Source: Croceimicrobium hydrocarbonivorans (GTDB lineage Bacteria; Bacteroidota; Bacteroidia; Flavobacteriales; Schleiferiaceae). Taken from it: a stretch of 64,000 nt of DNA. This document shows, in pieces, positions 1 through 64,000 of this stretch. The notes below the pieces were generated by a model that was not told the DNA's origin, searched no databases, and worked only from the letters and a program-made list of their open reading frames with translations. The stretch lies in NCBI RefSeq assembly GCF_014524565.1, contig NZ_CP060139.1, positions 1,805,501-1,869,500 on the forward strand, read 5' to 3'. The stretch's first letter is position 1; the number at the start of each line of letters is the position of its first letter. A program made the translations under genes and the position numbers.

Positions 1-189
1 ATAGATCAAAGAAGAAATTCCAATCAGCAAGGCTACTGCTGCAGCGCGCAACATCAGCCAAGCTTCTCGCTTGGGTTTGGCAGCTTGCTGAGAAGCGGCC
101 ACCTTTTCCCAAACCTTGTCGGAAGGTTTTATTTGATGCTCCTTGAGCTCCTTCTCAAAAAGCGAGTCGATGGGATGCTTGGAACTCAT
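1..189 (-). CDS. Anti-sigma-like membrane protein, N-terminal part (gene runs off the window)
   Basis: The first 63 codons are visible: ATG at 189, reading without a stop to base 1. They give a charged cytoplasmic stretch (DSLFEKELKEHQIKPSDKVWEKV) and then a basic patch and the start of a hydrophobic helix (LMLRAAAVALLIGI). In Bacteroidota a short soluble N-terminus plus one membrane span directly behind an ECF sigma gene is the usual layout of a putative anti-sigma or sigma-associated membrane protein. The start codon lies one base after the sigma factor stop, so the two are almost certainly co-transcribed. No zinc-binding anti-sigma motif is present in the visible part. The function is inferred from context. 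Confidence 0.6.
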   Translation of the reverse strand, partial: MSSKHPIDSLFEKELKEHQIKPSDKVWEKVAASQQAAKPKREAWLMLRAAAVALLIGISSLIY

Positions 190-190
190 A

Positions 191-754
191 TCAGTTATTT
201 TTTGCTAGTAATTCGTATTCACTCAGTTTCTGTTGCAATTGTCGGCGAGCTTTACTCAATTGACTCTTGCTGGTATTTTCGGAGATTTCCAGCATTTCGC
301 CTATCTCCTTATGGTTATAACCTTCAATAGCGAAGAGGTTAAAAACCGTTCTGTATCCGGTTGGTAGTTCATTAATCATCAACATTAAGTGCTCGGCATC
401 GTAGTGATCTTTAACGCTGCTGTGCCCAAATTCCGGGCGACGCTCTTCTTCTACCTCTACAAAAAGATTCTTTTGGTAGCGGATGAAGTTTAGGGCCTCG
501 CGCACCATAATGCGACGAATCCAGGCTCCTAATGCTCCCTCGCCACGGTATTGATCTAGGCGATTGAAGATTTTGATAAAACCATTGGAAAGAACTTCTT
601 CGGCATCTTCCAAATTTTGGGTGTAACGTCGGCAAACGGCCAACATTTCTGAACTGTAACGTTCATATAATTCGCGCTGCGCCTCATGATTCCCGCGAAG
701 GCACTGCTTCACGAGTCTCTTTTCGTTGCTTGGTAGGTTGCGAACTATTCCCAT
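191..754 (-). CDS. ECF-type RNA polymerase sigma factor (sigma-70 family)
   Basis: A 187-residue protein of typical ECF length. Region 2 occupies about residues 30-95 (ending ALGAWIRRIMVREALNFIRYQ) and region 4 about 130-178. Region 4 shows the GYRTVFNLFAIEGYNHKEI helix and the following recognition helix (EISENTSKSQLSKARRQLQ). Group 1 features (regions 1.1 and 3) are absent. It would direct RNA polymerase to a small regulon under control of the membrane protein encoded one base downstream. A perfect flavobacterial -7 element lies about 70 bases upstream. The regulon and inducing signal cannot be read from the sequence. Confidence 0.93.
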   Translation of the reverse strand: MGIVRNLPSNEKRLVKQCLRGNHEAQRELYERYSSEMLAVCRRYTQNLEDAEEVLSNGFIKIFNRLDQYRGEGALGAWIRRIMVREALNFIRYQKNLFVEVEEERRPEFGHSSVKDHYDAEHLMLMINELPTGYRTVFNLFAIEGYNHKEIGEMLEISENTSKSQLSKARRQLQQKLSEYELLAKNN

Positions 755-824
755 TTCTTTGGAGGCTTCAGTAAACTGACACTGCTTGGGCTCCCTCAGG
801 TTGCTTTGAGGGTTGATATTTTTT

Positions 825-832
825 CAAATTTA
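825..832 (-). promoter_or_regulatory. Flavobacterial -7 promoter element for the ECF sigma operon
   Basis: On the minus strand the bases read TAAATTTG, an exact TAnnTTTG element, about 70 bases upstream of the sigma factor start. I could not find a convincing -33 TTG partner at the usual spacing. Confidence 0.5.
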
Positions 833-893
833 CGCTTATTGTCTGAAAATCAGGTCGTTTATTTTCCAAACTCAAGGACCTCTATATCAAAAC

Positions 894-931
894 AAAAAAC
901 CGGAACCCTGCTCCCCTGAGCAAAGTCCCGG
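894..931 (-). terminator. Rho-independent terminator of the 434-aa T9SS protein gene
   Basis: On the minus strand, a GC-rich hairpin (outer arms CCGGGAC/GTTCCGG with one mismatch, inner arms GCTC/GAGC) is followed by a T-rich run. It lies 28 bases after the stop codon at 959. A near-identical copy with a perfect stem follows the next T9SS gene at 2344-2382. Confidence 0.75.
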
Positions 932-1172
932 CTTGACGTAAACAATAATCTAATTAGTCTAGTCCAGCTTTAATACTCTAAAGCGTGAACTACCAATCTC
1001 CAAAATGTACAGACCATTAGTAAACTCTGATAAGTCAATAGTCATATTTTCCTGACCAGTACTTGGAATCCAGCTTCTTAAACTCTGGCCAGAACTATTA
1101 AACAATCGAATGTTTTGTACGCTGCCCTCCCATTCTAATTGAAGTTCATTTTGGACTGGGTTGGGATAAAGC
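898..1172. repeat. Direct repeat copy A: T9SS sorting-domain tail plus terminator
   Basis: About 275 bp aligned without gaps to 2349-2623 (constant offset 1451) with roughly nine mismatches. It covers the terminator, the 3' end of the gene and the last ~70 codons (LYPNPVQNELQLEWEGSVQ onward). Similarity stops abruptly at both edges, while the bodies of the two genes are clearly diverged. Confidence 0.9.
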
Positions 1173-2236
1173 CTTAGCCCAGAGTTTTGCCGATTCTCTT
1201 GCTGGCCGATTGTATTAGTTGGATTTAGATAAAAACATTTATTAAAAGAAAGGCCATTTATGGTATCAAGTCCATTATAAGTTCCAAATAACTGATCTTT
1301 ATTTGCCCGAAGGTTTATCACGGTATAATCATTAATTCCCGGGTTAATAAGCCTAATGTTATTGCCGTCAAACTCCGCTATTCGTTCCCCTCTTGAGAAA
1401 TAGGCTTTAGACTTTAAAATGGTTGGAGCTTCAATGGTCGTTCCAAAACCTTGATAAGGCGGTAGGCTCACGATAAAAACCAAACTATCATTTTGAATTC
1501 TAAAAAGGTCCGGCCCTTTGCGGGTAAATAACTGATTTCCCAGTTGAAATAAGTCTGCATAAAAAGGCCCATGATATCGATCTGTAATCGGATAAGCAAG
1601 ATTCTGCCTAATTGGATAGTCCCAAGTATTGTTCGTCGAATTAAGCCGAACAATACCCGCCGTATTTGAAGACCAAGTGTTGTTTAAATTTCCACATGCC
1701 CATAAATCACCATTAAACTCATGCAGTCCATAAATCGTATCCAAGCTATTTAAGTTTCCCGCTTGATGCAAAGTTCCGTTTTCATAGTACACCACATTAT
1801 AAACTTGCCGAAGGCTATCATGCAGCAAACCAGCTAGATAGGGTTTACCGTCAAAAAAACCAAAAAACCTCGGGACACCATTTATGGAGTCTAAAACCGT
1901 CCAGCTCCCATTTCGATAGCGGCTCAAGGTGGTTTTCATTTTCAGTAATTGAGGTCCACCACTTGTTTCCGCGAAATAGATATCTGAACTATCCACGACC
2001 ATCAAGGCTTGATTCTTAAGATGATTCGCAGGAATAGTTTGCCAGCCATTTTGATCGCCTTTCCAAATAACAAAGTCTGATAAGGGGCTGTTATTTACGT
2101 TTGATAAGGCATAAAAAGTGCTGCTATCTGCTGCAAGATGAATGGAGATTCTGGCTAAAGCAGCTCCGGTTGGAACCGCTTGTTGACACCACAGCTTAGT
2201 GGTTGCAAAAAATATGATAAACAGGTATCGAAGCAT
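959..2236 (-). CDS. Secreted protein with C-terminal T9SS type A sorting domain
   Basis: I start at the ATG at 2236 because it gives a clean signal peptide (MLRYLFIIFFATTKLWCQ); an ATG at 2263 would add nine residues. The body contains repeated short units with W, G and aromatic residues (e.g. LWACGNLNNTWSSNTAGIV), suggesting a beta-propeller-like fold. The last ~75 residues hold LYPNPVQNEL and end GLYILEIGSSRFRVLKLD, the hallmark of T9SS cargo anchored at or released from the outer membrane. It is a paralogue of the next gene (both share LWA-G and a following VRL/DYP stretch) but lacks that gene's central domain. The ligand or role is unknown. Confidence 0.85.
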   Translation of the reverse strand: MLRYLFIIFFATTKLWCQQAVPTGAALARISIHLAADSSTFYALSNVNNSPLSDFVIWKGDQNGWQTIPANHLKNQALMVVDSSDIYFAETSGGPQLLKMKTTLSRYRNGSWTVLDSINGVPRFFGFFDGKPYLAGLLHDSLRQVYNVVYYENGTLHQAGNLNSLDTIYGLHEFNGDLWACGNLNNTWSSNTAGIVRLNSTNNTWDYPIRQNLAYPITDRYHGPFYADLFQLGNQLFTRKGPDLFRIQNDSLVFIVSLPPYQGFGTTIEAPTILKSKAYFSRGERIAEFDGNNIRLINPGINDYTVINLRANKDQLFGTYNGLDTINGLSFNKCFYLNPTNTIGQQENRQNSGLRLYPNPVQNELQLEWEGSVQNIRLFNSSGQSLRSWIPSTGQENMTIDLSEFTNGLYILEIGSSRFRVLKLD

Positions 2237-2343
2237 TCTTAAGATTTTAATAAAAATATACATCTTAAACAGTCTTGCCTATGCCAAATGCGTCAGCGAA
2301 GGATTTTAAAAATTAAGCTTCCTATTCCAAAGTATCATCGAAT

Positions 2344-2382
2344 AAAAAAACCGGGACCCTGCTCCCCTGAGCAAAGTCCCGG
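2344..2382 (-). terminator. Rho-independent terminator of the 765-aa T9SS protein gene
   Basis: On the minus strand a perfect CCGGGAC/GTCCCGG stem with an inner GCTC/GAGC stem is followed by seven T residues, 28 bases after the stop codon. It is part of the direct repeat shared with 894-931. Confidence 0.85.
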
Positions 2383-2623
2383 CTTGACGTAAACAATAAT
2401 CTAATTAATCTAGTCCAGCTTTAAGACTCTAAAGCGTGAACTACCGATTTCCAAGATGTACAGACCATTAGTAAACTCTGATAAGTCAATAGTCATATTT
2501 TCCTGACCAGTACTTGGTGTCCAGCTTCTTAAACTCTGACCAGAACTATTAAACAATCGAATGTTTTGTACGCTGCCCTCCCATTCTAATTGAAGTTCAT
2601 TTTGGACTGGGTTGGGATAAAGC
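2349..2623. repeat. Direct repeat copy B: T9SS sorting-domain tail plus terminator
   Basis: Partner of 898-1172, about 97% identical by eye. The encoded last ~70 residues of the two proteins differ at a single position (I/T in RSW-I/T-PSTGQEN). The two 3' ends look homogenised by recent duplication or gene conversion. Confidence 0.9.
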
Positions 2624-4707
2624 TTCATACTAGGCTCCAGGTTCTCCACCAAACCAATAAACTGAGTAATTAAGGTCTGGGCATGATTGGTATGTACCGG
2701 CGCTTGATAATCGAAATAAATTTCCGCATCATTATCGATAATTGAGCCTAAAGGCAAGGTGGCATCAACACCAATGCTGAACATAAAGTAGCCTTGGCTA
2801 CCTATTAGGTTGGTGGTTGAATCCGGTAAGAGGATGTTGTCGAATGTCCACACCAGAATGCTGTCATCAACAATTTTAAAAGTGTAATTATGACTGGCAC
2901 CTAATAATTTAATGGTAGCGGGATCAAAATAAGATTCCAGAGTATCAACTACCACCACTTTATAAGCAGTATCTGTTCCGGTATTTTGGAAACGAACATG
3001 GTAATCAATTCGATCTAAGCCAGGCAAAGCGCGATCTACATTAGCGGTTTTATCATTCGGATCATAAGCGGCTACAACCTTTGGACAGATGGTATCTGTA
3101 TTATCAGCCATGTAACTATCACTGGCGGGATTTACTATTCGAGCGTTAAAACACACATTATTACCAACACCGGCAGTAGGTTTAAAATGAATGATAACAC
3201 TATGGTCCGTAAAGGATGACATGCTAGGGAATGTGTAAGTATGCACATTTCCGGCCGAAGATGTGGGAGGAGGAAAAGAGTTGATAAACTGAACTCCGCT
3301 TGGTACAATATACTCTACTGTAACTGGGCCAGGTTGATTAGCTCCAGGATTACTCAGGTACAATTCCATGCCTTCAGTAAAGCCTTGACGCACCCGCCAT
3401 CCTCGGAAGTTTCGTAACTGTACACTAAGATCGTTTACTTGATTATGCTCAAATGGTATGTCTAATTGATGATTTTGTCCTAGTCCAATGGTAAAATTCA
3501 ATGCTGTATTACAATTGCTACTAGCTTGTAAATACTTATGCTTAGGATCTAATGATTGAATATTACTAACGGTATAGGAGCCGGGAGGTAAAAGCAAATA
3601 GTAATTATTGGTAGAAGCAACCGTAATAGAATAGGAGCCTAAACTAAGGTCGAAAGAGCCGGTAACAGGCATAGTCTCATTTCCATCTTGAAGGCAATTG
3701 GCATTAGCATCAAAGTAGAAATTACCCTGTACAATGGAGGCCAATTGAATAGGCAACATAAAAATGTAGTTATAAGTCCAATTGTTCCAGGTGGGCTGGT
3801 GAAAACTTACATATAAATTAGACTGAAAATACTCCAGAGAATAGGTTCCGCTAGGCACATTGCTTAAGGACATCATTGCGTTTCCATCAAAAACCTGCAA
3901 ATTGTTACTACTTGTAAAGTAAACCTGATTTCCAGCCTCCGCATAATTGGTCATGAAGGAATTGGATGTGGCGATTTCAATTAAGGAATCATTGCGTATC
4001 TCATAAACACCAGACCAGTATTTTACATATACCTTGTTATTAATGCTGAAAACTGCGCGTGGCCAACCACTGGCGATTACATTCGCCTCTCGCTTTGTGG
4101 CAGGGTAATCAAAAACATTCTGTTGATCATCCAAGCGAACCACCATTGCAGTGTCGTTATTCCACATTTGATTAATCTGACCCGCAGCCCAGAGTTTATT
4201 GTTAATCACATTAATATCCGAAATGGAATCTCCAAAGCTAAGGTCACCCAATTGACTGAAACTACTACCATCCCAACTAATCACGCCAAAAATGCTGCTG
4301 GACGGTGAAAAGTCACCGGCCAAAACTAGGTTACCATTATAAACATCCATATCCTGAATAACACCATTCAACAATGGGCCTACTTGTTGCCAACTGCCAT
4401 TGTTAAAGGTTAAAAGTTTGGTTTCATACCAATTAGCTCCTTGAACAGCCGCGTATACCTGGCCTTGATGGGCCTGAATTTTTAATACCGGATCCGTAAT
4501 TGCCGGCAAACTCGACCAGGAAAGTCCATTCCAACGATGAATAATAGTTTCTTGCGTTTGCCAGACATAGGAGCCGAAATAGGCATAATTTTGATCAGAT
4601 GTGCTGTACAAAGGATGGGCAGGTAAACCCTGACCTACCGGAACTACCACCTGCCCTGAGGAAGACAGCAGTATAAGGCTAAAGATTAGTGTAAATAGAT
4701 TCTTCAT
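2410..4707 (-). CDS. Large secreted T9SS cargo protein with DUF7619-type domain
   Basis: 765 residues. The signal peptide is MKNLFTLIFSLILLSSSGQ. Residues ~20-320 are propeller-like repeats related to the neighbouring gene. A central region follows (NFYFDANANCLQDGNETMP, a SdrD/B-like 'prealbumin' segment). Residues ~555-690 start YDPNDKTANVDRALPG and contain DYHVRFQNTGTDTAYKVVVVD, the conserved Bacteroidota T9SS domain (DUF7619/DUF11-like). The C-terminus carries the type A sorting domain. It would be exported by Sec, cross the outer membrane by T9SS and act at the surface or outside. The specific function is unknown; the layout resembles adhesin-like or structural surface proteins. Confidence 0.88.
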   Translation of the reverse strand: MKNLFTLIFSLILLSSSGQVVVPVGQGLPAHPLYSTSDQNYAYFGSYVWQTQETIIHRWNGLSWSSLPAITDPVLKIQAHQGQVYAAVQGANWYETKLLTFNNGSWQQVGPLLNGVIQDMDVYNGNLVLAGDFSPSSSIFGVISWDGSSFSQLGDLSFGDSISDINVINNKLWAAGQINQMWNNDTAMVVRLDDQQNVFDYPATKREANVIASGWPRAVFSINNKVYVKYWSGVYEIRNDSLIEIATSNSFMTNYAEAGNQVYFTSSNNLQVFDGNAMMSLSNVPSGTYSLEYFQSNLYVSFHQPTWNNWTYNYIFMLPIQLASIVQGNFYFDANANCLQDGNETMPVTGSFDLSLGSYSITVASTNNYYLLLPPGSYTVSNIQSLDPKHKYLQASSNCNTALNFTIGLGQNHQLDIPFEHNQVNDLSVQLRNFRGWRVRQGFTEGMELYLSNPGANQPGPVTVEYIVPSGVQFINSFPPPTSSAGNVHTYTFPSMSSFTDHSVIIHFKPTAGVGNNVCFNARIVNPASDSYMADNTDTICPKVVAAYDPNDKTANVDRALPGLDRIDYHVRFQNTGTDTAYKVVVVDTLESYFDPATIKLLGASHNYTFKIVDDSILVWTFDNILLPDSTTNLIGSQGYFMFSIGVDATLPLGSIIDNDAEIYFDYQAPVHTNHAQTLITQFIGLVENLEPSMKLYPNPVQNELQLEWEGSVQNIRLFNSSGQSLRSWTPSTGQENMTIDLSEFTNGLYILEIGSSRFRVLKLD

Positions 4708-4894
4708 GGTTCTTTAATTTCCAGTGAAAGTATCTATTATCACGCTACAAGCCGCATGCCTACTGGCTTGTACTTAGTAAAGCCCATTAATCATTTAGCA
4801 TTCGCAAAAGGAATATTGACGGCTCGTTAACTCAGTGAAAGTCCAATTCTATCGAATTTGACTTAGAGATAATCCTAAGCTTAATTCCCTAACG

Positions 4895-4902
4895 TACCTT
4901 CG
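4895..4902 (+). promoter_or_regulatory. -7 promoter element upstream of rnr
   Basis: TACCTTCG lies only six bases before the rnr start codon. In Flavobacteriia this variant of TAnnTTTG sits just upstream of the transcription start, so the mRNA would be leaderless or nearly so. No clear -33 element was found. Confidence 0.4.
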
Positions 4903-4908
4903 CATTAC

Positions 4909-7041
4909 ATGAAACCAAAAAGAACGAATAAGCGCCTGAAGCGTTTAGCCAAGATCGAAAAGGCGATTTTGGGGGTCTTAAGAGAAGACCGACTTAAGCA
5001 ATTCAATTACAAACAGATATCTTCCAAGCTTGGCATTAATGATCATACGGAGCGTGACATGGTTCTCCAAGCGCTCGCTTCCCTCCGCAAACAAGATCTT
5101 GTTGAAGAGCCCGAACGTGGCAAATACCGATACAAACACAGCGATCACTTTATAACCGGTAAGGTTGATTTAACCTCCAAAGGTTCGGCTTATGTGATTA
5201 GTGAAGAGCTGGATCAAGATGTTTATATAACTCCCAAAGCCACCCTTAATGCCTTACAAGGCGATTTAGTTAAGGTCTTAATGTACGCTCAAAGGAAAAA
5301 CAAGAAGCCCGAAGGTGAGATTGTTGAAATCCTGGAAAGAGCGCGTACTGAATTTGTTGGCACCATTGAGCTATCTAAGAACTATGGCTTCCTGGTACCC
5401 GATAGTCGTAAAATGCTTGTGGATATCTATATCCCCAAAGAGCATTTAAATGGGGCCAAACACGGCCAAAAAGCAGTGGCTCGTATAACCGATTGGCCAC
5501 CTAAGGCTTCCTCTCCATTTGGTGAGATAACAGAAGTCTTAGGTAATCCCGGCGATCACGAAGTGGAAATTCATTCCATTTTAGCCGAATTTGGTTTACC
5601 ACGAGAGTTCTCCAAAGAGGTAGAGCTTGAAGCCGAAAGCATTCCTGATCAGATCTCGGCCGAAGAGATTAAAAAACGTCGCGACTTTAGAGAGATTCTC
5701 ACCTTTACTATTGATCCGGCCGACGCTAAAGATTTTGATGATGCCATCTCCTTTCAAAAACTGGAAAATGGTAATTATGAAGTTGGCGTACACATCGCGG
5801 ATGTGAGTCATTATATCCTCGAAAACTCCACCCTCGATAAAGAAGCGGTAGAACGCGCTACCTCAGTTTATTTGGTAGACCGAGTAGTGCCGATGCTTCC
5901 AGAAAAGCTTTCGAATGGAGTTTGCTCCTTGCGCCCTCATGAAGAAAAACTTTGCTTCTCCGCTGTTTTTGAAATGAACAGCAATGCGGAAGTACTCAAT
6001 TCCTGGTTCGGTAGAACGGTAATCTACAGCGATCATCGCTTTGCTTACGAAGATGCCCAGGCGGTAATTGAAAGTAAAGAAGGTCCGCTGGCCGAAGAGA
6101 TCAATATCTTAAATGATATGGCCCTAAAAATGCGAGCCGATCGCATGCAACATGGCGCTTTGGCCTTTGATCGGGCGGAAGTGAAATTCCATTTGGATGA
6201 GAATAACAATCCAACCGGAGTGTACTTCAAAGAATCCAAGGAGGCTAATCACCTGATTGAGGAATTTATGCTCTTAGCCAACCGTTCGGTAGCTGAGTTT
6301 ATTGGTAAGAAAGGCAATAAGCCCAGTGGCAAGACCTTCGTTTACCGGATTCACGATGATCCCGATCCGGATAAACTGAGAGACCTGGGAACCTTCGTGA
6401 AGCAATTTGGCTACGAAGTGAGTTATACCAATTCGCGCGCCATCAGCAACAGCTTAAATAAAATGCTGAACCAAGTTAAGGGTAAACCCGAAGACAATAT
6501 GATTTCCAAGCTGGCCATTCGTTCTATGGCCAAAGCCATTTACAGTACCGATAATATTGGGCACTATGGCTTAAGCTTCGAATATTATACGCATTTCACC
6601 TCTCCTATTCGTCGTTATCCGGATGTGATGGTGCATCGCTTATTACAACACTATTTGGATGGAGGACAATCACCTTCTAAGGACCATTATGAAATGCTAT
6701 GTGAGCACAGCTCTGATCGAGAAAGAGTAGCAACCGAAGCGGAACGCGAATCGGTGAAATACATGCAGGTTAAGTTTATGGAAGATAAGGTGGGCGAAAC
6801 CTTTATGGGCACCATTTCCGGAGTAACTGAGTGGGGCATTTTTGTAGAATTGCGCGATAATCACTGCGAAGGAATGATCCGTATTCGTGACTTTAAAGAT
6901 GATTATTATGTCTTTGATGAAGCTAATTTTTGCATCGTTGGCGATCGCTACGGAAAGGTCTTCCAATTGGGAGATAATATTGCCATTCAGGTGAAAAATG
7001 CTGACCTCGAGAAGAAACAATTGGACTTTGTGCCCGTATAA
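4909..7041 (+). CDS. rnr: Ribonuclease R
   Basis: 710 residues, the usual size for Bacteroidota RNase R, a processive 3'-to-5' exoribonuclease that degrades structured RNA. A winged-helix-like N-terminus (~15-75) is followed by two cold-shock OB domains (~80-235). The RNB catalytic domain (~260-590) carries the metal-binding signature DPADAKDFDDAISF and HYGLSFEYYTHFTSPIRRYPD. An S1 domain (~630-705: GETFMGTISGVTEWGIFVEL) ends the protein. The start is the ATG just after a -7 element. It is divergent from the T9SS gene and probably monocistronic or grouped with the next two genes. Confidence 0.96.
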   Translation: MKPKRTNKRLKRLAKIEKAILGVLREDRLKQFNYKQISSKLGINDHTERDMVLQALASLRKQDLVEEPERGKYRYKHSDHFITGKVDLTSKGSAYVISEELDQDVYITPKATLNALQGDLVKVLMYAQRKNKKPEGEIVEILERARTEFVGTIELSKNYGFLVPDSRKMLVDIYIPKEHLNGAKHGQKAVARITDWPPKASSPFGEITEVLGNPGDHEVEIHSILAEFGLPREFSKEVELEAESIPDQISAEEIKKRRDFREILTFTIDPADAKDFDDAISFQKLENGNYEVGVHIADVSHYILENSTLDKEAVERATSVYLVDRVVPMLPEKLSNGVCSLRPHEEKLCFSAVFEMNSNAEVLNSWFGRTVIYSDHRFAYEDAQAVIESKEGPLAEEINILNDMALKMRADRMQHGALAFDRAEVKFHLDENNNPTGVYFKESKEANHLIEEFMLLANRSVAEFIGKKGNKPSGKTFVYRIHDDPDPDKLRDLGTFVKQFGYEVSYTNSRAISNSLNKMLNQVKGKPEDNMISKLAIRSMAKAIYSTDNIGHYGLSFEYYTHFTSPIRRYPDVMVHRLLQHYLDGGQSPSKDHYEMLCEHSSDRERVATEAERESVKYMQVKFMEDKVGETFMGTISGVTEWGIFVELRDNHCEGMIRIRDFKDDYYVFDEANFCIVGDRYGKVFQLGDNIAIQVKNADLEKKQLDFVPV

Positions 7042-7082
7042 AAAACTGTACATTTAAAACCTCAACCGAGCAACTATTGGGA

Positions 7083-7478
7083 ATGGATAGAAAAAGAATG
7101 GAAACCCTGGTTCTGATCGTTGGAACCTTGGTCGTAGCCGCCGCTTTAACCGTCTACTTTGTAATGGGAGACCATCCCAACAAAGCCTTATATGCCAATG
7201 TAATTATTGCTGTTGGCTTCCTCTTCTTTATTGCCTACAATACCATTACGACCTCTGGTTTACAGAAGGAAATTAAAGAGCTTCGTGAGCAATTGGAGGC
7301 TACTAAAAAGGAATTGGAAGACAAGCGTTCTGAAATTGCTCAGTTGCAACAAAACCTTAACGATAAGGACGAAGAATTGAATCAGAAAAACGGAGAAATT
7401 TCGAAGTTAGAATCTGATCTTCAAAGCTTGCAAAAGGAATTCGACGCCCTGAAATCAGAGCAAGAGGCTAGCGAATAA
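7083..7478 (+). CDS. Small membrane protein with C-terminal coiled coil
   Basis: From the ATG at 7083 (a TTG at 7077 would add two residues) the protein is 131 residues. Two hydrophobic helices (LVLIVGTLVVAAALTVYFVM and ANVIIAVGFLFFIAYNTI) are followed by a heptad-rich coiled coil (~residues 60-131) with many Glu, Lys, Gln and Leu. I do not recognise a named family. The architecture suggests an inner-membrane scaffold or oligomerising protein with a cytoplasmic coiled coil. It starts 41 bases after rnr and ends 16 bases before the LysE-type gene, so the three may be one transcript. Confidence 0.7.
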   Translation: MDRKRMETLVLIVGTLVVAAALTVYFVMGDHPNKALYANVIIAVGFLFFIAYNTITTSGLQKEIKELREQLEATKKELEDKRSEIAQLQQNLNDKDEELNQKNGEISKLESDLQSLQKEFDALKSEQEASE

Positions 7479-7494
7479 ACCTAAAAAGCCAGCG

Positions 7495-8106
7495 GTGGAG
7501 ATTCTCTACGCCTTTCCCCTTGGACTTAGCCTCAGTTTCGCGGCTGGTCCTATTTTCTTCGTAATTATTGAAACCAGTATAAGCAAGGGTAAAGCTGCTG
7601 CTTTAAGCTTGGATATTGGTGCCGTGCTGGCGGATATTTGTTTTATCCTGCTGGCTTATTTTGGTAGTAGACCCTTATTGGAAAACCTGAAATCCAACCT
7701 TTGGATTGGCATTGGCTCCGGGCTGGCTGTAATGGCCTTTGGAGCGTATTACCTCCGCAAATCTTCCAATCAAAGTCAATTTAATTCCACTTTGAAACTC
7801 GACACCAAAGGCTTACTCCTGGTCAAAGGTTTCTTGCTCAACTTCCTCAATATTGGCGTGCTGCTTTTTTGGCTGGCCACTACCGTTACCATTGGAAACT
7901 TAGTCGACAATGAACCCAGAAGAATGGTGCTGTTTTATGCAACCACAATTGGGGTTTACCTTTCAATAGACTTCCTTAAAATCTACTTTGCCAGCCGCTT
8001 TAAAGAAAAACTGGCTGGCAAAGGAATGCGTATTATCGAAAAAGGAATTTCCCTAATCCTGATTGGCTTTGGGCTGTTTATTGCCCTGCGCGCGATCTGG
8101 ACTTAA
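7495..8106 (+). CDS. LysE/RhtB-family amino-acid exporter
   Basis: 203 residues with a GTG start. The N-terminus LGLSLSFAAGPIFFVIIETSISKG matches the LysE/RhtB pattern (G-x-x-GP in the first helix followed by a conserved polar loop). About six membrane spans are visible. Family members export amino acids or their analogues by proton exchange; the substrate cannot be told here. It is convergent with the M1 peptidase gene, and the two stop codons interlock in TTAA at 8103-8106. Confidence 0.85.
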   Translation: MEILYAFPLGLSLSFAAGPIFFVIIETSISKGKAAALSLDIGAVLADICFILLAYFGSRPLLENLKSNLWIGIGSGLAVMAFGAYYLRKSSNQSQFNSTLKLDTKGLLLVKGFLLNFLNIGVLLFWLATTVTIGNLVDNEPRRMVLFYATTIGVYLSIDFLKIYFASRFKEKLAGKGMRIIEKGISLILIGFGLFIALRAIWT

Positions 8107-9950
8107 TTTTGCCCTTCTTCGCGAGGATAGGAATTATTGCTTCGATTAATATCGGCCATAAAGCCTTCTTCATCAATCACCACTTTTTCAATCTTATCCG
8201 CTTCGAATGGAATCAACCACTCGTATTCAGGATGAGTCCAAGGCCAGGCTTTTTGGGTATTGTAGCCTTCCTCCTTCAATTCGCCAAACTGCATCAAAGT
8301 GGGGATATAATAATTGAAAACACTTTCATCCTTTAGGTAAACGCGGATTCGCAAAGGCATGGACATTGTTCCCAATCGCTCCAAATAAATCTTGGTAGCT
8401 CCTTTACCTTCTTCGATACGGGCAATACCATAATCAATAGTCTTAGTGGTTTCTACCCATTGATGATAATACCAATCTAAATGCATTCCGCTTTCGCGCT
8501 CCATAATGCGAATCAAATCCCAAGGTTCGGGATGCTTAAAGCACCAGGTATTGAAGAAGCGCTTCATTCCGCGATCAAATGCTTCATCACCAATGATATA
8601 GCGCAATTGAGCTAAGAATACCTCCCCTCTGGAATAAGCATTAATGCTGTAGGTACGGTTGCGTTCAAAGCGATCGGCCATGGTGATCAAAGCTTCATTC
8701 TGCTCCGGCTTAGAAATCAAAAAGGCATGGGCAGCATAGGCATTGGCATGCGGATTAGCGACCGGGCGTGGACTGATGGCATTCAATACTTCGGATTCCG
8801 CGAATGATGTGAAGCCCTCATCCATCCAGGGAAAACGCAATTCATTACTTCCTAAAATTCCATAATACCAATTATGGGCTCCCTCATGTACCGTTACGCC
8901 CACCAATCCGCTAATCTTGCCAGTTCCTTTTAGCATGGTACACATGGGATATTCCATACCACCATCGCCACCTTGAATAGCCGAAAACTGTGGATAAGGA
9001 TAGCGACCGTAGCGCTTATTCATTTCTCGGAAAAACTGCTGGGTGTACTTAGGTAAGCGTTCCCAGGTTTTATCATAATCTTCCAAATAGAAAAAGTGAA
9101 GGTCCAGAGTGCTATCCATAGGAACAGTGCTGTGGATATAGTCCGGATCAGCTGCCCAGGCAAAATCATGCACATTCTCCGCTTTAAAAGTCCAGGTCCG
9201 TACATCCGGCTTCCAAGGCTTTAAGTCTAAAAACTGAACTCCATCCTCAAGTTCACCCGCTGCCCAATAGGAATCGAAGTCTTGTAAACTTCCGGTGGCC
9301 GCTACTTTATAATCCGAGGGTAATTCAATTTGCACTTCGAATTTTCCGAAAGGAGCGTAAAACTCTCTTGCCACATAAGGATCGGCATGCCAGCCCATAT
9401 TGTCATAAGCGGCAATTTTAGGATACCATTGGGTCATGGTATAATCAATACCCTCCTCATTATTACGGCCGCTTCGGCGGATTTGCACCGGTACCTGACC
9501 TTCGAATTCCAGATCGAAAATTGCGGTGTCGCCCGGTAATAAGGCTTCCGGTAAAAGGACCTTTAAAAGAGTTTCCTCAGTTTGGGTAAAGGCTTCTTTG
9601 CCATTCATTTTAAAGGTTTTCACCTTCTGAATTCCTATCTCATCGCGCTTTAATTTGGAGATGCGATCCTTTACCCTTCCATCGGGATCTGGCAAATTGC
9701 GAGAGCGCACATCCATCATACTGTTCGGCTGAAAAGCATTAAAGTATAAATGGAAGAAAACCTCATTTAAAGTATCCGGAGAATGATTGAAATATTTGAG
9801 CTGCTCCGTTCCGTTGAACTGATGGTTCTTGGTATTGAGCTTTATCTGAATGGAATAATCCACTTCTTGCTGCCAGTAGCCCTGTGGAACTTGAGCCATT
9901 ACAGAAAGGGGAAGCAGAGCCAGAAGAGTCTTGAGGGTGTTTTTTCTCAT
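8103..9950 (-). CDS. M1-family zinc aminopeptidase, exported
   Basis: Starting at the ATG at 9950 gives a signal peptide (MRKNTLKTLLALLPLSVMAQ); a further ATG at 9968 would add six residues. The gluzincin motif is HEGAHNWYYG with the second glutamate in WMDEGFTSFAE, and GGDGGMEYPM is the GxMEN-like substrate-binding loop (here GGMEY). The mature protein of ~600 residues begins with a beta-sandwich domain, followed by the thermolysin-like catalytic domain. It probably cleaves N-terminal residues from peptides in the periplasm or outside. The replacement of the canonical GAMEN by GGMEY is common in this Bacteroidota subgroup. No sorting domain is seen. Confidence 0.92.
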   Translation of the reverse strand: MRKNTLKTLLALLPLSVMAQVPQGYWQQEVDYSIQIKLNTKNHQFNGTEQLKYFNHSPDTLNEVFFHLYFNAFQPNSMMDVRSRNLPDPDGRVKDRISKLKRDEIGIQKVKTFKMNGKEAFTQTEETLLKVLLPEALLPGDTAIFDLEFEGQVPVQIRRSGRNNEEGIDYTMTQWYPKIAAYDNMGWHADPYVAREFYAPFGKFEVQIELPSDYKVAATGSLQDFDSYWAAGELEDGVQFLDLKPWKPDVRTWTFKAENVHDFAWAADPDYIHSTVPMDSTLDLHFFYLEDYDKTWERLPKYTQQFFREMNKRYGRYPYPQFSAIQGGDGGMEYPMCTMLKGTGKISGLVGVTVHEGAHNWYYGILGSNELRFPWMDEGFTSFAESEVLNAISPRPVANPHANAYAAHAFLISKPEQNEALITMADRFERNRTYSINAYSRGEVFLAQLRYIIGDEAFDRGMKRFFNTWCFKHPEPWDLIRIMERESGMHLDWYYHQWVETTKTIDYGIARIEEGKGATKIYLERLGTMSMPLRIRVYLKDESVFNYYIPTLMQFGELKEEGYNTQKAWPWTHPEYEWLIPFEADKIEKVVIDEEGFMADINRSNNSYPREEGQN

Positions 9951-9982
9951 AATTAAATTGAAAGGCAAAGGGGCCGGGGTTT

Positions 9983-10837
9983 TTATAAACTTAAATCGCT
10001 TAAGCGCAGGGCATGATCTAAACGCGCTCCTTTTTCAGTCATTTTAAGCAGGGCCATTTCATTAGCAGCATCATGCTCAAAGAAGAGCTTAATCCCTTCA
10101 TCCACACATTTCTGAAGTACCGGAGCTTTTTCGGCCATGGTCTCCAGAGGTCGAACATCATAACCCATTACATAAGGCAGTGGAATATGCCCTACAGAAG
10201 GGATAAGATCGGCGGTATAAAGAATCTTTTCGGAGCCAGTTTCTATATAAGGAAGCATTTGCGCTTCAGTATGACCATTTACCACACAAACTTTAAAGGG
10301 AAGCTCGGTATCGTACCAACCATTTTCACGTGGTACATCTAAAAACTGCACCTGGCCATTGGCTTGTAGGGGTTCAAAGTTTTCCTTGAGGAAAGACGCT
10401 TTCTCGCGAGGATTAGGGTTTACTGCCCAATCCCAATGGTATTTATTAGACCAATATGTGGCATTCTTAAAGGTTGGAACCAACTTGTCTCCTTCATACA
10501 TTACGGCACCTCCCACATGATCAAAATGCATATGGGTTAGGAAAACATCGGTAATATCATCACGGTGAAAACCGTGTTCTGCCAAGCCTTTATCGATATT
10601 GTGTTCACCTCCGCGGAAGTAAAAACCGAAAAACTTCTCACTTTGCTTATGACCCATTCCGGTGTCAACCAGAATTAAGCGCTTCCCATCTTCGATAAGC
10701 ATTAAGCGCAAGGCCCAATTGCATAAATTATTTTCGTCGGCCGGATTAGTTCGTTGCCAAATGGATTTGGGTACCACGCCAAACATGGCACCGCCGTCTA
10801 ACTTAAATGTTCCCAGATTTACCGAATATAATTTCAT
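9983..10837 (-). CDS. MBL-fold metallohydrolase, YtnP-like lactonase family
   Basis: 284 residues. The metallo-beta-lactamase ligands are all present: H102-x-H104-x-D106-H107 (THMHFDHVGG), H189 (NGHTEAQ), D210 (YTADLIP) and H255 (FFEHDA). The N-terminal segment DGGAMFGVVPKSIW is characteristic of Bacillus YtnP, a quorum-quenching lactonase, and relatives. It lacks a signal peptide, so it is probably cytoplasmic. It lies 32 bases downstream of the M1 peptidase gene's own start, on the same strand, so it is transcribed before it. The family assignment is firm, but the substrate (acyl-homoserine lactone or another lactone/ester) is not established by sequence. Confidence 0.88.
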   Translation of the reverse strand: MKLYSVNLGTFKLDGGAMFGVVPKSIWQRTNPADENNLCNWALRLMLIEDGKRLILVDTGMGHKQSEKFFGFYFRGGEHNIDKGLAEHGFHRDDITDVFLTHMHFDHVGGAVMYEGDKLVPTFKNATYWSNKYHWDWAVNPNPREKASFLKENFEPLQANGQVQFLDVPRENGWYDTELPFKVCVVNGHTEAQMLPYIETGSEKILYTADLIPSVGHIPLPYVMGYDVRPLETMAEKAPVLQKCVDEGIKLFFEHDAANEMALLKMTEKGARLDHALRLSDLSL

Positions 10838-10896
10838 AGCTTAGTTTACGGATTCGCCCAAAAATAAGTCATAAAATAGAGCGGTTAAATTTTGCC

Positions 10897-11703
10897 ATGC
10901 GATACCTGCCTTTCTTAATCAGTATTCTCCTTCTTTCTGCTTGTGATGAGCCCCTTCCTCCGGTGAAAACCCTTCAGAGTTTAGAGCTGCAAATGGATAC
11001 CCTTTCCCTGCAAGCTAAAAATGATAGCGCCGAGGTATTTTTCAATTTTTACATCGAAGATCTTCAGGTTAAAGGAGAGGACAGCTTGCACCTAGCTATC
11101 AATCAAAAAATACAAAGGCATTTATTGGAGGGCAATCTCAGCTTTGCCGAAAACATTAATTCCTATCAAGGCTTATACGACAGTATTCGTACCGAATATT
11201 TACGACTTAGCGAAAGTGACTTTGCGCCGGTATCTGCCTGGGATTTAAGTCAGTCTGTGACCATCGCCCTGAATGAAGAAGGCCTTTTCTCCTATCATAG
11301 CAGTCATTCTGCCTATACCGGTGGAGCACATCCTAATACTTTTGGAGGCTCACAATTAATCCGATTAAGGGATGGAGCCGACTTAAATCTTGATAGCCTC
11401 ATTAACCCGGCCTATACAAATGATTTACTGCGTTTGGCTGAATCCTTATTTCGAAAGGAATATCAATTAGCCGAAACCGGAAGTCTTAATGAGCATGGCT
11501 TTTGGTTTGAGGAGGATCAATTTCAACTACCGGAGGTTTTTACCTTCGATCGTGAAGGTTTACATTTTCATTACAATCCCTATGAAATTGGCCCTTACGC
11601 CATGGGACATCTGTTTGTAGATATTCCCTACATATATTTGTTAGACTTCCTTAAACCTGAATATCAATTAACTAACATTTCGGAAAAGAACCCGGAATCC
11701 TAA
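10897..11703 (+). CDS. DUF3298/DUF4163 lipoprotein (RsiV-like fold)
   Basis: 268 residues. The signal peptide ends in a lipobox (LLLSAC, Cys16), so it is a lipoprotein. The C-terminal half contains SAYTGGAHPNTFG and YNPYEIGPYAMGH, both signatures of DUF3298, the domain also found in the extracytoplasmic part of anti-sigma RsiV. In RsiV this domain binds lysozyme; whether it does so here is not known. It is divergent from the MBL gene and followed 13 bases later by the thioredoxin-like gene. Confidence 0.88.
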   Translation: MRYLPFLISILLLSACDEPLPPVKTLQSLELQMDTLSLQAKNDSAEVFFNFYIEDLQVKGEDSLHLAINQKIQRHLLEGNLSFAENINSYQGLYDSIRTEYLRLSESDFAPVSAWDLSQSVTIALNEEGLFSYHSSHSAYTGGAHPNTFGGSQLIRLRDGADLNLDSLINPAYTNDLLRLAESLFRKEYQLAETGSLNEHGFWFEEDQFQLPEVFTFDREGLHFHYNPYEIGPYAMGHLFVDIPYIYLLDFLKPEYQLTNISEKNPES

Positions 11704-11716
11704 AAACTGAATTTAC

Positions 11717-12889
11717 ATGCGCTATTTAGTTCTCTGCCTCTTTATGGCTTATGGCTTACATGCCGATAAAATAGTTTTTCGTGATCTCTCTTTAAAAGAA
11801 GGTCTGGAAGTAGCTAAAGAAGAAGGTAAACCCGTATTTATCGACTGCTTTACCACCTGGTGTGGACCTTGTAAATGGATGAGCGCCAATATTTTCACTG
11901 ATCCGGCAGTGGCCGAGTATTACAATGAAAATTATGTGTGCTTGAAAATTGACATGGAAAAAGGTGAAGGTGTAGATATTGCTAAGAAATATTCCATTCG
12001 CGCCTATCCTACCCTCCTTTATTTAGATGATAAAGGTGAGCGCTTACTCGTAACGGTTGGTGCCAACCGCGACCCTAAAAGCTATATCGAAGCAGGAGAG
12101 CAGGCCAAAGACCCCCAACGTAATTTGCCTTATTTACTTAAAAATGTGGAGGCGAATTTTAAGGATGCCGACTTTATGTTCAATTATTTCAAAACGGCCT
12201 CTGCCGCTAATATGGTAGCCCCTGGAATGGTTGACAAATACTTTGAGCAATTTGAGGTTGAAGAGTGGTTGAAGTCAAAAAACTGGGAAATCATTCAGTA
12301 TACCGCCAATGATGTAGAGTCTAAAACCTTTAAGACCTTATTGCGAAATGCCGATATGGTAGTTAAGAAAAAGGGGAAAGTGGCTCAGGAATTTATGGAG
12401 CAAACTGTTTTCTATGCCTTGGCTAATGGCCTTTATCGTGCTCGTAGCGAAGAGGCTAAGGCTACTTACAATGCTCAAAAAGATGAACTATTAAACATTG
12501 ACTTCCCGGGTTCTAAAAAGGTGGCTTTCCAAATCAACCTTATGGAGCAAAAGCAAAATGAAGATTATAAGGCTTATGGCATGGTGGCCCTAAAAGGGAC
12601 TAAGGAACATTGCTGGGATGATGCCCGCCAATTAAATGATATTGCCTGGACCGTTTACGAAAAAGTGGAAGATCCCGCGGTATTAAAAGAGGCGGTGATG
12701 TGGGCTAAGCGCGCCGTGGAATTAGCTCCCAGTCATTATATCTATGACACTTACGCGCACCTTTTGGCTGTAAACGGTCAAAAGGAACAAGCGATTAAAA
12801 TTGAAGAAGAAGCCATTGACCTGGCTAAGAAAGAAGGTGCTAAAACCGAAGATTACGAAGGCTATATCAAAGAATTGAGAGCCTCTTAA
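11717..12889 (+). CDS. Exported thioredoxin-fold protein with helical C-terminal domain
   Basis: 390 residues. A short signal peptide (MRYLVLCLFMAYGLHA) is followed by a thioredoxin domain (~17-135) with the redox motif C49-GP-C52 in TTWCGPCKWM and the cis-Pro loop RAYPTLLYLD. The remaining ~250 residues are helix-rich with TPR-like pieces near the end (AVMWAKRAVELAPSHYIYDTYAHLL). Proteins of this build in Bacteroidota act in periplasmic disulfide exchange, but the partner is unknown. A strong terminator follows directly. It probably shares a transcript with the preceding lipoprotein gene. Confidence 0.88.
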   Translation: MRYLVLCLFMAYGLHADKIVFRDLSLKEGLEVAKEEGKPVFIDCFTTWCGPCKWMSANIFTDPAVAEYYNENYVCLKIDMEKGEGVDIAKKYSIRAYPTLLYLDDKGERLLVTVGANRDPKSYIEAGEQAKDPQRNLPYLLKNVEANFKDADFMFNYFKTASAANMVAPGMVDKYFEQFEVEEWLKSKNWEIIQYTANDVESKTFKTLLRNADMVVKKKGKVAQEFMEQTVFYALANGLYRARSEEAKATYNAQKDELLNIDFPGSKKVAFQINLMEQKQNEDYKAYGMVALKGTKEHCWDDARQLNDIAWTVYEKVEDPAVLKEAVMWAKRAVELAPSHYIYDTYAHLLAVNGQKEQAIKIEEEAIDLAKKEGAKTEDYEGYIKELRAS

Positions 12890-12910
12890 GCATCAAATAA
12901 AAGAGTAAAA

Positions 12911-12940
12911 AAAGCCGGAGTAAGTAACTCCGGCTTTTTT
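12911..12940 (+). terminator. Rho-independent terminator after the thioredoxin-like gene
   Basis: Perfect 11-bp stem (AAAGCCGGAGT/ACTCCGGCTTT) with a five-base loop followed by a T run, 21 bases after the stop codon. Confidence 0.93.
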
Positions 12941-12954
12941 GTTTGTGCTTGATT

Positions 12955-13075
12955 ACCGTTTACCGATAATCTTTTCGATAAACGGTCGATTATCTTCGAT
13001 TAACAGCAACACCACTTGTAACATGATCATTATCAGTAAACTAAAGAAAACCGTTTGTCGTCGATTATCGGTAAA
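12955..13075. repeat. Nested inverted repeats in the intergenic region
   Basis: TTTACCGATAATC (12959-12971) is the perfect reverse complement of 13063-13075, and ACCGTTTA (12955-12962) pairs with TAAACGGT (12979-12986). The motif CGATAA/TTATCG recurs several times. This could be an operator or RNA hairpin for the gene starting at 13098. Confidence 0.55.
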
Positions 13076-13097
13076 TTGGCTATCAGAAATGTAGATT

Positions 13098-13745
13098 ATG
13101 CCCTTTCGTCTGTTTATTATCGCACTTAGCGGACTGTTTATCGCTTCAAATCCTGGCGATAACAAAACCATAATCCCTATCTCGGAACTAAGGGAAATCT
13201 GCGCTCAAGACTTATCGGAACTCCTAATTCCCGAAAATGAATTCTTGGGTTTTATTGGTGAGGACAAACAGAGGATCTATATGGTTTTTGATTCCCTGCA
13301 TAAGGTGGAAGGTTTTGATAACCAGTATCAGGTTTTTGGCCATAGTACTGTATTCGATAATCGCTGTGACTTCAACGGAATCTTAGTTATTGAAAACTAT
13401 AAAGCTCTAAGCTCCGACGAAAAAAGTACTGAATACCCCAAGCGGTTTCAATTAAGTGGAACTTATAAGCTTGCAGAAAATCCTCATCAAAGGCATGTGG
13501 GTTTATTTGAGGGTCAGTTCCAAAGTCATTTTATCCAGTATAAGGATGCCCAGGTAAAAAGAGGCCTAATTGACCCCTTTCGAGCAGATCGCAATCATCA
13601 GTATCAGGGTACTTGGCGCGAGTATAGTTCTGAAAAATCCAAAGTCTGTAATTGGGGAGAATTGCGCATTCCGAACAGCGGCGATCTAGATTTAGGCTTG
13701 CATGGCTTTTCAGCTAATCCCAAGTATCAGAATAAAGGTTGGTGA
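13098..13745 (+). CDS. Hypothetical exported protein
   Basis: 215 residues, not recognised. The N-terminus (MPFRLFIIALSGLFIASNPGD) is a plausible signal peptide. The rest is hydrophilic and beta-rich, with three cysteines in the mature part (REICAQD, DNRCDF, KVCNWGE) that could form a disulfide. The gene follows a strong terminator and an inverted-repeat-rich leader, so it likely has its own promoter. It ends 37 bases before the next membrane protein gene, with which it may be co-transcribed. Reading frame length and composition support a real gene; no function can be assigned. Confidence 0.65.
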   Translation: MPFRLFIIALSGLFIASNPGDNKTIIPISELREICAQDLSELLIPENEFLGFIGEDKQRIYMVFDSLHKVEGFDNQYQVFGHSTVFDNRCDFNGILVIENYKALSSDEKSTEYPKRFQLSGTYKLAENPHQRHVGLFEGQFQSHFIQYKDAQVKRGLIDPFRADRNHQYQGTWREYSSEKSKVCNWGELRIPNSGDLDLGLHGFSANPKYQNKGW

Positions 13746-13782
13746 ACTAATTTGTAATTTCGGGAAAACCTGATCCTCGTTT

Positions 13783-15063
13783 ATGCTTAAAAGATTTCGG
13801 CATTCGCTGAAACTCACCGCGGACCGCTTCTATATGGGACTATTCTTGTCTCTGGGTCTGGCGATTAGCTTTTACCATTTCATTGTTCTTCTTTTTGAAA
13901 TAATGAAAGTCCTAGGTGTAGATCGCTACGGACAGATGTGGAGTCCGGGAGACCATGAAAATTATTTCCATCGTTGGATCATCGCCCTTTGGTCCCTTCT
14001 CTTAGGTTTCGATCTTCTACTGCGCTATTGGTTTCAAAAACCTGAAAAAACTCGCTTCGGCAAAACTTTTAGACGTCATCGAATATTAAATGACCACAGT
14101 CTGTTGATATGGGAGTTCAGTTTCCTATTTCTACATATTGGCTTTATCCTTAGTTATTGGTTTTTAGTTGCTTTTCGAGATCTCGGCAATGGTTTTGAAA
14201 TCCTTTTTAATAATCGATGGGTTCTGCCATTCGCTTTAGTTATTATCTATTTCAGGTACTGGTCCAATTTGTTATTGCACTTTCGGAGAAAAGGCTTTAT
14301 CGCATTGTTGCTCAGCACGGTCATCATTGCTGGTTTAAGCTTCAGCTTAGCTCTATGGGAAATACGAGATTTTGATAAAACGGCCCAAACACTTTCGAAG
14401 CAAGGACCCTATTCCCTTTATGATATTCAAATTCCAAAAAGCAGTTTTTATCTAAAGTCCGAATCTGTCTTAAGCATGAATGAGGTCTTTCTATTTGAAA
14501 ACCCTAAACCCAGGTTTTATACTTACTGGCAAGGAGAACATGAATTACATGAATTCTACAGCATTTACACCTATCACCATTGGCGGAGCTCAGAAACCCG
14601 CCTTGTGGTGGATCGTGATTTGAGCATGAGAACCTTAATTGCTTTTCACCAAAAAGTTATGGTTGATATAAATACTTGTCCGTTTTTCTATGCGGTTCAA
14701 GCCTCGGATGAATTGGGTAGCTTTCAGCCCTCGGTGCATTGTAATTTTCCAATATGGATATGGAACTATAATCATTTTGATTTCGATGGCATAGAGAGCC
14801 CTTTTCGCAAAGTGATTCGCATTGAGCCTTTAGATTCGAATCACATACTATTGAATGGTGAACCCGTTGACTTAAACCTTCTCCCCATGCTTTTAATGGA
14901 TGTTATTCAGGAAAGAACAAGCTTTGGTTTTCATTTTAAAAACTGGGATCAACAGCATTTCCAAGACTATTTTAAGGTATTAATAGAGATCCGTTCGAGC
15001 CTGGAATTGTTGAGTATAAAGTCTCCCAAGCATCAGAAATACCAATTATGGCTATGGTTTTAA
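13783..15063 (+). CDS. Hypothetical multi-span membrane protein
   Basis: 426 residues, not recognised. Five hydrophobic segments fall in the first ~210 residues (LFLSLGLAISFYHFIVLLF, WIIALWSLLLGFDLLL, IWEFSFLFLHIGFILSYWF, VLPFALVIIYFRYW, IALLLSTVIIAGLSFSLAL). A soluble domain of about 215 residues, rich in aromatic residues and histidine, follows (e.g. YSIYTYHHWRSSE, WIWNYNHFDFDG). The soluble part carries no motif that I can name. The distribution suggests a membrane anchor with a periplasmic or cytoplasmic sensory or catalytic domain. It could be linked to the exported protein encoded 37 bases upstream. Confidence 0.65.
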   Translation: MLKRFRHSLKLTADRFYMGLFLSLGLAISFYHFIVLLFEIMKVLGVDRYGQMWSPGDHENYFHRWIIALWSLLLGFDLLLRYWFQKPEKTRFGKTFRRHRILNDHSLLIWEFSFLFLHIGFILSYWFLVAFRDLGNGFEILFNNRWVLPFALVIIYFRYWSNLLLHFRRKGFIALLLSTVIIAGLSFSLALWEIRDFDKTAQTLSKQGPYSLYDIQIPKSSFYLKSESVLSMNEVFLFENPKPRFYTYWQGEHELHEFYSIYTYHHWRSSETRLVVDRDLSMRTLIAFHQKVMVDINTCPFFYAVQASDELGSFQPSVHCNFPIWIWNYNHFDFDGIESPFRKVIRIEPLDSNHILLNGEPVDLNLLPMLLMDVIQERTSFGFHFKNWDQQHFQDYFKVLIEIRSSLELLSIKSPKHQKYQLWLWF

Positions 15064-15165
15064 GCCTTTGAATCTCAATATTTTGAAGCCTTCTATTTTA
15101 GTGTTATCCCTTGCCCTAGACGATCCTTTTTCGTACCTTAATGGTCCCTCAAATCAGCTAGCGCC

Positions 15166-15465
15166 ATGAAAACTAAAAGCCTCCAAATAATTGCTCTGGG
15201 CTTGATTATTCTTAGCCTCAGCAGCTGTGCCCCTTCCGGTTTTGAAGAAGAGCCCGCCGGCTTTTTCTACGGCCTTTGGCATGGCTTCATCATCTTTTTC
15301 TCCACCCTGGGTAAAATCTTTGATCGAGACATTGGGATTCATGCCCTAAATAATACCGGTTGGCCTTATTGGTTAGGTTTTCTCATTGGCTTAAGCTCTG
15401 CTATTGGCGGTGGGTCCAGAGCCGCTTCTCACAAAAAACGTAAAGCAAGACGCGCCGAAAATTAA
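15166..15465 (+). CDS. Small lipoprotein/membrane protein
   Basis: 99 residues. A signal peptide with lipobox (LSLSSC, Cys21) is followed by a conserved-looking GFFYGLWHGFIIFFSTLGKIF segment and a second hydrophobic stretch (WLGFLIGLSSAIGGG), ending in a very basic tail (SHKKRKARRAEN). Small proteins with FFYGLWHG-type segments are widespread but uncharacterised. The gene ends 12 bases before the M23 peptidase gene, suggesting co-transcription. Confidence 0.75.
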   Translation: MKTKSLQIIALGLIILSLSSCAPSGFEEEPAGFFYGLWHGFIIFFSTLGKIFDRDIGIHALNNTGWPYWLGFLIGLSSAIGGGSRAASHKKRKARRAEN

Positions 15466-15477
15466 AAATCTGCAATC

Positions 15478-16131
15478 ATGAAACCGAAAGCCCAATTCCC
15501 CTTATTCCGTTTAAATCTTCACCCGCGTAATTGCCTGGAATTAAACCTTTCGGCCGAGAACCCGGATTTAAAGTATATCGATTCCCAAGAAAAACTGGGT
15601 AAATACATTCAGCAACGTATTCGCCAGGAACATAGGCTTTATGCCATTGGTGGATATGGCGAAAACCGCAAGATCTACAGTCAATTCAAGCATTTCGATT
15701 CGGATGGAGGTAAACGCAGCATCCACCTGGGGGTTGATCTTTGGACTCCGGCCAAAACGCCGGTTTACTGTCCACGCGATGCCAAAGTGCATTCCTTCCA
15801 GTTCAATGATCATCCCGGAGATTATGGCGCTACCTTAATCCTGGAACACGAACAAAAAGGCAAAACCTTTTACAGCCTCTACGGACATATTTGTTTAGCC
15901 GATTTGGACCGACATGAAATTGGTCAGGAAATAAAGGCCGGTGAAATAATATGTCATCTTGGGGCCGAAAATGAAAATGGTGGCTGGCCTCCCCATCTGC
16001 ATTTTCAATTGATCCTGGATTTACAAGGGGCCAAGGGAGATTATCCCGGAGTAGTAGAAGCCCATCAGGCGAAAGCCTACCTTGAAAACTGCCCCGACGG
16101 GCGCTCCTTCTTTTACTTAGAAGGCTCATAA
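15478..16131 (+). CDS. M23-family peptidase (LytM-like)
   Basis: 217 residues. The zinc ligands of M23 endopeptidases are present: H83-xxx-D87 (HLGVDLW) and H173-x-H175 (PPHLHFQL), plus the catalytic region SLYGHICL (H137). Classical members cut peptide cross-links in peptidoglycan. No signal peptide is visible, which is unusual for a wall hydrolase; in several Bacteroidota a similar domain is found in cytoplasmic proteins or fused to an aminotransferase. It follows the small lipoprotein gene closely. The call to family is strong; the substrate and location are uncertain. Confidence 0.88.
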   Translation: MKPKAQFPLFRLNLHPRNCLELNLSAENPDLKYIDSQEKLGKYIQQRIRQEHRLYAIGGYGENRKIYSQFKHFDSDGGKRSIHLGVDLWTPAKTPVYCPRDAKVHSFQFNDHPGDYGATLILEHEQKGKTFYSLYGHICLADLDRHEIGQEIKAGEIICHLGAENENGGWPPHLHFQLILDLQGAKGDYPGVVEAHQAKAYLENCPDGRSFFYLEGS

Positions 16132-16189
16132 TCCCAAGCCCTGCCGAAAGACAGGCTTTTCTCGTAACTTCCGCAGCCAATTGCCTTGT

Positions 16190-17158
16190 ATGGAAGTTAG
16201 TATCGGTATTGACATTGGTGGTACCAATAGTCCTTATGGAATTGTAACCGAAAAGGGGGAGGTTCTCGCCAAGGGTTCTGTGAAAACCCGCGATTATAAT
16301 AATCCGGAAGAGTTTGCCCGAGCCTTATCTCAAAGCATTAAAGAAAGTCTCTCCGAATTAGGAGAAGAGCTGCAAATACTGGGCATAGGCATTGGTGCTC
16401 CTAATGGTAATCATTACCAAGGTACCATTGAATTTGCGCCCAATCTACCCTGGAAAGGAGTCGTTAACCTCATCGCGCTTTTTCAACAGCATTTTACTTT
16501 GCCTATCTATGTTACCAACGATGCCAATGCAGCCACCATTGGGGAGTATGTTTTTGGTAAAGCCAAAGGATTGAAAGACTTTATGGTGGTTACCCTGGGT
16601 ACCGGTGTTGGAAGTGGCTTTGTGAGTAATGGCGAACTCATTTATGGTCATGATAGCTTTGCCGGAGAATTAGGGCATACCATTATTGTACACGATGGTA
16701 GAGATTGCGCCTGTGGCCGTAAAGGCTGCCTGGAGACTTATGCTTCGGTAACCGGATTATTGCGCACCGCCCAAATCATGTTGGCTAAGTCTTCGCAACA
16801 TTCTATACTCCGCAATACTTCCATGGATCAACTTAGTGGCAAGGATATTGGCGATGCAGCAGCCCAAGGCGATAAGTTGGCTTTGGATATCCTGGATTAT
16901 ACTGCCAAACGATTGGCTTTTAGTCTGTCCAATGCAGTTGCTATTACCAGTCCGGAAGCAATTTTCCTATTTGGAGGAATGGCGCGCGCCGGCGACCTCC
17001 TGCTGGGACCTACCAAAAAATACTTTGAAGAATACCTTCTGCACTTGTACAAAAACAAAGTGCGAATCGAAATATCTGCTTTAACCGAACAAAATGCCGC
17101 AGTACTAGGTGCCTCTGCCCTGGTATGGAATGAAAAAAAGGCCCAACATGCGCAGTAA
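16190..17158 (+). CDS. ROK-family sugar kinase
   Basis: 322 residues from the ATG at 16190; the longer frame begins with TTG at 16181 and adds only three residues. The phosphate-binding motif is GIDIGGTNSPYG near the N-terminus. The ROK zinc-binding signature is CACGRKGCLETYAS (about residues 178-190), and GTGVGSGFVSNG forms the ATP loop. No DNA-binding N-terminus is present, so it is a kinase rather than a ROK repressor. It overlaps the GH92 mannosidase start by 11 bases and probably phosphorylates hexoses released by that locus (glucose or mannose); the exact sugar is inferred. Confidence 0.93.
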   Translation: MEVSIGIDIGGTNSPYGIVTEKGEVLAKGSVKTRDYNNPEEFARALSQSIKESLSELGEELQILGIGIGAPNGNHYQGTIEFAPNLPWKGVVNLIALFQQHFTLPIYVTNDANAATIGEYVFGKAKGLKDFMVVTLGTGVGSGFVSNGELIYGHDSFAGELGHTIIVHDGRDCACGRKGCLETYASVTGLLRTAQIMLAKSSQHSILRNTSMDQLSGKDIGDAAAQGDKLALDILDYTAKRLAFSLSNAVAITSPEAIFLFGGMARAGDLLLGPTKKYFEEYLLHLYKNKVRIEISALTEQNAAVLGASALVWNEKKAQHAQ

Positions 17159-20063
17159 ATCTATCCTTTTCGCTCCCTTAATTCTTGCCCTTGCTTGTTC
17201 TGGTCCGGAGCCAGAGACTATTAATTCCAAAAACTGGGCCGAATTAGTAAACCCTTTTATTGGGACCGGCGGACACGGCCACACCTATCCAGGTGTATCG
17301 GCACCCTTTGGTTTTATGCAGTTAAGTCCGGATACGCGTTTAAGTGGCTGGGATGGTTGTGGTGGTTACCATTACAGCGATTCGGTGATTTATGGCTTTT
17401 CGCATACCCACCTCAGCGGCACCGGAATTTCCGATTACGGGGATGTGTTAATCATGCCCTTTACCGGCGAAGGCCATTTTAACAATGGTTCTGAAAGCAG
17501 TCCGGATTCTGGCTATGCTTCCCGCTTTAATCATAGCAAGGAATCGGCCCATGCGGGATATTATCAAGTTGAGCTTCTAGACTACAATATTCAGGTAGAA
17601 CTAACTGCCAGTCAAAGAACGGGAATGCATCATTATCAATACCCAAAAAGCGCAAGCCAAGGCTTGGTAGTCGATTTGCAACATCGGGATCAACTGCTTG
17701 ATGCTCATTTAGAAATTATAGATCCTAGCCATATTCGCGGTTATCGTGTTTCCAAGGCTTGGGCTCAGGAACAACATCTCTATTTTTATCTGGAACTCTC
17801 CCAAGCCATTAAGGAGAGTCGTTATAATGAAGATAGCACCAAGCTCCTGCTTTACTTTGATAATCCAGAGGAACTCTATTTGAAAATTGGCAGTTCCGCG
17901 GTTTCAATGGAAGGCGCAGAAAGAAACCTGAAGAAAGAAATTCCTGCATGGGATTTTAAGGCACTTCGTCAAAACTGTGAGGCGGCCTGGAACAAAGAAT
18001 TGTCTAAAATCCAGGCCCAGTTCGAAAGCCCAGAAGACGAAAAGATCTTTTATACCGCCCTTTATCATTCTTATTTAAACCCCAATATCTTTCAAGATGT
18101 AGATGGGCAGTATCGAGGCACCGACCTTGAAGTACATCAAGACAGCAGTTTTACCAATTATTCGGTGTTCTCACTCTGGGATACTTATCGGGCCACCCAC
18201 CCCCTCTTTACCTTAACGCAGCAAAAACGTAGCCTCGATTTTATTAAGACCTTCTTACATCAATACCAAAACGGTGGTGAGCTACCCATGTGGGAATTAG
18301 CGGGAAATTATACCGGCTGTATGATTGGTTACCATGCTATTCCGGTAATCGTTGATGCCTATGCAAAGGGTATTCGCGACTTTGATACGGAGCTGGCCCT
18401 TAAAGCCATGATTGAAGAAGCTGAAAAGGATGAATTAGGCAAAGCTTATTACATCGCTCAAGGCTACATGGCTTCTAATGATGAGCATGAATCCGTATCC
18501 AAAAATCTGGAATATGCCTACAATGATTGGTGCATTGCCCAATTTGCCAAGGAACTGGGTAAGGATAGTATTTACCGTGTTTTTATTGAAAGAGCTCAGA
18601 ATTATCAGAACATCTTCGACCCTGAAACGGGCTTTATGCGAGCCAAGCGCAAGCAGATGTTTATGGAGCCCTTCGATCCGGCAGAAGTGAATTTCAACTT
18701 TACGGAAGCGAACTCCTGGCAGTACAGCTTTTATGTACCGCAAGACCTAAGTGGCTTAATCGCTTTACAAGGTGGTGCCGATGGTTTTAATGCCAAGCTA
18801 GAGGCCTTGTTTAATGCCCCTCAAGAAACCTCGGGCCGAGAGCAGGCCGATATAACCGGCCTTATTGGTCAGTATGCCCATGGCAATGAGCCTAGCCACC
18901 ACATGGCCTACCTTTATAATTATACCGGAGCTTCTGCCAAAACGCAGGCTATGGTGCGCAGGATTATGAAGGAGATGTACCACAATAGTCCGGATGGCTT
19001 AATTGGTAATGAAGACTGCGGACAAATGTCGTCTTGGTACGTTCTCTCTGCCTTGGGATTTTATCCGGTAACGCCTGGTAGCCCCGATTATATCATAGGA
19101 TCGCCACTGGTTAAAAACGCGAGTTTACAACTGGAAAACGGCCAGAGCTTCAAAATCCAAGTTGAAAACCAAGGGCCGAATAATGTCTATATCCAGGAAA
19201 TTCGTCTGAATGGAAATCCGTATACCCAGGCATGGATCAATCAAAAGACAATTCTTGATGGTGGTGAATTGACATTTGTGATGGGCCCAAAACCTGGTCC
19301 TGCTTTAGAAGCACCGGTTTCCGAAATCAAGGATGAGCTAATTAGTCCTGTACCTTTTATTAAGCAAGAAAGTGCTGAGTTTAGAGATAGCCTGGTACTA
19401 AGCCTGCATTGTGCAGATCCGGATGCTAAAATCTATTATTCCTTGCGCGGAAATCAGGTGGACACAAATTCCTCCCTCTATGAAAAGCCCATTGTTTTAA
19501 AAGACAACTCCATGTTGTATGCCATGGCAAAGGTCCCGGGTAAAAAGGCCAGTAAGCCGGCTGGAACGGTCTTCGTAAAATTGAAAACCAATCGGAAAAT
19601 AGAATTCAGCACTCCTACTGATCCTCAATATCCTGGCAGTGGATCTAATACTTTGCTGGATGGTATGGATGGCGGCAGCGATTTCCGCACCGGAGGCTGG
19701 CAAGGTTGGCAAGGACAGGATGTGGAATTGATTATCGACCTCGGACCGGAGGGCGAGCATATTTCACGCCTTAGCGCCAATCTTTTGCAGGATACTAAAT
19801 CCTGGATTTTCTTACCCAAGCAAGTGCGCTTTTACGCCGCTCAGTTTGATGATCAATTCGAATTCTTAGGAGCCGTGAAGCCGGAAACAGCGGATACAGC
19901 CAGCGGTACTCATATTGAAGATATTGAACTAAGCTTTAGTGGACGCCGAGCCCGAAAAGTGAAAATTGTAATTGAAAATTATGGCCCCTTGCCCGCCGGA
20001 CATATTAGCGCTGGCAAGGAAAGCTGGTTATTTGTAGATGAGGTGAAAATTCAGAAATTTTAG
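17148..20063 (+). CDS. GH92-family alpha-mannosidase, lipoprotein
   Basis: The chosen ATG at 17148 gives a lipoprotein signal (ILALAC, Cys17); the frame opens upstream at 17109, but that part overlaps the kinase. The catalytic region (~30-720) begins NPFIGTGGHGHTYPGVSAP and contains GFSHTHLSGTGISDYGD and GNEPSHHMAYLY, all typical of GH92 calcium-dependent exo-alpha-mannosidases. A chitobiase-C-type bridge follows (DPDAKIYYSLRGN), then a discoidin-like C-terminal domain (GGWQGWQGQDVELIIDLG) that is also found in the GH20 enzyme of this locus. It likely trims alpha-linked mannose from glycoproteins at the cell surface or in the periplasm. Its stop interlocks with that of the GH2 gene. Confidence 0.94.
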   Translation: MRSKSILFAPLILALACSGPEPETINSKNWAELVNPFIGTGGHGHTYPGVSAPFGFMQLSPDTRLSGWDGCGGYHYSDSVIYGFSHTHLSGTGISDYGDVLIMPFTGEGHFNNGSESSPDSGYASRFNHSKESAHAGYYQVELLDYNIQVELTASQRTGMHHYQYPKSASQGLVVDLQHRDQLLDAHLEIIDPSHIRGYRVSKAWAQEQHLYFYLELSQAIKESRYNEDSTKLLLYFDNPEELYLKIGSSAVSMEGAERNLKKEIPAWDFKALRQNCEAAWNKELSKIQAQFESPEDEKIFYTALYHSYLNPNIFQDVDGQYRGTDLEVHQDSSFTNYSVFSLWDTYRATHPLFTLTQQKRSLDFIKTFLHQYQNGGELPMWELAGNYTGCMIGYHAIPVIVDAYAKGIRDFDTELALKAMIEEAEKDELGKAYYIAQGYMASNDEHESVSKNLEYAYNDWCIAQFAKELGKDSIYRVFIERAQNYQNIFDPETGFMRAKRKQMFMEPFDPAEVNFNFTEANSWQYSFYVPQDLSGLIALQGGADGFNAKLEALFNAPQETSGREQADITGLIGQYAHGNEPSHHMAYLYNYTGASAKTQAMVRRIMKEMYHNSPDGLIGNEDCGQMSSWYVLSALGFYPVTPGSPDYIIGSPLVKNASLQLENGQSFKIQVENQGPNNVYIQEIRLNGNPYTQAWINQKTILDGGELTFVMGPKPGPALEAPVSEIKDELISPVPFIKQESAEFRDSLVLSLHCADPDAKIYYSLRGNQVDTNSSLYEKPIVLKDNSMLYAMAKVPGKKASKPAGTVFVKLKTNRKIEFSTPTDPQYPGSGSNTLLDGMDGGSDFRTGGWQGWQGQDVELIIDLGPEGEHISRLSANLLQDTKSWIFLPKQVRFYAAQFDDQFEFLGAVKPETADTASGTHIEDIELSFSGRRARKVKIVIENYGPLPAGHISAGKESWLFVDEVKIQKF

Positions 20064-22243
20064 ATTTCACTCGGAAATATCTCAATGTATTTCAGCTCCG
20101 CAGTTTTCATTAAGTCTCTGGATTCCGGGAGCTCTTTCAATGGCAATTGATAAGTACCCGGGCCTTTAAAATCCCTTTGTATAAGTGGACTTATCATAGG
20201 ACCCTCTTCGGGTTTAAAACGCAGTCGAATATCAAAATGCTGATCTTCTTCGATAGAGAAATAAATCACTCCGTCTTCCACATACCAGAAGGTCTGCCTA
20301 AAAGCATTTCGCAAGGCATCCAGACCCGGTTTTTCCCGACCATAATAATCGATCACACTCCAAGACGGTCCCGGCCAACAATCATTAAGTTGCCACATCA
20401 GTGAACCCATGCAAAAACCTCTTTGCATACGATGGGCCCGAGCTGCAGTTTGCAAGGCCTTAGACTGCACTGCCTGACTCTTCTCAATAAAGTCTTTGAA
20501 ATCCTTTGGCTCCCCGTAATACTGCAGTACCTGCTTGCGAATCTCTCCATTGCCGATATAGCTCTTCTGGCGGTTTTGCATGGCCTGCGACTCCAAATAC
20601 ATGTTAGAATCCGCAATTACCCTACGTAGGCTTTTGTAATCGGGGAATGACTGGAAGCCATACTCCACCATAAAGCGCCCCACGTTAGCATTGAACTGAT
20701 CGAAGCTTTCTCGGCCATGCCATACTCCCCAATAGTGCATACTGGCATGCTTAAAGTTTTCTGCGTTTCCCCAATTACTCAAAGGGCTGGTATGCACATA
20801 GGGTCGATCGTCCAATGCAGCCAAACTTTCTGGGATAAGCTGCTTAAAAAGGCTTTCATAGCCTCTGATCAATTGCAAAGAATCTTCTTTAGAATAGCCG
20901 AATTGCTTTTGCCAGCCCCAGTTTTTCCAGGCCACATCAATTTCATTATTTCCGCACCAAAGCACTATAGAAGGATGTTGGCGCAAGCGCTTCACATTGT
21001 CTTCTACCTCAGCCTTTACATTGCTTAAAAAGCCTGGTTGATCCGCAGGGTACATGGTTCCGGCAAACATAAAATCCTGCCATACCATGATTCCCAGACT
21101 ATCGCATTGATCATAAAACAGATCTTTCTCATAAAAGCCACCACCCCAAACCCGCAGCATATTCATATTAGCCGATGCTGCTTGATTTAAAAGTCGTCGA
21201 TAGCCCGCATCAGAAACCCTTGGCAAAAGCATATCCTGAGGCACATAATTAGCCCCTCTGGCAAAAATGGGCTTCCCGTTAATCTTGAAATAAAAAGAAG
21301 TGCCCAAACTATCCGGGGCATTTACCAATTCTACCTTTCGCAGGCCATAGTGAAAGGGAAACACATCAATGAGGCTATCCTCTCGAAATAGCCTTAGGGT
21401 GTCATAATACAGATGGGCCTCACCATAGCCACGCGGCCACCACAATTCAGCCTGATCAATCTTCTTGCGAAAAGCTAAAAAACTTTGAGAATCCATAGGA
21501 TCTCTCTCCGCCTCTATTCTTTGCCCTTGAAACTCTAGCCATAGATTCCCAGTTCCGTTTTCGATAGCATAGTCAAATTGCACAAAAGCAGCTGAATCCC
21601 TCTGGGCTAATAAAGTCGCCCGAACCTCCTGTATTCGAGTGTCCTTTGATTGCAAATAGACCTTGCGATAGATCCCACAGGTAACAATGCGCGGGGCCCA
21701 GTCCCAACCAAAATGATAGGCTGCCTTTCGGCTGAATGGACTCACTTTTAAATCGCCGGTCTCCGAGCCTGCTGGCAATGCCCGTGGATAGCTTTCCACC
21801 GTCTTTTTATGATATTGATAAGGCGAAATAAAGTCGACCCTCAAGCTATGTTCACCGGGTCTAAGTTCGCTTAAATCAAAAACCCAGCGTCGAAACATAT
21901 TATCACATTCCCCCAGCAGAGAATCATCTAGGTAAACCCGGGCATAGGTGTCTAGGCCTTCAAAAACCAAATTCTGTGGAGCCCCCTCTTTTAGGTTAAA
22001 GTGAGATTGGTACTGCCAATTTTCCTTTTCAATCCACTGATAGCGAAGCTCGTTGTTCTCGTAGTAAATGTTTTCAATCCGCTGCTCCCGCATCAAATCC
22101 TGATGCACCGTGCCTGGCACCTGAGCGGGAAGCCATTCACTTTCCCCCATTCGGCGGAATTGCCAGCCATCACTTAAAGGCATTTCTTGCGCATAAGTGA
22201 CCATGCTGATTAGGTAAAAGATAATGTAAGTGCTATGCCTCAT
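20060..22243 (-). CDS. GH2-family beta-mannosidase, exported
   Basis: I start at the ATG at 22243, giving a signal peptide (MRHSTYIIFYLISMVTYAQ); a start at 22276 adds 11 residues. Sugar-binding and immunoglobulin-like domains precede a TIM barrel. The acid/base Glu lies in WCGNNEID (about residue 434) and the nucleophile in VEYGFQSFP (about 527), as in beta-mannosidases of GH2. The family cleaves the beta-1,4-mannose at the base of N-glycans or from mannan fragments. It is placed tail-to-tail with the GH92 gene, with stops overlapping in TTAG. It suits the last mannose step in N-glycan breakdown. Confidence 0.93.
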   Translation of the reverse strand: MRHSTYIIFYLISMVTYAQEMPLSDGWQFRRMGESEWLPAQVPGTVHQDLMREQRIENIYYENNELRYQWIEKENWQYQSHFNLKEGAPQNLVFEGLDTYARVYLDDSLLGECDNMFRRWVFDLSELRPGEHSLRVDFISPYQYHKKTVESYPRALPAGSETGDLKVSPFSRKAAYHFGWDWAPRIVTCGIYRKVYLQSKDTRIQEVRATLLAQRDSAAFVQFDYAIENGTGNLWLEFQGQRIEAERDPMDSQSFLAFRKKIDQAELWWPRGYGEAHLYYDTLRLFREDSLIDVFPFHYGLRKVELVNAPDSLGTSFYFKINGKPIFARGANYVPQDMLLPRVSDAGYRRLLNQAASANMNMLRVWGGGFYEKDLFYDQCDSLGIMVWQDFMFAGTMYPADQPGFLSNVKAEVEDNVKRLRQHPSIVLWCGNNEIDVAWKNWGWQKQFGYSKEDSLQLIRGYESLFKQLIPESLAALDDRPYVHTSPLSNWGNAENFKHASMHYWGVWHGRESFDQFNANVGRFMVEYGFQSFPDYKSLRRVIADSNMYLESQAMQNRQKSYIGNGEIRKQVLQYYGEPKDFKDFIEKSQAVQSKALQTAARAHRMQRGFCMGSLMWQLNDCWPGPSWSVIDYYGREKPGLDALRNAFRQTFWYVEDGVIYFSIEEDQHFDIRLRFKPEEGPMISPLIQRDFKGPGTYQLPLKELPESRDLMKTAELKYIEIFPSEI

Positions 22244-22308
22244 TGAGTAAATGTAATGGATCACAGGATTAATCAACAGAACTATTTTCCACTTAAACCA
22301 CTATAGTC

Positions 22309-22360
22309 TGTAAACCAATAAGCTTACATTTTAAATTATTTGTAATCCTATTGGTTTACA
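22309..22360. promoter_or_regulatory. Inverted repeat, candidate operator of the HTH/Fic module
   Basis: TGTAAACCAATA (22309-22320) is the perfect reverse complement of TATTGGTTTACA (22349-22360), with 28 AT-rich bases between. Each arm shares the GTAAAC core with the palindrome at 22374-22391. It lies between the beta-mannosidase start and the HTH gene, so it could control either. Confidence 0.6.
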
Positions 22361-22373
22361 TTTTTATATTTTA

Positions 22374-22391
22374 GTAAACTAATTAGTTTAC
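22374..22391. promoter_or_regulatory. Perfect 18-bp palindrome, candidate autoregulatory operator
   Basis: GTAAACTAATTAGTTTAC is a perfect palindrome 20 bases before the HTH protein start. With the two arms at 22309 and 22349 it gives four GTAAAC half-sites in a promoter-sized region, as expected of an antitoxin-type HTH repressor that binds its own promoter. Confidence 0.7.
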
Positions 22392-22411
22392 CAAACATCA
22401 AGAATATAGTC

Positions 22412-22873
22412 ATGAGAAGCGCTAAAAAACTTCAACTTGAACAATTAGAGAAAAAGCTCAAACCCTTTGCTAAGGCGCAAGAAGGACAAATTCCAGAAGC
22501 GGGTTGGATTAAAGCAATCCGAAGTGGTTTAAACATGACTATGGCTCAACTGGGTGTTAAACTCAATATTACTCGACAAGGAGTAAAAAAATTGGAAGAT
22601 AACGAGGCCAATGGTAGTATTAGTCTAAATTCTCTTCGGCAAACAGCTGAGGCTTTAGAGTTTAAGCTTGTATACGCTTTAGTGCCTAAAGATGGCTCTA
22701 TCCAAAACTTAATAAATCAAAAAGCGGAAGAATTGGCTCGCAAAATTGTTTTGCGAACCCACCAGAGTATGAAGCTCGAAAACCAAGCTATTGCCGAGAA
22801 AAAAATCAAACTTGCTATCAGTGAACTTTCCGAAGAATTAAAACGCGATTTAAACAAATCTTTATGGGATTAA
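22412..22873 (+). CDS. HTH protein, 'mobile mystery protein A' type
   Basis: 153 residues. A Xre/Cro-type helix-turn-helix at about 40-90 (MTMAQLGVKLNITRQGVKKLE) lies behind a helical N-terminus with QIPEAGWIKAIRSGLNMTM, which matches the family called mobile mystery protein A. The family is always paired with a Fic-domain protein, as here, overlapping by 10 bases. It probably represses the pair and may act as antitoxin. The gene is AT-richer than its neighbours, consistent with transfer. The pairing is known; the molecular function remains undescribed in the literature I recall. Confidence 0.85.
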   Translation: MRSAKKLQLEQLEKKLKPFAKAQEGQIPEAGWIKAIRSGLNMTMAQLGVKLNITRQGVKKLEDNEANGSISLNSLRQTAEALEFKLVYALVPKDGSIQNLINQKAEELARKIVLRTHQSMKLENQAIAEKKIKLAISELSEELKRDLNKSLWD

Positions 22874-23460
22874 ACCTCAGTTATTCACCCGGACAAACCC
22901 CCATAAATGAAGAAGAAAAAGATGGATTAAGGATCAACACCATTGTGACTCAAGCCGAATTGGATGAGTTTGAGCAATTGAATATTGAAAAGGCGATTGC
23001 CTGGACTATTCAACAGAAATTCACAGTCGAAAAAATTTTAAGTGCAATTTTCATCAAAAACCTCCATAAAAGAATGTTCGGAGATGTTTGGAAATGGGCT
23101 GGTAGTTTTCGCAATTCAGAGAAAAATCTAGGCGTTACCTGGACACAAATAAACATCGAACTGCATAAGCTGCTCGACGATACTAAATTCTGGATTACAG
23201 AAAAGTCCTACCCTCCTGAAGAAATTGCCATACGGTTTAAACATAGGTTGGTTAGTATTCATTGCTTCCCCAACGGAAATGGTAGACATTCCCGACTAAT
23301 GGCGGACCTTGTCTTGGAAGCACTAACTAATCAAAATGCTTTTAACTGGAGTCAGAACCAAATGAGCCAAGCAAACAATACTCGTAAAAAATACATTGCC
23401 GCCTTGAAAACTGCTGATCAGGGTAGCATAAACGACCTTCTTCAATTTGCTAAAGAATAG
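22864..23460 (+). CDS. Fic-domain protein, 'mobile mystery protein B' type
   Basis: 198 residues. The Fic active-site motif is H133-CFPNGNGR-HSR (canonical HPFxxGNGRxxR, with the Pro replaced by Cys), with the flap region upstream. The N-terminus (SPGQTPINEEEKDGL) resembles the conserved start of mobile mystery B proteins. Fic enzymes transfer AMP or other nucleotide parts from a cofactor to target proteins, so this could be a toxin or a regulator. The His, Asn and Arg residues needed for catalysis are all present. The target is unknown. It lies 9 bases before the end of cutC on the opposite strand. Confidence 0.88.
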   Translation: MGLNLSYSPGQTPINEEEKDGLRINTIVTQAELDEFEQLNIEKAIAWTIQQKFTVEKILSAIFIKNLHKRMFGDVWKWAGSFRNSEKNLGVTWTQINIELHKLLDDTKFWITEKSYPPEEIAIRFKHRLVSIHCFPNGNGRHSRLMADLVLEALTNQNAFNWSQNQMSQANNTRKKYIAALKTADQGSINDLLQFAKE

Positions 23461-23469
23461 CTTTGAACT

Positions 23470-24162
23470 CTACTTAAAAGCCAAAATCCCCTTTACCTTC
23501 TCCTCATCCGAAATTAAGCGAGCACCCATTCCCAGTGGCACATCTGCCTCAAAAGCACCCACGGTAAAATGCACGGCATCCAAAGTAGAGGCTTTAAATG
23601 CTGGCATCGCGGAAGCCATTAGCCCACTGCCCGCCATAATCTCAATACGATCTTGAGCGGCTTCTTTCAAGCGAACCAAAAGATCTAAACCCTCAATTGC
23701 CTTGGCTTGCTGACCGGAACTTAGCAGGCGCACAAAGCCCCATTCAATAATGGATTCCAAAGCCGCAAAGGGATCCGGGGTAAAATCAAAAGCGCGGTGG
23801 CAAACACTTTCTAAGCCTTGTTCTTTAGCCACAGCTATTAAGCCTTGATTGGCTTCGGCATTTAAGCTTCCATCCGGATTGGAAACCCCAAAAACCACCC
23901 CTTGAATTCCAGTTTGAGCTAATTCCACAATTTCCATTTTCATCAGCTCCAGCTCCTTAGCACTGTAAACAAATCCTCCCGCTACCGGGCGAATCATGGC
24001 AAAGACTTTTTGTTGAGATTCCTGCACTACCTGCCGGCAAAGGGCCGTACCCGGACTAAGTCCTCCTTCATGTAATGCCGAACAAAGCTCTACCCGATCG
24101 GCACCGTATTTATCCGCCAAAAGCGCACCTTCCAAAGATTCTATACAAGCTTCAAATTCCAT
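23470..24162 (-). CDS. cutC: CutC-family TIM-barrel protein
   Basis: 230 residues. MEFEACIESLEGALLADKYG followed by ADRVELCSALHEGGLSPG is the CutC signature, and FAMIRPVAGGFVYS and VCHRAFDFTPDP match conserved barrel segments. CutC is annotated as 'copper homeostasis' from E. coli genetics, but a metal role has been doubted. Here the start codon overlaps the GH20 stop (TAATG), so it is translationally coupled to a hexosaminidase rather than to copper genes. A role in sugar or amino-sugar metabolism is therefore my inference, with copper handling the alternative. Confidence 0.9.
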   Translation of the reverse strand: MEFEACIESLEGALLADKYGADRVELCSALHEGGLSPGTALCRQVVQESQQKVFAMIRPVAGGFVYSAKELELMKMEIVELAQTGIQGVVFGVSNPDGSLNAEANQGLIAVAKEQGLESVCHRAFDFTPDPFAALESIIEWGFVRLLSSGQQAKAIEGLDLLVRLKEAAQDRIEIMAGSGLMASAMPAFKASTLDAVHFTVGAFEADVPLGMGARLISDEEKVKGILAFK

Positions 24163-26399
24163 TATTGCACGATAATTTCATCCATAAATAACCAGGCCTC
24201 TGCTCCTGCCGCTTCATGCCAGTCCGGCACTCGACCTTGCGACTCAACCACCAACTTTATAAAGCGAGTCTGGGTTTTGCTTTTTACTTCCAAATGCTCA
24301 ATATGCTGCCCTCTTTGCTTGGCTTGAATTTGGGCTTGGCTTTCGCCGATAAGTCTCCAGCTCTTTCCATCTTGAGAGGCATAAACTTTATAGCTCCGTG
24401 GCACAAATATCCAGGCATTGTTGTAGTGGTAAAAATTAGAGCTTACCGAATTAATCTCTTTCAATTCACCTAAATCCAGCCACAGCTCAATATCCTGCCC
24501 CGAAAAGCCCTGCCATTGGCCATCCCTAAAGTTTAGGGAGCCCAAGCGGCCATTCACCAAAGCCGCTGCTCCCCCTCCGGTATACCATTGCGAATATTCG
24601 GATTGATACTGCGGTTTTCGCGCTAAGGCCTTATGGAATTCAAATTCCTGCTCTATGGTATCTCCATAGGGCTGTTCATTTTTTAAGGCCTGTACTTTTA
24701 AGGTTCCGGATTCCTTTAAAACAAAGCCCCAGGGTCCCTTCTTTTCATTCCAATAAACCTCTTGATCAATAGCCTCAAAATTGGTCTTAGAGCCAATAAA
24801 TACCTCAGCGCTATCGAAATTCACATCGGCATAGATTTCGGCGGGAATCATCTCCGGGCCATAAGCTACCCCTAAGGATTCCAGCATAGGGTAATGCTTT
24901 TGCATCCTTTGAAAGAAGTCCCTAAAATCTCTTTTCTGCGGATAGGTCCATAATACCTCTGCTAGGGCCTGCATGCGCGGATTCACTTTAGAGTCTAAAT
25001 TGGCCTCATTGGGTACATGCTCCGTCCACATATTGCATTCACCACCAATAATAAATTTCTGCTCCTGTTCACTTAATTCAGCCGGAATGGGATCAAAACT
25101 GTAGACCTTCTTCAAATCAATTTGATGCAAGCCATAGTCGAGATAACAATGACTAGTGGGCGACATAATGGCCTGATGCTGAGAGCGCGCGGCAGCAATT
25201 CCCCCTTCCATTCCACGCCAACTTTGGACTGTGGCATTAGGAGAAAGCCCTCCTTCTAGTATCTCATCCCAACCAATCAGTTTGCGTCCCTTGCTGTTTA
25301 AATAGCTTTCGATACGCTTTATAAAGTAACTCTGCAGTTCGTGTTCATTAGCGAGGCCTTCATCCGCCATACGCTTTTGGCATTTGGCACAATGCTCCCA
25401 GCGAAATTTAGGCGCTTCATCGCCCCCAATGTGGATGTACTCGGATGGGAAAATCTCCATCAATTCTTCCAAAATGCTTTCTAGAAACAAAAAGCTAGAG
25501 TCGTTTCCAGCACAGTAAATCTCTTTGAATACCCCCCAATCATTAGCTACTTCAATATTCGCATCTGCCCCCAGGCAAGAGAATTGAGGGTAGGCTGATA
25601 AAGCAGCCTGCGAATGCCCGGGTAATTCCAATTCAGGGATAATGGTGATATGACGTGCTTCGGCAAAAGCCACCAATTCCCTTAAATCTTGCTTGCTGAA
25701 ATAGCCCCCATATCTAGAGCCATCTTCTTCCCTCCGATAAGCGGCCTCTTGATGTAATTTGGGAAAGGCCTCACTTTCAAAGCGCCAGCCCTGATCTTCG
25801 GTAAGATGTAAATGCAAGACATTCATTTTGTACAGGGCTAGCAGATCGATGTACTTCTTTACTACATCCTTATCAAAATAATGCCGACATACATCCAATA
25901 AAAGACCTCGGTGTTTAAAGCGAGGAGCGTCGGCAATGTATAAAGTGGGTAAAGCCCATGCTTCTCTTTTGTCGGCATCATGAAAAGCATCGACCATTAA
26001 CTGTCGCAGGCTTTGGATAGCCCGCATGAGTCCGGCCTTTGTTTTGCCTTTCAATACAATTTTAGCGGCTTCAATTTCAAGCGTATAGGCCTCTTCAGGA
26101 CCTTCCATTTCGTCGGAAATCACTAATTGTACCTCCCCTTTGGAAGCATGAATTTCAGGTTCAAAAGTGCTATGCTGCTTGATTAGGTCCTGTAAATACT
26201 GCGCCTCTGCCAAACAATTGGAATCAGCTTGAATGCGGGTTTTTGCTTTCCAAATAAAGGCGGCCCCAGATCGGCTTTCGAAATGCTGAACCTTTGGAAT
26301 TAAGTATTGATCTGCATCCGCACGATATTCCGGAACGGCGTCTTCATCCGAACAAGCGGCAAAGGCAATTGCTAGAATAAGTAAAAAGGCCTTTTTCAT
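24162..26399 (-). CDS. GH20 beta-N-acetylhexosaminidase, lipoprotein
   Basis: 745 residues. A lipobox (AFAAC, Cys16) predicts membrane anchoring. A GH20b N-terminal domain (~30-150) is followed by the catalytic barrel (~160-500) with the D327-E328 pair in HIGGDEAPK that runs substrate-assisted catalysis. A chitobiase-C-type domain (~540-600) and a discoidin-like C-terminal domain (GQWQGFSGQDIELWLDLG) follow; the latter resembles the end of the GH92 enzyme. The enzyme removes terminal beta-GlcNAc or GalNAc from glycans. It is transcribed ahead of cutC. Confidence 0.95.
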   Translation of the reverse strand: MKKAFLLILAIAFAACSDEDAVPEYRADADQYLIPKVQHFESRSGAAFIWKAKTRIQADSNCLAEAQYLQDLIKQHSTFEPEIHASKGEVQLVISDEMEGPEEAYTLEIEAAKIVLKGKTKAGLMRAIQSLRQLMVDAFHDADKREAWALPTLYIADAPRFKHRGLLLDVCRHYFDKDVVKKYIDLLALYKMNVLHLHLTEDQGWRFESEAFPKLHQEAAYRREEDGSRYGGYFSKQDLRELVAFAEARHITIIPELELPGHSQAALSAYPQFSCLGADANIEVANDWGVFKEIYCAGNDSSFLFLESILEELMEIFPSEYIHIGGDEAPKFRWEHCAKCQKRMADEGLANEHELQSYFIKRIESYLNSKGRKLIGWDEILEGGLSPNATVQSWRGMEGGIAAARSQHQAIMSPTSHCYLDYGLHQIDLKKVYSFDPIPAELSEQEQKFIIGGECNMWTEHVPNEANLDSKVNPRMQALAEVLWTYPQKRDFRDFFQRMQKHYPMLESLGVAYGPEMIPAEIYADVNFDSAEVFIGSKTNFEAIDQEVYWNEKKGPWGFVLKESGTLKVQALKNEQPYGDTIEQEFEFHKALARKPQYQSEYSQWYTGGGAAALVNGRLGSLNFRDGQWQGFSGQDIELWLDLGELKEINSVSSNFYHYNNAWIFVPRSYKVYASQDGKSWRLIGESQAQIQAKQRGQHIEHLEVKSKTQTRFIKLVVESQGRVPDWHEAAGAEAWLFMDEIIVQ

Positions 26400-26457
26400 A
26401 GGGCCTGAAATTACGTGATTTAGAACAAGAGTTTACCGCTTGGTTTATCCATGAACA

Positions 26458-26946
26458 TTAGCTAATGCCGTGGTTAACATAGAACATATTATAACCAAAC
26501 AGGAAATAATAGTAATCCAAGACTAATACAACAAGGCCAACTCCTAAAATGATAGGTTTCTTACTTATAAACTCTCTAAGTAAAAAAAGGCTTCCCACAA
26601 CCAGTACAATCACCATTAAAATCGTGTTTAATAGGAAATAACTAGTGTTTAAGTTTTTAATATCTGCACAATATTGTCCATAAAGTTGCCCCGCTGAAAA
26701 CAGAAAATAAGTAGTAAAAAGCAAAAAGAATAGGTTATACGAAAATGATCCCGTTTGTTTCCTTAACATCACCAATGGAATTAGTAAAAGCAAGGAGATT
26801 AAAGGAGCACTCGAATAGTATAATATTGGTAGTGAGTTAAAAAAGTGGCTATTAAAGATTATAAAATCCTGAGTAAACCAATAAATAAACTCAACTACTA
26901 ATAATATAGCGAGTAATTTGATTAATTCGACAAAGCTAGATTTCAA
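26458..26946 (-). CDS. Hypothetical four-span membrane protein
   Basis: 162 residues with only a TTG start available (26946); no ATG is in frame upstream. Four hydrophobic helices (LLAILLVVEFIYWF, LISLLLLIPLVML, LFFLLFTTYFLFSAG, TILMVIVLVVGSLFLL), plus a possible fifth (LGVGLVVLVLDYYYFLF), make up most of the protein. It is clearly AT-richer than its neighbours. No family is recognised. Together with the gene-poor stretch upstream it may be an acquired or degrading segment. It is tail-on to GH20's start but 59 bases away on the same strand, so it would precede GH20 in a shared transcript. Confidence 0.55.
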   Translation of the reverse strand: MKSSFVELIKLLAILLVVEFIYWFTQDFIIFNSHFFNSLPILYYSSAPLISLLLLIPLVMLRKQTGSFSYNLFFLLFTTYFLFSAGQLYGQYCADIKNLNTSYFLLNTILMVIVLVVGSLFLLREFISKKPIILGVGLVVLVLDYYYFLFGYNMFYVNHGIS

Positions 26947-27196
26947 TATAACTAATTGTTTAGTAGTTTGTAAATTCTTGAAACACTTTGACCTTCATAC
27001 TTTTTAAATCATCAATAAGATCGTTTATTAATGATTGATAAGTATTGTTTGTGCTATTTATTGAAGATAGTTGCAAAATTTTAATAAAGGAATGATAATC
27101 CGCAGAAGTCCTCGAGATACGAGTTTGTAAATTACTCCCTTGTCAGGATTGCAGGCCTCCTTCTACAGGAGTTTCTGAATTATTTAGGAAAAATAC

Positions 27197-28279
27197 TTAG
27201 TTATCAATCACCCGTTTCTCGATATAATATGAATTGAAAAGGGTGAGAGCTCCCATGTACTTCAAGTGAAATGGTATAAAATCGCCCACCTTATATCCGC
27301 GTTCATTATCGTGAATATCAATCACCAACATATCACTGCTGGCGCCAACAAACTCGATATTCTGATCTTTAAATGGAATGAGGTACTCACTGGAGATATC
27401 CAGGGTGCCCACGTCTAAAATGGCGCGGTGGGTAGTTTTGCCATATAGACTTTCGTCGATCTCAAAGGTTTCTCCCTGTGGATTCGCTTCCAGCTCTCCG
27501 ATGGGAAGCATAGGTTTTTCATTAATCTCAATGATCTGAGTATAAAGGGTAATCACATCTTGCTCCATCCCTTCCATGGGGCCATGGTTTACGATATCGG
27601 TCCCGAAATACAAGGTCTCTCCAACCCTAAAGTGATTAATTCCGGCTGGTAGTTGATGAGTTTGCAAGAGAGGAATTACCACAGAGGTACCTCCAGTTAC
27701 CCAGGGAATATCGCGACCAAATTTAGCTTCGATCAGCTGCTTATAAAGCGATAATTGAATGAGCTTATCGGTGCTGGGCATTACCCCATGCAGGCAGTTA
27801 AGGTTAGATCCTATTCCCGTTACCTTAATGTTGGGTAATTCGAATACGGATTCATAAAAATCCATTAATTCCTCCCCCATGATACCTTCACGCAAGTCAC
27901 CCAACTCAATCATAATGATGACCTTGTGCATCTTCCCTTGCTTTCCGGCTTCCTCGCTGATGGCCTTAATGGTGTCAAACTCGGAGTTGAAACTAGCATC
28001 GGCATATTCCACTAATTCAGGAATACTCTCAATAGCGGGAGGTTTGATGTATACGGTTTGCACATCGGCAGGTGCCAATTCTTTAACCACTTTAAGATTG
28101 GAAATTCGGGCATCGCAGATTTCTTTGATCCCCAAATCCACCACTTCTTTTACCAATACTTCTTCCCCACAAAGAAGCTTGGTAACAATCGCCCATTCGA
28201 TATTATGCTGATCAAACAGGGCTTTCAAGACCTTATAATTGTGCTTGAGCTTGGTTCGATTAAAAGTGAGATAGGCCAT
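27197..28279 (-). CDS. Alanine/ornithine racemase-family PLP enzyme
   Basis: 360 residues. Fold-type III PLP enzyme: the catalytic Lys is K34 in WAIVTKLLCGEE, and the phosphate-binding and dimer segments (IMIELGDLREGI, GGTSVVIPLL, HFRVGETLYFG) match the alanine/ornithine racemase family rather than classical Alr. Family members interconvert L- and D-forms of ornithine or alanine. It starts one base after the stop of alr, so both racemases come from one transcript. The substrate cannot be fixed by sequence; the neighbouring amidohydrolase and symporter suggest amino-acid scavenging. Confidence 0.85.
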   Translation of the reverse strand: MAYLTFNRTKLKHNYKVLKALFDQHNIEWAIVTKLLCGEEVLVKEVVDLGIKEICDARISNLKVVKELAPADVQTVYIKPPAIESIPELVEYADASFNSEFDTIKAISEEAGKQGKMHKVIIMIELGDLREGIMGEELMDFYESVFELPNIKVTGIGSNLNCLHGVMPSTDKLIQLSLYKQLIEAKFGRDIPWVTGGTSVVIPLLQTHQLPAGINHFRVGETLYFGTDIVNHGPMEGMEQDVITLYTQIIEINEKPMLPIGELEANPQGETFEIDESLYGKTTHRAILDVGTLDISSEYLIPFKDQNIEFVGASSDMLVIDIHDNERGYKVGDFIPFHLKYMGALTLFNSYYIEKRVIDN

Positions 28280-28280
28280 T

Positions 28281-29438
28281 TTATATTGTTTTAACTCTGC
28301 GCTTAATATCTAAAGGTAAGCGCGTTAGAAGTTCATAATTCATTTGATCGCTATACTCACTAAAGGAGCTTACGCTAATTTCTTGGTCACCCTGCCTACC
28401 GATGAGTACTACCTCATCACCAATTTCAACATGGTCGAGATGACTCACATCAAGCATCATCACATTCATGTTAACAACGCCCACAACGCCCACTCGCATG
28501 CCGCGTACCAAGGCCCGACCTGAATTGCTTAAACTGCGACTAAAACCATGTGAATAGCCCACGGGAACAGAAGCAACGGTCATTTCTTGGGTAGCTAAAT
28601 AAGAGGTGCCATAACCGATGTATTCACCCTTATGGACCTTTTTCACATTCATTACTCGGCTTTTCCAGTTGATCACCCTTTGCAGAGGATCTACCGGGTT
28701 TTCTTCTAAACCCGCAATGCTGATATAGGTTTCCATATTGGGCCAAAAACCATATTGTAAAATCCCGATCCGCACTAAATCGAAATGGGTTTTCGGGAAA
28801 CGAAGAAAGGCTGCGCTACAGGCCGCGTGGGACCATTTCGGCTTTAAATTGGCATTTTTAAAAAGGGCTCGACCCTTCCTGAAATTCTTTATCTGCTGCC
28901 TAACGCGCAAATGATTGGCAATACTTTCCGCGCCGGCAAAATGAGTGCAGAGTCCTTGTAAATCAAGGTAGGCTGCATTTTCAATTAGGAAGCGACTAAT
29001 CTGGGGCCAATTCTCCATTTCGAATCCAGAACGGTTCATGCCGGTTTCCAGTTCTATGTGCACTTTGGCCTTCTTCTTGAGTTTTTTAGCCAGTAGCACC
29101 GACTGCTCCAATCGCTTGCTATCAAATACAAAATAGCCAATATTCTTTTGTATTACCCACTCCAATTGCTCTTGAGCAACCATGCCCATGATTATGATAT
29201 CAACAGGCTCTGACAGAGCTTTTAATACCTGCTCCGCTTCATGCACATCAAATACCGAAAAATGATCGGCTCCCAATTTATGGGCTAAGGGTACAAAAGG
29301 ATCAATTCCGTGGCCATAGGCATTTCCTTTTACCACATGAGATAAGCGCGCGCCTGGCGCCAGTCTTTCACGGATATATTGGAAATTATTGGCTAGAGCA
29401 GATTCGCTTAATTCGATATGGCTGGTATTATCCATCAA
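28281..29438 (-). CDS. alr: Alanine racemase
   Basis: 385 residues. The PLP-binding lysine is in SHVVKGNAYGHG (K37) and the catalytic tyrosine in YIGYGTSYLA. RIGILQYGFWP and SVPVGYSHGFSRSLSN match Alr structure. It makes D-alanine for peptidoglycan. The segment around the usual V-x-M-D-Q motif reads VVNMNVMMLDVS, with Asn in place of Asp, a small departure. Its start overlaps the amidohydrolase gene by 11 bases and it is followed by the second racemase after one base. Confidence 0.9.
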   Translation of the reverse strand: MMDNTSHIELSESALANNFQYIRERLAPGARLSHVVKGNAYGHGIDPFVPLAHKLGADHFSVFDVHEAEQVLKALSEPVDIIIMGMVAQEQLEWVIQKNIGYFVFDSKRLEQSVLLAKKLKKKAKVHIELETGMNRSGFEMENWPQISRFLIENAAYLDLQGLCTHFAGAESIANHLRVRQQIKNFRKGRALFKNANLKPKWSHAACSAAFLRFPKTHFDLVRIGILQYGFWPNMETYISIAGLEENPVDPLQRVINWKSRVMNVKKVHKGEYIGYGTSYLATQEMTVASVPVGYSHGFSRSLSNSGRALVRGMRVGVVGVVNMNVMMLDVSHLDHVEIGDEVVLIGRQGDQEISVSSFSEYSDQMNYELLTRLPLDIKRRVKTI

Positions 29439-30552
29439 GGTGTAAGGCTATTAATTGCAGAAATAATTTGGCTCCCTCTTCGATCAAGGAATCCGGAAAA
29501 TCGTATTCGGGATGATGTAAAACCTTGCAGTCCTCCCCTGCTCCCAGTCCAAACATTAAACCGGCTTTATTTTTTAGAAAAAGACCAAAATCTTCACCCC
29601 AGGAAAAGGGCTGTTCTAATTGCTGATTGGGGTGTTGAAGTTTATCGAGGGCCTCACGCAAATACTGTAAAGCCTCCGGATGATTTTGAATGGGCCAAAA
29701 TTCTTCGAAGCTTGAGACCTCCAGCTCTATTGCTTGTTTTGCCGCTTCCGCTTGAGCTGATTCTTTAAGGAGCTCAATTTGCTGGTCTAAATATTCGCCT
29801 CGCCAGGCCCTTGCGGTGAAGTGCAATTCGCCCTGTGCCGGACTAATACCATAGTTTTTAGCTCCCAAGCGACTATAAACCGGCGTACATAAAAAGAAGT
29901 CCTGATCTTCTGGATTCTGATTTTCCAGTTGAGCGGCCTCTTTAATTAATTGAGCAATGGCCGAAGCCGGGTTTTTACCTTCCCAGGGATGGGCTGCATG
30001 CGTTTCCAGGCCCTTCCACTTAAAGGCTAAACTGCGTACTCCAGCGCTAAAATTTTCGCTACGCCAGAGCACTTCAGCCAATGGATAACCTGGAATATTA
30101 TGCAGAGCATAGGCATAGTGGTAATCATATTTGGCGAAAGCCGGATCAGCTAAAACCTTGGCCGCCCCTTGTCCATTTTCTTCCGAAGCCTGAAACAAAA
30201 GGCTGAGCTTCCCTTTTTGAGGTGGTGAACTCGCTATTTGCTGAGCTACAGCATAGAGGATCGCGGTATGACCATCGTGTCCACATTTATGCGATACTCC
30301 CGGTTTTTGAGAACGGTAATCTAAATCATTGGGTTCGTCAATAGGTAAAGCATCAAAATCCGCCCGAATTAATAGATGTGTCCCTTCTTTTCCGCTATTG
30401 TAGTGGGCTATAAGACTTGTGCCCCCTACTGCTTCAAGATTAAAAATCTGCAATTCGCTAAGTAATTCCTGAAGCAGTTTTTGACTTTGGAATTCCTGGC
30501 CGGAAAGCTCAGGGTTTTGATGTAAATGATGACGAAGCGCCCGGGCCTCCAT
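29428..30552 (-). CDS. M20D-family metal-dependent amidohydrolase
   Basis: 374 residues. Metal ligands: C90-x-H92 in SHKCGHDGHTA and E124-E125 in FQASEENGQGA. The N-terminal HQNPELSGQE and RADFDALPI segments are typical of the M20D group (hippurate, indole-acetyl-amino-acid and N-acyl-diaminopimelate hydrolases). No signal peptide, so cytoplasmic. It overlaps the GNAT gene by one base (TAATG) and alr by 11. It probably releases amino acids from N-acyl forms for the racemases; this link is an inference. Confidence 0.92.
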   Translation of the reverse strand: MEARALRHHLHQNPELSGQEFQSQKLLQELLSELQIFNLEAVGGTSLIAHYNSGKEGTHLLIRADFDALPIDEPNDLDYRSQKPGVSHKCGHDGHTAILYAVAQQIASSPPQKGKLSLLFQASEENGQGAAKVLADPAFAKYDYHYAYALHNIPGYPLAEVLWRSENFSAGVRSLAFKWKGLETHAAHPWEGKNPASAIAQLIKEAAQLENQNPEDQDFFLCTPVYSRLGAKNYGISPAQGELHFTARAWRGEYLDQQIELLKESAQAEAAKQAIELEVSSFEEFWPIQNHPEALQYLREALDKLQHPNQQLEQPFSWGEDFGLFLKNKAGLMFGLGAGEDCKVLHHPEYDFPDSLIEEGAKLFLQLIALHLDG

Positions 30553-30989
30553 TATTTTTGGTATCGCATTTCCAGATACTTATTGGTGAAACCCAACTTT
30601 TCATAAAGCTTACGTGCCGGATTATCGGGCTCTACATGCAGGGCCACATTTCCTTCCGCATGTTCCAGGGCCATTTGCATCAATGTTTTGCCCACACCCT
30701 GACCACGAGTTTGGGCATCCACTGCGATATAAACCAAGATATTCTCTGGGATATAGCCGCTCATACCTGTATTATTAACAATAGTAGCGCCCATAATCTT
30801 TTGATCATCCGTATAGGCGATCGCAACGAAACCTCCTTTGGCGGGATTAAAAACATAGTCTAAACAAGCCTGAATTTGATCGATGGGATCGCCATACTGC
30901 TCCAGGTGTTTGAATAAAAATTCGGATATCTTCTGATTGTTAAAGTCGGCATGAGGACCGGCTTTACCTTCGATAAGTAGGTAATTCAT
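30552..30989 (-). CDS. GNAT-family N-acetyltransferase
   Basis: 145 residues. The acetyl-CoA-binding motif A is VDAQTRGQGVGKTLMQMALEHA (R/QxxGxG/A), followed by the end motif NPARKLYEKLGF. Such enzymes move an acetyl group to an amine on small molecules or proteins. Overlaps: 26 bases with the upstream symporter and one base with the amidohydrolase. An N-acetyltransferase next to an N-acyl hydrolase suggests opposing steps on an amino acid or polyamine. The substrate is unknown. Confidence 0.9.
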   Translation of the reverse strand: MNYLLIEGKAGPHADFNNQKISEFLFKHLEQYGDPIDQIQACLDYVFNPAKGGFVAIAYTDDQKIMGATIVNNTGMSGYIPENILVYIAVDAQTRGQGVGKTLMQMALEHAEGNVALHVEPDNPARKLYEKLGFTNKYLEMRYQK

Positions 30990-32421
30990 TGCTTTTGTAT
31001 TTAGCGATACTGAAATAGGTGATTAAGGCCGCGGTAATCCCAAATAGGTTGGGGTTTAAATCTAAGGGGATATGGAAGGAATTGTTCACTATTAATACTT
31101 CCAAACTGAGGGTGGTACTCCCTCCAATTAAAATGGACCACCAAGCGGCTACTGACGATTTCTGTCTAAAGAATAAGGCTGCTAAGAGCGGAACAAATAA
31201 GCCACTTACCATAAAGCTGTAAGACATCAGCATCAGGTCGAGCACATTATTCATTTGAGTGGCTAGGAGTAAGGATAAAGCTCCAATAGCAAAAGTTACA
31301 TACTGTGAATAGCGCAGGAGTTTATGCTCTGATAAATTGGTGTAACGGCCTATAATATCGGTTAATACATTGCCAGAGGCTGCCATTAAACAAGAGTCGG
31401 CAGTAGACATGATAGCAGAAAAATAAGCTGACATCATTAAACCCATCAGGCCCACCGGAAGAATGCTGCGTAATAATAAGGGCAAGCCCATCTCGGCATC
31501 AATGCTGGCCAGATCGGTATATCCCAATTCATCAAACATTCCTTGTTGCAAGGCCACCCGAGCAAAGAGACCTAACAATACCCCCATAAAAGCCATAATG
31601 GGCCACTCAAAAATTCCGGCCAGGAACCAGGCTTTTCGAGCGGTTTTTTCATCACGACTGGCATAAATTCTTTGATAGAGAGTCATACCAATAAACCAAA
31701 TAGGAATAATGGTTAGAGCCCAATTAAAGAGATCGACCCAAGGCAAGTTGAATAGATTAAAAAAGGAGGGATCCAAAGTGGCCTTGATGGCATCATAACC
31801 GCCCACTGCGAAATAAGACATGGGAATACCGATAAAAATGAGGCCGGCCATGAGAATAATCCATTGTACGGTGTCGGTATAAATCACCGCTTTTAAACCC
31901 CCAAATACGGTGTAAATCACGGCGGTTAATCCCATGATCCAAACCGCAGATTGCAGGCTTAAATCAGGGAAAGTGGCCGTAGCTAGTTTCGCACCGGCCA
32001 AGATTTGCGCGCCGGTAAAACCGATATAACCGATTGCACTTACTAGGGCCGCTAAAAATGCTACCCGGGAATTAAAAAGGTGAAAAAAGATTTCGGGAAA
32101 GGTGAATAATTTGTGTCTGCGTAGCAGACCGAAAATTTTTGGAATCAGGAAATAGGCTGAAAGCCAGGCGCCAACTAATCCGGTAAAAAGCATCCAGCTG
32201 CCGGCTAATCCGATGGCGAAACCCAATCCGCCCAGGCCTATACTGAAACCGCCGCCTACATCGGTAGCTACTACGCTCAATCCGATATGGCCGCTACTCA
32301 TTCCGCGACCGCCTACATAATAATCATCAATATCTTTGTTGCGACGCATGAAGTAAAAACCTACAGCGAGCATCGCAACTAAATAAAAAACGAATATGGA
32401 GAGATCTATGGGATTCGGCAA
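30964..32421 (-). CDS. Sodium:solute symporter (SSS family)
   Basis: About 485 residues if started at TTG 32421, so that the first helix reads PIDLSIFVFYLVAMLAVGFYFMRR. The frame is open to an ATG at 32475, but that would run through the divergent lipoprotein start, so I prefer the shorter form. About 13 membrane helices. DDYYVGGRGMSSGHIGLS is the SSS signature after helix 1, and GYIGFTGAQILAGAKL lies in helix 4. It imports an organic solute with sodium. As the first gene of the racemase operon it may take up an amino acid, acylated amino acid or sugar; the substrate is inferred only. Confidence 0.88.
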   Translation of the reverse strand: MPNPIDLSIFVFYLVAMLAVGFYFMRRNKDIDDYYVGGRGMSSGHIGLSVVATDVGGGFSIGLGGLGFAIGLAGSWMLFTGLVGAWLSAYFLIPKIFGLLRRHKLFTFPEIFFHLFNSRVAFLAALVSAIGYIGFTGAQILAGAKLATATFPDLSLQSAVWIMGLTAVIYTVFGGLKAVIYTDTVQWIILMAGLIFIGIPMSYFAVGGYDAIKATLDPSFFNLFNLPWVDLFNWALTIIPIWFIGMTLYQRIYASRDEKTARKAWFLAGIFEWPIMAFMGVLLGLFARVALQQGMFDELGYTDLASIDAEMGLPLLLRSILPVGLMGLMMSAYFSAIMSTADSCLMAASGNVLTDIIGRYTNLSEHKLLRYSQYVTFAIGALSLLLATQMNNVLDLMLMSYSFMVSGLFVPLLAALFFRQKSSVAAWWSILIGGSTTLSLEVLIVNNSFHIPLDLNPNLFGITAALITYFSIAKYKSNELPTYRR

Positions 32422-32422
32422 A

Positions 32423-32436
32423 ACCTTTGCAAAGGT
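32423..32436. promoter_or_regulatory. 14-bp palindrome between divergent starts
   Basis: ACCTTTGCAAAGGT is a perfect palindrome between the symporter start (32421) and the lipoprotein start (32453). Each half contains CCTTTGC, close to the downstream half of the flavobacterial -7 element, so it may hold overlapping divergent promoters or an operator. Confidence 0.4.
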
Positions 32437-32452
32437 GCAAAAATTAAGAGGA

Positions 32453-33355
32453 ATGGTTTTTTTAGCCGGAATCATCCTGCTCTCCTTGGCCTCCTGTAAA
32501 AGTGGGGCTCCGGTTCAAAATACCGCTTATGTGGAACCCTATCTTAGGGATAGCATTCCCTACAGCTTGGCTAATCATGAGGAAGTTTCGGAGCGATTAC
32601 TCATCTTTCTACCCCCAGCTTTAGACACCGTTCAATTTGAAAAAACGGAACTCTATCAAGACATTTTTAATGCAGGATATGATATCCTCTGCATCTATCA
32701 ACCTCCGGCAACTGGCGCTTTCTTCTACAGCCGAAAAGCCATGGAATTTAAAGGCCAACAAATTCAAAATGCTCAAAATTTAATTAGCCATCTCCGAAAG
32801 GAAAAGAAAATTGCGGGAGCAGAACACAGTATTCTTATGGGCATCGAGCAAGGAGGCTATATGATTCCCTCTTTAATGGCCAATAATCATATTGATACCG
32901 CCATTTATATTACGGCCAGTCCCTTTAGTATGTATATGTCTTTGCAAAGAATTGCCGAAGGTCGCATGGAATGGAATAAAGCGCGGCAAAATTTTGTGAA
33001 GGATAAATTTGGGATCGACTCCCTGCGGGTTTTTAAACAAAAAGTTGAGGATGTAGAAAACCTGAGCTCTGAACTCTATAGTTTAGGTTCCTATACCAAT
33101 ATGTACTGGCTAAGCTATCATGCCAATTATATGATGGAAGAATACCGCTTAAGCCCCGGTCATCATTATTGGATCTTCTACGATGATTATCCTTTGTATA
33201 AATCCAGCGACTTTGACTATCTGAAGCTATTGGATAAAACCAAAGCCAATTCCAGTGCGGCCTATAAAGTATTAAGCGGTTACCAATCTTTTAGTGAAGA
33301 AAACTGGGAACAATTAGAAGAGGTAATTCTCCCTTATTTTAAGGAGCAATCTTAG
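32453..33355 (+). CDS. Lipoprotein with degenerate alpha/beta-hydrolase-like fold
   Basis: 300 residues from the ATG at 32453, which gives a lipobox signal (LLSLASC); the frame opens at 32396 and would bury that signal. The body reads like an alpha/beta hydrolase: LLIFLPPALD (strand), then FNAGYDILCIYQPP, then the nucleophile elbow SILMGIEQGGYMIPSLM where GxSxGG would be expected. The Ser is replaced by Glu, so it is probably not an ordinary serine esterase. The C-terminus has aromatic-rich loops (PGHHYWIFYDDYPLY). The function is unknown. It overlaps the rpiB 3' end by 17 bases. Confidence 0.75.
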   Translation: MVFLAGIILLSLASCKSGAPVQNTAYVEPYLRDSIPYSLANHEEVSERLLIFLPPALDTVQFEKTELYQDIFNAGYDILCIYQPPATGAFFYSRKAMEFKGQQIQNAQNLISHLRKEKKIAGAEHSILMGIEQGGYMIPSLMANNHIDTAIYITASPFSMYMSLQRIAEGRMEWNKARQNFVKDKFGIDSLRVFKQKVEDVENLSSELYSLGSYTNMYWLSYHANYMMEEYRLSPGHHYWIFYDDYPLYKSSDFDYLKLLDKTKANSSAAYKVLSGYQSFSEENWEQLEEVILPYFKEQS

Positions 33356-33767
33356 CTACGCGACGCTCATGACGACCGCCTTCAAAGCTGGCATTTAAGA
33401 AAGCATCAGTAATGGCTAAACCTTCTTCCATAGAAACGAAACGGGCGGGTAGGGCCAGGATATTCGCATTGTTATGTTGACGAGCCAAGGATGCCAATTC
33501 TTCGTTCCAGGCCAGGGCAGAACGGATACCGGCGTACTTATTAACAGTCATATTAATACCATTACCACTGCCGCAAATCACAATACCCAAATCTGCATCT
33601 CCATTAAGGACTTCCTTTGCTACCGGATGACCAAAGTCTGGATAGTCCACAGAATCAGTAGAATCGGTTCCAAAATTGTGCAGCTCGTGTCCGGCAGACT
33701 CCAATTTGTTAATAATAGCGGCTTTCAATTCTACTGCGGCGTGATCTCCTCCGATGGCAATTTTCAT
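33339..33767 (-). CDS. rpiB: Ribose-5-phosphate isomerase B
   Basis: 142 residues from the ATG at 33767 (MKIAIGGDHAAVELK); the open frame upstream is not conserved-looking. The catalytic cysteine is C65 in VICGSGNGINM, and the phosphate-binding residues lie in GGDHAA and LPARFVS. It converts ribose 5-phosphate and ribulose 5-phosphate in the pentose phosphate pathway. It lies directly beside the largest intergenic gap of the window. Confidence 0.94.
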   Translation of the reverse strand: MKIAIGGDHAAVELKAAIINKLESAGHELHNFGTDSTDSVDYPDFGHPVAKEVLNGDADLGIVICGSGNGINMTVNKYAGIRSALAWNEELASLARQHNNANILALPARFVSMEEGLAITDAFLNASFEGGRHERRVAKIAP

Positions 33768-34220
33768 GAGTGGGTAATTTTTAATAAGTCTGTAAAGTTT
33801 TCGTTTACAAAGCTTTACTATTAACAACTAAGAAATAATAATCAGGGTGGATTGTTTATTTCTTCTTAAAAATAGTGCTTGACTTTTTCAATTCCAGCTT
33901 TGTATAGGCAAATATCCGATTTTAAGGTCTCAGCTTATTCTTTTTTACCACAACAATTTTCACCAGCTGAGTCGAGTTTATTAACCGCGCAGCGGCCAAA
34001 ATTTTTTTAAATCTGCTCCGTGAATTAGGCTTATCAACAATTGTGAATAGCGATAGCTTTAAGCTGGTAAATGAAGCATTTATGCTGTAAGTTAGCCTTG
34101 ATTTGTTGTGAATAAGATTTGATAGCTCAAGAAAGCAAGGCTTCCTTCTGAAATTTATACCGTCTATTCACAGCACATTATTATCATCATAAGATTTAGA
34201 TTTTAAAAAAGACTATATAT
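33768..34220. other. Largest intergenic region, with DnaA-box cluster (candidate oriC)
   Basis: 453 bases without a gene. It contains four DnaA-box-like nonamers at 34031-34039 (TTATCAACA), 34042-34050 (CTATTCACA, minus strand), 34107-34115 (TTATTCACA, minus strand, perfect match to TTATNCACA) and 34164-34172 (CTATTCACA, plus strand). The first two form an inverted pair two bases apart. An AT-rich stretch follows up to 34220 (TTTAAAAAAGACTATATATA). By eye the strand bias in G versus C changes here. The combination fits a replication origin, though dnaA is not in the window and no unwinding element has been proven. Confidence 0.45.
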
Positions 34221-35798
34221 ATGTTATTAAGAACCTTGGCTTTAATCCTGATAGCGGTGATTCCCCTATCTTCGTTTTCGCAAACAGCCGGGGATAGTCT
34301 CAAGCCCACCCGCTACTACTACGAGAATGGGCAAGTAAGCAGTGAGGGGAGCTTACGCAATGGTAAACCCGATGCCTATTGGAAGAGCTATTATCGAAAT
34401 GGGGTTCTTAAAGCTGAAGGCAATCGCCAAAATTTTGAACTGGATGGACCTTGGATCTTTTACGATCGAGAGGGGATAAGAACCTCGGAAATCAATTATA
34501 AATCTGGTAAAAAGAACGGTCCCAGTAAGCTCTACAAGGAAGGCAAACTTCTGAAAATAGATCAGTTTAAAGACGATGTTCAGGAAGGTATCACCCGGTT
34601 TTTCTATCCAGATAGTTCACTACAAAAGGAAGTGCCTTATGTGGAAGGGAAAATGGAGGGTATGGGATATGAATATGCCCAGGATGGTAGAGTAATCACT
34701 TTATTAACATTTAAGAATGGAGCCCTCATCCGCAAGCAGAATATCAATCGTTTTGATCAGCAAGAGCAAAAGCAAGGCATGTGGATGGAGTTTCATGCGA
34801 ATAAGGGCATTGCCGTAGAAGGGCCTTATCTCAATGATCTGAAAAATGGCTATTGGAAATATTATAAATCCAATGGCAATTTGATTCGGGTTGAAAAGTG
34901 GATTAATGGCGAGCTGCAGGAAGGAGCAACTGAAGTGGCTAAGCTGGAGATTAAGCGAGAGATTGATCCAAAAACCGGAGCGGTAATTTTTAGAGGAGCC
35001 TATCAGAATGGAAAAGCAACCGGGGTGCATCGCGAATACAATTCGGAGGGTGAGATTATCGCTGCCCGGGTTTATGATCAGGGTAATAAACTATTTGAAG
35101 GATTAATCGATGAACAAGGTCGAAAGCAAGGCCCTTGGAAAAGCTTTTATGAAGATGGTAGCCTCAAGGCAGAAGGTTCGTATAAAGATGATTTGAAGGT
35201 AGGTTCCTGGCGTTATTTCTTTAGAGATGGTAAGCTGGAACAACAAGGAAATTACGTGGCGGGCAAAGCCAATGGATTATGGGAATGGTATTTCCAAAAT
35301 GGTCAACTTTTACGTGAAGAAGAATATGCCTTTGGTTTTGAAGATGGAATGTCTACCGAATACAATGATACCGGAGCAGTTATAGCCCAGGGATCCTATG
35401 TAGATGGTATGAAAGAAGGACAATGGGTACTAACCATCAATGATCACAAGGAAGTGGGACCTTATTTTGAAGGTCTTCGCAATGGATTGTGGAAGCATTA
35501 TTACCTGAATAAAGATCAATTAAGTTTTGAAGGAAGCTTCGAAAATGGATTAGAATCCGGAACCCATACCTATTATTATCCCAATGGACAGATACAACGA
35601 AGAGGAGATTATGCGGGAGGTGTTCGACAAGGTATTTGGGAGTTCTTTACAGAGAATGGAGACCGAATTGTAACCATCGAGTACCAGGATGGAGTAGAAG
35701 TGCGCTACAATGGCGAGAAAATCGATTATGGTCGACGCTATGAGCGTGCAGTCGCAGAAGAAAAAGCCCGTAAAAGTCTTTCGGAAGAAGCAGAATAA
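34221..35798 (+). CDS. Exported MORN-type repeat protein (YwqK-like repeats)
   Basis: 525 residues. The signal peptide is MLLRTLALILIAVIPLSSFSQ. Nearly the whole mature part is built of ~22-residue repeats of the form YYENGQVSSEGSLRNGKPDG-W, i.e. the MORN-variant repeat also called toxin-antitoxin YwqK antitoxin repeat. At least 14 copies are visible (YYRNGVLKAEG, FYEDGSLKAEGSYKDD, YYPNGQIQRRGDY). Such repeats form a beta-rod. Despite the family name nothing here indicates an antitoxin; the protein is probably a periplasmic or outer-membrane-associated structural or binding protein. It is followed by a NUDIX gene after 26 bases. Confidence 0.88.
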   Translation: MLLRTLALILIAVIPLSSFSQTAGDSLKPTRYYYENGQVSSEGSLRNGKPDAYWKSYYRNGVLKAEGNRQNFELDGPWIFYDREGIRTSEINYKSGKKNGPSKLYKEGKLLKIDQFKDDVQEGITRFFYPDSSLQKEVPYVEGKMEGMGYEYAQDGRVITLLTFKNGALIRKQNINRFDQQEQKQGMWMEFHANKGIAVEGPYLNDLKNGYWKYYKSNGNLIRVEKWINGELQEGATEVAKLEIKREIDPKTGAVIFRGAYQNGKATGVHREYNSEGEIIAARVYDQGNKLFEGLIDEQGRKQGPWKSFYEDGSLKAEGSYKDDLKVGSWRYFFRDGKLEQQGNYVAGKANGLWEWYFQNGQLLREEEYAFGFEDGMSTEYNDTGAVIAQGSYVDGMKEGQWVLTINDHKEVGPYFEGLRNGLWKHYYLNKDQLSFEGSFENGLESGTHTYYYPNGQIQRRGDYAGGVRQGIWEFFTENGDRIVTIEYQDGVEVRYNGEKIDYGRRYERAVAEEKARKSLSEEAE

Positions 35799-35824
35799 GT
35801 TTCTTTGAAGCTCTAAAATTTAGC

Positions 35825-36388
35825 ATGACAGAATTTCCACGAAAGGCTGGTGAATGGACCGAATTAAGCCGTGAGATCGTTTATGATAATCCTTGGATTG
35901 AAGTACAGCACAGTGCTATATTAAATCCTAATGGAGGAGAAGGAATTTACGGTAAAGTTCATTTTAAAAACCTGGCCATCGGAGTTTTAGCCTTAACCGA
36001 AGAAGAAGAAATTTTTTTGGTAGGACAGGAGCGCTTTCCTTTTGATGGTGAATATAGCTGGGAAATTATTGAAGGAGGGGGGCCTCTGGAGATCGATCCA
36101 TTGGAAAGTGCCAAAAGGGAATTAAAGGAAGAAACTGGATTAGAAGCCGCTCATTGGGAGTTTATGCAAGAAATGCATTTAAGTAATTCGGTTTCGGATG
36201 AACGTTCCCTTTGTTTTATAGCCAAAGATTTAGTTCAAAAAGAAGCAGAACCCGAAGACAGCGAAAAGCTGAAAATAAAAAAGCTCCCTTTTCAGGAAGC
36301 TCTTCAAATGGTTCTGGAAGGTAAAATCAAAGACAGCATTTCGGTTGCTGCTATCCTGCATTATGCCCTTCTAAAAAAGTCGAATTAG
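35825..36388 (+). CDS. NUDIX hydrolase (ADP-sugar pyrophosphatase-like)
   Basis: 187 residues. The NUDIX box GX5EX7REUXEEXGU is complete in GGGPLEIDPLESAKRELKEETGLEA (about residues 82-106). The position of the box and the preceding FPFDGEYSWEIIEGGG segment resemble ADP-ribose/ADP-glucose pyrophosphatases (NudF-like), which cleave nucleotide sugars. It follows the MORN-repeat gene and its stop interlocks with the DUF2911 gene (TTAG). Confidence 0.93.
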   Translation: MTEFPRKAGEWTELSREIVYDNPWIEVQHSAILNPNGGEGIYGKVHFKNLAIGVLALTEEEEIFLVGQERFPFDGEYSWEIIEGGGPLEIDPLESAKRELKEETGLEAAHWEFMQEMHLSNSVSDERSLCFIAKDLVQKEAEPEDSEKLKIKKLPFQEALQMVLEGKIKDSISVAAILHYALLKKSN

Positions 36389-36891
36389 GCTTTTTCTACA
36401 CTAAAATTAACGCGAGTGGTTTCCCAGCTTAGGCTGATGACACCTTTATCGGAAATTTCAATACTGAATTTTTCTGCCGGGCTTTTACTTTGCTTGGCAG
36501 GAACTTTAAAGCTGATCACATCTTTTTCTGAGTCGTAATTATAGGCACCCCATTGATTCCAAACCGAATTGATAATAATGGTCCATTCTTTTTTACCAGG
36601 GATGGTGAAGAGAGCATATTTCCCTGCTTTTACTACTTCACCATTTATGCTTACATCTTCGGTAAATTCAATCACGGTGGCTTCATTAGCGCCGGTACGC
36701 CAAACTTTATCAAAGGGAACTAAATCGCCAAAAATGGTTCTTCCCTTCATGGAAGGTTGGCCATATTGGATCTTAATTTCCAGATTTCCAATCTCCTGAC
36801 TGGTATTGATTAAGGGACTAGCTCTTTTTTCTTGAGCTTGTAAACCACTGAATATAAAAAGAGTGAGTATGCTTAAAAGGAATTTTTTCAT
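36385..36891 (-). CDS. DUF2911 exported protein
   Basis: 168 residues. The signal peptide is MKKFLLSILTLFIFSGLQAQ. The domain shows IKYGQPSMKGR-type sequence (IKIQYGQPSMKGRTIFG), VWRTGANEATVIEF and GKYALFTIPGKKEW, all diagnostic of DUF2911, a beta-sandwich domain common in secreted Bacteroidota proteins. The function of the family is unknown. Its stop overlaps the NUDIX stop. It is divergent from the YceI-like gene. Confidence 0.93.
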   Translation of the reverse strand: MKKFLLSILTLFIFSGLQAQEKRASPLINTSQEIGNLEIKIQYGQPSMKGRTIFGDLVPFDKVWRTGANEATVIEFTEDVSINGEVVKAGKYALFTIPGKKEWTIIINSVWNQWGAYNYDSEKDVISFKVPAKQSKSPAEKFSIEISDKGVISLSWETTRVNFSVEKA

Positions 36892-36988
36892 AACTTATAC
36901 TTTTATACAGGCTAAGCTAGTAGAAAAATACGGTGGTTCTGTAAATTTTCATAATATTGAAAAATTAGGGCAGGGGAATAATTAAGGA

Positions 36989-37537
36989 ATGATCTCAAAA
37001 CTTGCGAAAGTATTTGGACTGGGGGATAAGGAGCAATTCCGTGCCGTCAAGGTGAGGAATGATGCCTGCACTTATAATTTCACCGCAGTCAATATGCGCT
37101 TCAACAAGGTCAAAGGCTTTTTCAAGGAAGCCAAGCTGGAAGTTGATTTTAATATTCACGCATTAGATCAGAGTTTTTTAAATCTTCGCTGGCCTGTAGA
37201 TGGTATTCGCACCGGAATTCCGGAACGCGATAAGCAGTTGATAGAAGCCGTCCATTTTTTTAATGGACTGGAATATCCCGAAATTGTATTTAAAAGTAGG
37301 GAGATTAGTAAGGAATCTAAAAATCAACTGATTGTAACGGGGGACTTGTTTATAAAGGAGCATCGGAAAACTGTAGCGCTTTATGTGGGTTATAGTCAGG
37401 ATAAATATGGCTATCAACTTTTCGTTGACTACAGTTTAGATCGCTTTGAATTTGGAATCGGTGAAAGCGGAAGCTTTGCCATAGGCCGTCAAATTGAACT
37501 AGAGTTTGATATATGCCTCCAATTCGAAAGTGCCTAG
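36989..37537 (+). CDS. YceI-like lipocalin-fold protein, cytoplasmic form
   Basis: 182 residues. The pattern NMRFNKVKGFFKEAKLEVDF, then TGIPERDKQLIEAVHFF, EYPEIVFKSREI and LIVTGDLFIKEHRKTVAL follows the YceI beta-barrel, which binds isoprenoid-like lipids. Unlike standard YceI there is no signal peptide, and the N-terminus is short and charged. The hydrophobic ligand, if any, is not known. Confidence in the fold is moderate because residues are diverged. Confidence 0.72.
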   Translation: MISKLAKVFGLGDKEQFRAVKVRNDACTYNFTAVNMRFNKVKGFFKEAKLEVDFNIHALDQSFLNLRWPVDGIRTGIPERDKQLIEAVHFFNGLEYPEIVFKSREISKESKNQLIVTGDLFIKEHRKTVALYVGYSQDKYGYQLFVDYSLDRFEFGIGESGSFAIGRQIELEFDICLQFESA

Positions 37538-37575
37538 CCTCCAATATTTTATACTAAGGTATTTTTTTTAATCCG

Positions 37576-37583
37576 TAGCTTTG
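37576..37583 (+). promoter_or_regulatory. -7 promoter element of the histidine kinase gene
   Basis: TAGCTTTG is an exact TAnnTTTG element. It overlaps the TTG at 37581 that opens the reading frame, so translation must begin further downstream; this supports the GTG start at 37602. Confidence 0.5.
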
Positions 37584-37601
37584 CGGAATATTTTTTTGGG
37601 A

Positions 37602-39704
37602 GTGAAGTCGTGTTGGGGAAATACAATTAAGGTCATTTTGCTTTGCATTCTGCCTTTTAGCATGATATCTATGGATGCACATCAAGTGCGGAAATGGGAT
37701 CTGGACAGTCTGTATTATCTCGCTTTTGATCAAATTGGCAATAGTCTACAGGAAGGAAAAATTGAGGTCGATAAATATTATCGAGCCTCCCTTTTATTGA
37801 ATGACAGTAGCAATTTGGCCTATGCCTTGGATTTGAAGGGCTTGGATGCTTATATGCGCGATAAGGTAGATTCGGCCAAAATGTTTGCCGATCAATCCAT
37901 CAAGCTTTTCCGTATTCTTAAAGATTCTATCGGTCTTAGTACCGCTATCTATAATTTAAGTAATTACCACGAGTATTTAGGTGAATACACCACTGCATTG
38001 CGCTATCTGCATTTAGCTCGTGAAATTGATATTAAACTGGGTAATAAAAAGGATAATGACCCTTTTTACTACAACCGCCTAAGTGATATTGTATACAACC
38101 AAGGTCAGCTGGATCTTGCCCTGCGCTATTTACACAAAGCCTGGCGTGCACAGCATGAAAGTGGTTATTCGGCTTATTATTTAAGTCCGGCTTTACATCT
38201 AAATTATGCTTGGCTATATAACGATTTAGGAATAACTGAATTGGCGGAGTATTATGCTAAAAAGGCCTATAGTTATACAACAAATGATTCTCTGTTAACC
38301 ACACGTTCTGGTGCTTTAGAAGTATTGAGTCTTTCAGCTGAGCGCAGAGGAGATATGGATTTAGCTCTGGCTTATGCACAAAAGGCTTTGGAGCTGAATA
38401 AAGTTTATGGGGATCCTTATTTCATTACCTACAGCCACTTATTCCTAATGTCGCATTATACCTTGGTAAATGAGCTTGACAAGGCACAGTATTATGCGGA
38501 TTTGGTTCTCAAAAATATGGAGCCTTTTGAGCGCAGCCCAACTTTTGTGGTAGACATGAATGATGAGCTTTATAAATTCTTTAAAAAGAAAGGGGATAAT
38601 GCCCAGGCTCTAAAACATTTGGAACGCAGCTCTGAAGCGCGTAGAATTATCAATGAGGTGGATGGTATTGCTGCCATGAAGCAATTTGATGAGGAAATGG
38701 AAAACCGCTATCGGGAATTGATGAAAACCAAATCTCGTTTGCAGGAGGAGGAAATTAATTTACAGAATACCCTCTTGGTTTTCGCTCTTATATTATTGAT
38801 CGGAGTGATGGGATTCTTGGTATTGCTTTATCGAAGCAATAAGCAGATGAATGCAGCCAATGAGCAATTGGTTCTTCAAAATAATCAGATCGAAAGTCAG
38901 AAGCAAGAGATTCAAAATCAGGCGGAAGACCTAGAAGATCGCAATGAAGAGCTCGAGAAATTAAACAGTAGTAAGGATCGATTATTCTCCGTTTTAGCGC
39001 ATGATCTAAGACAGCCCTTTAATCAGATAATTGGCGTAATAGATTTACTGGAAGGTGAGCAATTAGAAGCTGCTGATCGTAAGAGTATCCTAAGCAGTTT
39101 AAAGTCTTCTGTTCAATCAACTTCCGATTTAGTTACCAATGTACTTACTTGGAGCAAAGCTCAATTTGCAGGAGTTACTTTGAAACCCGAACATTTGGCT
39201 TTAGCCAATACCGTAAAAAGAGCCCTGCTTCACTTTAGTATTGCCTTGGATAAAAAGAAGATCAAGGTGGTTTTTGATATTCCGGATCAGCTTTCTATCG
39301 TTTTTGATAAGGATCATTTTGATAGCGTATTGCGAAACTTGTTTAGCAATGCCTATAAATTTTCTCCGGCTAATTCAACCATTCATATATCGGCCAAGGC
39401 CAATACCCAGAAGAAGAGAGTATACCTCTATATCCGCGATGAAGGTATCGGTATGGATCAGTACCAAAAGGAGCGATTGGTATCCGGAGATCAGGCGGTA
39501 GATTCTATTAATGGCACTTTTAATGAATCAGGAACTGGCATTGGCATGGTGATCGTGCGCGACTTCCTCCGCGAAAATCAATCTTATTTTGATATTGAAT
39601 CCACTATCAATGAGGGAACAACTTTCATTATCAATATGCCGATGGGTCCTGATGTGAATTTACGCTCAGCCAGTAATATTAAAGCGGTTCAGGATTTTCT
39701 ATAG
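37602..39704 (+). CDS. TPR-containing sensor histidine kinase
   Basis: 700 residues from GTG 37602; the open frame begins with TTG 37581, inside the promoter element. A signal peptide (VILLCILPFSMISMDA) is followed by tetratricopeptide repeats (~45-340), one membrane span (TLLVFALILLIGVMGFLVLLY), a coiled coil and the kinase core. The H-box is SVLAHDLRQPFNQIIG (phospho-His about residue 467), the N-box LFSNAYKFSP (Asn about 583), then DEGIGMD and GTGIGMVIV. Periplasmic TPRs sense an unknown signal, and the kinase would phosphorylate a response regulator not encoded nearby. It is thus an orphan kinase. Confidence 0.92.
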   Translation: MKSCWGNTIKVILLCILPFSMISMDAHQVRKWDLDSLYYLAFDQIGNSLQEGKIEVDKYYRASLLLNDSSNLAYALDLKGLDAYMRDKVDSAKMFADQSIKLFRILKDSIGLSTAIYNLSNYHEYLGEYTTALRYLHLAREIDIKLGNKKDNDPFYYNRLSDIVYNQGQLDLALRYLHKAWRAQHESGYSAYYLSPALHLNYAWLYNDLGITELAEYYAKKAYSYTTNDSLLTTRSGALEVLSLSAERRGDMDLALAYAQKALELNKVYGDPYFITYSHLFLMSHYTLVNELDKAQYYADLVLKNMEPFERSPTFVVDMNDELYKFFKKKGDNAQALKHLERSSEARRIINEVDGIAAMKQFDEEMENRYRELMKTKSRLQEEEINLQNTLLVFALILLIGVMGFLVLLYRSNKQMNAANEQLVLQNNQIESQKQEIQNQAEDLEDRNEELEKLNSSKDRLFSVLAHDLRQPFNQIIGVIDLLEGEQLEAADRKSILSSLKSSVQSTSDLVTNVLTWSKAQFAGVTLKPEHLALANTVKRALLHFSIALDKKKIKVVFDIPDQLSIVFDKDHFDSVLRNLFSNAYKFSPANSTIHISAKANTQKKRVYLYIRDEGIGMDQYQKERLVSGDQAVDSINGTFNESGTGIGMVIVRDFLRENQSYFDIESTINEGTTFIINMPMGPDVNLRSASNIKAVQDFL

Positions 39705-39705
39705 G

Positions 39706-40449
39706 CTAACTGAAAAGTCCTTCTAATACATCTCCTACTAGATAAGCCAATCCTGCTGCTGCAGCTCCCAGGAAAAAGGTTTCCAGCATACTGCGAATTA
39801 TTTTGGTTTGGGTAACCATGGCTTTTAAATAACCAATCAACATAAAGACTAATCCGGTTAAAACCGAAGAGTAAAAGAATAGGGGACTATCAGCCGACAT
39901 GAGTTTTAGATAGTCCAAAACATAAACCAAGAGGGGTATAAATCCAAAGAGCAAAAAGCTTAAAAAGGTAACCCCACCCATGGCCCAGGGTGATTTGGTT
40001 TCTTCCGACATTTCTAATTCTTCCTTCATCATTACGTCTACCCAGCGATCTTTATCGGCAGTGATGGTATCCACAATTTGCTCTAAGATTTCGCCTTCAA
40101 AACCTTTGGCGCGGTAGATATCTCGGATTTCTTCTTTCTCCTTTTCAGGAAGATGTTCTACTTCCCAGTATTCAATATTCTCGTGCTTCTTATAATTTTC
40201 CTTTTCACTTTTGGTGGATAGGTAACTTCCTACCGACATAGCAAAACCGTCGGCAATAAGGTTAGCGAAGCCTAAAATGATCACTACGGCACTGTCGAGG
40301 GTGGCCCCGGCAGCTCCAGCTACAACCGCAAAGGTGGTTACACTGCCATCAATTCCGCCATAAACGAATTCACCCAGATATTCCTGAAACCGATTAATCA
40401 ATGGATATTTGCTACCGTGAATACGATCTTCGTGACCTTTAGGGCTCAT
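39706..40449 (-). CDS. VIT1/CCC1-family iron or manganese transporter
   Basis: 247 residues. The first helix region ([20 protein letters not shown]) and [20 protein letters not shown] are signatures of the VIT/CCC1 family, with the conserved charged cytoplasmic domain that binds metal ([29 protein letters not shown]). Three more helices follow. Family members export Fe2+ or Mn2+ from the cytoplasm. The stop lies one base from the histidine kinase stop on the other strand. A -7 element lies 19 bases upstream. Confidence 0.92.
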
Positions 40450-40467
40450 GATGTAGAATTATAAACT

Positions 40468-40475
40468 CAAAGATA
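40468..40475 (-). promoter_or_regulatory. -7 promoter element of the VIT-family gene
   Basis: On the minus strand TATCTTTG, an exact TAnnTTTG, lies 19 bases before the transporter ATG, and only 10 bases from the start of the opposite gene. Confidence 0.5.
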
Positions 40476-40484
40476 TTCAGGATT

Positions 40485-41228
40485 TTGCGGAATCGCCGGG
40501 AACTGGGCTTTCTCTTGATAAGCCTGATCTTAATTAGTATTAATCCAGTTAAACTCAATGGACAGAGCCATTATGTGGATGGCTTGTATTGGCTGCGGAT
40601 TCAAACCCAGTTTACTTTCAACCCAAAATGGTCGGGATCTCTGGAATTGGAAGAGCGTCGATTCTTAGCTCCTGATCGAGCGCATCAAAGAGTATTTCCC
40701 GATGTGCGATTGTTCTATCATTTTGCCCCATCCTGGAAAACCGGAATCGGATATACCAATTTCAGTATTAGTGGCCCAGGTACCGCTGATATTCCGGTAA
40801 ATCAAGTTTTACATGAACAACGTTATGCGCTCTTTTTAGCTCGGAAATTTAAATGGGAGAAGAGTTCTCTAGGAACTCAATGGAAAAGTGAATTACGCAA
40901 TTTTGATCGCGATCCCTTAGACGGGGAGCTCAACTTTTTAGACTATGTTGTTCGTTTGCGCTTTTTAGCGAAATACAGCTATGCTTTGGATGAGTTTTGG
41001 AAGGTATCTGCCGGCGATGAATTGCATATCAATATAGCTGGAAATACCGATTATCAATTCTTTGATCAGAATCGGATTTTTGGCGGTTTAAGCTATAAGC
41101 ATAATGACTTTAGCTATGGCTTGGATTATATATTCTGGTATCAAAAAAACCGCAGGGGCAGCGCATTTTTTCATCGCCACATCCTGCGGTTCACATTTCA
41201 ATATCAGTTCGATTTTAGCGGACTATAA
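40485..41228 (+). CDS. DUF2490 outer-membrane-like protein
   Basis: 247 residues. No ATG is available; the frame starts at TTG 40485 with a signal-like stretch (LGFLLISLILISINPVKLNGQ). The mature part begins DGLYWLRIQTQFTFNPKW and alternates amphipathic beta strands (RFLAPDRAHQRVFPDVRL, YGLDYIFWYQKNRRG, ILRFTFQYQFDF), as in DUF2490, a predicted outer-membrane beta-barrel family of Bacteroidota. It ends with an aromatic residue near the C-terminus. Its end overlaps the aldehyde dehydrogenase gene by six bases. The role is unknown. Confidence 0.85.
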   Translation: MRNRRELGFLLISLILISINPVKLNGQSHYVDGLYWLRIQTQFTFNPKWSGSLELEERRFLAPDRAHQRVFPDVRLFYHFAPSWKTGIGYTNFSISGPGTADIPVNQVLHEQRYALFLARKFKWEKSSLGTQWKSELRNFDRDPLDGELNFLDYVVRLRFLAKYSYALDEFWKVSAGDELHINIAGNTDYQFFDQNRIFGGLSYKHNDFSYGLDYIFWYQKNRRGSAFFHRHILRFTFQYQFDFSGL

Positions 41229-42761
41229 ATCGAATTTGATGCCTTGAGCTAAAGGCACTTCTTTAGAATAGTTGATAGTGTTGGTTTGGCGACGCATATA
41301 AGCTTTCCAAGCATCGGATCCACTTTCACGACCACCACCGGTTTCTTTTTCGCCACCAAAGGCGCCACCAATTTCAGCACCGCTGGTACCAATGTTCACA
41401 TTGGCGATTCCACAGTCGCTACCGGCCGCTGAGAGGAATAATTCGCTCTCTCGCATATCAGTAGTCATAATAGCTGAAGAAAGTCCCTGAGGCACGCCAT
41501 TTTGAAGTGCAATAGCTTCGTCCAAATCTTTATACTTCATCACGTATAAAATGGGAGCAAAGGTTTCGTGTTGTACGATAGCATAGTGATTTTCCACCTC
41601 GGCAATACAAGGCTTCACATAACAACCACTGCTGTACTCATCACCTTGCAATACTTCACCTTCCACAATCATGGTTCCGCCTTGTTCTTTAATGGCGGCT
41701 AAAGCTTTTTCATATTGCTCTACGGCCAAGGTATCGATAAGGGGACCTACGTGATTATTCATGTCTAATGGATTGCCAATACGCAGCTGACCATAAGCCT
41801 TTTTAAGGGCAGCAATCACATTGTCGTACTGACTTTCATGGATGATTAATCGACGGGTACTGGTACAACGCTGACCGGCAGTACCTACGGCGCCAAATAC
41901 GGCTCCTACCAAAGTAGATTCGATATCGGCTTTCTCGGAAATGATAATGGCATTATTACCACCTAATTCTAAGATAGTTTTACCTAAACGAGCGGCTACC
42001 GCTTGGCCAACAATCTTACCCATACGTATAGATCCAGTGGCAGAGATCAAAGGCATACGCTTGTCTTGAGTCATCCATTCGCCTACTTCTACACCACCGT
42101 TTACCAGGCAAGAAATACCTTCTGGAAGATTGTTTTCTTCCAATACTTCATTGAAGATGTTCTGGCAAGCGATCCCGCATAAAGGCACTTTTTCAGAAGG
42201 TTTCCAAACACATACATCACCACATACCCAGGCGATGGCAGCATTCCAGCACCAAACCGCAACCGGGAAATTGAAAGCGGAAATGATACCAACTGTACCC
42301 ATGGGATGCCATTGCTCATACATACGGTGAGAAGGACGTTCGGAGTGCATGGTAAGACCGTATAATTGACGGGATAGACCTACGGCAAAATCGCAGATGT
42401 CGATCATCTCTTGTACTTCACCCCAACCTTCTTGCAGGGATTTACCCATTTCCAGTGATACCAAGCGACCTAATAGGTCTTTGTTTTCGCGCAGTTTGTT
42501 TCCATACTGACGTACAATTTCACCACGCTTAGGAGCGGGCATGGTACGCCAAACTTTAAAAGCTTCATCGCTCTTAGCCATAATCGCTTCGTACTCTTCG
42601 CGAGTGGTTTGAGTAACGCTGGCTAATTCTTGACCATTGATGGGCGTATGTGAAACAATTTTAGGACCGGCTCCAAAAAATTCTTTTCCGGTAGAACTGC
42701 CGGGGTTTTCTTTGGATATACCTAATCCTTCTAAAATGTTGTTAATTTCTGAGAGGTTCAT
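41223..42761 (-). CDS. Aldehyde dehydrogenase, ALDH7 (antiquitin)-like
   Basis: 512 residues. The catalytic Cys is in GTAGQRCTSTRRL and the general base Glu in KTILELGGNNAIII; the NAD-binding region is SATGSIRMGKIVGQ. The sequence around these motifs matches ALDH7/antiquitin, which oxidises alpha-aminoadipic semialdehyde (piperideine-6-carboxylate) in lysine breakdown. The gene stands alone on the strand with its own -7 element, so the lysine pathway context is not visible. The dehydrogenase call is firm; the substrate is probable. Confidence 0.9.
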   Translation of the reverse strand: MNLSEINNILEGLGISKENPGSSTGKEFFGAGPKIVSHTPINGQELASVTQTTREEYEAIMAKSDEAFKVWRTMPAPKRGEIVRQYGNKLRENKDLLGRLVSLEMGKSLQEGWGEVQEMIDICDFAVGLSRQLYGLTMHSERPSHRMYEQWHPMGTVGIISAFNFPVAVWCWNAAIAWVCGDVCVWKPSEKVPLCGIACQNIFNEVLEENNLPEGISCLVNGGVEVGEWMTQDKRMPLISATGSIRMGKIVGQAVAARLGKTILELGGNNAIIISEKADIESTLVGAVFGAVGTAGQRCTSTRRLIIHESQYDNVIAALKKAYGQLRIGNPLDMNNHVGPLIDTLAVEQYEKALAAIKEQGGTMIVEGEVLQGDEYSSGCYVKPCIAEVENHYAIVQHETFAPILYVMKYKDLDEAIALQNGVPQGLSSAIMTTDMRESELFLSAAGSDCGIANVNIGTSGAEIGGAFGGEKETGGGRESGSDAWKAYMRRQTNTINYSKEVPLAQGIKFDL

Positions 42762-42780
42762 GTCTTAGGATTTTAAGCAA

Positions 42781-42788
42781 CGAAATTA
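42781..42788 (-). promoter_or_regulatory. -7 promoter element of the aldehyde dehydrogenase gene
   Basis: On the minus strand TAATTTCG (TAnnTTYG) lies 20 bases before the ATG. Confidence 0.4.
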
Positions 42789-42833
42789 GTTTTTCAGTTG
42801 GGAAATGGACTGGATATACTTGATTTTTGAAGA

Positions 42834-43226
42834 ATGAAGCAAGTAGAAGTTCTGGATCTAAATCTGCTTTCCGAAAAGGAAGGAAATTGTACTTATGATT
42901 TTGAAAGTATCCATAGCCAGAAGGGTAGAATATTAGCATTTCGAAAGAAAGGCAGTATAAGCGGTAATCACTGGCATGAGGGAAAATCTACTACTAAAAA
43001 CCCGGAGGAAATGCTCATTATTTCCGGTCGATTAAAGCTAGAATGGACGGATGAGCCAGAAGGTATTTATCAGCATTCTAAATTGATTGAAGCCCCGGCT
43101 TTAATTCGCATTAATCCCGGAATTAAACATCGGGTAGAAGCTCTGGAAGATTTATGCTTTTTGGAGTTTAATTCTTTAGCTGAACATGCGGCGGATACCC
43201 TATATCCCAATCACCAGGAAAAATAG
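42834..43226 (+). CDS. Cupin-like protein
   Basis: 130 residues. A small beta-barrel with the cupin pattern NHWHEGKSTTKNPEEMLIISGRLKL (two His and a Glu as metal ligands) and a second motif NPGIKHRVEAL. Lengths and motif spacing resemble WxcM-like or small sugar-binding cupins, but no specific function can be given. It overlaps the convergent gene by 16 bases. Confidence 0.8.
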   Translation: MKQVEVLDLNLLSEKEGNCTYDFESIHSQKGRILAFRKKGSISGNHWHEGKSTTKNPEEMLIISGRLKLEWTDEPEGIYQHSKLIEAPALIRINPGIKHRVEALEDLCFLEFNSLAEHAADTLYPNHQEK

Positions 43227-43513
43227 AGGCGAAAGAGCCAAACAAAGCCGGCTAAACCGAGGATCATTAAAACAACGGAAAGCAAGAGAAGTCGCAGCTT
43301 ATGGCGACTCTCTGCTTTGGATTTTTGTTTAAGTTTTGCTTGTAAAGCCTTACGATCCTCATCACTAAACTCTTGCGAATTGAGTTCGGTTTGTTTATGG
43401 TGATGATCAAATTTATCGAGCTTATCACCATAAATATTTTTCAGGTGTTTGAAGATCTTACGAGGTTTTCTGGCATAAGTTTCTTTCTTCATGCCAAATC
43501 CCATATAAGCCAT
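43211..43513 (-). CDS. Small membrane-anchored protein with charged N-terminus
   Basis: 100 residues. A Lys/His-rich N-terminal part (KIFKHLKNIYGDKLDKFDHHHKQ) is followed by a highly charged segment and one C-terminal span (LLLLSVVLMILGLAGFVWLF). No family is recognised. The start codon overlaps the stop of the DUF4139 gene (TAATG), so it is translationally coupled and may assist it. Confidence 0.65.
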   Translation of the reverse strand: MAYMGFGMKKETYARKPRKIFKHLKNIYGDKLDKFDHHHKQTELNSQEFSDEDRKALQAKLKQKSKAESRHKLRLLLLSVVLMILGLAGFVWLFRLYFSW

Positions 43514-45105
43514 TACCAGCTTATAGTTTGATCTTTAGGAGCTCGGACTTCGAAGCTAAATTTCAATTGGGATTCGGATTTAGGTTTTAAGTCCATTTCC
43601 CAGGTGATGATTCCGGTTTTAAGGTTGAGTTTACCTTGATTTTCAATCTCAGATTTTACCTTGATATCTTCATTCTGGCTTACCGGAATTTGATCAAATA
43701 CCCGGATTTTCACATTCTGAGGCTTGGTATTGCGCAGGCTGATCTGGTATTCGTATTTCTGGATGCGATCGCTACCCAAGAAGGATTTGCTCTCTTCATT
43801 AAAAAGGCGATCACGAGTAATCACAATACCCGGATCCTTGCCTAATGAGAGCTGTAAACTATCGCTGGTCGCTTCAAACTGACTAAAGCTTTTACCAATA
43901 AATAAACCTTGATTGTAAATGCTCAATTCACCATCCAATAGCTGATGTTGTTCCCAGTCTTTAACAATGGCCATTAGATAAGCGGCCGGATCAAGGCTGG
44001 GGCTGCTTTGGTATTCGTATTCGGCTTTTAAAGCCATCTCACGAATAACGATGTTTTCCGTTTTTTGATTGGGAATGCTGTAACGACGCTCCGGGATAAA
44101 TTCCAATCGGGTTTGCTGAGAATTGATGGCGAAAACGGTGTTACCCATTTGGCTATTATTGACATTGCCTTCAATTTTTACACCATCAATGAAGTATACT
44201 TCGTCATCATCGGCTCGAGCCCCTCTTAATTTAGTGGGACTAGCATGGTGCATAAACTGGATATACTGAGGATAGATCTGTGGCATAGTCACATTTTGAT
44301 TAGGGCTGCCGGTAACCAATTTTAAGGCTACATTCTCCCAATCTTCGCCGCTGCCTTGATACACATTGGCCTTGTGAACCATACGTAAATCCTTATCTAA
44401 GCCATCAAAATAGAGATTGTAATTACTGCTCCAGGAAGCATTAGTGCGTACGGTATAGTGTATAGAGAAGCGCACGTTTTGCGCCCGGTTGCTGTTCAAT
44501 TTCACAATGATTTCACCGCTCAATAATGACATCTCCTGACGGATTTTCTGCAATTCGCTTTGCAGTTCTTTTCGTTTGTCGTTCAGGTCTTGCAGTACGC
44601 GTTGCTTTTTAAGCTGACTGCGTTTATTGAGTAATTTTTGATCGCGTGCATAGCTGCTGATCTGCTGCAATTCGGCCAAACTAAAGCCTTCATTACCGCC
44701 TAGTTTGGTGTTATTGGTTAGAAACTCTAATTCCAATTGCAAAGCTTCAAGCTCGGCTTGGATATCCTCACTTTGCAGATTAATTTCCTTAATCTGTCTT
44801 TCGAGTTGCTGAAATTTAGCGGGCTTTTCACGCTGGTCGAAAGGGGTATTCCCAGTGCTAATACTGATAAACTCCAGGCTTTTATCGCTACCGATTTGCA
44901 CACTGGAGGGTTCCAGATTTAGGGGTAGGCCTTCAAAAATCAAGGTCTGATCTCCCGCTTGGAGATTGGTACTTATTTCACGGCTATATCCTGCTCCTTG
45001 AGCATAGAGAGTTACGGCATCAAGCTTGGAGCTAAGGCGTTTTCCTTCATCGGCGAAAGCCTGAAATCCAAAAAGTAGAATGGGGAAGAGAAGTAATTTT
45101 TTCAT
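43513..45105 (-). CDS. DUF4139/DUF4140 (MuiA-like) exported protein
   Basis: 530 residues from ATG 45105 (signal MKKLLLFPILLFGFQAFA); the ATG at 45138 lies upstream of the -7 element, so it is not used. DUF4140 N-terminal domain (KLDAVTLYAQGAGYSREIST), a coiled-coil insert (~75-195), then DUF4139 (VRTNASWSSNYNLYFDGLDK, TGIITWEMDLKPKSESQLKF). The family includes Streptomyces 'mucoidy inhibitor' MuiA, with unclear biochemical role. It leads a two-gene unit with the 100-aa membrane protein. Confidence 0.9.
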   Translation of the reverse strand: MKKLLLFPILLFGFQAFADEGKRLSSKLDAVTLYAQGAGYSREISTNLQAGDQTLIFEGLPLNLEPSSVQIGSDKSLEFISISTGNTPFDQREKPAKFQQLERQIKEINLQSEDIQAELEALQLELEFLTNNTKLGGNEGFSLAELQQISSYARDQKLLNKRSQLKKQRVLQDLNDKRKELQSELQKIRQEMSLLSGEIIVKLNSNRAQNVRFSIHYTVRTNASWSSNYNLYFDGLDKDLRMVHKANVYQGSGEDWENVALKLVTGSPNQNVTMPQIYPQYIQFMHHASPTKLRGARADDDEVYFIDGVKIEGNVNNSQMGNTVFAINSQQTRLEFIPERRYSIPNQKTENIVIREMALKAEYEYQSSPSLDPAAYLMAIVKDWEQHQLLDGELSIYNQGLFIGKSFSQFEATSDSLQLSLGKDPGIVITRDRLFNEESKSFLGSDRIQKYEYQISLRNTKPQNVKIRVFDQIPVSQNEDIKVKSEIENQGKLNLKTGIITWEMDLKPKSESQLKFSFEVRAPKDQTISW

Positions 45106-45125
45106 CAGAGATGTTTTAGCTCCAA

Positions 45126-45133
45126 CGAAATTA
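45126..45133 (-). promoter_or_regulatory. -7 promoter element of the DUF4139 gene
   Basis: On the minus strand TAATTTCG lies 20 bases before ATG 45105 and downstream of the alternative ATG at 45138, which decides the start. Confidence 0.4.
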
Positions 45134-45147
45134 CGCACTTCTTATTT

Positions 45148-47070
45148 CTATTGAGCGGAAACTGTTTTGGAAGATTTAGGACTACTGCTGCGATTCGCGA
45201 AATTCCACAAAACAATTACCAAGATCAGAATTGCTAATTGTCCGATGGCGGTTTCCCAAGTAGGATAGAAGCCAATGGCATCAATACGTAAATCGATAGG
45301 CAATACACTAATAGAAATACTTCCGGCTTCTTGAATAGCATTTAATCCTTTCCCAGTAAGGATTACTGCCAAGCCAGAGATAATGAGAGCAGAGTATTTA
45401 AATAGCTTGGAGATAGGCAGCTTTTTAGAGAAGCGCATGATTAGCACACTAATAATAGCCAAAAGAGCAAAGGCAAAAATGATTCCGCCACCAAAGGCTG
45501 CTTGTTGACTATCCCCTACTTCTAAACTCAAAGCCGAAAGAAAGAGAACGGATTCGAAGGCTTCACGAAATACTACCAGGAAGGAAAGGAAGGCCAAACC
45601 AATAAGGTTTTCGGTACGGGCTAAGTTTTGAATTTTCTCCTTCACATAGGCCTGCCACTTGCCCGCCTCGGATTTACTATGCATCCAAAAGCCGACGTAG
45701 AGTAAGACTCCAACTGCAAATAAGGCGATTAAACCTTCCATTAATTCGCGCTGAGCCCCACTGAAATTAAAGAGAGATCCTGCAGCTAACCACATGGCAA
45801 AACCTACCACAATGGCCGACATCCAACCGGCATGCACATAGGTTTTAGCCTTAGGAAGTTTAATAGCTCTTACAATACTTAAAATGGTGATTACTACTAG
45901 AAAGGCCTCTAATCCTTCACGCAGAATAATGGAAGATGAAAGTAAAAAGGCCAGCCAGGCGGTAAAGGTTTTATTGCGCAGCTTTTCTTTAGCTTGGTAA
46001 ATCATCTGCACACTGGCTTCTACTTCGGCGCCCACAATTTCCGGACTTTGTCCACCTTCGATACTGCTACGAACTTTGGCTAATTGACCTTCTAATTTAG
46101 CGGAGAAGCTGGCATCATTGGCACGTAATTGTACTTCTACCGGTTCAACACCTTCGAGGTAGGCGGTTAATGCCAAGGTGCGGGCTTTAGAAATATCACC
46201 ATTCTGATAAGCGGTTTTAGCCGCTTTTAAATATTGAACTGCTTGATCCAGATAATCACCTTGACTTTTCTCAGCGATTTCTTTGGGATAAAGGCGTAAG
46301 GCGGATATCAGGTTTTCAGCTGCTGCTCCAGGTTGTAAGCTTTCTTTTAATTCTTGATTACTGCGTGAGGCCAGTTTTTCCAGATTAACCTGAAAACCGA
46401 TTTCGGTATGCTCATCTAAATCTACTTGAGAGGCGGTATGAGGTAAGCTCAAGACATAAAAGGCTAAATCCCACACTTCATCATCATTGAGCTCATCAAA
46501 AGCACGCATGGCCGTATTATCAACTCCTAAACGAATGGTATTATAAGCCTGAAAAGGAGATAGGCCATTGGCTTTTTCCGGACTGTGGAAATTGGTAGGT
46601 GAGGGCTCTAAACCGGCACCCAAAATACCATCCCCAAAACCATTTTCGCCATGGCAGCTTTTACAGTTGAGGGCATAGAGTTCGCGACCATTATCCAAAT
46701 TGGGCCAACGCTTGGGTGCGATTTCCAATTTGTAGCTGGAGATGATTTTTTGTTTGATGGAATTGGATACGGAAGCAATTTTCTCTTGTGAGGCTTTTTG
46801 CTCGATAAGTTGATAAAGTACTTTAATATCGGATTTTACCGCCGCGGGTGCAGATTCGCCCAAAGTGCTGATGGTGGCAATAAATTCTTGCATTTCCGAA
46901 TACTCGGCCGCATTAATTACCGAACCTTGATTTACCGCTGCAGAGTAGTCAACTGCGATATAGTCCAGTAAATGAACCATCATGCGGGCATTCTCATCAT
47001 TCGCTTTTAAGCTTGAAAATGAGCTAAAAAGCATTCCTACAATCATTAAAAATCTAGCAACCCGAACCAT
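45148..47070 (-). CDS. FTR1-family iron permease fused to a cytochrome c domain
   Basis: 640 residues. The signal peptide is MVRVARFLMIVGMLFSSFSS. A haem-binding motif C136-KSC-H140 with a downstream Met (NTAMRAF) forms a class I cytochrome c domain (~120-215). A helical linker is followed by an FTR1 membrane domain (~365-630) with its REGLE motif (REGLEAFLVV) and the second REAFESVLFL. Fungal FTR1 imports iron after oxidation by a ferroxidase; here the cytochrome may supply that electron transfer, which is inferred. It is monocistronic, with a -7 element 33 bases before its ATG. Confidence 0.93.
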   Translation of the reverse strand: MVRVARFLMIVGMLFSSFSSLKANDENARMMVHLLDYIAVDYSAAVNQGSVINAAEYSEMQEFIATISTLGESAPAAVKSDIKVLYQLIEQKASQEKIASVSNSIKQKIISSYKLEIAPKRWPNLDNGRELYALNCKSCHGENGFGDGILGAGLEPSPTNFHSPEKANGLSPFQAYNTIRLGVDNTAMRAFDELNDDEVWDLAFYVLSLPHTASQVDLDEHTEIGFQVNLEKLASRSNQELKESLQPGAAAENLISALRLYPKEIAEKSQGDYLDQAVQYLKAAKTAYQNGDISKARTLALTAYLEGVEPVEVQLRANDASFSAKLEGQLAKVRSSIEGGQSPEIVGAEVEASVQMIYQAKEKLRNKTFTAWLAFLLSSSIILREGLEAFLVVITILSIVRAIKLPKAKTYVHAGWMSAIVVGFAMWLAAGSLFNFSGAQRELMEGLIALFAVGVLLYVGFWMHSKSEAGKWQAYVKEKIQNLARTENLIGLAFLSFLVVFREAFESVLFLSALSLEVGDSQQAAFGGGIIFAFALLAIISVLIMRFSKKLPISKLFKYSALIISGLAVILTGKGLNAIQEAGSISISVLPIDLRIDAIGFYPTWETAIGQLAILILVIVLWNFANRSSSPKSSKTVSAQ

Positions 47071-47102
47071 CTATCTTATTTAGACCAATTAAAAATAGGC
47101 GA

Positions 47103-47110
47103 CAAATTTA
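47103..47110 (-). promoter_or_regulatory. -7 promoter element of the FTR1 gene
   Basis: TAAATTTG on the minus strand, an exact TAnnTTTG, 33 bases before the ATG. Confidence 0.5.
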
Positions 47111-47142
47111 GAGACTGGGAATTAAATAGGAACTAACATTTA

Positions 47143-47736
47143 TCACTTTTTGCTTACGCTGGATCGATCTCTTAGATAGAATCGATAAGGTAGGAGGGCA
47201 TCTTCACCTGCATAATCGACGCCAATCCTTGGACAGGCATGGATTTCAGCAGCTTTAACATCTGGCATATCTAAGATTCGGAAGTCTAGACTAAGAATGC
47301 TTTTTCCATAATCTTTTCGACTTAAAGCCAGGCCTTTGCTAAGATTTCCGGGTCCACTAAGTAATTCTCCACCTTTCTTTTTGGGTCGGAGTTTTTGGAT
47401 GAGGTCCTCACCTTCTATAATCGTCGCAGCTCTAATTAAAATCGCTTCGGGAACATCCATAGAATTGCAAGTGATATTACAGAGTTCATGTATTCCATAG
47501 CAGAGATACATATAGAGTTTTCCTCCTAGTTGAAACATGATCTCCGTGCGGGGAGTGCGCCGATTATTATAGGCATGGCAGGCCCTATCGTTTTGGGCCA
47601 GATAGGCTTCCACCTCGGTGATTTCGGCCTTAAGCCATTGACCTTCATGCTTGCGCTCAATAATTTTCCCTAATAATTTAGGAGCAAGATGAAGTGCGCT
47701 ATGCTGCGAAAAGTAATTTTCTTCGAGATAAGTCAT
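47143..47736 (-). CDS. DNA-3-methyladenine glycosylase (Mpg/AAG family)
   Basis: 197 residues from ATG 47736 (MTYLEENYFSQHSALHLAPK). The frame is open upstream into the tRNA gene and its terminator, which cannot be coding. The key family motifs are ITEVEAYL (catalytic Glu) and DRACHAYNNRRTPRTEIMF, then YMYLCYGIHELCNI and LLSGPGNLSKGL. The enzyme excises alkylated purines from DNA. It starts six bases after the T run of the tRNA-Cys terminator, so it either uses read-through or a promoter hidden in that region. Confidence 0.93.
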   Translation of the reverse strand: MTYLEENYFSQHSALHLAPKLLGKIIERKHEGQWLKAEITEVEAYLAQNDRACHAYNNRRTPRTEIMFQLGGKLYMYLCYGIHELCNITCNSMDVPEAILIRAATIIEGEDLIQKLRPKKKGGELLSGPGNLSKGLALSRKDYGKSILSLDFRILDMPDVKAAEIHACPRIGVDYAGEDALLPYRFYLRDRSSVSKK

Positions 47737-47741
47737 AGGCA

Positions 47742-47769
47742 AAAAAAATCCCGGCTTTAACCGGGATTT
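47742..47769 (-). terminator. Rho-independent terminator directly after tRNA-Cys
   Basis: On the minus strand AAATCCCGG/CCGGGATTT forms a nine-pair stem around a short loop, followed by eight T residues. It begins two bases after the CCA end of the tRNA. Confidence 0.9.
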
Positions 47770-47771
47770 CT

Positions 47772-47845
47772 TGGAGGTTCCGAGCGGATTCGAACCGCTG
47801 TACAAGGTTTTGCAGACCTCTGCCTAGCCACTCGGCCACGGAACC
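47772..47845 (-). tRNA. tRNA-Cys (GCA)
   Basis: 74 bases including an encoded CCA. Acceptor stem GGTTCCG/CGGAACC, D-loop GTGGCTAGGC, anticodon loop CTGCAAA (anticodon GCA), T-arm AGCGGTTCGAATCCGCT. The discriminator base is U, the known identity element for cysteine. It lies 23 bases upstream of a terminator-linked glycosylase gene and downstream of folB on the same strand. Confidence 0.97.
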
Positions 47846-47868
47846 CTGAAAGGACGGCAAATATAAAA

Positions 47869-48243
47869 TTATTGCGGGAGATAATGCTTGCGCTTGCGCT
47901 TTAATTCAATGCTTACGCGCTTTACATCTCCATTAATAGGCGGATGTAATTTAGAGAGCTTAATTTTTGCCTTCTGAACCAAAGGCATTTCCTTAAAAAT
48001 ATCCCCTAAAATCTGATCTGCCACCGTCTCAATTAATTTATGACGAACAGCCATACGGTTGGCCACCACACGGTTAATCGTAACGTAGTCCATGGTATGA
48101 GAAAGTTCGTCGCTATCAATGGCGGCTTGTACTTCGCCCCATACTTCAACATCAACCGAATATTCGGTACCAATCTTTCCCTCTTCATCTAAACAGCCAT
48201 GGTAGGCATATAGACGAATACCTTCTACGCTGATCTTATCCAT
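47869..48243 (-). CDS. folB: Dihydroneopterin aldolase
   Basis: 124 residues. IRLYAYHGCLDEEGKIGTEY carries the conserved YHG and the catalytic segment; TMDYVTINRVV and KAKIKLSKLHPPI match folB structure. It converts dihydroneopterin into 6-hydroxymethyl-dihydropterin in folate synthesis. Its start overlaps the gltX stop (TAATG), so the two are coupled. Confidence 0.94.
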   Translation of the reverse strand: MDKISVEGIRLYAYHGCLDEEGKIGTEYSVDVEVWGEVQAAIDSDELSHTMDYVTINRVVANRMAVRHKLIETVADQILGDIFKEMPLVQKAKIKLSKLHPPINGDVKRVSIELKRKRKHYLPQ

Positions 48244-49772
48244 TAAGGTAATTGCTCCAGTGCTTGGTTTAAGCGCGATAGGGTTTCTTCTTTACCGAGG
48301 ATAGCGCAAATTTCGAACATAGATGGACCCATGCCCATACCCGTTACAGCTAAACGGAATCCAGGGCCTACTTTGCCAAAGCCTAATTCGTTTTCGCTTA
48401 AATAGGCTTTAAAAGCTTCTTCGATATTCTCGGTGTTGAAATCACTTATAGCTTCAAAACGCTTTTGTAATTCCGCAACATGAGTACGGGCTTCTTGATT
48501 CCATTTTTTCTTCAGCGTCTTGTCATCATATACTTGAGGCGCGCTAAAGAAGAACTGTGAATCTTCCCAAAGATCTTTTATGAAATAGGCTCTTTCCTTC
48601 ATTAAAGCTGCAATGGCTTGCGCTTTTTCTAGGCTTACTTCAACGCCTTGTTCGGAGGCTTCTGCCTGAAGGAGTGTTCCTAATTCGGCATCCGATTTAT
48701 GACGTAAATATTGTTGATTAAACCAACGGGTTTTATCGTGATCGTATCGGGCCCCAGCCTTATTCACTTTTTTAAGGCTGAAAGCGGCTACTAGCTCATC
48801 TAAGCTGAAAAGCTCCTGGGCAGTACCTGGGTTCCATCCTAAAAAGGCTAGCATATTAATAAAGGCATCGGGGAAATAACCGTTTTCACGGTATCCGGAA
48901 AATACCTCACCATTTTCTTGATTATGCCATTCTATTGGAAATACCGGGAATCCTAAACGATCGCCATCACGTTTATTGAGTTTACCGTTTCCATCAGGTT
49001 TCAACAGCAGGGGTAAATGCGCAAATTGAGGCATGGTAGCTTCCCATCCTAAATAGCGATAAAGTAGTACATGTAAAGGAGCGGAGGGTAACCACTCTTC
49101 ACCACGAATCACATGGCTGATTTTCATTAAATGATCATCAACAATATTGGCCAGGTGATAGGTGGGCATACCATCGGATTTAAAGAGCACTTTATCATCC
49201 ATATTGTTGGTATTTACACTTACCCAGCCGCGTACAATGTCTTCGAATTTTACTTCTTCATTGCGATTGAGTTTAATGCGCACCACATAAGGTTCACCGG
49301 CTTCTAATTTCTTCTCTACCTCATTTTGAGATAAGGTGAGAGAGTTCTTCATACTATTGCGGGTGATGTGGTTGTACTGCCAGTTTGGAGAACCGGCATC
49401 CTTAGCCATTTGACGAACGCGATCTAAATCTTCTGCGCTGTCGAAAGCATAATAGGCATGTCCATCGGCAACTAATTGCTCGGCATATTGACGGTACATG
49501 GCTTTGCGCTCACTTTGACGATAGGGACCGTAGTTTCCACCGAAACCCTGACCTTCATCTGGAGTGATGCCACACCATTTTAAGGACTCGATAATATATT
49601 CTTCGGCGCCGGGAACAAAACGAGTTTGGTCGGTATCCTCGATGCGTAAAATAAAATCACCACCTTGCTGTTTGGCAAAGAGGTAGTTATATAGTGCGGT
49701 ACGTACCCCTCCCATATGTAGTGGACCTGTGGGGCTTGGTGCAAACCTTACGCGTACTTTAGCATTACTCAT
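48243..49772 (-). CDS. gltX: Glutamate--tRNA ligase
   Basis: 509 residues, class I synthetase. The HIGH motif is present as PSPTGPLHMGG (H19) and the KMSKS motif as KLNKRDGD (about residue 264). FPVFPIEWHN and FQKSDGMPTYHLAN-type segments (FKSDGMPTYHLANIVDDH) agree with GluRS. It charges tRNA-Glu (and, in organisms lacking GlnRS, possibly tRNA-Gln). It has its own -7 element, placed back to back with that of the DUF4175 gene. Confidence 0.96.
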   Translation of the reverse strand: MSNAKVRVRFAPSPTGPLHMGGVRTALYNYLFAKQQGGDFILRIEDTDQTRFVPGAEEYIIESLKWCGITPDEGQGFGGNYGPYRQSERKAMYRQYAEQLVADGHAYYAFDSAEDLDRVRQMAKDAGSPNWQYNHITRNSMKNSLTLSQNEVEKKLEAGEPYVVRIKLNRNEEVKFEDIVRGWVSVNTNNMDDKVLFKSDGMPTYHLANIVDDHLMKISHVIRGEEWLPSAPLHVLLYRYLGWEATMPQFAHLPLLLKPDGNGKLNKRDGDRLGFPVFPIEWHNQENGEVFSGYRENGYFPDAFINMLAFLGWNPGTAQELFSLDELVAAFSLKKVNKAGARYDHDKTRWFNQQYLRHKSDAELGTLLQAEASEQGVEVSLEKAQAIAALMKERAYFIKDLWEDSQFFFSAPQVYDDKTLKKKWNQEARTHVAELQKRFEAISDFNTENIEEAFKAYLSENELGFGKVGPGFRLAVTGMGMGPSMFEICAILGKEETLSRLNQALEQLP

Positions 49773-49792
49773 AACGAATCTTTAAAGGGCGG

Positions 49793-49800
49793 CAAAGATA
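49793..49800 (-). promoter_or_regulatory. -7 promoter element of gltX
   Basis: TATCTTTG on the minus strand, exact TAnnTTTG, 20 bases before the gltX ATG. Confidence 0.55.
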
Positions 49801-49818
49801 GTGTTTCTGCCAGCTCTT

Positions 49819-49826
49819 TACCTTTG
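49819..49826 (+). promoter_or_regulatory. -7 promoter element of the DUF4175-ybeY-mnmG unit
   Basis: TACCTTTG, exact TAnnTTTG, 16 bases before the ATG at 49843 and 18 bases from the gltX element on the other strand. Confidence 0.55.
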
Positions 49827-49842
49827 AAGTTCTGTTGGATTT

Positions 49843-52800
49843 ATGGCGGGAATAGATACACTCAAAAAGAAGCTCGACGCTTACATTCGGAAGTACTATG
49901 CTCTAAAGCTGGTGCGTGGTTTAGTCTTTTGGACGGGCTTTAGCCTGATCACTTATTTACTGTGGTCGGGGGTAGAGTATTTCGGGCGATTTCCATCCGG
50001 AACTCGCGCGATTTTGTTTTGGTCTTATACCGCTTTATTTAGCCTTTGGTTAATGATCTATGTCTTGGTGCCGCTCTTGCGGATGCTACGAATTGCCAAA
50101 GGATTGAATTACGAATCAGCCGCTACGGAAATAGGAAAAGCTTTGCCTGGTTTGGATAACCGCATTTTGAATACTCTTACTTTAGAGAAGGCCGGTACCT
50201 CAGATTCTGGTTTATTAGTAGCGGCCATCGAGCAAAAGCTGCAAGATCTCGATCAATACGATTTTGGTCAATTTATTGCTTGGAGAAAGGTCTTGAAGGT
50301 GCTGCCTTTATTATGGGTTCCTTTGCTTTTAGTTGCGATTCTTTTTTATTCGGATGAGGGTCAAAAATTCCTGGATAGTGGACGAAGATTGGTCTACTAT
50401 AATCAGGATTTTATTCCGCCGGCACCTTTCCGTTTTCTCTTACCCGATGATCAGTTGGAAGTCGCTTATGGTGAATCGGTATCTCTGGAGGTGAGTTTGG
50501 AGGGAAGTCAAATTCCATCTGAATTAAGTGCTGAAGTAAACGGTCTGGAGTATTTGCCTGTTAAAACCGGACCCAAAACCTGGACCTTGAAAGTTGAGAA
50601 TGTACAGGAGAGCCTCAATATTCGTTTCAAGGCCTTGGATTATTACAGTGAGGATCGAAGTATTGGGGTGTATCAAAAACCCGCTATTGGTGCCTTACAA
50701 TTAGAAGTAGTGCCACCGGCCTATACGGGTGTGCCGAAATCAAATTTGGCTCTATCGAGTTTGCATCGTGTTCCTGTGGGTTCACAATTAAGATTACAAA
50801 TTAAGGATGCGGAGAACTTGGATCAGGCCTCTCTGTTTTTAAAGGATACTACGCTTCCTTTTCGGGATCAGGAATTAGAGTTGAGGGTTTTGAAGGATCT
50901 TGATTTTAGCTTGGAATTGCGAAATCAAAAGGTGCATAGTCAGGTTTTTCAGGGAAGTAGAATTCAAGTTATTCCGGATGCTTACCCTGATTTAAAGGTT
51001 TTAGCTATCGATAGCTTGAAATTGAATCAGTGGCGTTTGGACCTGGCCTTTAAGGATGATTATGGAATTAGTCGTTTACAGCGAGTATTAAGTCAGGGAG
51101 AGAATACTTGGACAAAGAATTTTTATCCTAAAGGATCGAATTTTAGAGATGAGCTCAATGTGGATTCTTTGGCAAAGGCAGGCACTGCTTTAACAGTGTA
51201 TTATCGAGTATGGGATAATGATGGGGTTAATGGAGCAAAATCCAGTAGTTCGGAGCGGATACAATTGATCACCTTAAGTAAAGAACAGGAGGATCAAGCG
51301 AATATTCAGAAGCTTAAAAGTTTTAGTGCGAGCTCTCAAGAACGGAGGAAGGAGTTGCAAAGCATGGAAAAGAATTTAGACCGTCTGCAATTAAATATGC
51401 TCGATAAGAATTCTTTGGATTGGAAGGAAAAGGAGAACCTTAAGGAAGAGCTTCAGAAGCTAGCTAAGCAACAAGAAGAACGGATTAAAGAAAGGGAAGC
51501 TCTGAAAAAGGCTTTAGAAAAATTAGATAAGGAGAAATTACCTACTGAGGAATTGCAAAAACGATTGGAGGAAGCCAATAAGGAGGAGGATAAATTGAAG
51601 GCTTTGGAAGAAGAGATTCGAGCTCTAATGGAGAAGCTTGACATGAAGGATCTCAAGCAAAAGTTGGATCAACTTCAAGCAGAGAATAAAGAGCAATTAC
51701 GCAAGGAAGAGCGCATGGATGACCTTCTGGAAGATTTGGCTTTTCAACGTGATTTATTGCAACAAGCCGATAAGCTGAATGAATTGTCTGAGAAGCTTAA
51801 GGAAGAGGCGCAAAAGGATGATTTAGATCAGAAAACAAATGAGGAAGCGCAAAAGGATTTACAAGAAGCGAAGGAAGAATTAGAAAGACTGGCTGAATCC
51901 AATAAGCAGTTGGATGATTTATTGAAGAGTGAGGAATTCAAAGAATCTGAGCAAAAAACGGAGGAAGGTTTACAGGAATCATCAGAGCAGAAGCAATCGG
52001 GTGATTCTAAAAAGGCCAATGAATCTGAACAGAAATCCTCGGAGGGAGCCAAGGAAATGAGTGAGTCTTTAATGGCCATGATGAGTCAAATGCAGAGCCA
52101 GGCTTTATCCATGAATATGCAAAGCTTGCGTCGCATTTTGGAGAATTTAAAACAGTTTAGCAAGGACGTAGAGCAAAATGGATTGGAGGTAACGGATCTG
52201 GGTAAAGACGATCCTCGTTATCGTTTTCTCTTAACCGAGCAAAGTAGATTGCTGGCTGGTTCTCAAGTAATTCAGGATAGTTTGGAAGTTTTGGCGGCCA
52301 AGGCCCCTCAGATTAAGGATGAGGTTTTTAAGGAATTGGCAAAAATGATGCGTTCCTTGGAATTGGCAAAAACGCATTTACAAAATCAAGAGAAACCACA
52401 GTCGGCTGTGCAGCATCAATATTCTATGATGGCTGCAAATGAATTAGCCCTCATGCTGGATGCCAGTTTGCAAAATATGATGAGTATGATGGCTTCCCGA
52501 AAGAAGGGAAATCAAAATTGCGAAAAGCCTGGTGGCGGTAAGCCGAAGCCAGGACAGATGTCGGAAAAGCTTTCTCAAATGGGTCAAAAAGTGGATAAGC
52601 TGCAAAAGGGTTCTAAGGATGGTAAAGGGAAACCTGGTCCTAGCTCGCAGGAGATTGGTGAAATCTTAAGTGAACAGGAAGCCTTACGGAGAATGATTGA
52701 AAATGCCGAGTCGGAAGAAAAAGGCGGAGGAGGCAATGGAGATCAAAAGTCTGAAATCTTAGAGGATTTAGATGAAATGGAAGACCTTCTTTTGGATAAG

Positions 52801-53040
52801 AATATTGATGCTTATAAGGAGCGTATGAAACGGGTAGAGACTCGTCTACTAGAAAATGAAAAGGCCATGGAGGAACGTAAGCAGAAGGAAGAACGAGAGG
52901 CTGAAGTTGGAGGTTCTCAATCCATGTTGGATGGTTCTGCAAATGATTCTTTAAACAAAGAAGGATCTAAGGATGCATATCAACGGTCTGTCCTTAATTT
53001 GGTGCCTTTTTATCAGAGCCTGATTTATGGCAAAAATTGA
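49843..53040 (+). CDS. DUF4175 large membrane/coiled-coil protein
   Basis: 1065 residues. Membrane helices lie at about 25-45, 60-85 and 150-170. A beta-sandwich-like ectodomain (~190-480; PPAYTGVPKSN, VPVGSQLRLQI) follows, then a very long Glu/Lys/Leu/Gln coiled coil (~490-740) and a Met/Gln-rich region (AMMSQMQSQALSMNMQS). The C-terminus is charged. DUF4175 proteins of this size occur next to ybeY and mnmG in Bacteroidota. The function is unknown; the build suggests an envelope-spanning scaffold. It overlaps ybeY by 14 bases. Confidence 0.9.
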   Translation: MAGIDTLKKKLDAYIRKYYALKLVRGLVFWTGFSLITYLLWSGVEYFGRFPSGTRAILFWSYTALFSLWLMIYVLVPLLRMLRIAKGLNYESAATEIGKALPGLDNRILNTLTLEKAGTSDSGLLVAAIEQKLQDLDQYDFGQFIAWRKVLKVLPLLWVPLLLVAILFYSDEGQKFLDSGRRLVYYNQDFIPPAPFRFLLPDDQLEVAYGESVSLEVSLEGSQIPSELSAEVNGLEYLPVKTGPKTWTLKVENVQESLNIRFKALDYYSEDRSIGVYQKPAIGALQLEVVPPAYTGVPKSNLALSSLHRVPVGSQLRLQIKDAENLDQASLFLKDTTLPFRDQELELRVLKDLDFSLELRNQKVHSQVFQGSRIQVIPDAYPDLKVLAIDSLKLNQWRLDLAFKDDYGISRLQRVLSQGENTWTKNFYPKGSNFRDELNVDSLAKAGTALTVYYRVWDNDGVNGAKSSSSERIQLITLSKEQEDQANIQKLKSFSASSQERRKELQSMEKNLDRLQLNMLDKNSLDWKEKENLKEELQKLAKQQEERIKEREALKKALEKLDKEKLPTEELQKRLEEANKEEDKLKALEEEIRALMEKLDMKDLKQKLDQLQAENKEQLRKEERMDDLLEDLAFQRDLLQQADKLNELSEKLKEEAQKDDLDQKTNEEAQKDLQEAKEELERLAESNKQLDDLLKSEEFKESEQKTEEGLQESSEQKQSGDSKKANESEQKSSEGAKEMSESLMAMMSQMQSQALSMNMQSLRRILENLKQFSKDVEQNGLEVTDLGKDDPRYRFLLTEQSRLLAGSQVIQDSLEVLAAKAPQIKDEVFKELAKMMRSLELAKTHLQNQEKPQSAVQHQYSMMAANELALMLDASLQNMMSMMASRKKGNQNCEKPGGGKPKPGQMSEKLSQMGQKVDKLQKGSKDGKGKPGPSSQEIGEILSEQEALRRMIENAESEEKGGGGNGDQKSEILEDLDEMEDLLLDKNIDAYKERMKRVETRLLENEKAMEERKQKEEREAEVGGSQSMLDGSANDSLNKEGSKDAYQRSVLNLVPFYQSLIYGKN

Positions 53041-53449
53041 TTTTACGGGTTTAGTCCCAGATTTCATTGAGACAAATGAGGTTGATTGGCAATCTTGGCT
53101 CACTCAGTGTGTTGAAGAAAGATCCTATCGTGTAGGCAGATTGGTATATCATTTTGTGGATGATTTACAAATTCAGGAGATTAATCAATCTATTCTTGAT
53201 CATGATTATCCCACCGATATAATCACTCTTGACGAAAGTCGAACAGATCGTTTGCGCGTTGAACTTTGGATAGGGGTAGATTTTATTGAAAGGAGTGCAA
53301 AGGAGTATTCGGTAGCCCTGGAAGCGGAATTTGCCCGGGTTTTGGTGCACGGTCTCTTGCATTGTATGGGTTGGGACGATAAGAGTATTGAGGAACGTGA
53401 TCAAATGAGGGCAGAAGAGGATAAATGTTTAATTTGGCGGCCCAAATAA
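53027..53449 (+). CDS. ybeY: Endoribonuclease YbeY
   Basis: 140 residues. The metal motif is HGLLHCMGWDD (H108, H112 and D118), where the third ligand, usually His (HGxLHLxGxDH), is Asp. This substitution is common in Bacteroidota relatives, so activity is likely kept. ITL-type strand (YPTDIITLDES) is conserved. It acts in 16S rRNA 3'-end maturation and ribosome quality control. Overlapping the DUF4175 gene suggests coupled translation. Confidence 0.93.
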   Translation: MAKIDFTGLVPDFIETNEVDWQSWLTQCVEERSYRVGRLVYHFVDDLQIQEINQSILDHDYPTDIITLDESRTDRLRVELWIGVDFIERSAKEYSVALEAEFARVLVHGLLHCMGWDDKSIEERDQMRAEEDKCLIWRPK

Positions 53450-53472
53450 TTGGAATTCAGATTCTTTAAAAC

Positions 53473-53486
53473 GTTTCACGTGAAAC
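53473..53486. promoter_or_regulatory. parS centromere-like site 1 (ParB binding)
   Basis: Perfect 14-bp core GTTTCACGTGAAAC, the ParB/Spo0J recognition palindrome (consensus TGTTTCACGTGAAACA, here flanked by C and T). It lies four bases before the mnmG ATG. Confidence 0.88.
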
Positions 53487-53490
53487 TGTT

Positions 53491-55362
53491 ATGATCAATA
53501 AGAAGTACGATGTTATTGTAGTTGGAGGAGGCCATGCTGGTGCGGAAGCTGCGGCAGCTAGTGCTAATATGGGTGCGGAGACCTTATTGGTTACGATGAA
53601 CCTACAGACTATTGGCCAGATGTCTTGTAATCCTGCTATGGGAGGCATTGCCAAGGGTCAGATTGTGAGAGAAATTGATGCTTTGGGTGGTTTATCAGGA
53701 ATTATTAGTGATAAAACCGCTATTCAATTCCGAATGCTTAATCGTTCTAAAGGTCCTGCAATGTGGTCTCCACGGGTTCAAAGTGATCGTTGGCGTTTTG
53801 CGGAGGAATGGCGTTTGTCTTTGGAAGCCATTCCATCATTGCATTTCTTCCAAGATATGGTCGTGGACTTGATCGTGGAAGGAGAGCAGGTTAAGGGTGT
53901 GAAGACTGGTATGGGAGTTGAAATTTTTGGCTCCAAAGTCATTCTTACCAATGGTACCTTCTTAAATGGATTGATTCATATTGGCGACAAGAATTATGGT
54001 GGTGGTAGAGCCGGCGAGCGTGCATCCACTGGTATTACAGAGAGATTAATCCAACTTGGTTTTGAGTCTGGTCGAATGAAAACGGGTACCCCTCCCAGAG
54101 TGGATGGACGTTCTTTGGATTATTCCAAGATGGAAGAACAAAGAGGTGATGAAATTCCCGAGAAATTCTCTTTTAGTTCTGAAACAAAGTCTTTAAAAGA
54201 ACAAAGAAGCTGTTATATCACCTATACGAGTCCTGAAGTACATGATACCTTAAAGGAAGGTTTTGATCGTTCTCCGATGTTTAATGGTGCTATTCAAAGT
54301 ACCGGTCCGCGTTATTGTCCTTCCATTGAAGATAAGATCAATCGCTTTGCGGATAAGGACCGTCATCAGATCTTCGTTGAGCCGGAAGGTTGGAACACGG
54401 TGGAGATCTATGTAAATGGCTTTAGTACTAGTTTACCTCAAGAGGTACAAGAAAAGGCTTTGCGTAAGGTAGTGGGCTTTGAAAATGTGCGGATATTTCG
54501 TCCAGGCTATGCAATAGAGTATGATTATTTTCCACCTACTCAGTTGAAACATACATTAGAGACTAAATTGGTTAGGGGGCTTTATTTTGCCGGTCAAATT
54601 AATGGTACTACCGGCTATGAAGAGGCTGCTAGTCAGGGTTTAATGGCAGGTATTAATGCTGTTTTAGCTTTGAAGGAGGAAGAGCCTTTAGTTTTAAGTC
54701 GTGATCAAGCTTATATCGGTGTTTTAATCGATGATTTAATTACCAAAGGCACAGAGGAGCCATATCGGATGTTTACCAGTCGTGCAGAGTATCGAATTCT
54801 TTTACGACAGGATAATGCAGATGAGCGATTAAGTCCTTTAGGTAATTCCATTGGATTATTACCTGATAGTCGAATCGAGGAGTTTCACGTGAAACAATCT
54901 AAAACAAAAGCTTTACAAGATTGGGTTTCTTCTTATAGTATCAGTCAAGCTGAAGCTAATCCTATATTAGAATCTAAGGGTTTAAGTCCTTTAAAACAGA
55001 CTATGAAATTTGAGAAGGTTATTGCACGCCCTCAGTTGCAGTTTTCAGATTTTGAAGGTTTAGTGGCTTTTAAAGCTGTTGTAGATAAAGAATCCTTGCA
55101 AAAGGAGAATATTGAAAGAGTGGAGATCGAAACTAAGTATGCTGGTTATTTAGAAAAAGAAAAAGAAGCCGCAGCAAAGATTGATCGTTTGGAAGATTTA
55201 AAGATTCCTGAGGCTTTTGATTATTATAAGCTCAAATCTTTGTCCTACGAAGCTCGTGAGAAGTTAACGGAGATGAAGCCTACCAGTATAAAGGAGGCGA
55301 AGAAGATAAGTGGGGTAAGTCCTGCAGATATTAGTGTATTATTGGTCTATATGGGCCGTTAG
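53491..55362 (+). CDS. mnmG: tRNA U34 carboxymethylaminomethyl-modification enzyme MnmG
   Basis: 623 residues. FAD-binding VVGGGHAGAEAAAASANMG at the N-terminus, CNPAMGGIAKGQIVREIDALGG, and the C-terminal FARPQL-type region (VIARPQLQFSDFEGL) are typical of MnmG (GidA). With MnmE it modifies U34 in several tRNAs. Sites flanking and inside the gene are parS, one of which (54882) is read as coding sequence EEFHVKQS. Confidence 0.97.
   Translation: MINKKYDVIVVGGGHAGAEAAAASANMGAETLLVTMNLQTIGQMSCNPAMGGIAKGQIVREIDALGGLSGIISDKTAIQFRMLNRSKGPAMWSPRVQSDRWRFAEEWRLSLEAIPSLHFFQDMVVDLIVEGEQVKGVKTGMGVEIFGSKVILTNGTFLNGLIHIGDKNYGGGRAGERASTGITERLIQLGFESGRMKTGTPPRVDGRSLDYSKMEEQRGDEIPEKFSFSSETKSLKEQRSCYITYTSPEVHDTLKEGFDRSPMFNGAIQSTGPRYCPSIEDKINRFADKDRHQIFVEPEGWNTVEIYVNGFSTSLPQEVQEKALRKVVGFENVRIFRPGYAIEYDYFPPTQLKHTLETKLVRGLYFAGQINGTTGYEEAASQGLMAGINAVLALKEEEPLVLSRDQAYIGVLIDDLITKGTEEPYRMFTSRAEYRILLRQDNADERLSPLGNSIGLLPDSRIEEFHVKQSKTKALQDWVSSYSISQAEANPILESKGLSPLKQTMKFEKVIARPQLQFSDFEGLVAFKAVVDKESLQKENIERVEIETKYAGYLEKEKEAAAKIDRLEDLKIPEAFDYYKLKSLSYEAREKLTEMKPTSIKEAKKISGVSPADISVLLVYMGR
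54882..54895. promoter_or_regulatory. parS site 2, inside mnmG
   Basis: Perfect GTTTCACGTGAAAC core flanked by A on the left and A on the right (15 of 16 consensus bases), within the mnmG coding sequence (codons for FHVKQ). It lies 1409 bases from site 1. Confidence 0.88.
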
Positions 55363-55375
55363 TTTCACGTGAAAC
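55362..55375. promoter_or_regulatory. parS site 3, between mnmG and the methyltransferase gene
   Basis: Perfect GTTTCACGTGAAAC core flanked by A/A. It includes the last base of the mnmG stop codon and ends at the base before the next start codon, so it fills the whole gap. It lies 480 bases from site 2. Confidence 0.88.
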
Positions 55376-56257
55376 ATGAAAGAACATTCCTCTTGCCCAG
55401 TATGTGGCGCTAAAAATTTAGAGTCGGTACGAAAGCCTTATTATTACAGGGGTACCAAAGAAACCTTCAATGTTGATGCCTGCAAATCTTGTGGCTTTTG
55501 GCTAACCAATCCTGCCCCTGAGGGTGCAGAATTGGCTGCATATTATGAGAGCGATGATTATGTGAGTCATACTGATGGTACCGGATCATTGATGGATAAG
55601 GTATACGGAGCTGTACGTAAGCGAGCTATAAAATCAAAATTTGATTTGGTAGCTTCCTTGGCAGCACCGTCTAAAGTTCTTATTGACTATGGTGCTGGTA
55701 CTGGTGAATTCTTAGCCTATGCCAAGACTAAGAATTGGACAGTTAAGGGTTTTGAACCCTCTGAAGTTGCGCGGGAGAATGCTGCACGTAAGGGATTGGA
55801 ATTATTATCTCCGGAAGAACGCTGGACCTTGGAAGAGGAGTCGGTAGGGGTGTTTACGCTTTGGCATGTCTTAGAACATATACCAGACTTAAATGAAACG
55901 CTTGCGTATTTCTATACTCGCTTGGTTAAAGGGGGCTGCTTAGTTATCGCAGTTCCTAACCATGAATCTTTAGATGCAGATAATTATGGTGATGATTGGG
56001 CTGCCTATGATGTTCCTTTACACCTTTGGCATTTTGCAAAATCTGATTTACAAAGATTAGCGCAGAAGCATCATTTCCAATTGGAGAAAATTGAGAATAT
56101 GCCTTTTGATAGTTTCTATGTTTCACTTTTAAGTGAGAAGAATAGACATGGTGCGATGCGCCCGATACAGGCTTTTTATCAGGGATTACGTTCTAATTTA
56201 GCCGGTTCTAAGGCTAAGAATATGAGTAGCTTAATTTATGTGCTACGTAAGGACTAA
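55376..56257 (+). CDS. Class I SAM-dependent methyltransferase with zinc-ribbon-like N-terminus
   Basis: 293 residues. The N-terminus has a C-x2-C and C-x2-C pair (CPVCGAKNL, DACKSCGFWL), a small zinc module, followed by the motif I of SAM enzymes LIDYGAGTGEFL (about residues 98-110) and LWHVLEHIPDLNE. This resembles the methyltransferase-domain proteins of surface-glycan and quinone pathways; the acceptor is unknown. The start follows the parS site directly; it is probably co-transcribed with mnmG. Confidence 0.88.
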   Translation: MKEHSSCPVCGAKNLESVRKPYYYRGTKETFNVDACKSCGFWLTNPAPEGAELAAYYESDDYVSHTDGTGSLMDKVYGAVRKRAIKSKFDLVASLAAPSKVLIDYGAGTGEFLAYAKTKNWTVKGFEPSEVARENAARKGLELLSPEERWTLEEESVGVFTLWHVLEHIPDLNETLAYFYTRLVKGGCLVIAVPNHESLDADNYGDDWAAYDVPLHLWHFAKSDLQRLAQKHHFQLEKIENMPFDSFYVSLLSEKNRHGAMRPIQAFYQGLRSNLAGSKAKNMSSLIYVLRKD

Positions 56258-56260
56258 AGC

Positions 56261-57397
56261 CTAGGCTTCCTTAATTCTAAGTAAATTACTGAACTTAAAG
56301 CTGGCATCGCTAAGAATCACTTTAGCATTGCCATTTCTACTGAGATCATGAATGGCTGTTTCTAGAACCTCCATTGCCATTCTAGTGTTTTTAGGATGCA
56401 GTACAGAGGCAAAGCCATCTAACTTAAAGGATAGTTCTTGGTAAATGGGATGGGCAAGGGCTAAACTTCTGCGAGGTAGAGCAAAGGCTAGCTCTAAAGT
56501 TTGAATAAAGAAGCGAAGGGCTTCTTTTTGGCTTTCCTTATCTAAAGATGAAAATTCATCTACAAAGGCGAAAATATCCTTCACTTTGGCACCGTAACAG
56601 CCACGCATCCAATTTTGAAATAGTTGACCGAAAAGTTTATATCGAGCGCTATCGAGGGCAATTTTATAAGCTTGAACCAGGTCTCCCTCGGCCACGCTGG
56701 CTGCAGTACGTGCTTCATTGGCATTAACTCCCTGGCCCTGCAAATAGCTTTCAATTTGTTCTGGATTTAACCTTGGGATGTAGAGCTTTTGGCAACGGCT
56801 GGTAATGGTTTGTAAAAGCTTTTCAGGGTTTTCGCTAATCAGAATGATTATACTCTTATCACTGGGTTCTTCTAGGGTTTTAAGTAGTTTATTGGCTGCA
56901 GATCCATGAAGATATTCGGGTAAATACAGGATCACAAATTTAGGTCCACCACTATAGGACTTAAGGCTTAACTTTTGAATGATACGGGCCGCTTCATCCA
57001 CATTAATTTGGGCCTGTTTATTGGCTACATCTAATTGAGTGAGCCAATCATTTAAATGAAAGATGCTGCGTTTTGCAATGAATTCGAGCCATTCTTTCTG
57101 GAAGTACTCGCAATTTAACTCTCGGGGTGCACCCGCTACACGAGCAAAGGGAAAGGAGAAATGTAAATCTGGATAAGTGAGCTTATCAAATTGCTTGCAA
57201 TGATTGCATTCACCACAACTATCCGTTTCACCAGGGTTTTTACAAGCGAGATATTGCGCGTAGGCCAGGGCCAAGGGGAAGGCTGCGGTTCCGGATAAGC
57301 CGTAAAAAAGCTGGGCATGGCTATTATGGGCACGCTTTACGGAGTCCAGTAATTTGGTCTTTTCGGCCTCTAGCCCGGGTACTTCTTTTAATAACAT
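56261..57397 (-). CDS. holB: DNA polymerase III subunit delta'
   Basis: 378 residues. Four cysteines in ACKNPGETDSCGECNHC form the zinc module. The region that would be Walker A reads GLSGTAAFPLALAYA, lacking GKT, as in delta' proteins that do not hydrolyse ATP. LLKTLEEPSDKSIIILISEN and TITSRCQKLYIPRLNPEQI match clamp-loader subunits. It opens the sliding clamp with the other clamp-loader proteins. It is convergent with the methyltransferase gene (three bases apart). Confidence 0.92.
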   Translation of the reverse strand: MLLKEVPGLEAEKTKLLDSVKRAHNSHAQLFYGLSGTAAFPLALAYAQYLACKNPGETDSCGECNHCKQFDKLTYPDLHFSFPFARVAGAPRELNCEYFQKEWLEFIAKRSIFHLNDWLTQLDVANKQAQINVDEAARIIQKLSLKSYSGGPKFVILYLPEYLHGSAANKLLKTLEEPSDKSIIILISENPEKLLQTITSRCQKLYIPRLNPEQIESYLQGQGVNANEARTAASVAEGDLVQAYKIALDSARYKLFGQLFQNWMRGCYGAKVKDIFAFVDEFSSLDKESQKEALRFFIQTLELAFALPRRSLALAHPIYQELSFKLDGFASVLHPKNTRMAMEVLETAIHDLSRNGNAKVILSDASFKFSNLLRIKEA

Positions 57398-57428
57398 GCC
57401 TTTTGCGATTATTTAAGCCAAAGCGGCG

Positions 57429-57436
57429 TATTTTCG
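57429..57436 (+). promoter_or_regulatory. -7 promoter element of pgk
   Basis: TATTTTCG (TAnnTTYG) lies 17 bases before the pgk ATG at 57454. Confidence 0.4.
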
Positions 57437-57453
57437 CTTCAAAATTACAAGAA

Positions 57454-58644
57454 ATGCCAAGCTTAAATGACTTAAACTTTGATGGTGCCCGGGTTTTAGT
57501 GCGGGTAGATTTCAATGTTCCTTTAGATGACAATCAAAATATTACGGATGATAGTCGCATGCAGGCGCATATTCCCACCTTTAAAGCGATTGTAGAAAAG
57601 GGTGGCCGCCCGGTGGTAATGTCACATTTGGGTCGACCAAAGAATGGACCGGAAGCTAAGTTTTCTTTAGAGCATTTGGTGGCTCATTTACGCGAGCTGA
57701 GCGGTATGGATGTTCAGTTTATTAACGATTGTGTAGGAGCCGGCGTAGAGGAAGCAACGAATCAATTACCAGCAAATACCATTTTACTTCTCGAAAACCT
57801 GCGCTTCCATAAGGGCGAAACTCAGGGAGATGAGGACTTTGCCTTTGCTCTTTCAAAGAATGGTGACTTTTATATTAATGATGCATTCGGTACTGCACAC
57901 CGTGCGCATGCCTCAACGGCCATCATTGCCAAACATTTTGCCAATCGCAAAGCATTTGGATTAGTATTACAACAGGAAATCGATAATGTAAATAAGGTTT
58001 TACATGGAGGTGAGAAACCAGTTACCGCAATTGTGGGTGGTGCGAAGGTTTCTTCTAAAATTTCTGTGCTCGAAAATTTACTTCCCAAGATTGATCATCT
58101 GATCATCGGTGGAGGAATGGCTTTTACCTTTTTAAAAGCTCAAGGCGGAAGCACTGGAAATAGCCTGGTGGAGGATGATTTTCTGGAAACTGCTCAAAAA
58201 ATCATGGAAGCCGCTGAAAAACAAGGTGTTAAACTTCATTTACCCATTGATTCTGTAATTGCCGACGATTTTAGCAATGAAGCAAAACGCGAAATCGTGG
58301 CTTCTAAGAGCATTCCAGATGGTTGGATGGGATTAGATGCCGGTCCTGAGACGATCTCTTCGCTCGCGCCAATTATAGAGGCCAGTAAAACGCTACTTTG
58401 GAACGGGCCTCTCGGAGTTTTCGAATTTGAGAACTTTTCGGAGGGTACTAAGAAAGCTGGTGAGCTAATTGTGGCCGCAACCGAAAAGGGTGCTTTTAGT
58501 TTAGTAGGGGGAGGAGACTCCGTAGCTGCGATCAAAAAATTCAATATGGCCGAACAGGTAAGTTATGTAAGTACCGGCGGCGGAGCAATGCTCGAATTTT
58601 TAGAAGGAAAAACTTTACCAGGAATCGCTGCTATTCTCGATTAA
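57454..58644 (+). CDS. pgk: Phosphoglycerate kinase
   Basis: 396 residues from ATG 57454, the normal length; a frame opening at 57403 would extend past the promoter. VLVRVDFNVPLDDN, MSHLGRPK (3-phosphoglycerate-binding) and LWNGPLGVFEFENFSEGT plus SLVGGGDSVAAIKKF (nucleotide-binding end) are all conserved. It transfers phosphate between 1,3-bisphosphoglycerate and ADP in glycolysis. Its stop abuts the stop of the CvpA-like gene on the other strand. Confidence 0.97.
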   Translation: MPSLNDLNFDGARVLVRVDFNVPLDDNQNITDDSRMQAHIPTFKAIVEKGGRPVVMSHLGRPKNGPEAKFSLEHLVAHLRELSGMDVQFINDCVGAGVEEATNQLPANTILLLENLRFHKGETQGDEDFAFALSKNGDFYINDAFGTAHRAHASTAIIAKHFANRKAFGLVLQQEIDNVNKVLHGGEKPVTAIVGGAKVSSKISVLENLLPKIDHLIIGGGMAFTFLKAQGGSTGNSLVEDDFLETAQKIMEAAEKQGVKLHLPIDSVIADDFSNEAKREIVASKSIPDGWMGLDAGPETISSLAPIIEASKTLLWNGPLGVFEFENFSEGTKKAGELIVAATEKGAFSLVGGGDSVAAIKKFNMAEQVSYVSTGGGAMLEFLEGKTLPGIAAILD

Positions 58645-59172
58645 TTAGTCAGCGTCCTTAATCAGATATTGTTTGTCAACGAGATCGTCGAAGCCAACTG
58701 CTTTGGCGATCTCTTCACTATAACCCAAAAAGCGCTGGTAAACCTGACTTTGCTTTAAGGTGCTTTTTTGGAAGATGGTATTATTCTGCTGTATTTTATT
58801 GAGGGAGAAAACGGCCAATGTTACAATCATTGCCCATTTAACGGCTCCAAAAACAGCACCCATCAAACGGTTAATTCCATTTAAAGCAATAAGCTTCATG
58901 GTTCGGGTCATAAGGCTGGCCAAGGAATTAACTAATAAGATAGTACCGAAAAATACCACCACGTAGCTGATAATCTTCAATTCGAAATCCACGGATTCGA
59001 AATAGATCGTGAAGTATTTAAAAACATTATCCGCTAATAGGTAAGCCGCCACAATTCCGATAAAAATACCGAGTATTGCCGCGAGTTCGCGAATAAATCC
59101 TTTCATGAAACCCTTAATTATCCCGAAAACTATGGGGGCTAAAAGGACAATGTCTAGAGCAGAATATTCCAA
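58645..59172 (-). CDS. CvpA-family membrane protein
   Basis: 175 residues with four predicted helices. DIVLLAPIVFGIIKGFMKGFIRELAAILGIFIG at the N-terminus and LIALNGINRLMGAVFGAVKWAMIV match the CvpA family, linked to colicin V production, envelope integrity or nucleoid processes. The function in Bacteroidota is unknown. Convergent with pgk. Confidence 0.87.
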   Translation of the reverse strand: MEYSALDIVLLAPIVFGIIKGFMKGFIRELAAILGIFIGIVAAYLLADNVFKYFTIYFESVDFELKIISYVVVFFGTILLVNSLASLMTRTMKLIALNGINRLMGAVFGAVKWAMIVTLAVFSLNKIQQNNTIFQKSTLKQSQVYQRFLGYSEEIAKAVGFDDLVDKQYLIKDAD

Positions 59173-59220
59173 ATTTTAAGTGGGCTTGAAGGCGCCAAGA
59201 TAAATACAAATGCTTAGAAA

Positions 59221-59580
59221 ATGCTAGAGCAAGAAAACAGAAATAAGTGGAATAGGATAATAAGCTTTGTAAAAGAGCGCTTTGGTGATGGAGAAGAACC
59301 TGATATTGATGTAGTTCTGTTTTTGATTGGAGTGCGCGAATTAGGCCTTCCGCCTAAGCGAAAGAACTTTAAAAAAGATCAAAAATTAGAACTCATGCAT
59401 ATTGCCATATGTCGCTTATTAAGCCCCTATGGTTATTATGAGCTTATCGGACAAGATCAGGAAGGCTGGCCTCATTATGAGCTGCAGAAAAAACTTCCAC
59501 ATTTAAAGGCTGGAGAACAAAGTATCTTGATGAAAGAAGCGGTGATTCGCTATTTTGATGAAGAAATCTGGGAAGATTAA
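59221..59580 (+). CDS. Conserved Bacteroidota hypothetical protein
   Basis: 119 residues, soluble, no signal peptide and no named domain. Recognisable blocks: DVVLFLIGVRELGLPPKRKNF, LMHIAICRLLSPYGYYEL, EQSILMKEAVIRYFDEE. Proteins with these blocks are common in Bacteroidota genomes without assigned function. Its stop overlaps that of the lipoprotein gene at 59577 (TTAA). Confidence 0.75.
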   Translation: MLEQENRNKWNRIISFVKERFGDGEEPDIDVVLFLIGVRELGLPPKRKNFKKDQKLELMHIAICRLLSPYGYYELIGQDQEGWPHYELQKKLPHLKAGEQSILMKEAVIRYFDEEIWED

Positions 59581-59966
59581 CGATCGAAAGAACAACCGAT
59601 CAAAAGCGTATCGTAAGGCTCGATATAAACAGTTTTTATCACACGCTCATTAGGGAGTAAGCGGATTTCAGTACAACCAATCCAAGTATATTCAGGGCGG
59701 GTTCCACGAGAAGCACGAACGCTTAATGTCGCTGCTTTGTCATATTCAAAATCTACCTCGCCCTCAGTATTACTATAGCCTTCAATAAATACAGCATTGC
59801 CAGAAATAGGTGCTGCAACTTCTACAAATACGTTTTGAACCCGAGTAGAATCATCATGGGTTTTAACCACAATGGTGAAAGGATATTCGGGGTTTAACTC
59901 CTTATTCTCACAAGAAAAAAGTAGGAATGTGCCCAAAATGCTCAGGCCAAGAATTGCTTTTTTCAT
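59577..59966 (-). CDS. Lipoprotein, paralogue of the upstream gene
   Basis: 129 residues from ATG 59966 (an ATG 21 bases upstream also fits the frame); signal with lipobox LLFSC. The mature part looks like a carboxypeptidase-regulatory-like (Cna-B type) beta-sandwich (FVEVAAPISGNAVFIEG, GEVDFEYDKAATLSV). It lies two bases after the stop of a similar lipoprotein gene, and both end in a CYS-containing tail (LLIGCSFDR vs GDPDSGCRDDQ), suggesting tandem duplication. No function is assigned. Confidence 0.75.
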   Translation of the reverse strand: MKKAILGLSILGTFLLFSCENKELNPEYPFTIVVKTHDDSTRVQNVFVEVAAPISGNAVFIEGYSNTEGEVDFEYDKAATLSVRASRGTRPEYTWIGCTEIRLLPNERVIKTVYIEPYDTLLIGCSFDR

Positions 59967-59968
59967 AA

Positions 59969-60340
59969 TCATTGATCGTCTCTGCATCCGCTATCTGGAT
60001 CTCCGGAAATAGTCATATCAAGATAAACTGTTTTCACTCCGCGCTCCAATTCTGCGAAAGTACAGCTTTTATAAGGGCGCTTAGTGGCAACGATTTCAAC
60101 CACAGCTTTATTTTTCAGACTAATGGATACCTTCCCTTCCTCGTCGCTGTACAAGTAATAGTCGACCGTGGTATTGTCTACCGGGGCATAGATATGAACC
60201 AAAGCATTTTGAGCGGCAATAGTACCATCTTCAACCGTCACGTAGAGGTCGAGGGCAAAATCACGATCGTCCTTGGAGCATCCTCCGAGAACGAAAAAAG
60301 CAAGGCTCAGAACAAGTAAGGAACGGTAAAACTTGGACAT
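59969..60340 (-). CDS. Lipoprotein, first of a tandem pair
   Basis: 123 residues; lipobox FVLGGC (Cys21). A small beta-rich domain (ALDLYVTVEDGTIAAQNALVHIY, YSDEEGKVSISLKNKAVVEI) of the same general type as the next gene. Likely outer membrane or periplasmic; a ligand is unknown. It is divergent from pheS. Confidence 0.75.
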   Translation of the reverse strand: MSKFYRSLLVLSLAFFVLGGCSKDDRDFALDLYVTVEDGTIAAQNALVHIYAPVDNTTVDYYLYSDEEGKVSISLKNKAVVEIVATKRPYKSCTFAELERGVKTVYLDMTISGDPDSGCRDDQ

Positions 60341-60419
60341 GACTGTGCTAAATAATTATCATCTTTGTGCTCCCAAATATAATAATTAACGCAGGCGATT
60401 GGCTTATTAGCATCAGAGA

Positions 60420-61439
60420 ATGAAAGAACGCATTGATTTGTTGCTCCGTGAGGTGGAAGATTTCGGCAGTAAAACGGCCGCTGAGATAGAGGCATTTCGA
60501 ATTGAAATGCTCGGAAAGAAAGGGAAAATCACCGCTTTGTTTAATGATTTTCGGGAAATGTCCGGCGATCTAAAACGTGAGTTCGGTAAACCTTTAAATG
60601 AGTTAAAGAATAGGGCCGCAGCTAAGGTTAACGAGCTGAAATCAGCTGCAGAAGAGCAGATTGACCTCGGATCTGGTGAAGATTTAAGTCGTCCTGCGAA
60701 CTTCCAATCTTTGGGTTCTCGTCACCCAGTGAACCTGGTTAAAAACGAAATCGTATCTATTTTCCGACGGATCGGATTTAATGTTTCCGCAGGACCGGAA
60801 ATCGAAGACGATTGGCATAATTTCACCGCCTTAAATTTTCCAGAAGAGCATCCTGCCCGCGATATGCAAGACACCTTTTTCGTGGCGCGTGATCCAGATT
60901 GGGCTTTAAGAACCCACACCTCTAGCGTTCAAGTTCGGGTAATGGAAAACTCCAAGCCTCCCATTCGTACATTATCACCCGGAAGGGTATTTCGTAATGA
61001 AGCAATATCCGCCCGTTCGCATTGTTTTTTCCATCAGGTAGAAGGCCTGTATATTGATGAGGGCGTGAGCTTTGCCGATTTAAAGCAAACCTTACTCTTC
61101 TTCGCACAGGAGTTCTTCGGGCCGGAAACTAAAATTCGTTTGCGTCCATCTTATTTTCCGTTTACCGAGCCTAGTGCCGAAATGGATGTGTACTGGGGAC
61201 TGGAGAATGAGCGCGATTACCGCATGACCAAAGGCACCGGCTGGCTCGAAGTTTTAGGTTGTGGAATGGTAGATCCTAATGTATTGAAAAACAACGGTAT
61301 TGATCCTGAGAAATACTCGGGTTTTGCCTTCGGAATTGGCGTGGAGCGTATCGCATTGCACCGTTTCCAAATTCCCGATATCCGTATGTTGTTTGAAAAT
61401 GATTTAAAATTCCTGGAACAATTTAAAGCTGCATATTAG
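60420..61439 (+). CDS. pheS: Phenylalanine--tRNA ligase alpha subunit
   Basis: 339 residues. Class II motifs: RHPVNLVKNEIVSIFRRIGF, GPEIEDDWHNFTALNFP, then HTSSVQVRVM, FRNEAISARSHCFFHQVEG (motif 2) and GFAFGIGVERIAL (motif 3). Normal length. It forms the alpha2beta2 enzyme with PheT, which is not in the window. A bidirectional terminator follows. Confidence 0.97.
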   Translation: MKERIDLLLREVEDFGSKTAAEIEAFRIEMLGKKGKITALFNDFREMSGDLKREFGKPLNELKNRAAAKVNELKSAAEEQIDLGSGEDLSRPANFQSLGSRHPVNLVKNEIVSIFRRIGFNVSAGPEIEDDWHNFTALNFPEEHPARDMQDTFFVARDPDWALRTHTSSVQVRVMENSKPPIRTLSPGRVFRNEAISARSHCFFHQVEGLYIDEGVSFADLKQTLLFFAQEFFGPETKIRLRPSYFPFTEPSAEMDVYWGLENERDYRMTKGTGWLEVLGCGMVDPNVLKNNGIDPEKYSGFAFGIGVERIALHRFQIPDIRMLFENDLKFLEQFKAAY

Positions 61440-61466
61440 TAGTAGTTCTCAAGAATAAACAGCATA

Positions 61467-61500
61467 AAAAAGCCGTCTTGGAATCTCCGAGACGGCTTTT
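61467..61500. terminator. Bidirectional terminator between pheS and pyk
   Basis: AAAAGCCGTCTTGG/CCGAGACGGCTTTT (one G-T pair) around loop AATCT, with A runs on the left and T runs on the right, so that both convergent genes end here. Confidence 0.9.
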
Positions 61501-61523
61501 CTTATTTTATAAAAGTTGGGCTT

Positions 61524-62954
61524 CTAGCTTTCGCTGATGCTGGAAATCTTCAACATATTGGTCATGCCTTCTTCGTGAATAGGCATACTGGCAATTTTAA
61601 CGATCAGGTCGCCATCGCTCACCAAATTTGAGTCGATTACCATTTGTTTGATATCGGCAAAGGTCTCATCCGTACTTACCATTTTATCATAATAGAAACC
61701 GCGAACCCCCCATAATAAACTCATGGTATTGAGAATATTACGGTTAGAGGTAAACATCAAAATGCTGGTCTTAGGGCGGTGGGCCGAAATCTTAAAGGCC
61801 GTATAACCACTAAAGGTCATGGTAAGAATGGCTGCCGCTCCAATTTGATCGGCCACCTTACTGGCATTATAGCAAATGGAATCGGTGATAAAACGCTTGT
61901 TGCGATAGCGAGGCGGGTTTTCTTCACGCACACTTACTTGGCCACTCTCTTCTACATGGGCAATAATTTTGCTCATTGCTTTAATAACCTCCACTGGGTT
62001 TTTACCTACCGAGGTTTCGCCACTGAGCATTACTGCATCTGCGCCATCTAAAACAGAATTGGCCACGTCGTTCACCTCTGCTCGGGTAGGAGTAAGGTTT
62101 TCGATCATGCTTTCCATCATTTGGGTAGCAATTACCACTGGCTTGGCCATCAAATGACACTTGTTTACGATCATTTTTTGGATCAATGGAACGCCTTGCA
62201 TAGGAACTTCTACACCAAGGTCGCCACGAGCCACCATAATACCATCAGAGGCCTCTATAATCTCATCAATCTCTACAACGGCCTCAGGCTTCTCAATCTT
62301 GGAGATAATGTGACAGGGGGCGTTATTTTTCTGCAGGATATCGCGCAGCTGATAAACGTCATTAGGATTTCGCACGAAAGAAAGGGCCACCCATTCTGCA
62401 CGGCATTCCATGGCTACTTCCAGATCTGCTAGGTCCTTTTCAGTTAAACAGGGTAAGGAAATGCGGGTATTAGGAAGGTTCACGCCTTTGCGCGATTTTA
62501 AAGGACCACCTTGAATTACCTTGGCCTCTACTTCATCCTTGGAGTTGGTTTTGGTGGCTTCCAGTAATATTTTACCATCGTCAATCAGAATGCGATCCCC
62601 GATTTTAACATCGGTTGCAAACTGCTGATAGGTCATAAAAACTTGTTCTGCAGAACCTTCTACTTCTTTATTGGTAAAGGTTAAGGTATCCCCAACTTTT
62701 AAAACGGCACCTTCCTTTACGGTACCAATGCGCAGTTTTGGACCTTGAAGATCCGCTAAAACCGCAATATTGGTGTTCAATTCTGCATTGAGCTTGCGTA
62801 CTTTATCTACAATTTCACGGGCGGCATCATGAGAGCTGTGCGAGAAATTAATGCGGAAAACATTAACGCCGGCTTTCACCATTTCTACCATTACCTCATA
62901 GTCGCTGGAAGCGGGTCCGAGAGTAGCTACGATTTTTGCTTTGTTATAGGCCAT
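61524..62954 (-). CDS. pyk: Pyruvate kinase
   Basis: 476 residues, normal for bacterial type. KIVATLGPAS and INFSHSSHDAA at the N-terminus, the catalytic IISKIEKPEAV, MVARGDLGVEVPMQGVP and the ATQMMESMIENLTPTRAEVND segment are all present. It makes pyruvate and ATP from phosphoenolpyruvate, the last step of glycolysis. The start overlaps the 3' end of the IPExxxVDY-type gene by 11 bases, in an operon with rnc. Confidence 0.97.
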   Translation of the reverse strand: MAYNKAKIVATLGPASSDYEVMVEMVKAGVNVFRINFSHSSHDAAREIVDKVRKLNAELNTNIAVLADLQGPKLRIGTVKEGAVLKVGDTLTFTNKEVEGSAEQVFMTYQQFATDVKIGDRILIDDGKILLEATKTNSKDEVEAKVIQGGPLKSRKGVNLPNTRISLPCLTEKDLADLEVAMECRAEWVALSFVRNPNDVYQLRDILQKNNAPCHIISKIEKPEAVVEIDEIIEASDGIMVARGDLGVEVPMQGVPLIQKMIVNKCHLMAKPVVIATQMMESMIENLTPTRAEVNDVANSVLDGADAVMLSGETSVGKNPVEVIKAMSKIIAHVEESGQVSVREENPPRYRNKRFITDSICYNASKVADQIGAAAILTMTFSGYTAFKISAHRPKTSILMFTSNRNILNTMSLLWGVRGFYYDKMVSTDETFADIKQMVIDSNLVSDGDLIVKIASMPIHEEGMTNMLKISSISES

Positions 62955-63444
62955 GTGTGTATTTTATTGTTTTGTTGATTCGCGCCATTTCCTTTTCACT
63001 TAAGGCTTTCGCCTGATGGATTTTGGAGCAGGAGCGAAGACGTTTTTCCCAACTAAGTGTAAAATTTACATTTTCTTTATTTCCATCAAACCAAAGAAAA
63101 AAATTGAAACCTTCCTTATTTGGTAGCCAGTTTTTTTCAGCTTCGGGGCTTTCTTCAAAAAGGCCAATAGCTGCAGGGCTTTCGCCATCACTGCGATAGG
63201 AGCGATTTTCGACCATTTTTAAGTCCCATTCTTGATTTTCATCGTAAAAACCAAAGAGCCGAAAATAGAAACGCATACCCTTATGATCGCTATAAAGGTC
63301 TTCATTTAATCGTTTCAGCCGCAGCTCAGGAAGCTCAAGGTTAAGATGGTAACAAAGATTTAATGCGCCCTCCCGACTTAAAATGCCAAAGCCGGTATGA
63401 CTACCCGAATGAAATTCGTCGAGATCAAGTTTGAACTTCGCCAT
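62944..63444 (-). CDS. IPExxxVDY-family protein (motif diverged)
   Basis: 166 residues. KFKLDLDEFHSGSHTGFGIL and the LELPELRLKRLNEDL block align well with the Bacteroidota family found between rnc and pyk, and its position here is the same. The name-giving motif is LPNKEGFNFFLWF instead of IPExxxVDYFLKI, so it is diverged. The function is unknown; the fixed place beside rnc and pyk suggests a linked role. It overlaps rnc by 20 and pyk by 11 bases. Confidence 0.75.
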   Translation of the reverse strand: MAKFKLDLDEFHSGSHTGFGILSREGALNLCYHLNLELPELRLKRLNEDLYSDHKGMRFYFRLFGFYDENQEWDLKMVENRSYRSDGESPAAIGLFEESPEAEKNWLPNKEGFNFFLWFDGNKENVNFTLSWEKRLRSCSKIHQAKALSEKEMARINKTIKYTHGL

Positions 63445-64000
63445 TCGGCAAATTTAAATGCAGAAAGGCGGATTTTGCTGCTTCCTCTTCCGCTTTCTTT
63501 TTGGTGGGGCCCTGTCCTTTTGCCACTTCTCTTTGTCCTAAAAGGCAGGCTACATGATAGATGGGATCATGACTTTTGCCCTCGGTTCGCACCAATTTAA
63601 ATTGCACGGACTTCTTTTCCTTTTGGCCCCATTCAAGTAAGGAGCTTTTATAGGAAGTCAAGCGCACGGCTAATTTCTCCAGGTCTAATTGCTGTAGTAC
63701 TCTTTTCTCTAAAAAGCGCTGACAGGCGGCATAACCATGGTCAATATAAAGGGCACCAATTAAGGCTTCAAAAGCATCGCCATTCAGCGATTTAGCGCGG
63801 GTTCCACGGGTGGGCGTATAGCGTAGAAGAGATTCCAGATTCATATTGGCACCTAGTTCATTAAGGTGCTTACGACTCACAATTTTACTGCGCAGACTGG
63901 TTAATTCTCCTTCCTCCTTAAGGGGGTAAATCCGGTAGAGGTAGTCCGTTATTATCGCTCCCAAAATAGCATCACCTAAAAACTCCAGACGCTCATTATT
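63425..64000 (-). CDS. rnc: Ribonuclease III, partial (N-terminal end beyond the window)
   Basis: The visible 191 codons are open through base 64000. They begin NNERLEFLGDAILG (catalytic signature Glu/Asp), continue with DAFEALIGALYIDHGY and end with a double-stranded RNA-binding domain (KSSLLEWGQKEKKS through KKKAEEEAAKSAFLHL). It cleaves double-stranded RNA in rRNA and mRNA maturation. About 50 N-terminal residues are missing from this window. It leads the operon with the IPExxxVDY-type gene and pyk. Confidence 0.96.
   Translation of the reverse strand, partial: NNERLEFLGDAILGAIITDYLYRIYPLKEEGELTSLRSKIVSRKHLNELGANMNLESLLRYTPTRGTRAKSLNGDAFEALIGALYIDHGYAACQRFLEKRVLQQLDLEKLAVRLTSYKSSLLEWGQKEKKSVQFKLVRTEGKSHDPIYHVACLLGQREVAKGQGPTKKKAEEEAAKSAFLHLNLPNGEVQT

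Follow-up and report, generated by a model that had tools for sequence, protein, structure and literature searches.

A predicted replication origin beside rpiB and remote from dnaA in Croceimicrobium hydrocarbonivorans

The 453-bp intergenic region between rpiB and a MORN-repeat protein gene in Croceimicrobium hydrocarbonivorans (33768..34220) is very probably the chromosomal replication origin, oriC. Coordinates are those of the window, the whole stretch of 64,000 bp that was analysed (C1:1805501-1869500), which lies on a single contig, C1, of 4,035,598 bp. Our computation revealed a GC-skew switch, DnaA boxes, a triplet tract, low duplex stability, parS-like sites and conservation among relatives. 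Four traits of an oriC are found together at the gap: a skew minimum, a box cluster beyond chance expectation, an easily unwound AT-rich element and a conserved place in relatives, including footprints in seven genomes of the same genus. The origin is of an ordinary kind in an unusual setting, beside rpiB, about 20 kb from a parS-mnmG locus and nearly opposite dnaA. A preliminary description had proposed the gap as oriC or part of it, and the skew minimum together with a box cluster unmatched in the sampled part of the genome supports this proposal.

Position of the gap on the chromosome

The gap has an AT content of 68%. On one side it is flanked by rpiB (33339..33767, minus strand), which encodes ribose-5-phosphate isomerase B (Pfam LacAB_rpiB, 3.7e-55) and is the flanking gene that marks oriC in relatives through its linkage. 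On the other, unwinding side is the gene for a MORN_2-repeat protein (34221..35798, plus strand). No RNA genes and no terminators were found at the gap. It had been called the longest gene-free stretch of the window. The length of 453 bp is correct; the rank holds only if a 162-aa ORF at 26458-26946 is a gene, as the stretch 26400-27196 would otherwise be longer.

The cumulative GC skew reaches its minimum at 34,322, about 100 bp past the gap and close to the 34 kb predicted earlier. This minimum was located in a contiguous 150 kb (1,770,000-1,919,999), and the rest of the chromosome was covered by sampled stretches of 5.6-20 kb. The sampled skew is negative over 0-1.80 Mb, with one weak exception at 150-170 kb (+0.011), and positive over 1.87-3.99 Mb, again with one weak exception at 3.93-3.95 Mb (-0.010). 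The cumulative maximum is found at 3,983,075, in a contiguous 226 kb that begins at 3.93 Mb, crosses the start of the record and ends at 0.12 Mb. The arms between minimum and maximum measure about 2.14 and 1.89 Mb. In the sampled stretches, the best matches to the dif sites of E. coli and B. subtilis carry 8-9 mismatches of 28, are scattered and do not fall at the skew maximum, so the terminus was placed by skew alone.

The preliminary description correctly reported dnaA as absent from the window. The gene is located at C1:540, which is 1,838,721 bp from rpiB, or 45.6% of the circle. The distance to the skew maximum is about 53 kb, which puts the gene on the terminus side of the chromosome, away from the origin. 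Adjacency to dnaA, a common but non-obligatory trait of oriC, is therefore absent here. An origin at dnaA was considered and rejected, as the skew stays negative around the gene and the skew maximum is only about 53 kb away. The position of dnaA also disagreed with the skew plot in excerpts of PMC11278836, a paper in which one figure legend swaps oriC and ter relative to the excerpted text.

DnaA boxes and the unwinding region

The gap contains four DnaA boxes within 142 bp, at the positions described previously, one exact and three with a single mismatch. Two of them form an inverted pair with 2 bases between the halves (34031-34050). Its left half is TTATCAACA (34031..34039, plus strand, 1 mismatch) and its right half is CTATTCACA (34042..34050, minus strand, 1 mismatch). 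The third box, TTATTCACA (34107..34115, minus strand), matches TTATNCACA exactly, and the last is another copy of CTATTCACA (34164..34172, plus strand). Two weaker box-like sites on the plus strand have 2 mismatches each. The first, CTATTAACA (33818..33826), retains its ATTAACA core in all seven genus members; the second, TTATTAACC (33978..33986), is kept in six of the seven.

Could such a cluster arise by chance in an AT-rich gap? One-mismatch boxes are frequent (0.89 per kb) and are not enriched across the window, where 61 matches were seen and 60.4 were expected from shuffles, so clustering is the only unusual feature. However, none of 4000 dinucleotide shuffles of the gap placed four boxes in 142 bp, and only seven contained at least four boxes anywhere. 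The positions and cores of the boxes are also kept across the seven genus members, in which much else has diverged; the inverted-pair core AACAATTGTGAATAG and the box at 34107 are degenerate in two of them (G005 and G006). A chance cluster is scarcely conceivable in view of these results. No second 142-bp stretch with four boxes was found in the sampled 21% of the genome (855,598 bp). A stronger cluster elsewhere, which would have counted against the gap, was likewise not found in this 21% when it was scanned for one-mismatch clusters. Exact boxes number 103 genome-wide, and among the 100 positions listed the two nearest each other are 249 bp apart. This competing pair, at C1:2762571-2762828, was rejected; it has no cluster around it and lies in DNA of positive skew.

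The gap could be aligned in all seven genus members and consists of conserved islands amid diverged DNA. The islands are the inverted-pair core, the box at 34107, the two weaker sites that begin at 33818 and 33978, the block that follows the last box and AAATGAAGCATTTA (34069..34082, plus strand). The last of these is not a DnaA box. Its first 8 bases are kept in seven of seven genus members and all 14 in five of seven. This genus-conserved sequence lies inside the putative oriC. As a motif of origins across the order it was rejected: 21 of 128 rpiB upstream regions contain AAATGAAG, at one shared offset in the seven genus members and scattered in the 14 others. The scatter outside the genus indicates that the AAATGAAGCATTTA element is conserved only within the genus.

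The sequence that follows the boxes resembles a Basal Unwinding System (BUS). The order is TTATACCGT-CTATTCACA-GCAC-ATT-ATT-ATC-ATC-ATA. TTATACCGT (34155..34163, plus strand) is a weak box in tandem with the last box. The spacer GCAC (34173..34176, plus strand) separates the tandem from a DnaA-trio-like tract of five NTN triplets, which read 3'-NAN-5' on the other strand (34177..34191, plus strand). The BUS rule, as excerpted from PMC8287927, allows up to 2 mismatches to TTATCCACA in the box and up to 4 in its partner, permits a spacer of 0-16 bp and requires at least three 3'-NAN-5' triplets. Counted by hand, CTATTCACA has 2 and TTATACCGT 4 mismatches to TTATCCACA; the spacer measures 4 bp and the triplets number five.

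The AT-rich stretch noted earlier beyond the last box was confirmed and is an extreme one. By nearest-neighbour energies, 34177..34222 is the least stable run of 45 base steps in the 64-kb window and a candidate DNA unwinding element; it starts exactly at the first triplet base. Only three sites at least this unstable, the element itself included, were found in the 855,598 bp sampled. The other two, both near 3.31 Mb, are slightly less stable than the element.

Comparison with relatives shows which parts of this block are kept. In the seven-genome alignment, the tract with an A at every third base is conserved across the genus; the counterpart of the block in G002 is ACAGCCTATTATTACTACTATAGATT. 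Similar triplet tracts are found in two members of other genera (L028 and L072), and a TTATACC-like run before the last box recurs in relatives. A box-plus-triplet score of 4, exactly the value of the window itself, was reached by 48% of 128 rpiB upstream regions, compared with 16% of 640 shuffles. This enrichment is modest, and the rule by itself is not very specific. AT-rich DNA often has NTN triplets following a box, which makes the triplet criterion weak when taken alone. The scan covered 128 of 131 upstream regions; L040 was dropped as a second entry for the genome of L084, and L090 and L094 for having fewer than 350 upstream bases. It took the best hit per sequence on either strand, and many picks differ from the aligned BUS, such as TTAATAACA sites where the far-side gene begins. 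A few duplicates are also included (the L072 and L107 hits are identical). In view of the misplaced picks and duplicates, we used only the comparison with shuffles.

The rpiB, mnmG and dnaA loci in related genomes

We compared 80-120 kb around rpiB in eleven single-contig genomes of the same genus, family and order. Except for G048, they were picked from the order-wide matches listed as single-contig genomes with both places visible, and G295 was left out. A best or tied-best box cluster lies within 1 kb upstream of rpiB in nine of the eleven. It is the sole best cluster in five (G003, G048, G053, G258 and G068) and tied for best in four (G009, G038, G266 and G303). In G038, at least 4 other places tie with the rpiB cluster, with 3 boxes each. 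The skew minimum is at most 0.75 kb upstream of rpiB in five genomes (G003, G009, G038, G258 and G068); it is displaced by 5 kb in G266 and by 13-19 kb in G048, G053 and G303. Together, the sequences suggest that the rpiB-origin layout appears common to most of the related genomes tested.

Two relatives depart from it. In G046 the 900 bp upstream of rpiB contain no box, G311 has no cluster at rpiB among its six best, and neither parS nor mnmG was found in the stretch around rpiB in either genome. The linkage of rpiB and the origin seems to be broken in both. Near rpiB the skew of G311 turns from slightly negative to positive, so its origin may be close by.

The gene on the far side of the gap is less constant. 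Among ten relatives tested (G046 was excluded), a match to the MORN-repeat gene adjoins the region in G003, G009 and G048, versus none in the seven others. This distribution bears on the reading that the boxes are DnaA-regulated promoter or titration sites for the divergent rpiB and MORN-repeat genes, with a coincidental skew switch. DnaA also binds promoters. The gap is also a promoter region for divergent genes and contains 5 promoter-like matches, compared to a shuffle mean of 2.2 (sd 1.5). However, box clusters upstream of rpiB are kept in six genomes in which no far-side MORN match was found (G053, G038, G068, G258, G266 and G303). In C. hydrocarbonivorans the skew minimum, the lowest duplex stability, the triplet tract and the proximity of parS all converge at the gap. 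A purely regulatory role in expression of the two genes is highly improbable given this convergence, and we continue to read the gap as oriC.

Three parS-like sites are located about 20 kb from the gap, at mnmG (gidA; 53491..55362, plus strand; Pfam GIDA, 1.9e-162). The first, CGTTTCACGTGAAACT, is just before the gene (53472..53487). AGTTTCACGTGAAACA occurs twice, inside the gene (54881..54896) and at its end (55361..55376). Genome-wide, TGTTTCACGTGAAACA has four matches with at most 2 mismatches, three of them being these sites; the pattern read backwards, as a control, has one. A location of parS near oriC is usual, according to excerpts of PMC7022226, though not obligatory, and it is observed here. 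In relatives mnmG marks the parS locus. parS-like sites are close to mnmG in nine of the eleven complete genomes, and parS and mnmG lie 3-45 kb from rpiB in the same nine that have a best or tied-best cluster there, and only in those; the parS sites are at 3-43 kb, and mnmG ends no more than 45 kb away. A 1065-aa ORF near mnmG (49843-53040) has no Pfam match and a GC skew of up to 0.31. Its relatives, mostly partial matches, are found near mnmG in seven of the eleven genomes.

The clustering of these sites raises the alternative that replication in fact starts at mnmG, about 20 kb from the gap, and that DnaA binds the gap in a regulatory role only. Ori-Finder named mnmG or the adjoining region as oriC for two Flavobacteriaceae, with agreeing skew, in the excerpted parts of PMC12843772 and PMC11278836. 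In addition, the skew in our window climbs strongly from 50 kb. However, intergenic DNA beside mnmG is scant (53450-53490 and 55363-55375), and no box cluster was found there. The cumulative skew has already risen to about -1220 at C1:1,855,000, compared to -1456 at the minimum beside the gap. The two loci are well separated in G009, where mnmG is 43 kb from rpiB and the skew minimum is nonetheless 627 bp from rpiB, which counts against mnmG as the origin. We consider an origin at mnmG very unlikely on this evidence, and favor the gap beside rpiB.

The distance between dnaA and the rpiB origin was compared in ten of the twelve genomes, C. hydrocarbonivorans included; G046 (6.3%) and G311 (29.4%) were left out as genomes without an rpiB origin. 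In all ten, between 21.0 and 48.1% of the chromosome separates dnaA from the origin. The mean is 38.6%, compared with 25 under a uniform spread (KS p 0.017, uncorrected for kinship). That dnaA is kept far from the rpiB origin is suggestive only.

Proposed mechanism and relation to known origins

Binding of DnaA, unwinding, helicase loading and segregation are predicted here by analogy to models from other bacteria. DnaA, encoded almost half a circle away, would occupy the inverted pair, the box at 34107 and the tandem boxes at 34155-34172. Starting from this tandem, it would extend across the 4-bp spacer onto one strand, along the triplets at 34177-34191. DnaA on the triplets could then open the least stable DNA of the region, and the helicase would be loaded there. 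Two forks would then travel to the terminus region near 3.98 Mb, and the parS sites, located about 20 kb from the gap, may act as a centromere for the newly made origins.

Compared to the BUS origins of the B. subtilis type in the excerpted text of PMC8287927, the gap shares a box pair, a short spacer, triplets, adjoining AT-rich DNA and further boxes. Unlike them, it is located away from dnaA, between rpiB and the MORN-repeat gene, and its triplets are ATY, the classical TTA/CTA being found in some sister species. Similar to the mnmG origins of Flavobacteriaceae, as far as excerpts of PMC11278836 and PMC12843772 describe them, mnmG shares the chromosomal domain of oriC. In contrast to those Ori-Finder origins, mnmG here and in the relatives carries the parS-like sites, the boxes are at rpiB, 3-45 kb away, and the skew minimum is at rpiB in five of the eleven relatives. 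The parS-like palindromes, with the core GTTTCACGTGAAAC, are clustered near the origin as in the origin-proximal ParABS centromeres of the excerpted PMC7022226. They differ in their position, at and within mnmG and some 20 kb away from the boxes; the analysis of this system covered its palindromes.

It is conceivable, if doubtful, that the order has largely fixed a split layout, with oriC and its BUS at rpiB, parS at mnmG 3-45 kb away and a distant, late-copied dnaA. If so, late copying of dnaA would make its dosage time initiation in the opposite sense to the usual origin-linked dnaA. As a natural case of an initiator gene near the terminus, this chromosome would be useful for relating the position of dnaA to replication timing. 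The layout also offers a simple, testable rule for finding origins in the order, which would be sought upstream of rpiB and near a parS-mnmG locus. Genome records whose first base is set at dnaA, or in which mnmG is annotated as oriC, would need re-centring, with consequences for read-depth estimates of growth rate and for work on strand bias.

In the titles and the opening parts of abstracts of open-licence papers, we found no description of oriC at rpiB with parS at mnmG. Origins at rpiB may already have been predicted in the Ori-Finder lineage table of indicator genes or in DoriC. No open-licence paper was found that mentions the DnaA-trio together with Flavobacteri.

Two further observations concern the order and the window. 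A DnaA match is absent in 26 of 293 genomes of the order. Among the matches listed, which cover 20 of these 26, all genomes are 0.3-0.6 Mb in size and belong to one family. These small genomes are presumably those of reduced insect symbionts, and they may start replication without DnaA. Within the window, genes for GH92, GH2-like and GH20 glycoside hydrolases are located close together at 17109-26399, an arrangement that resembles a glycan-use locus.
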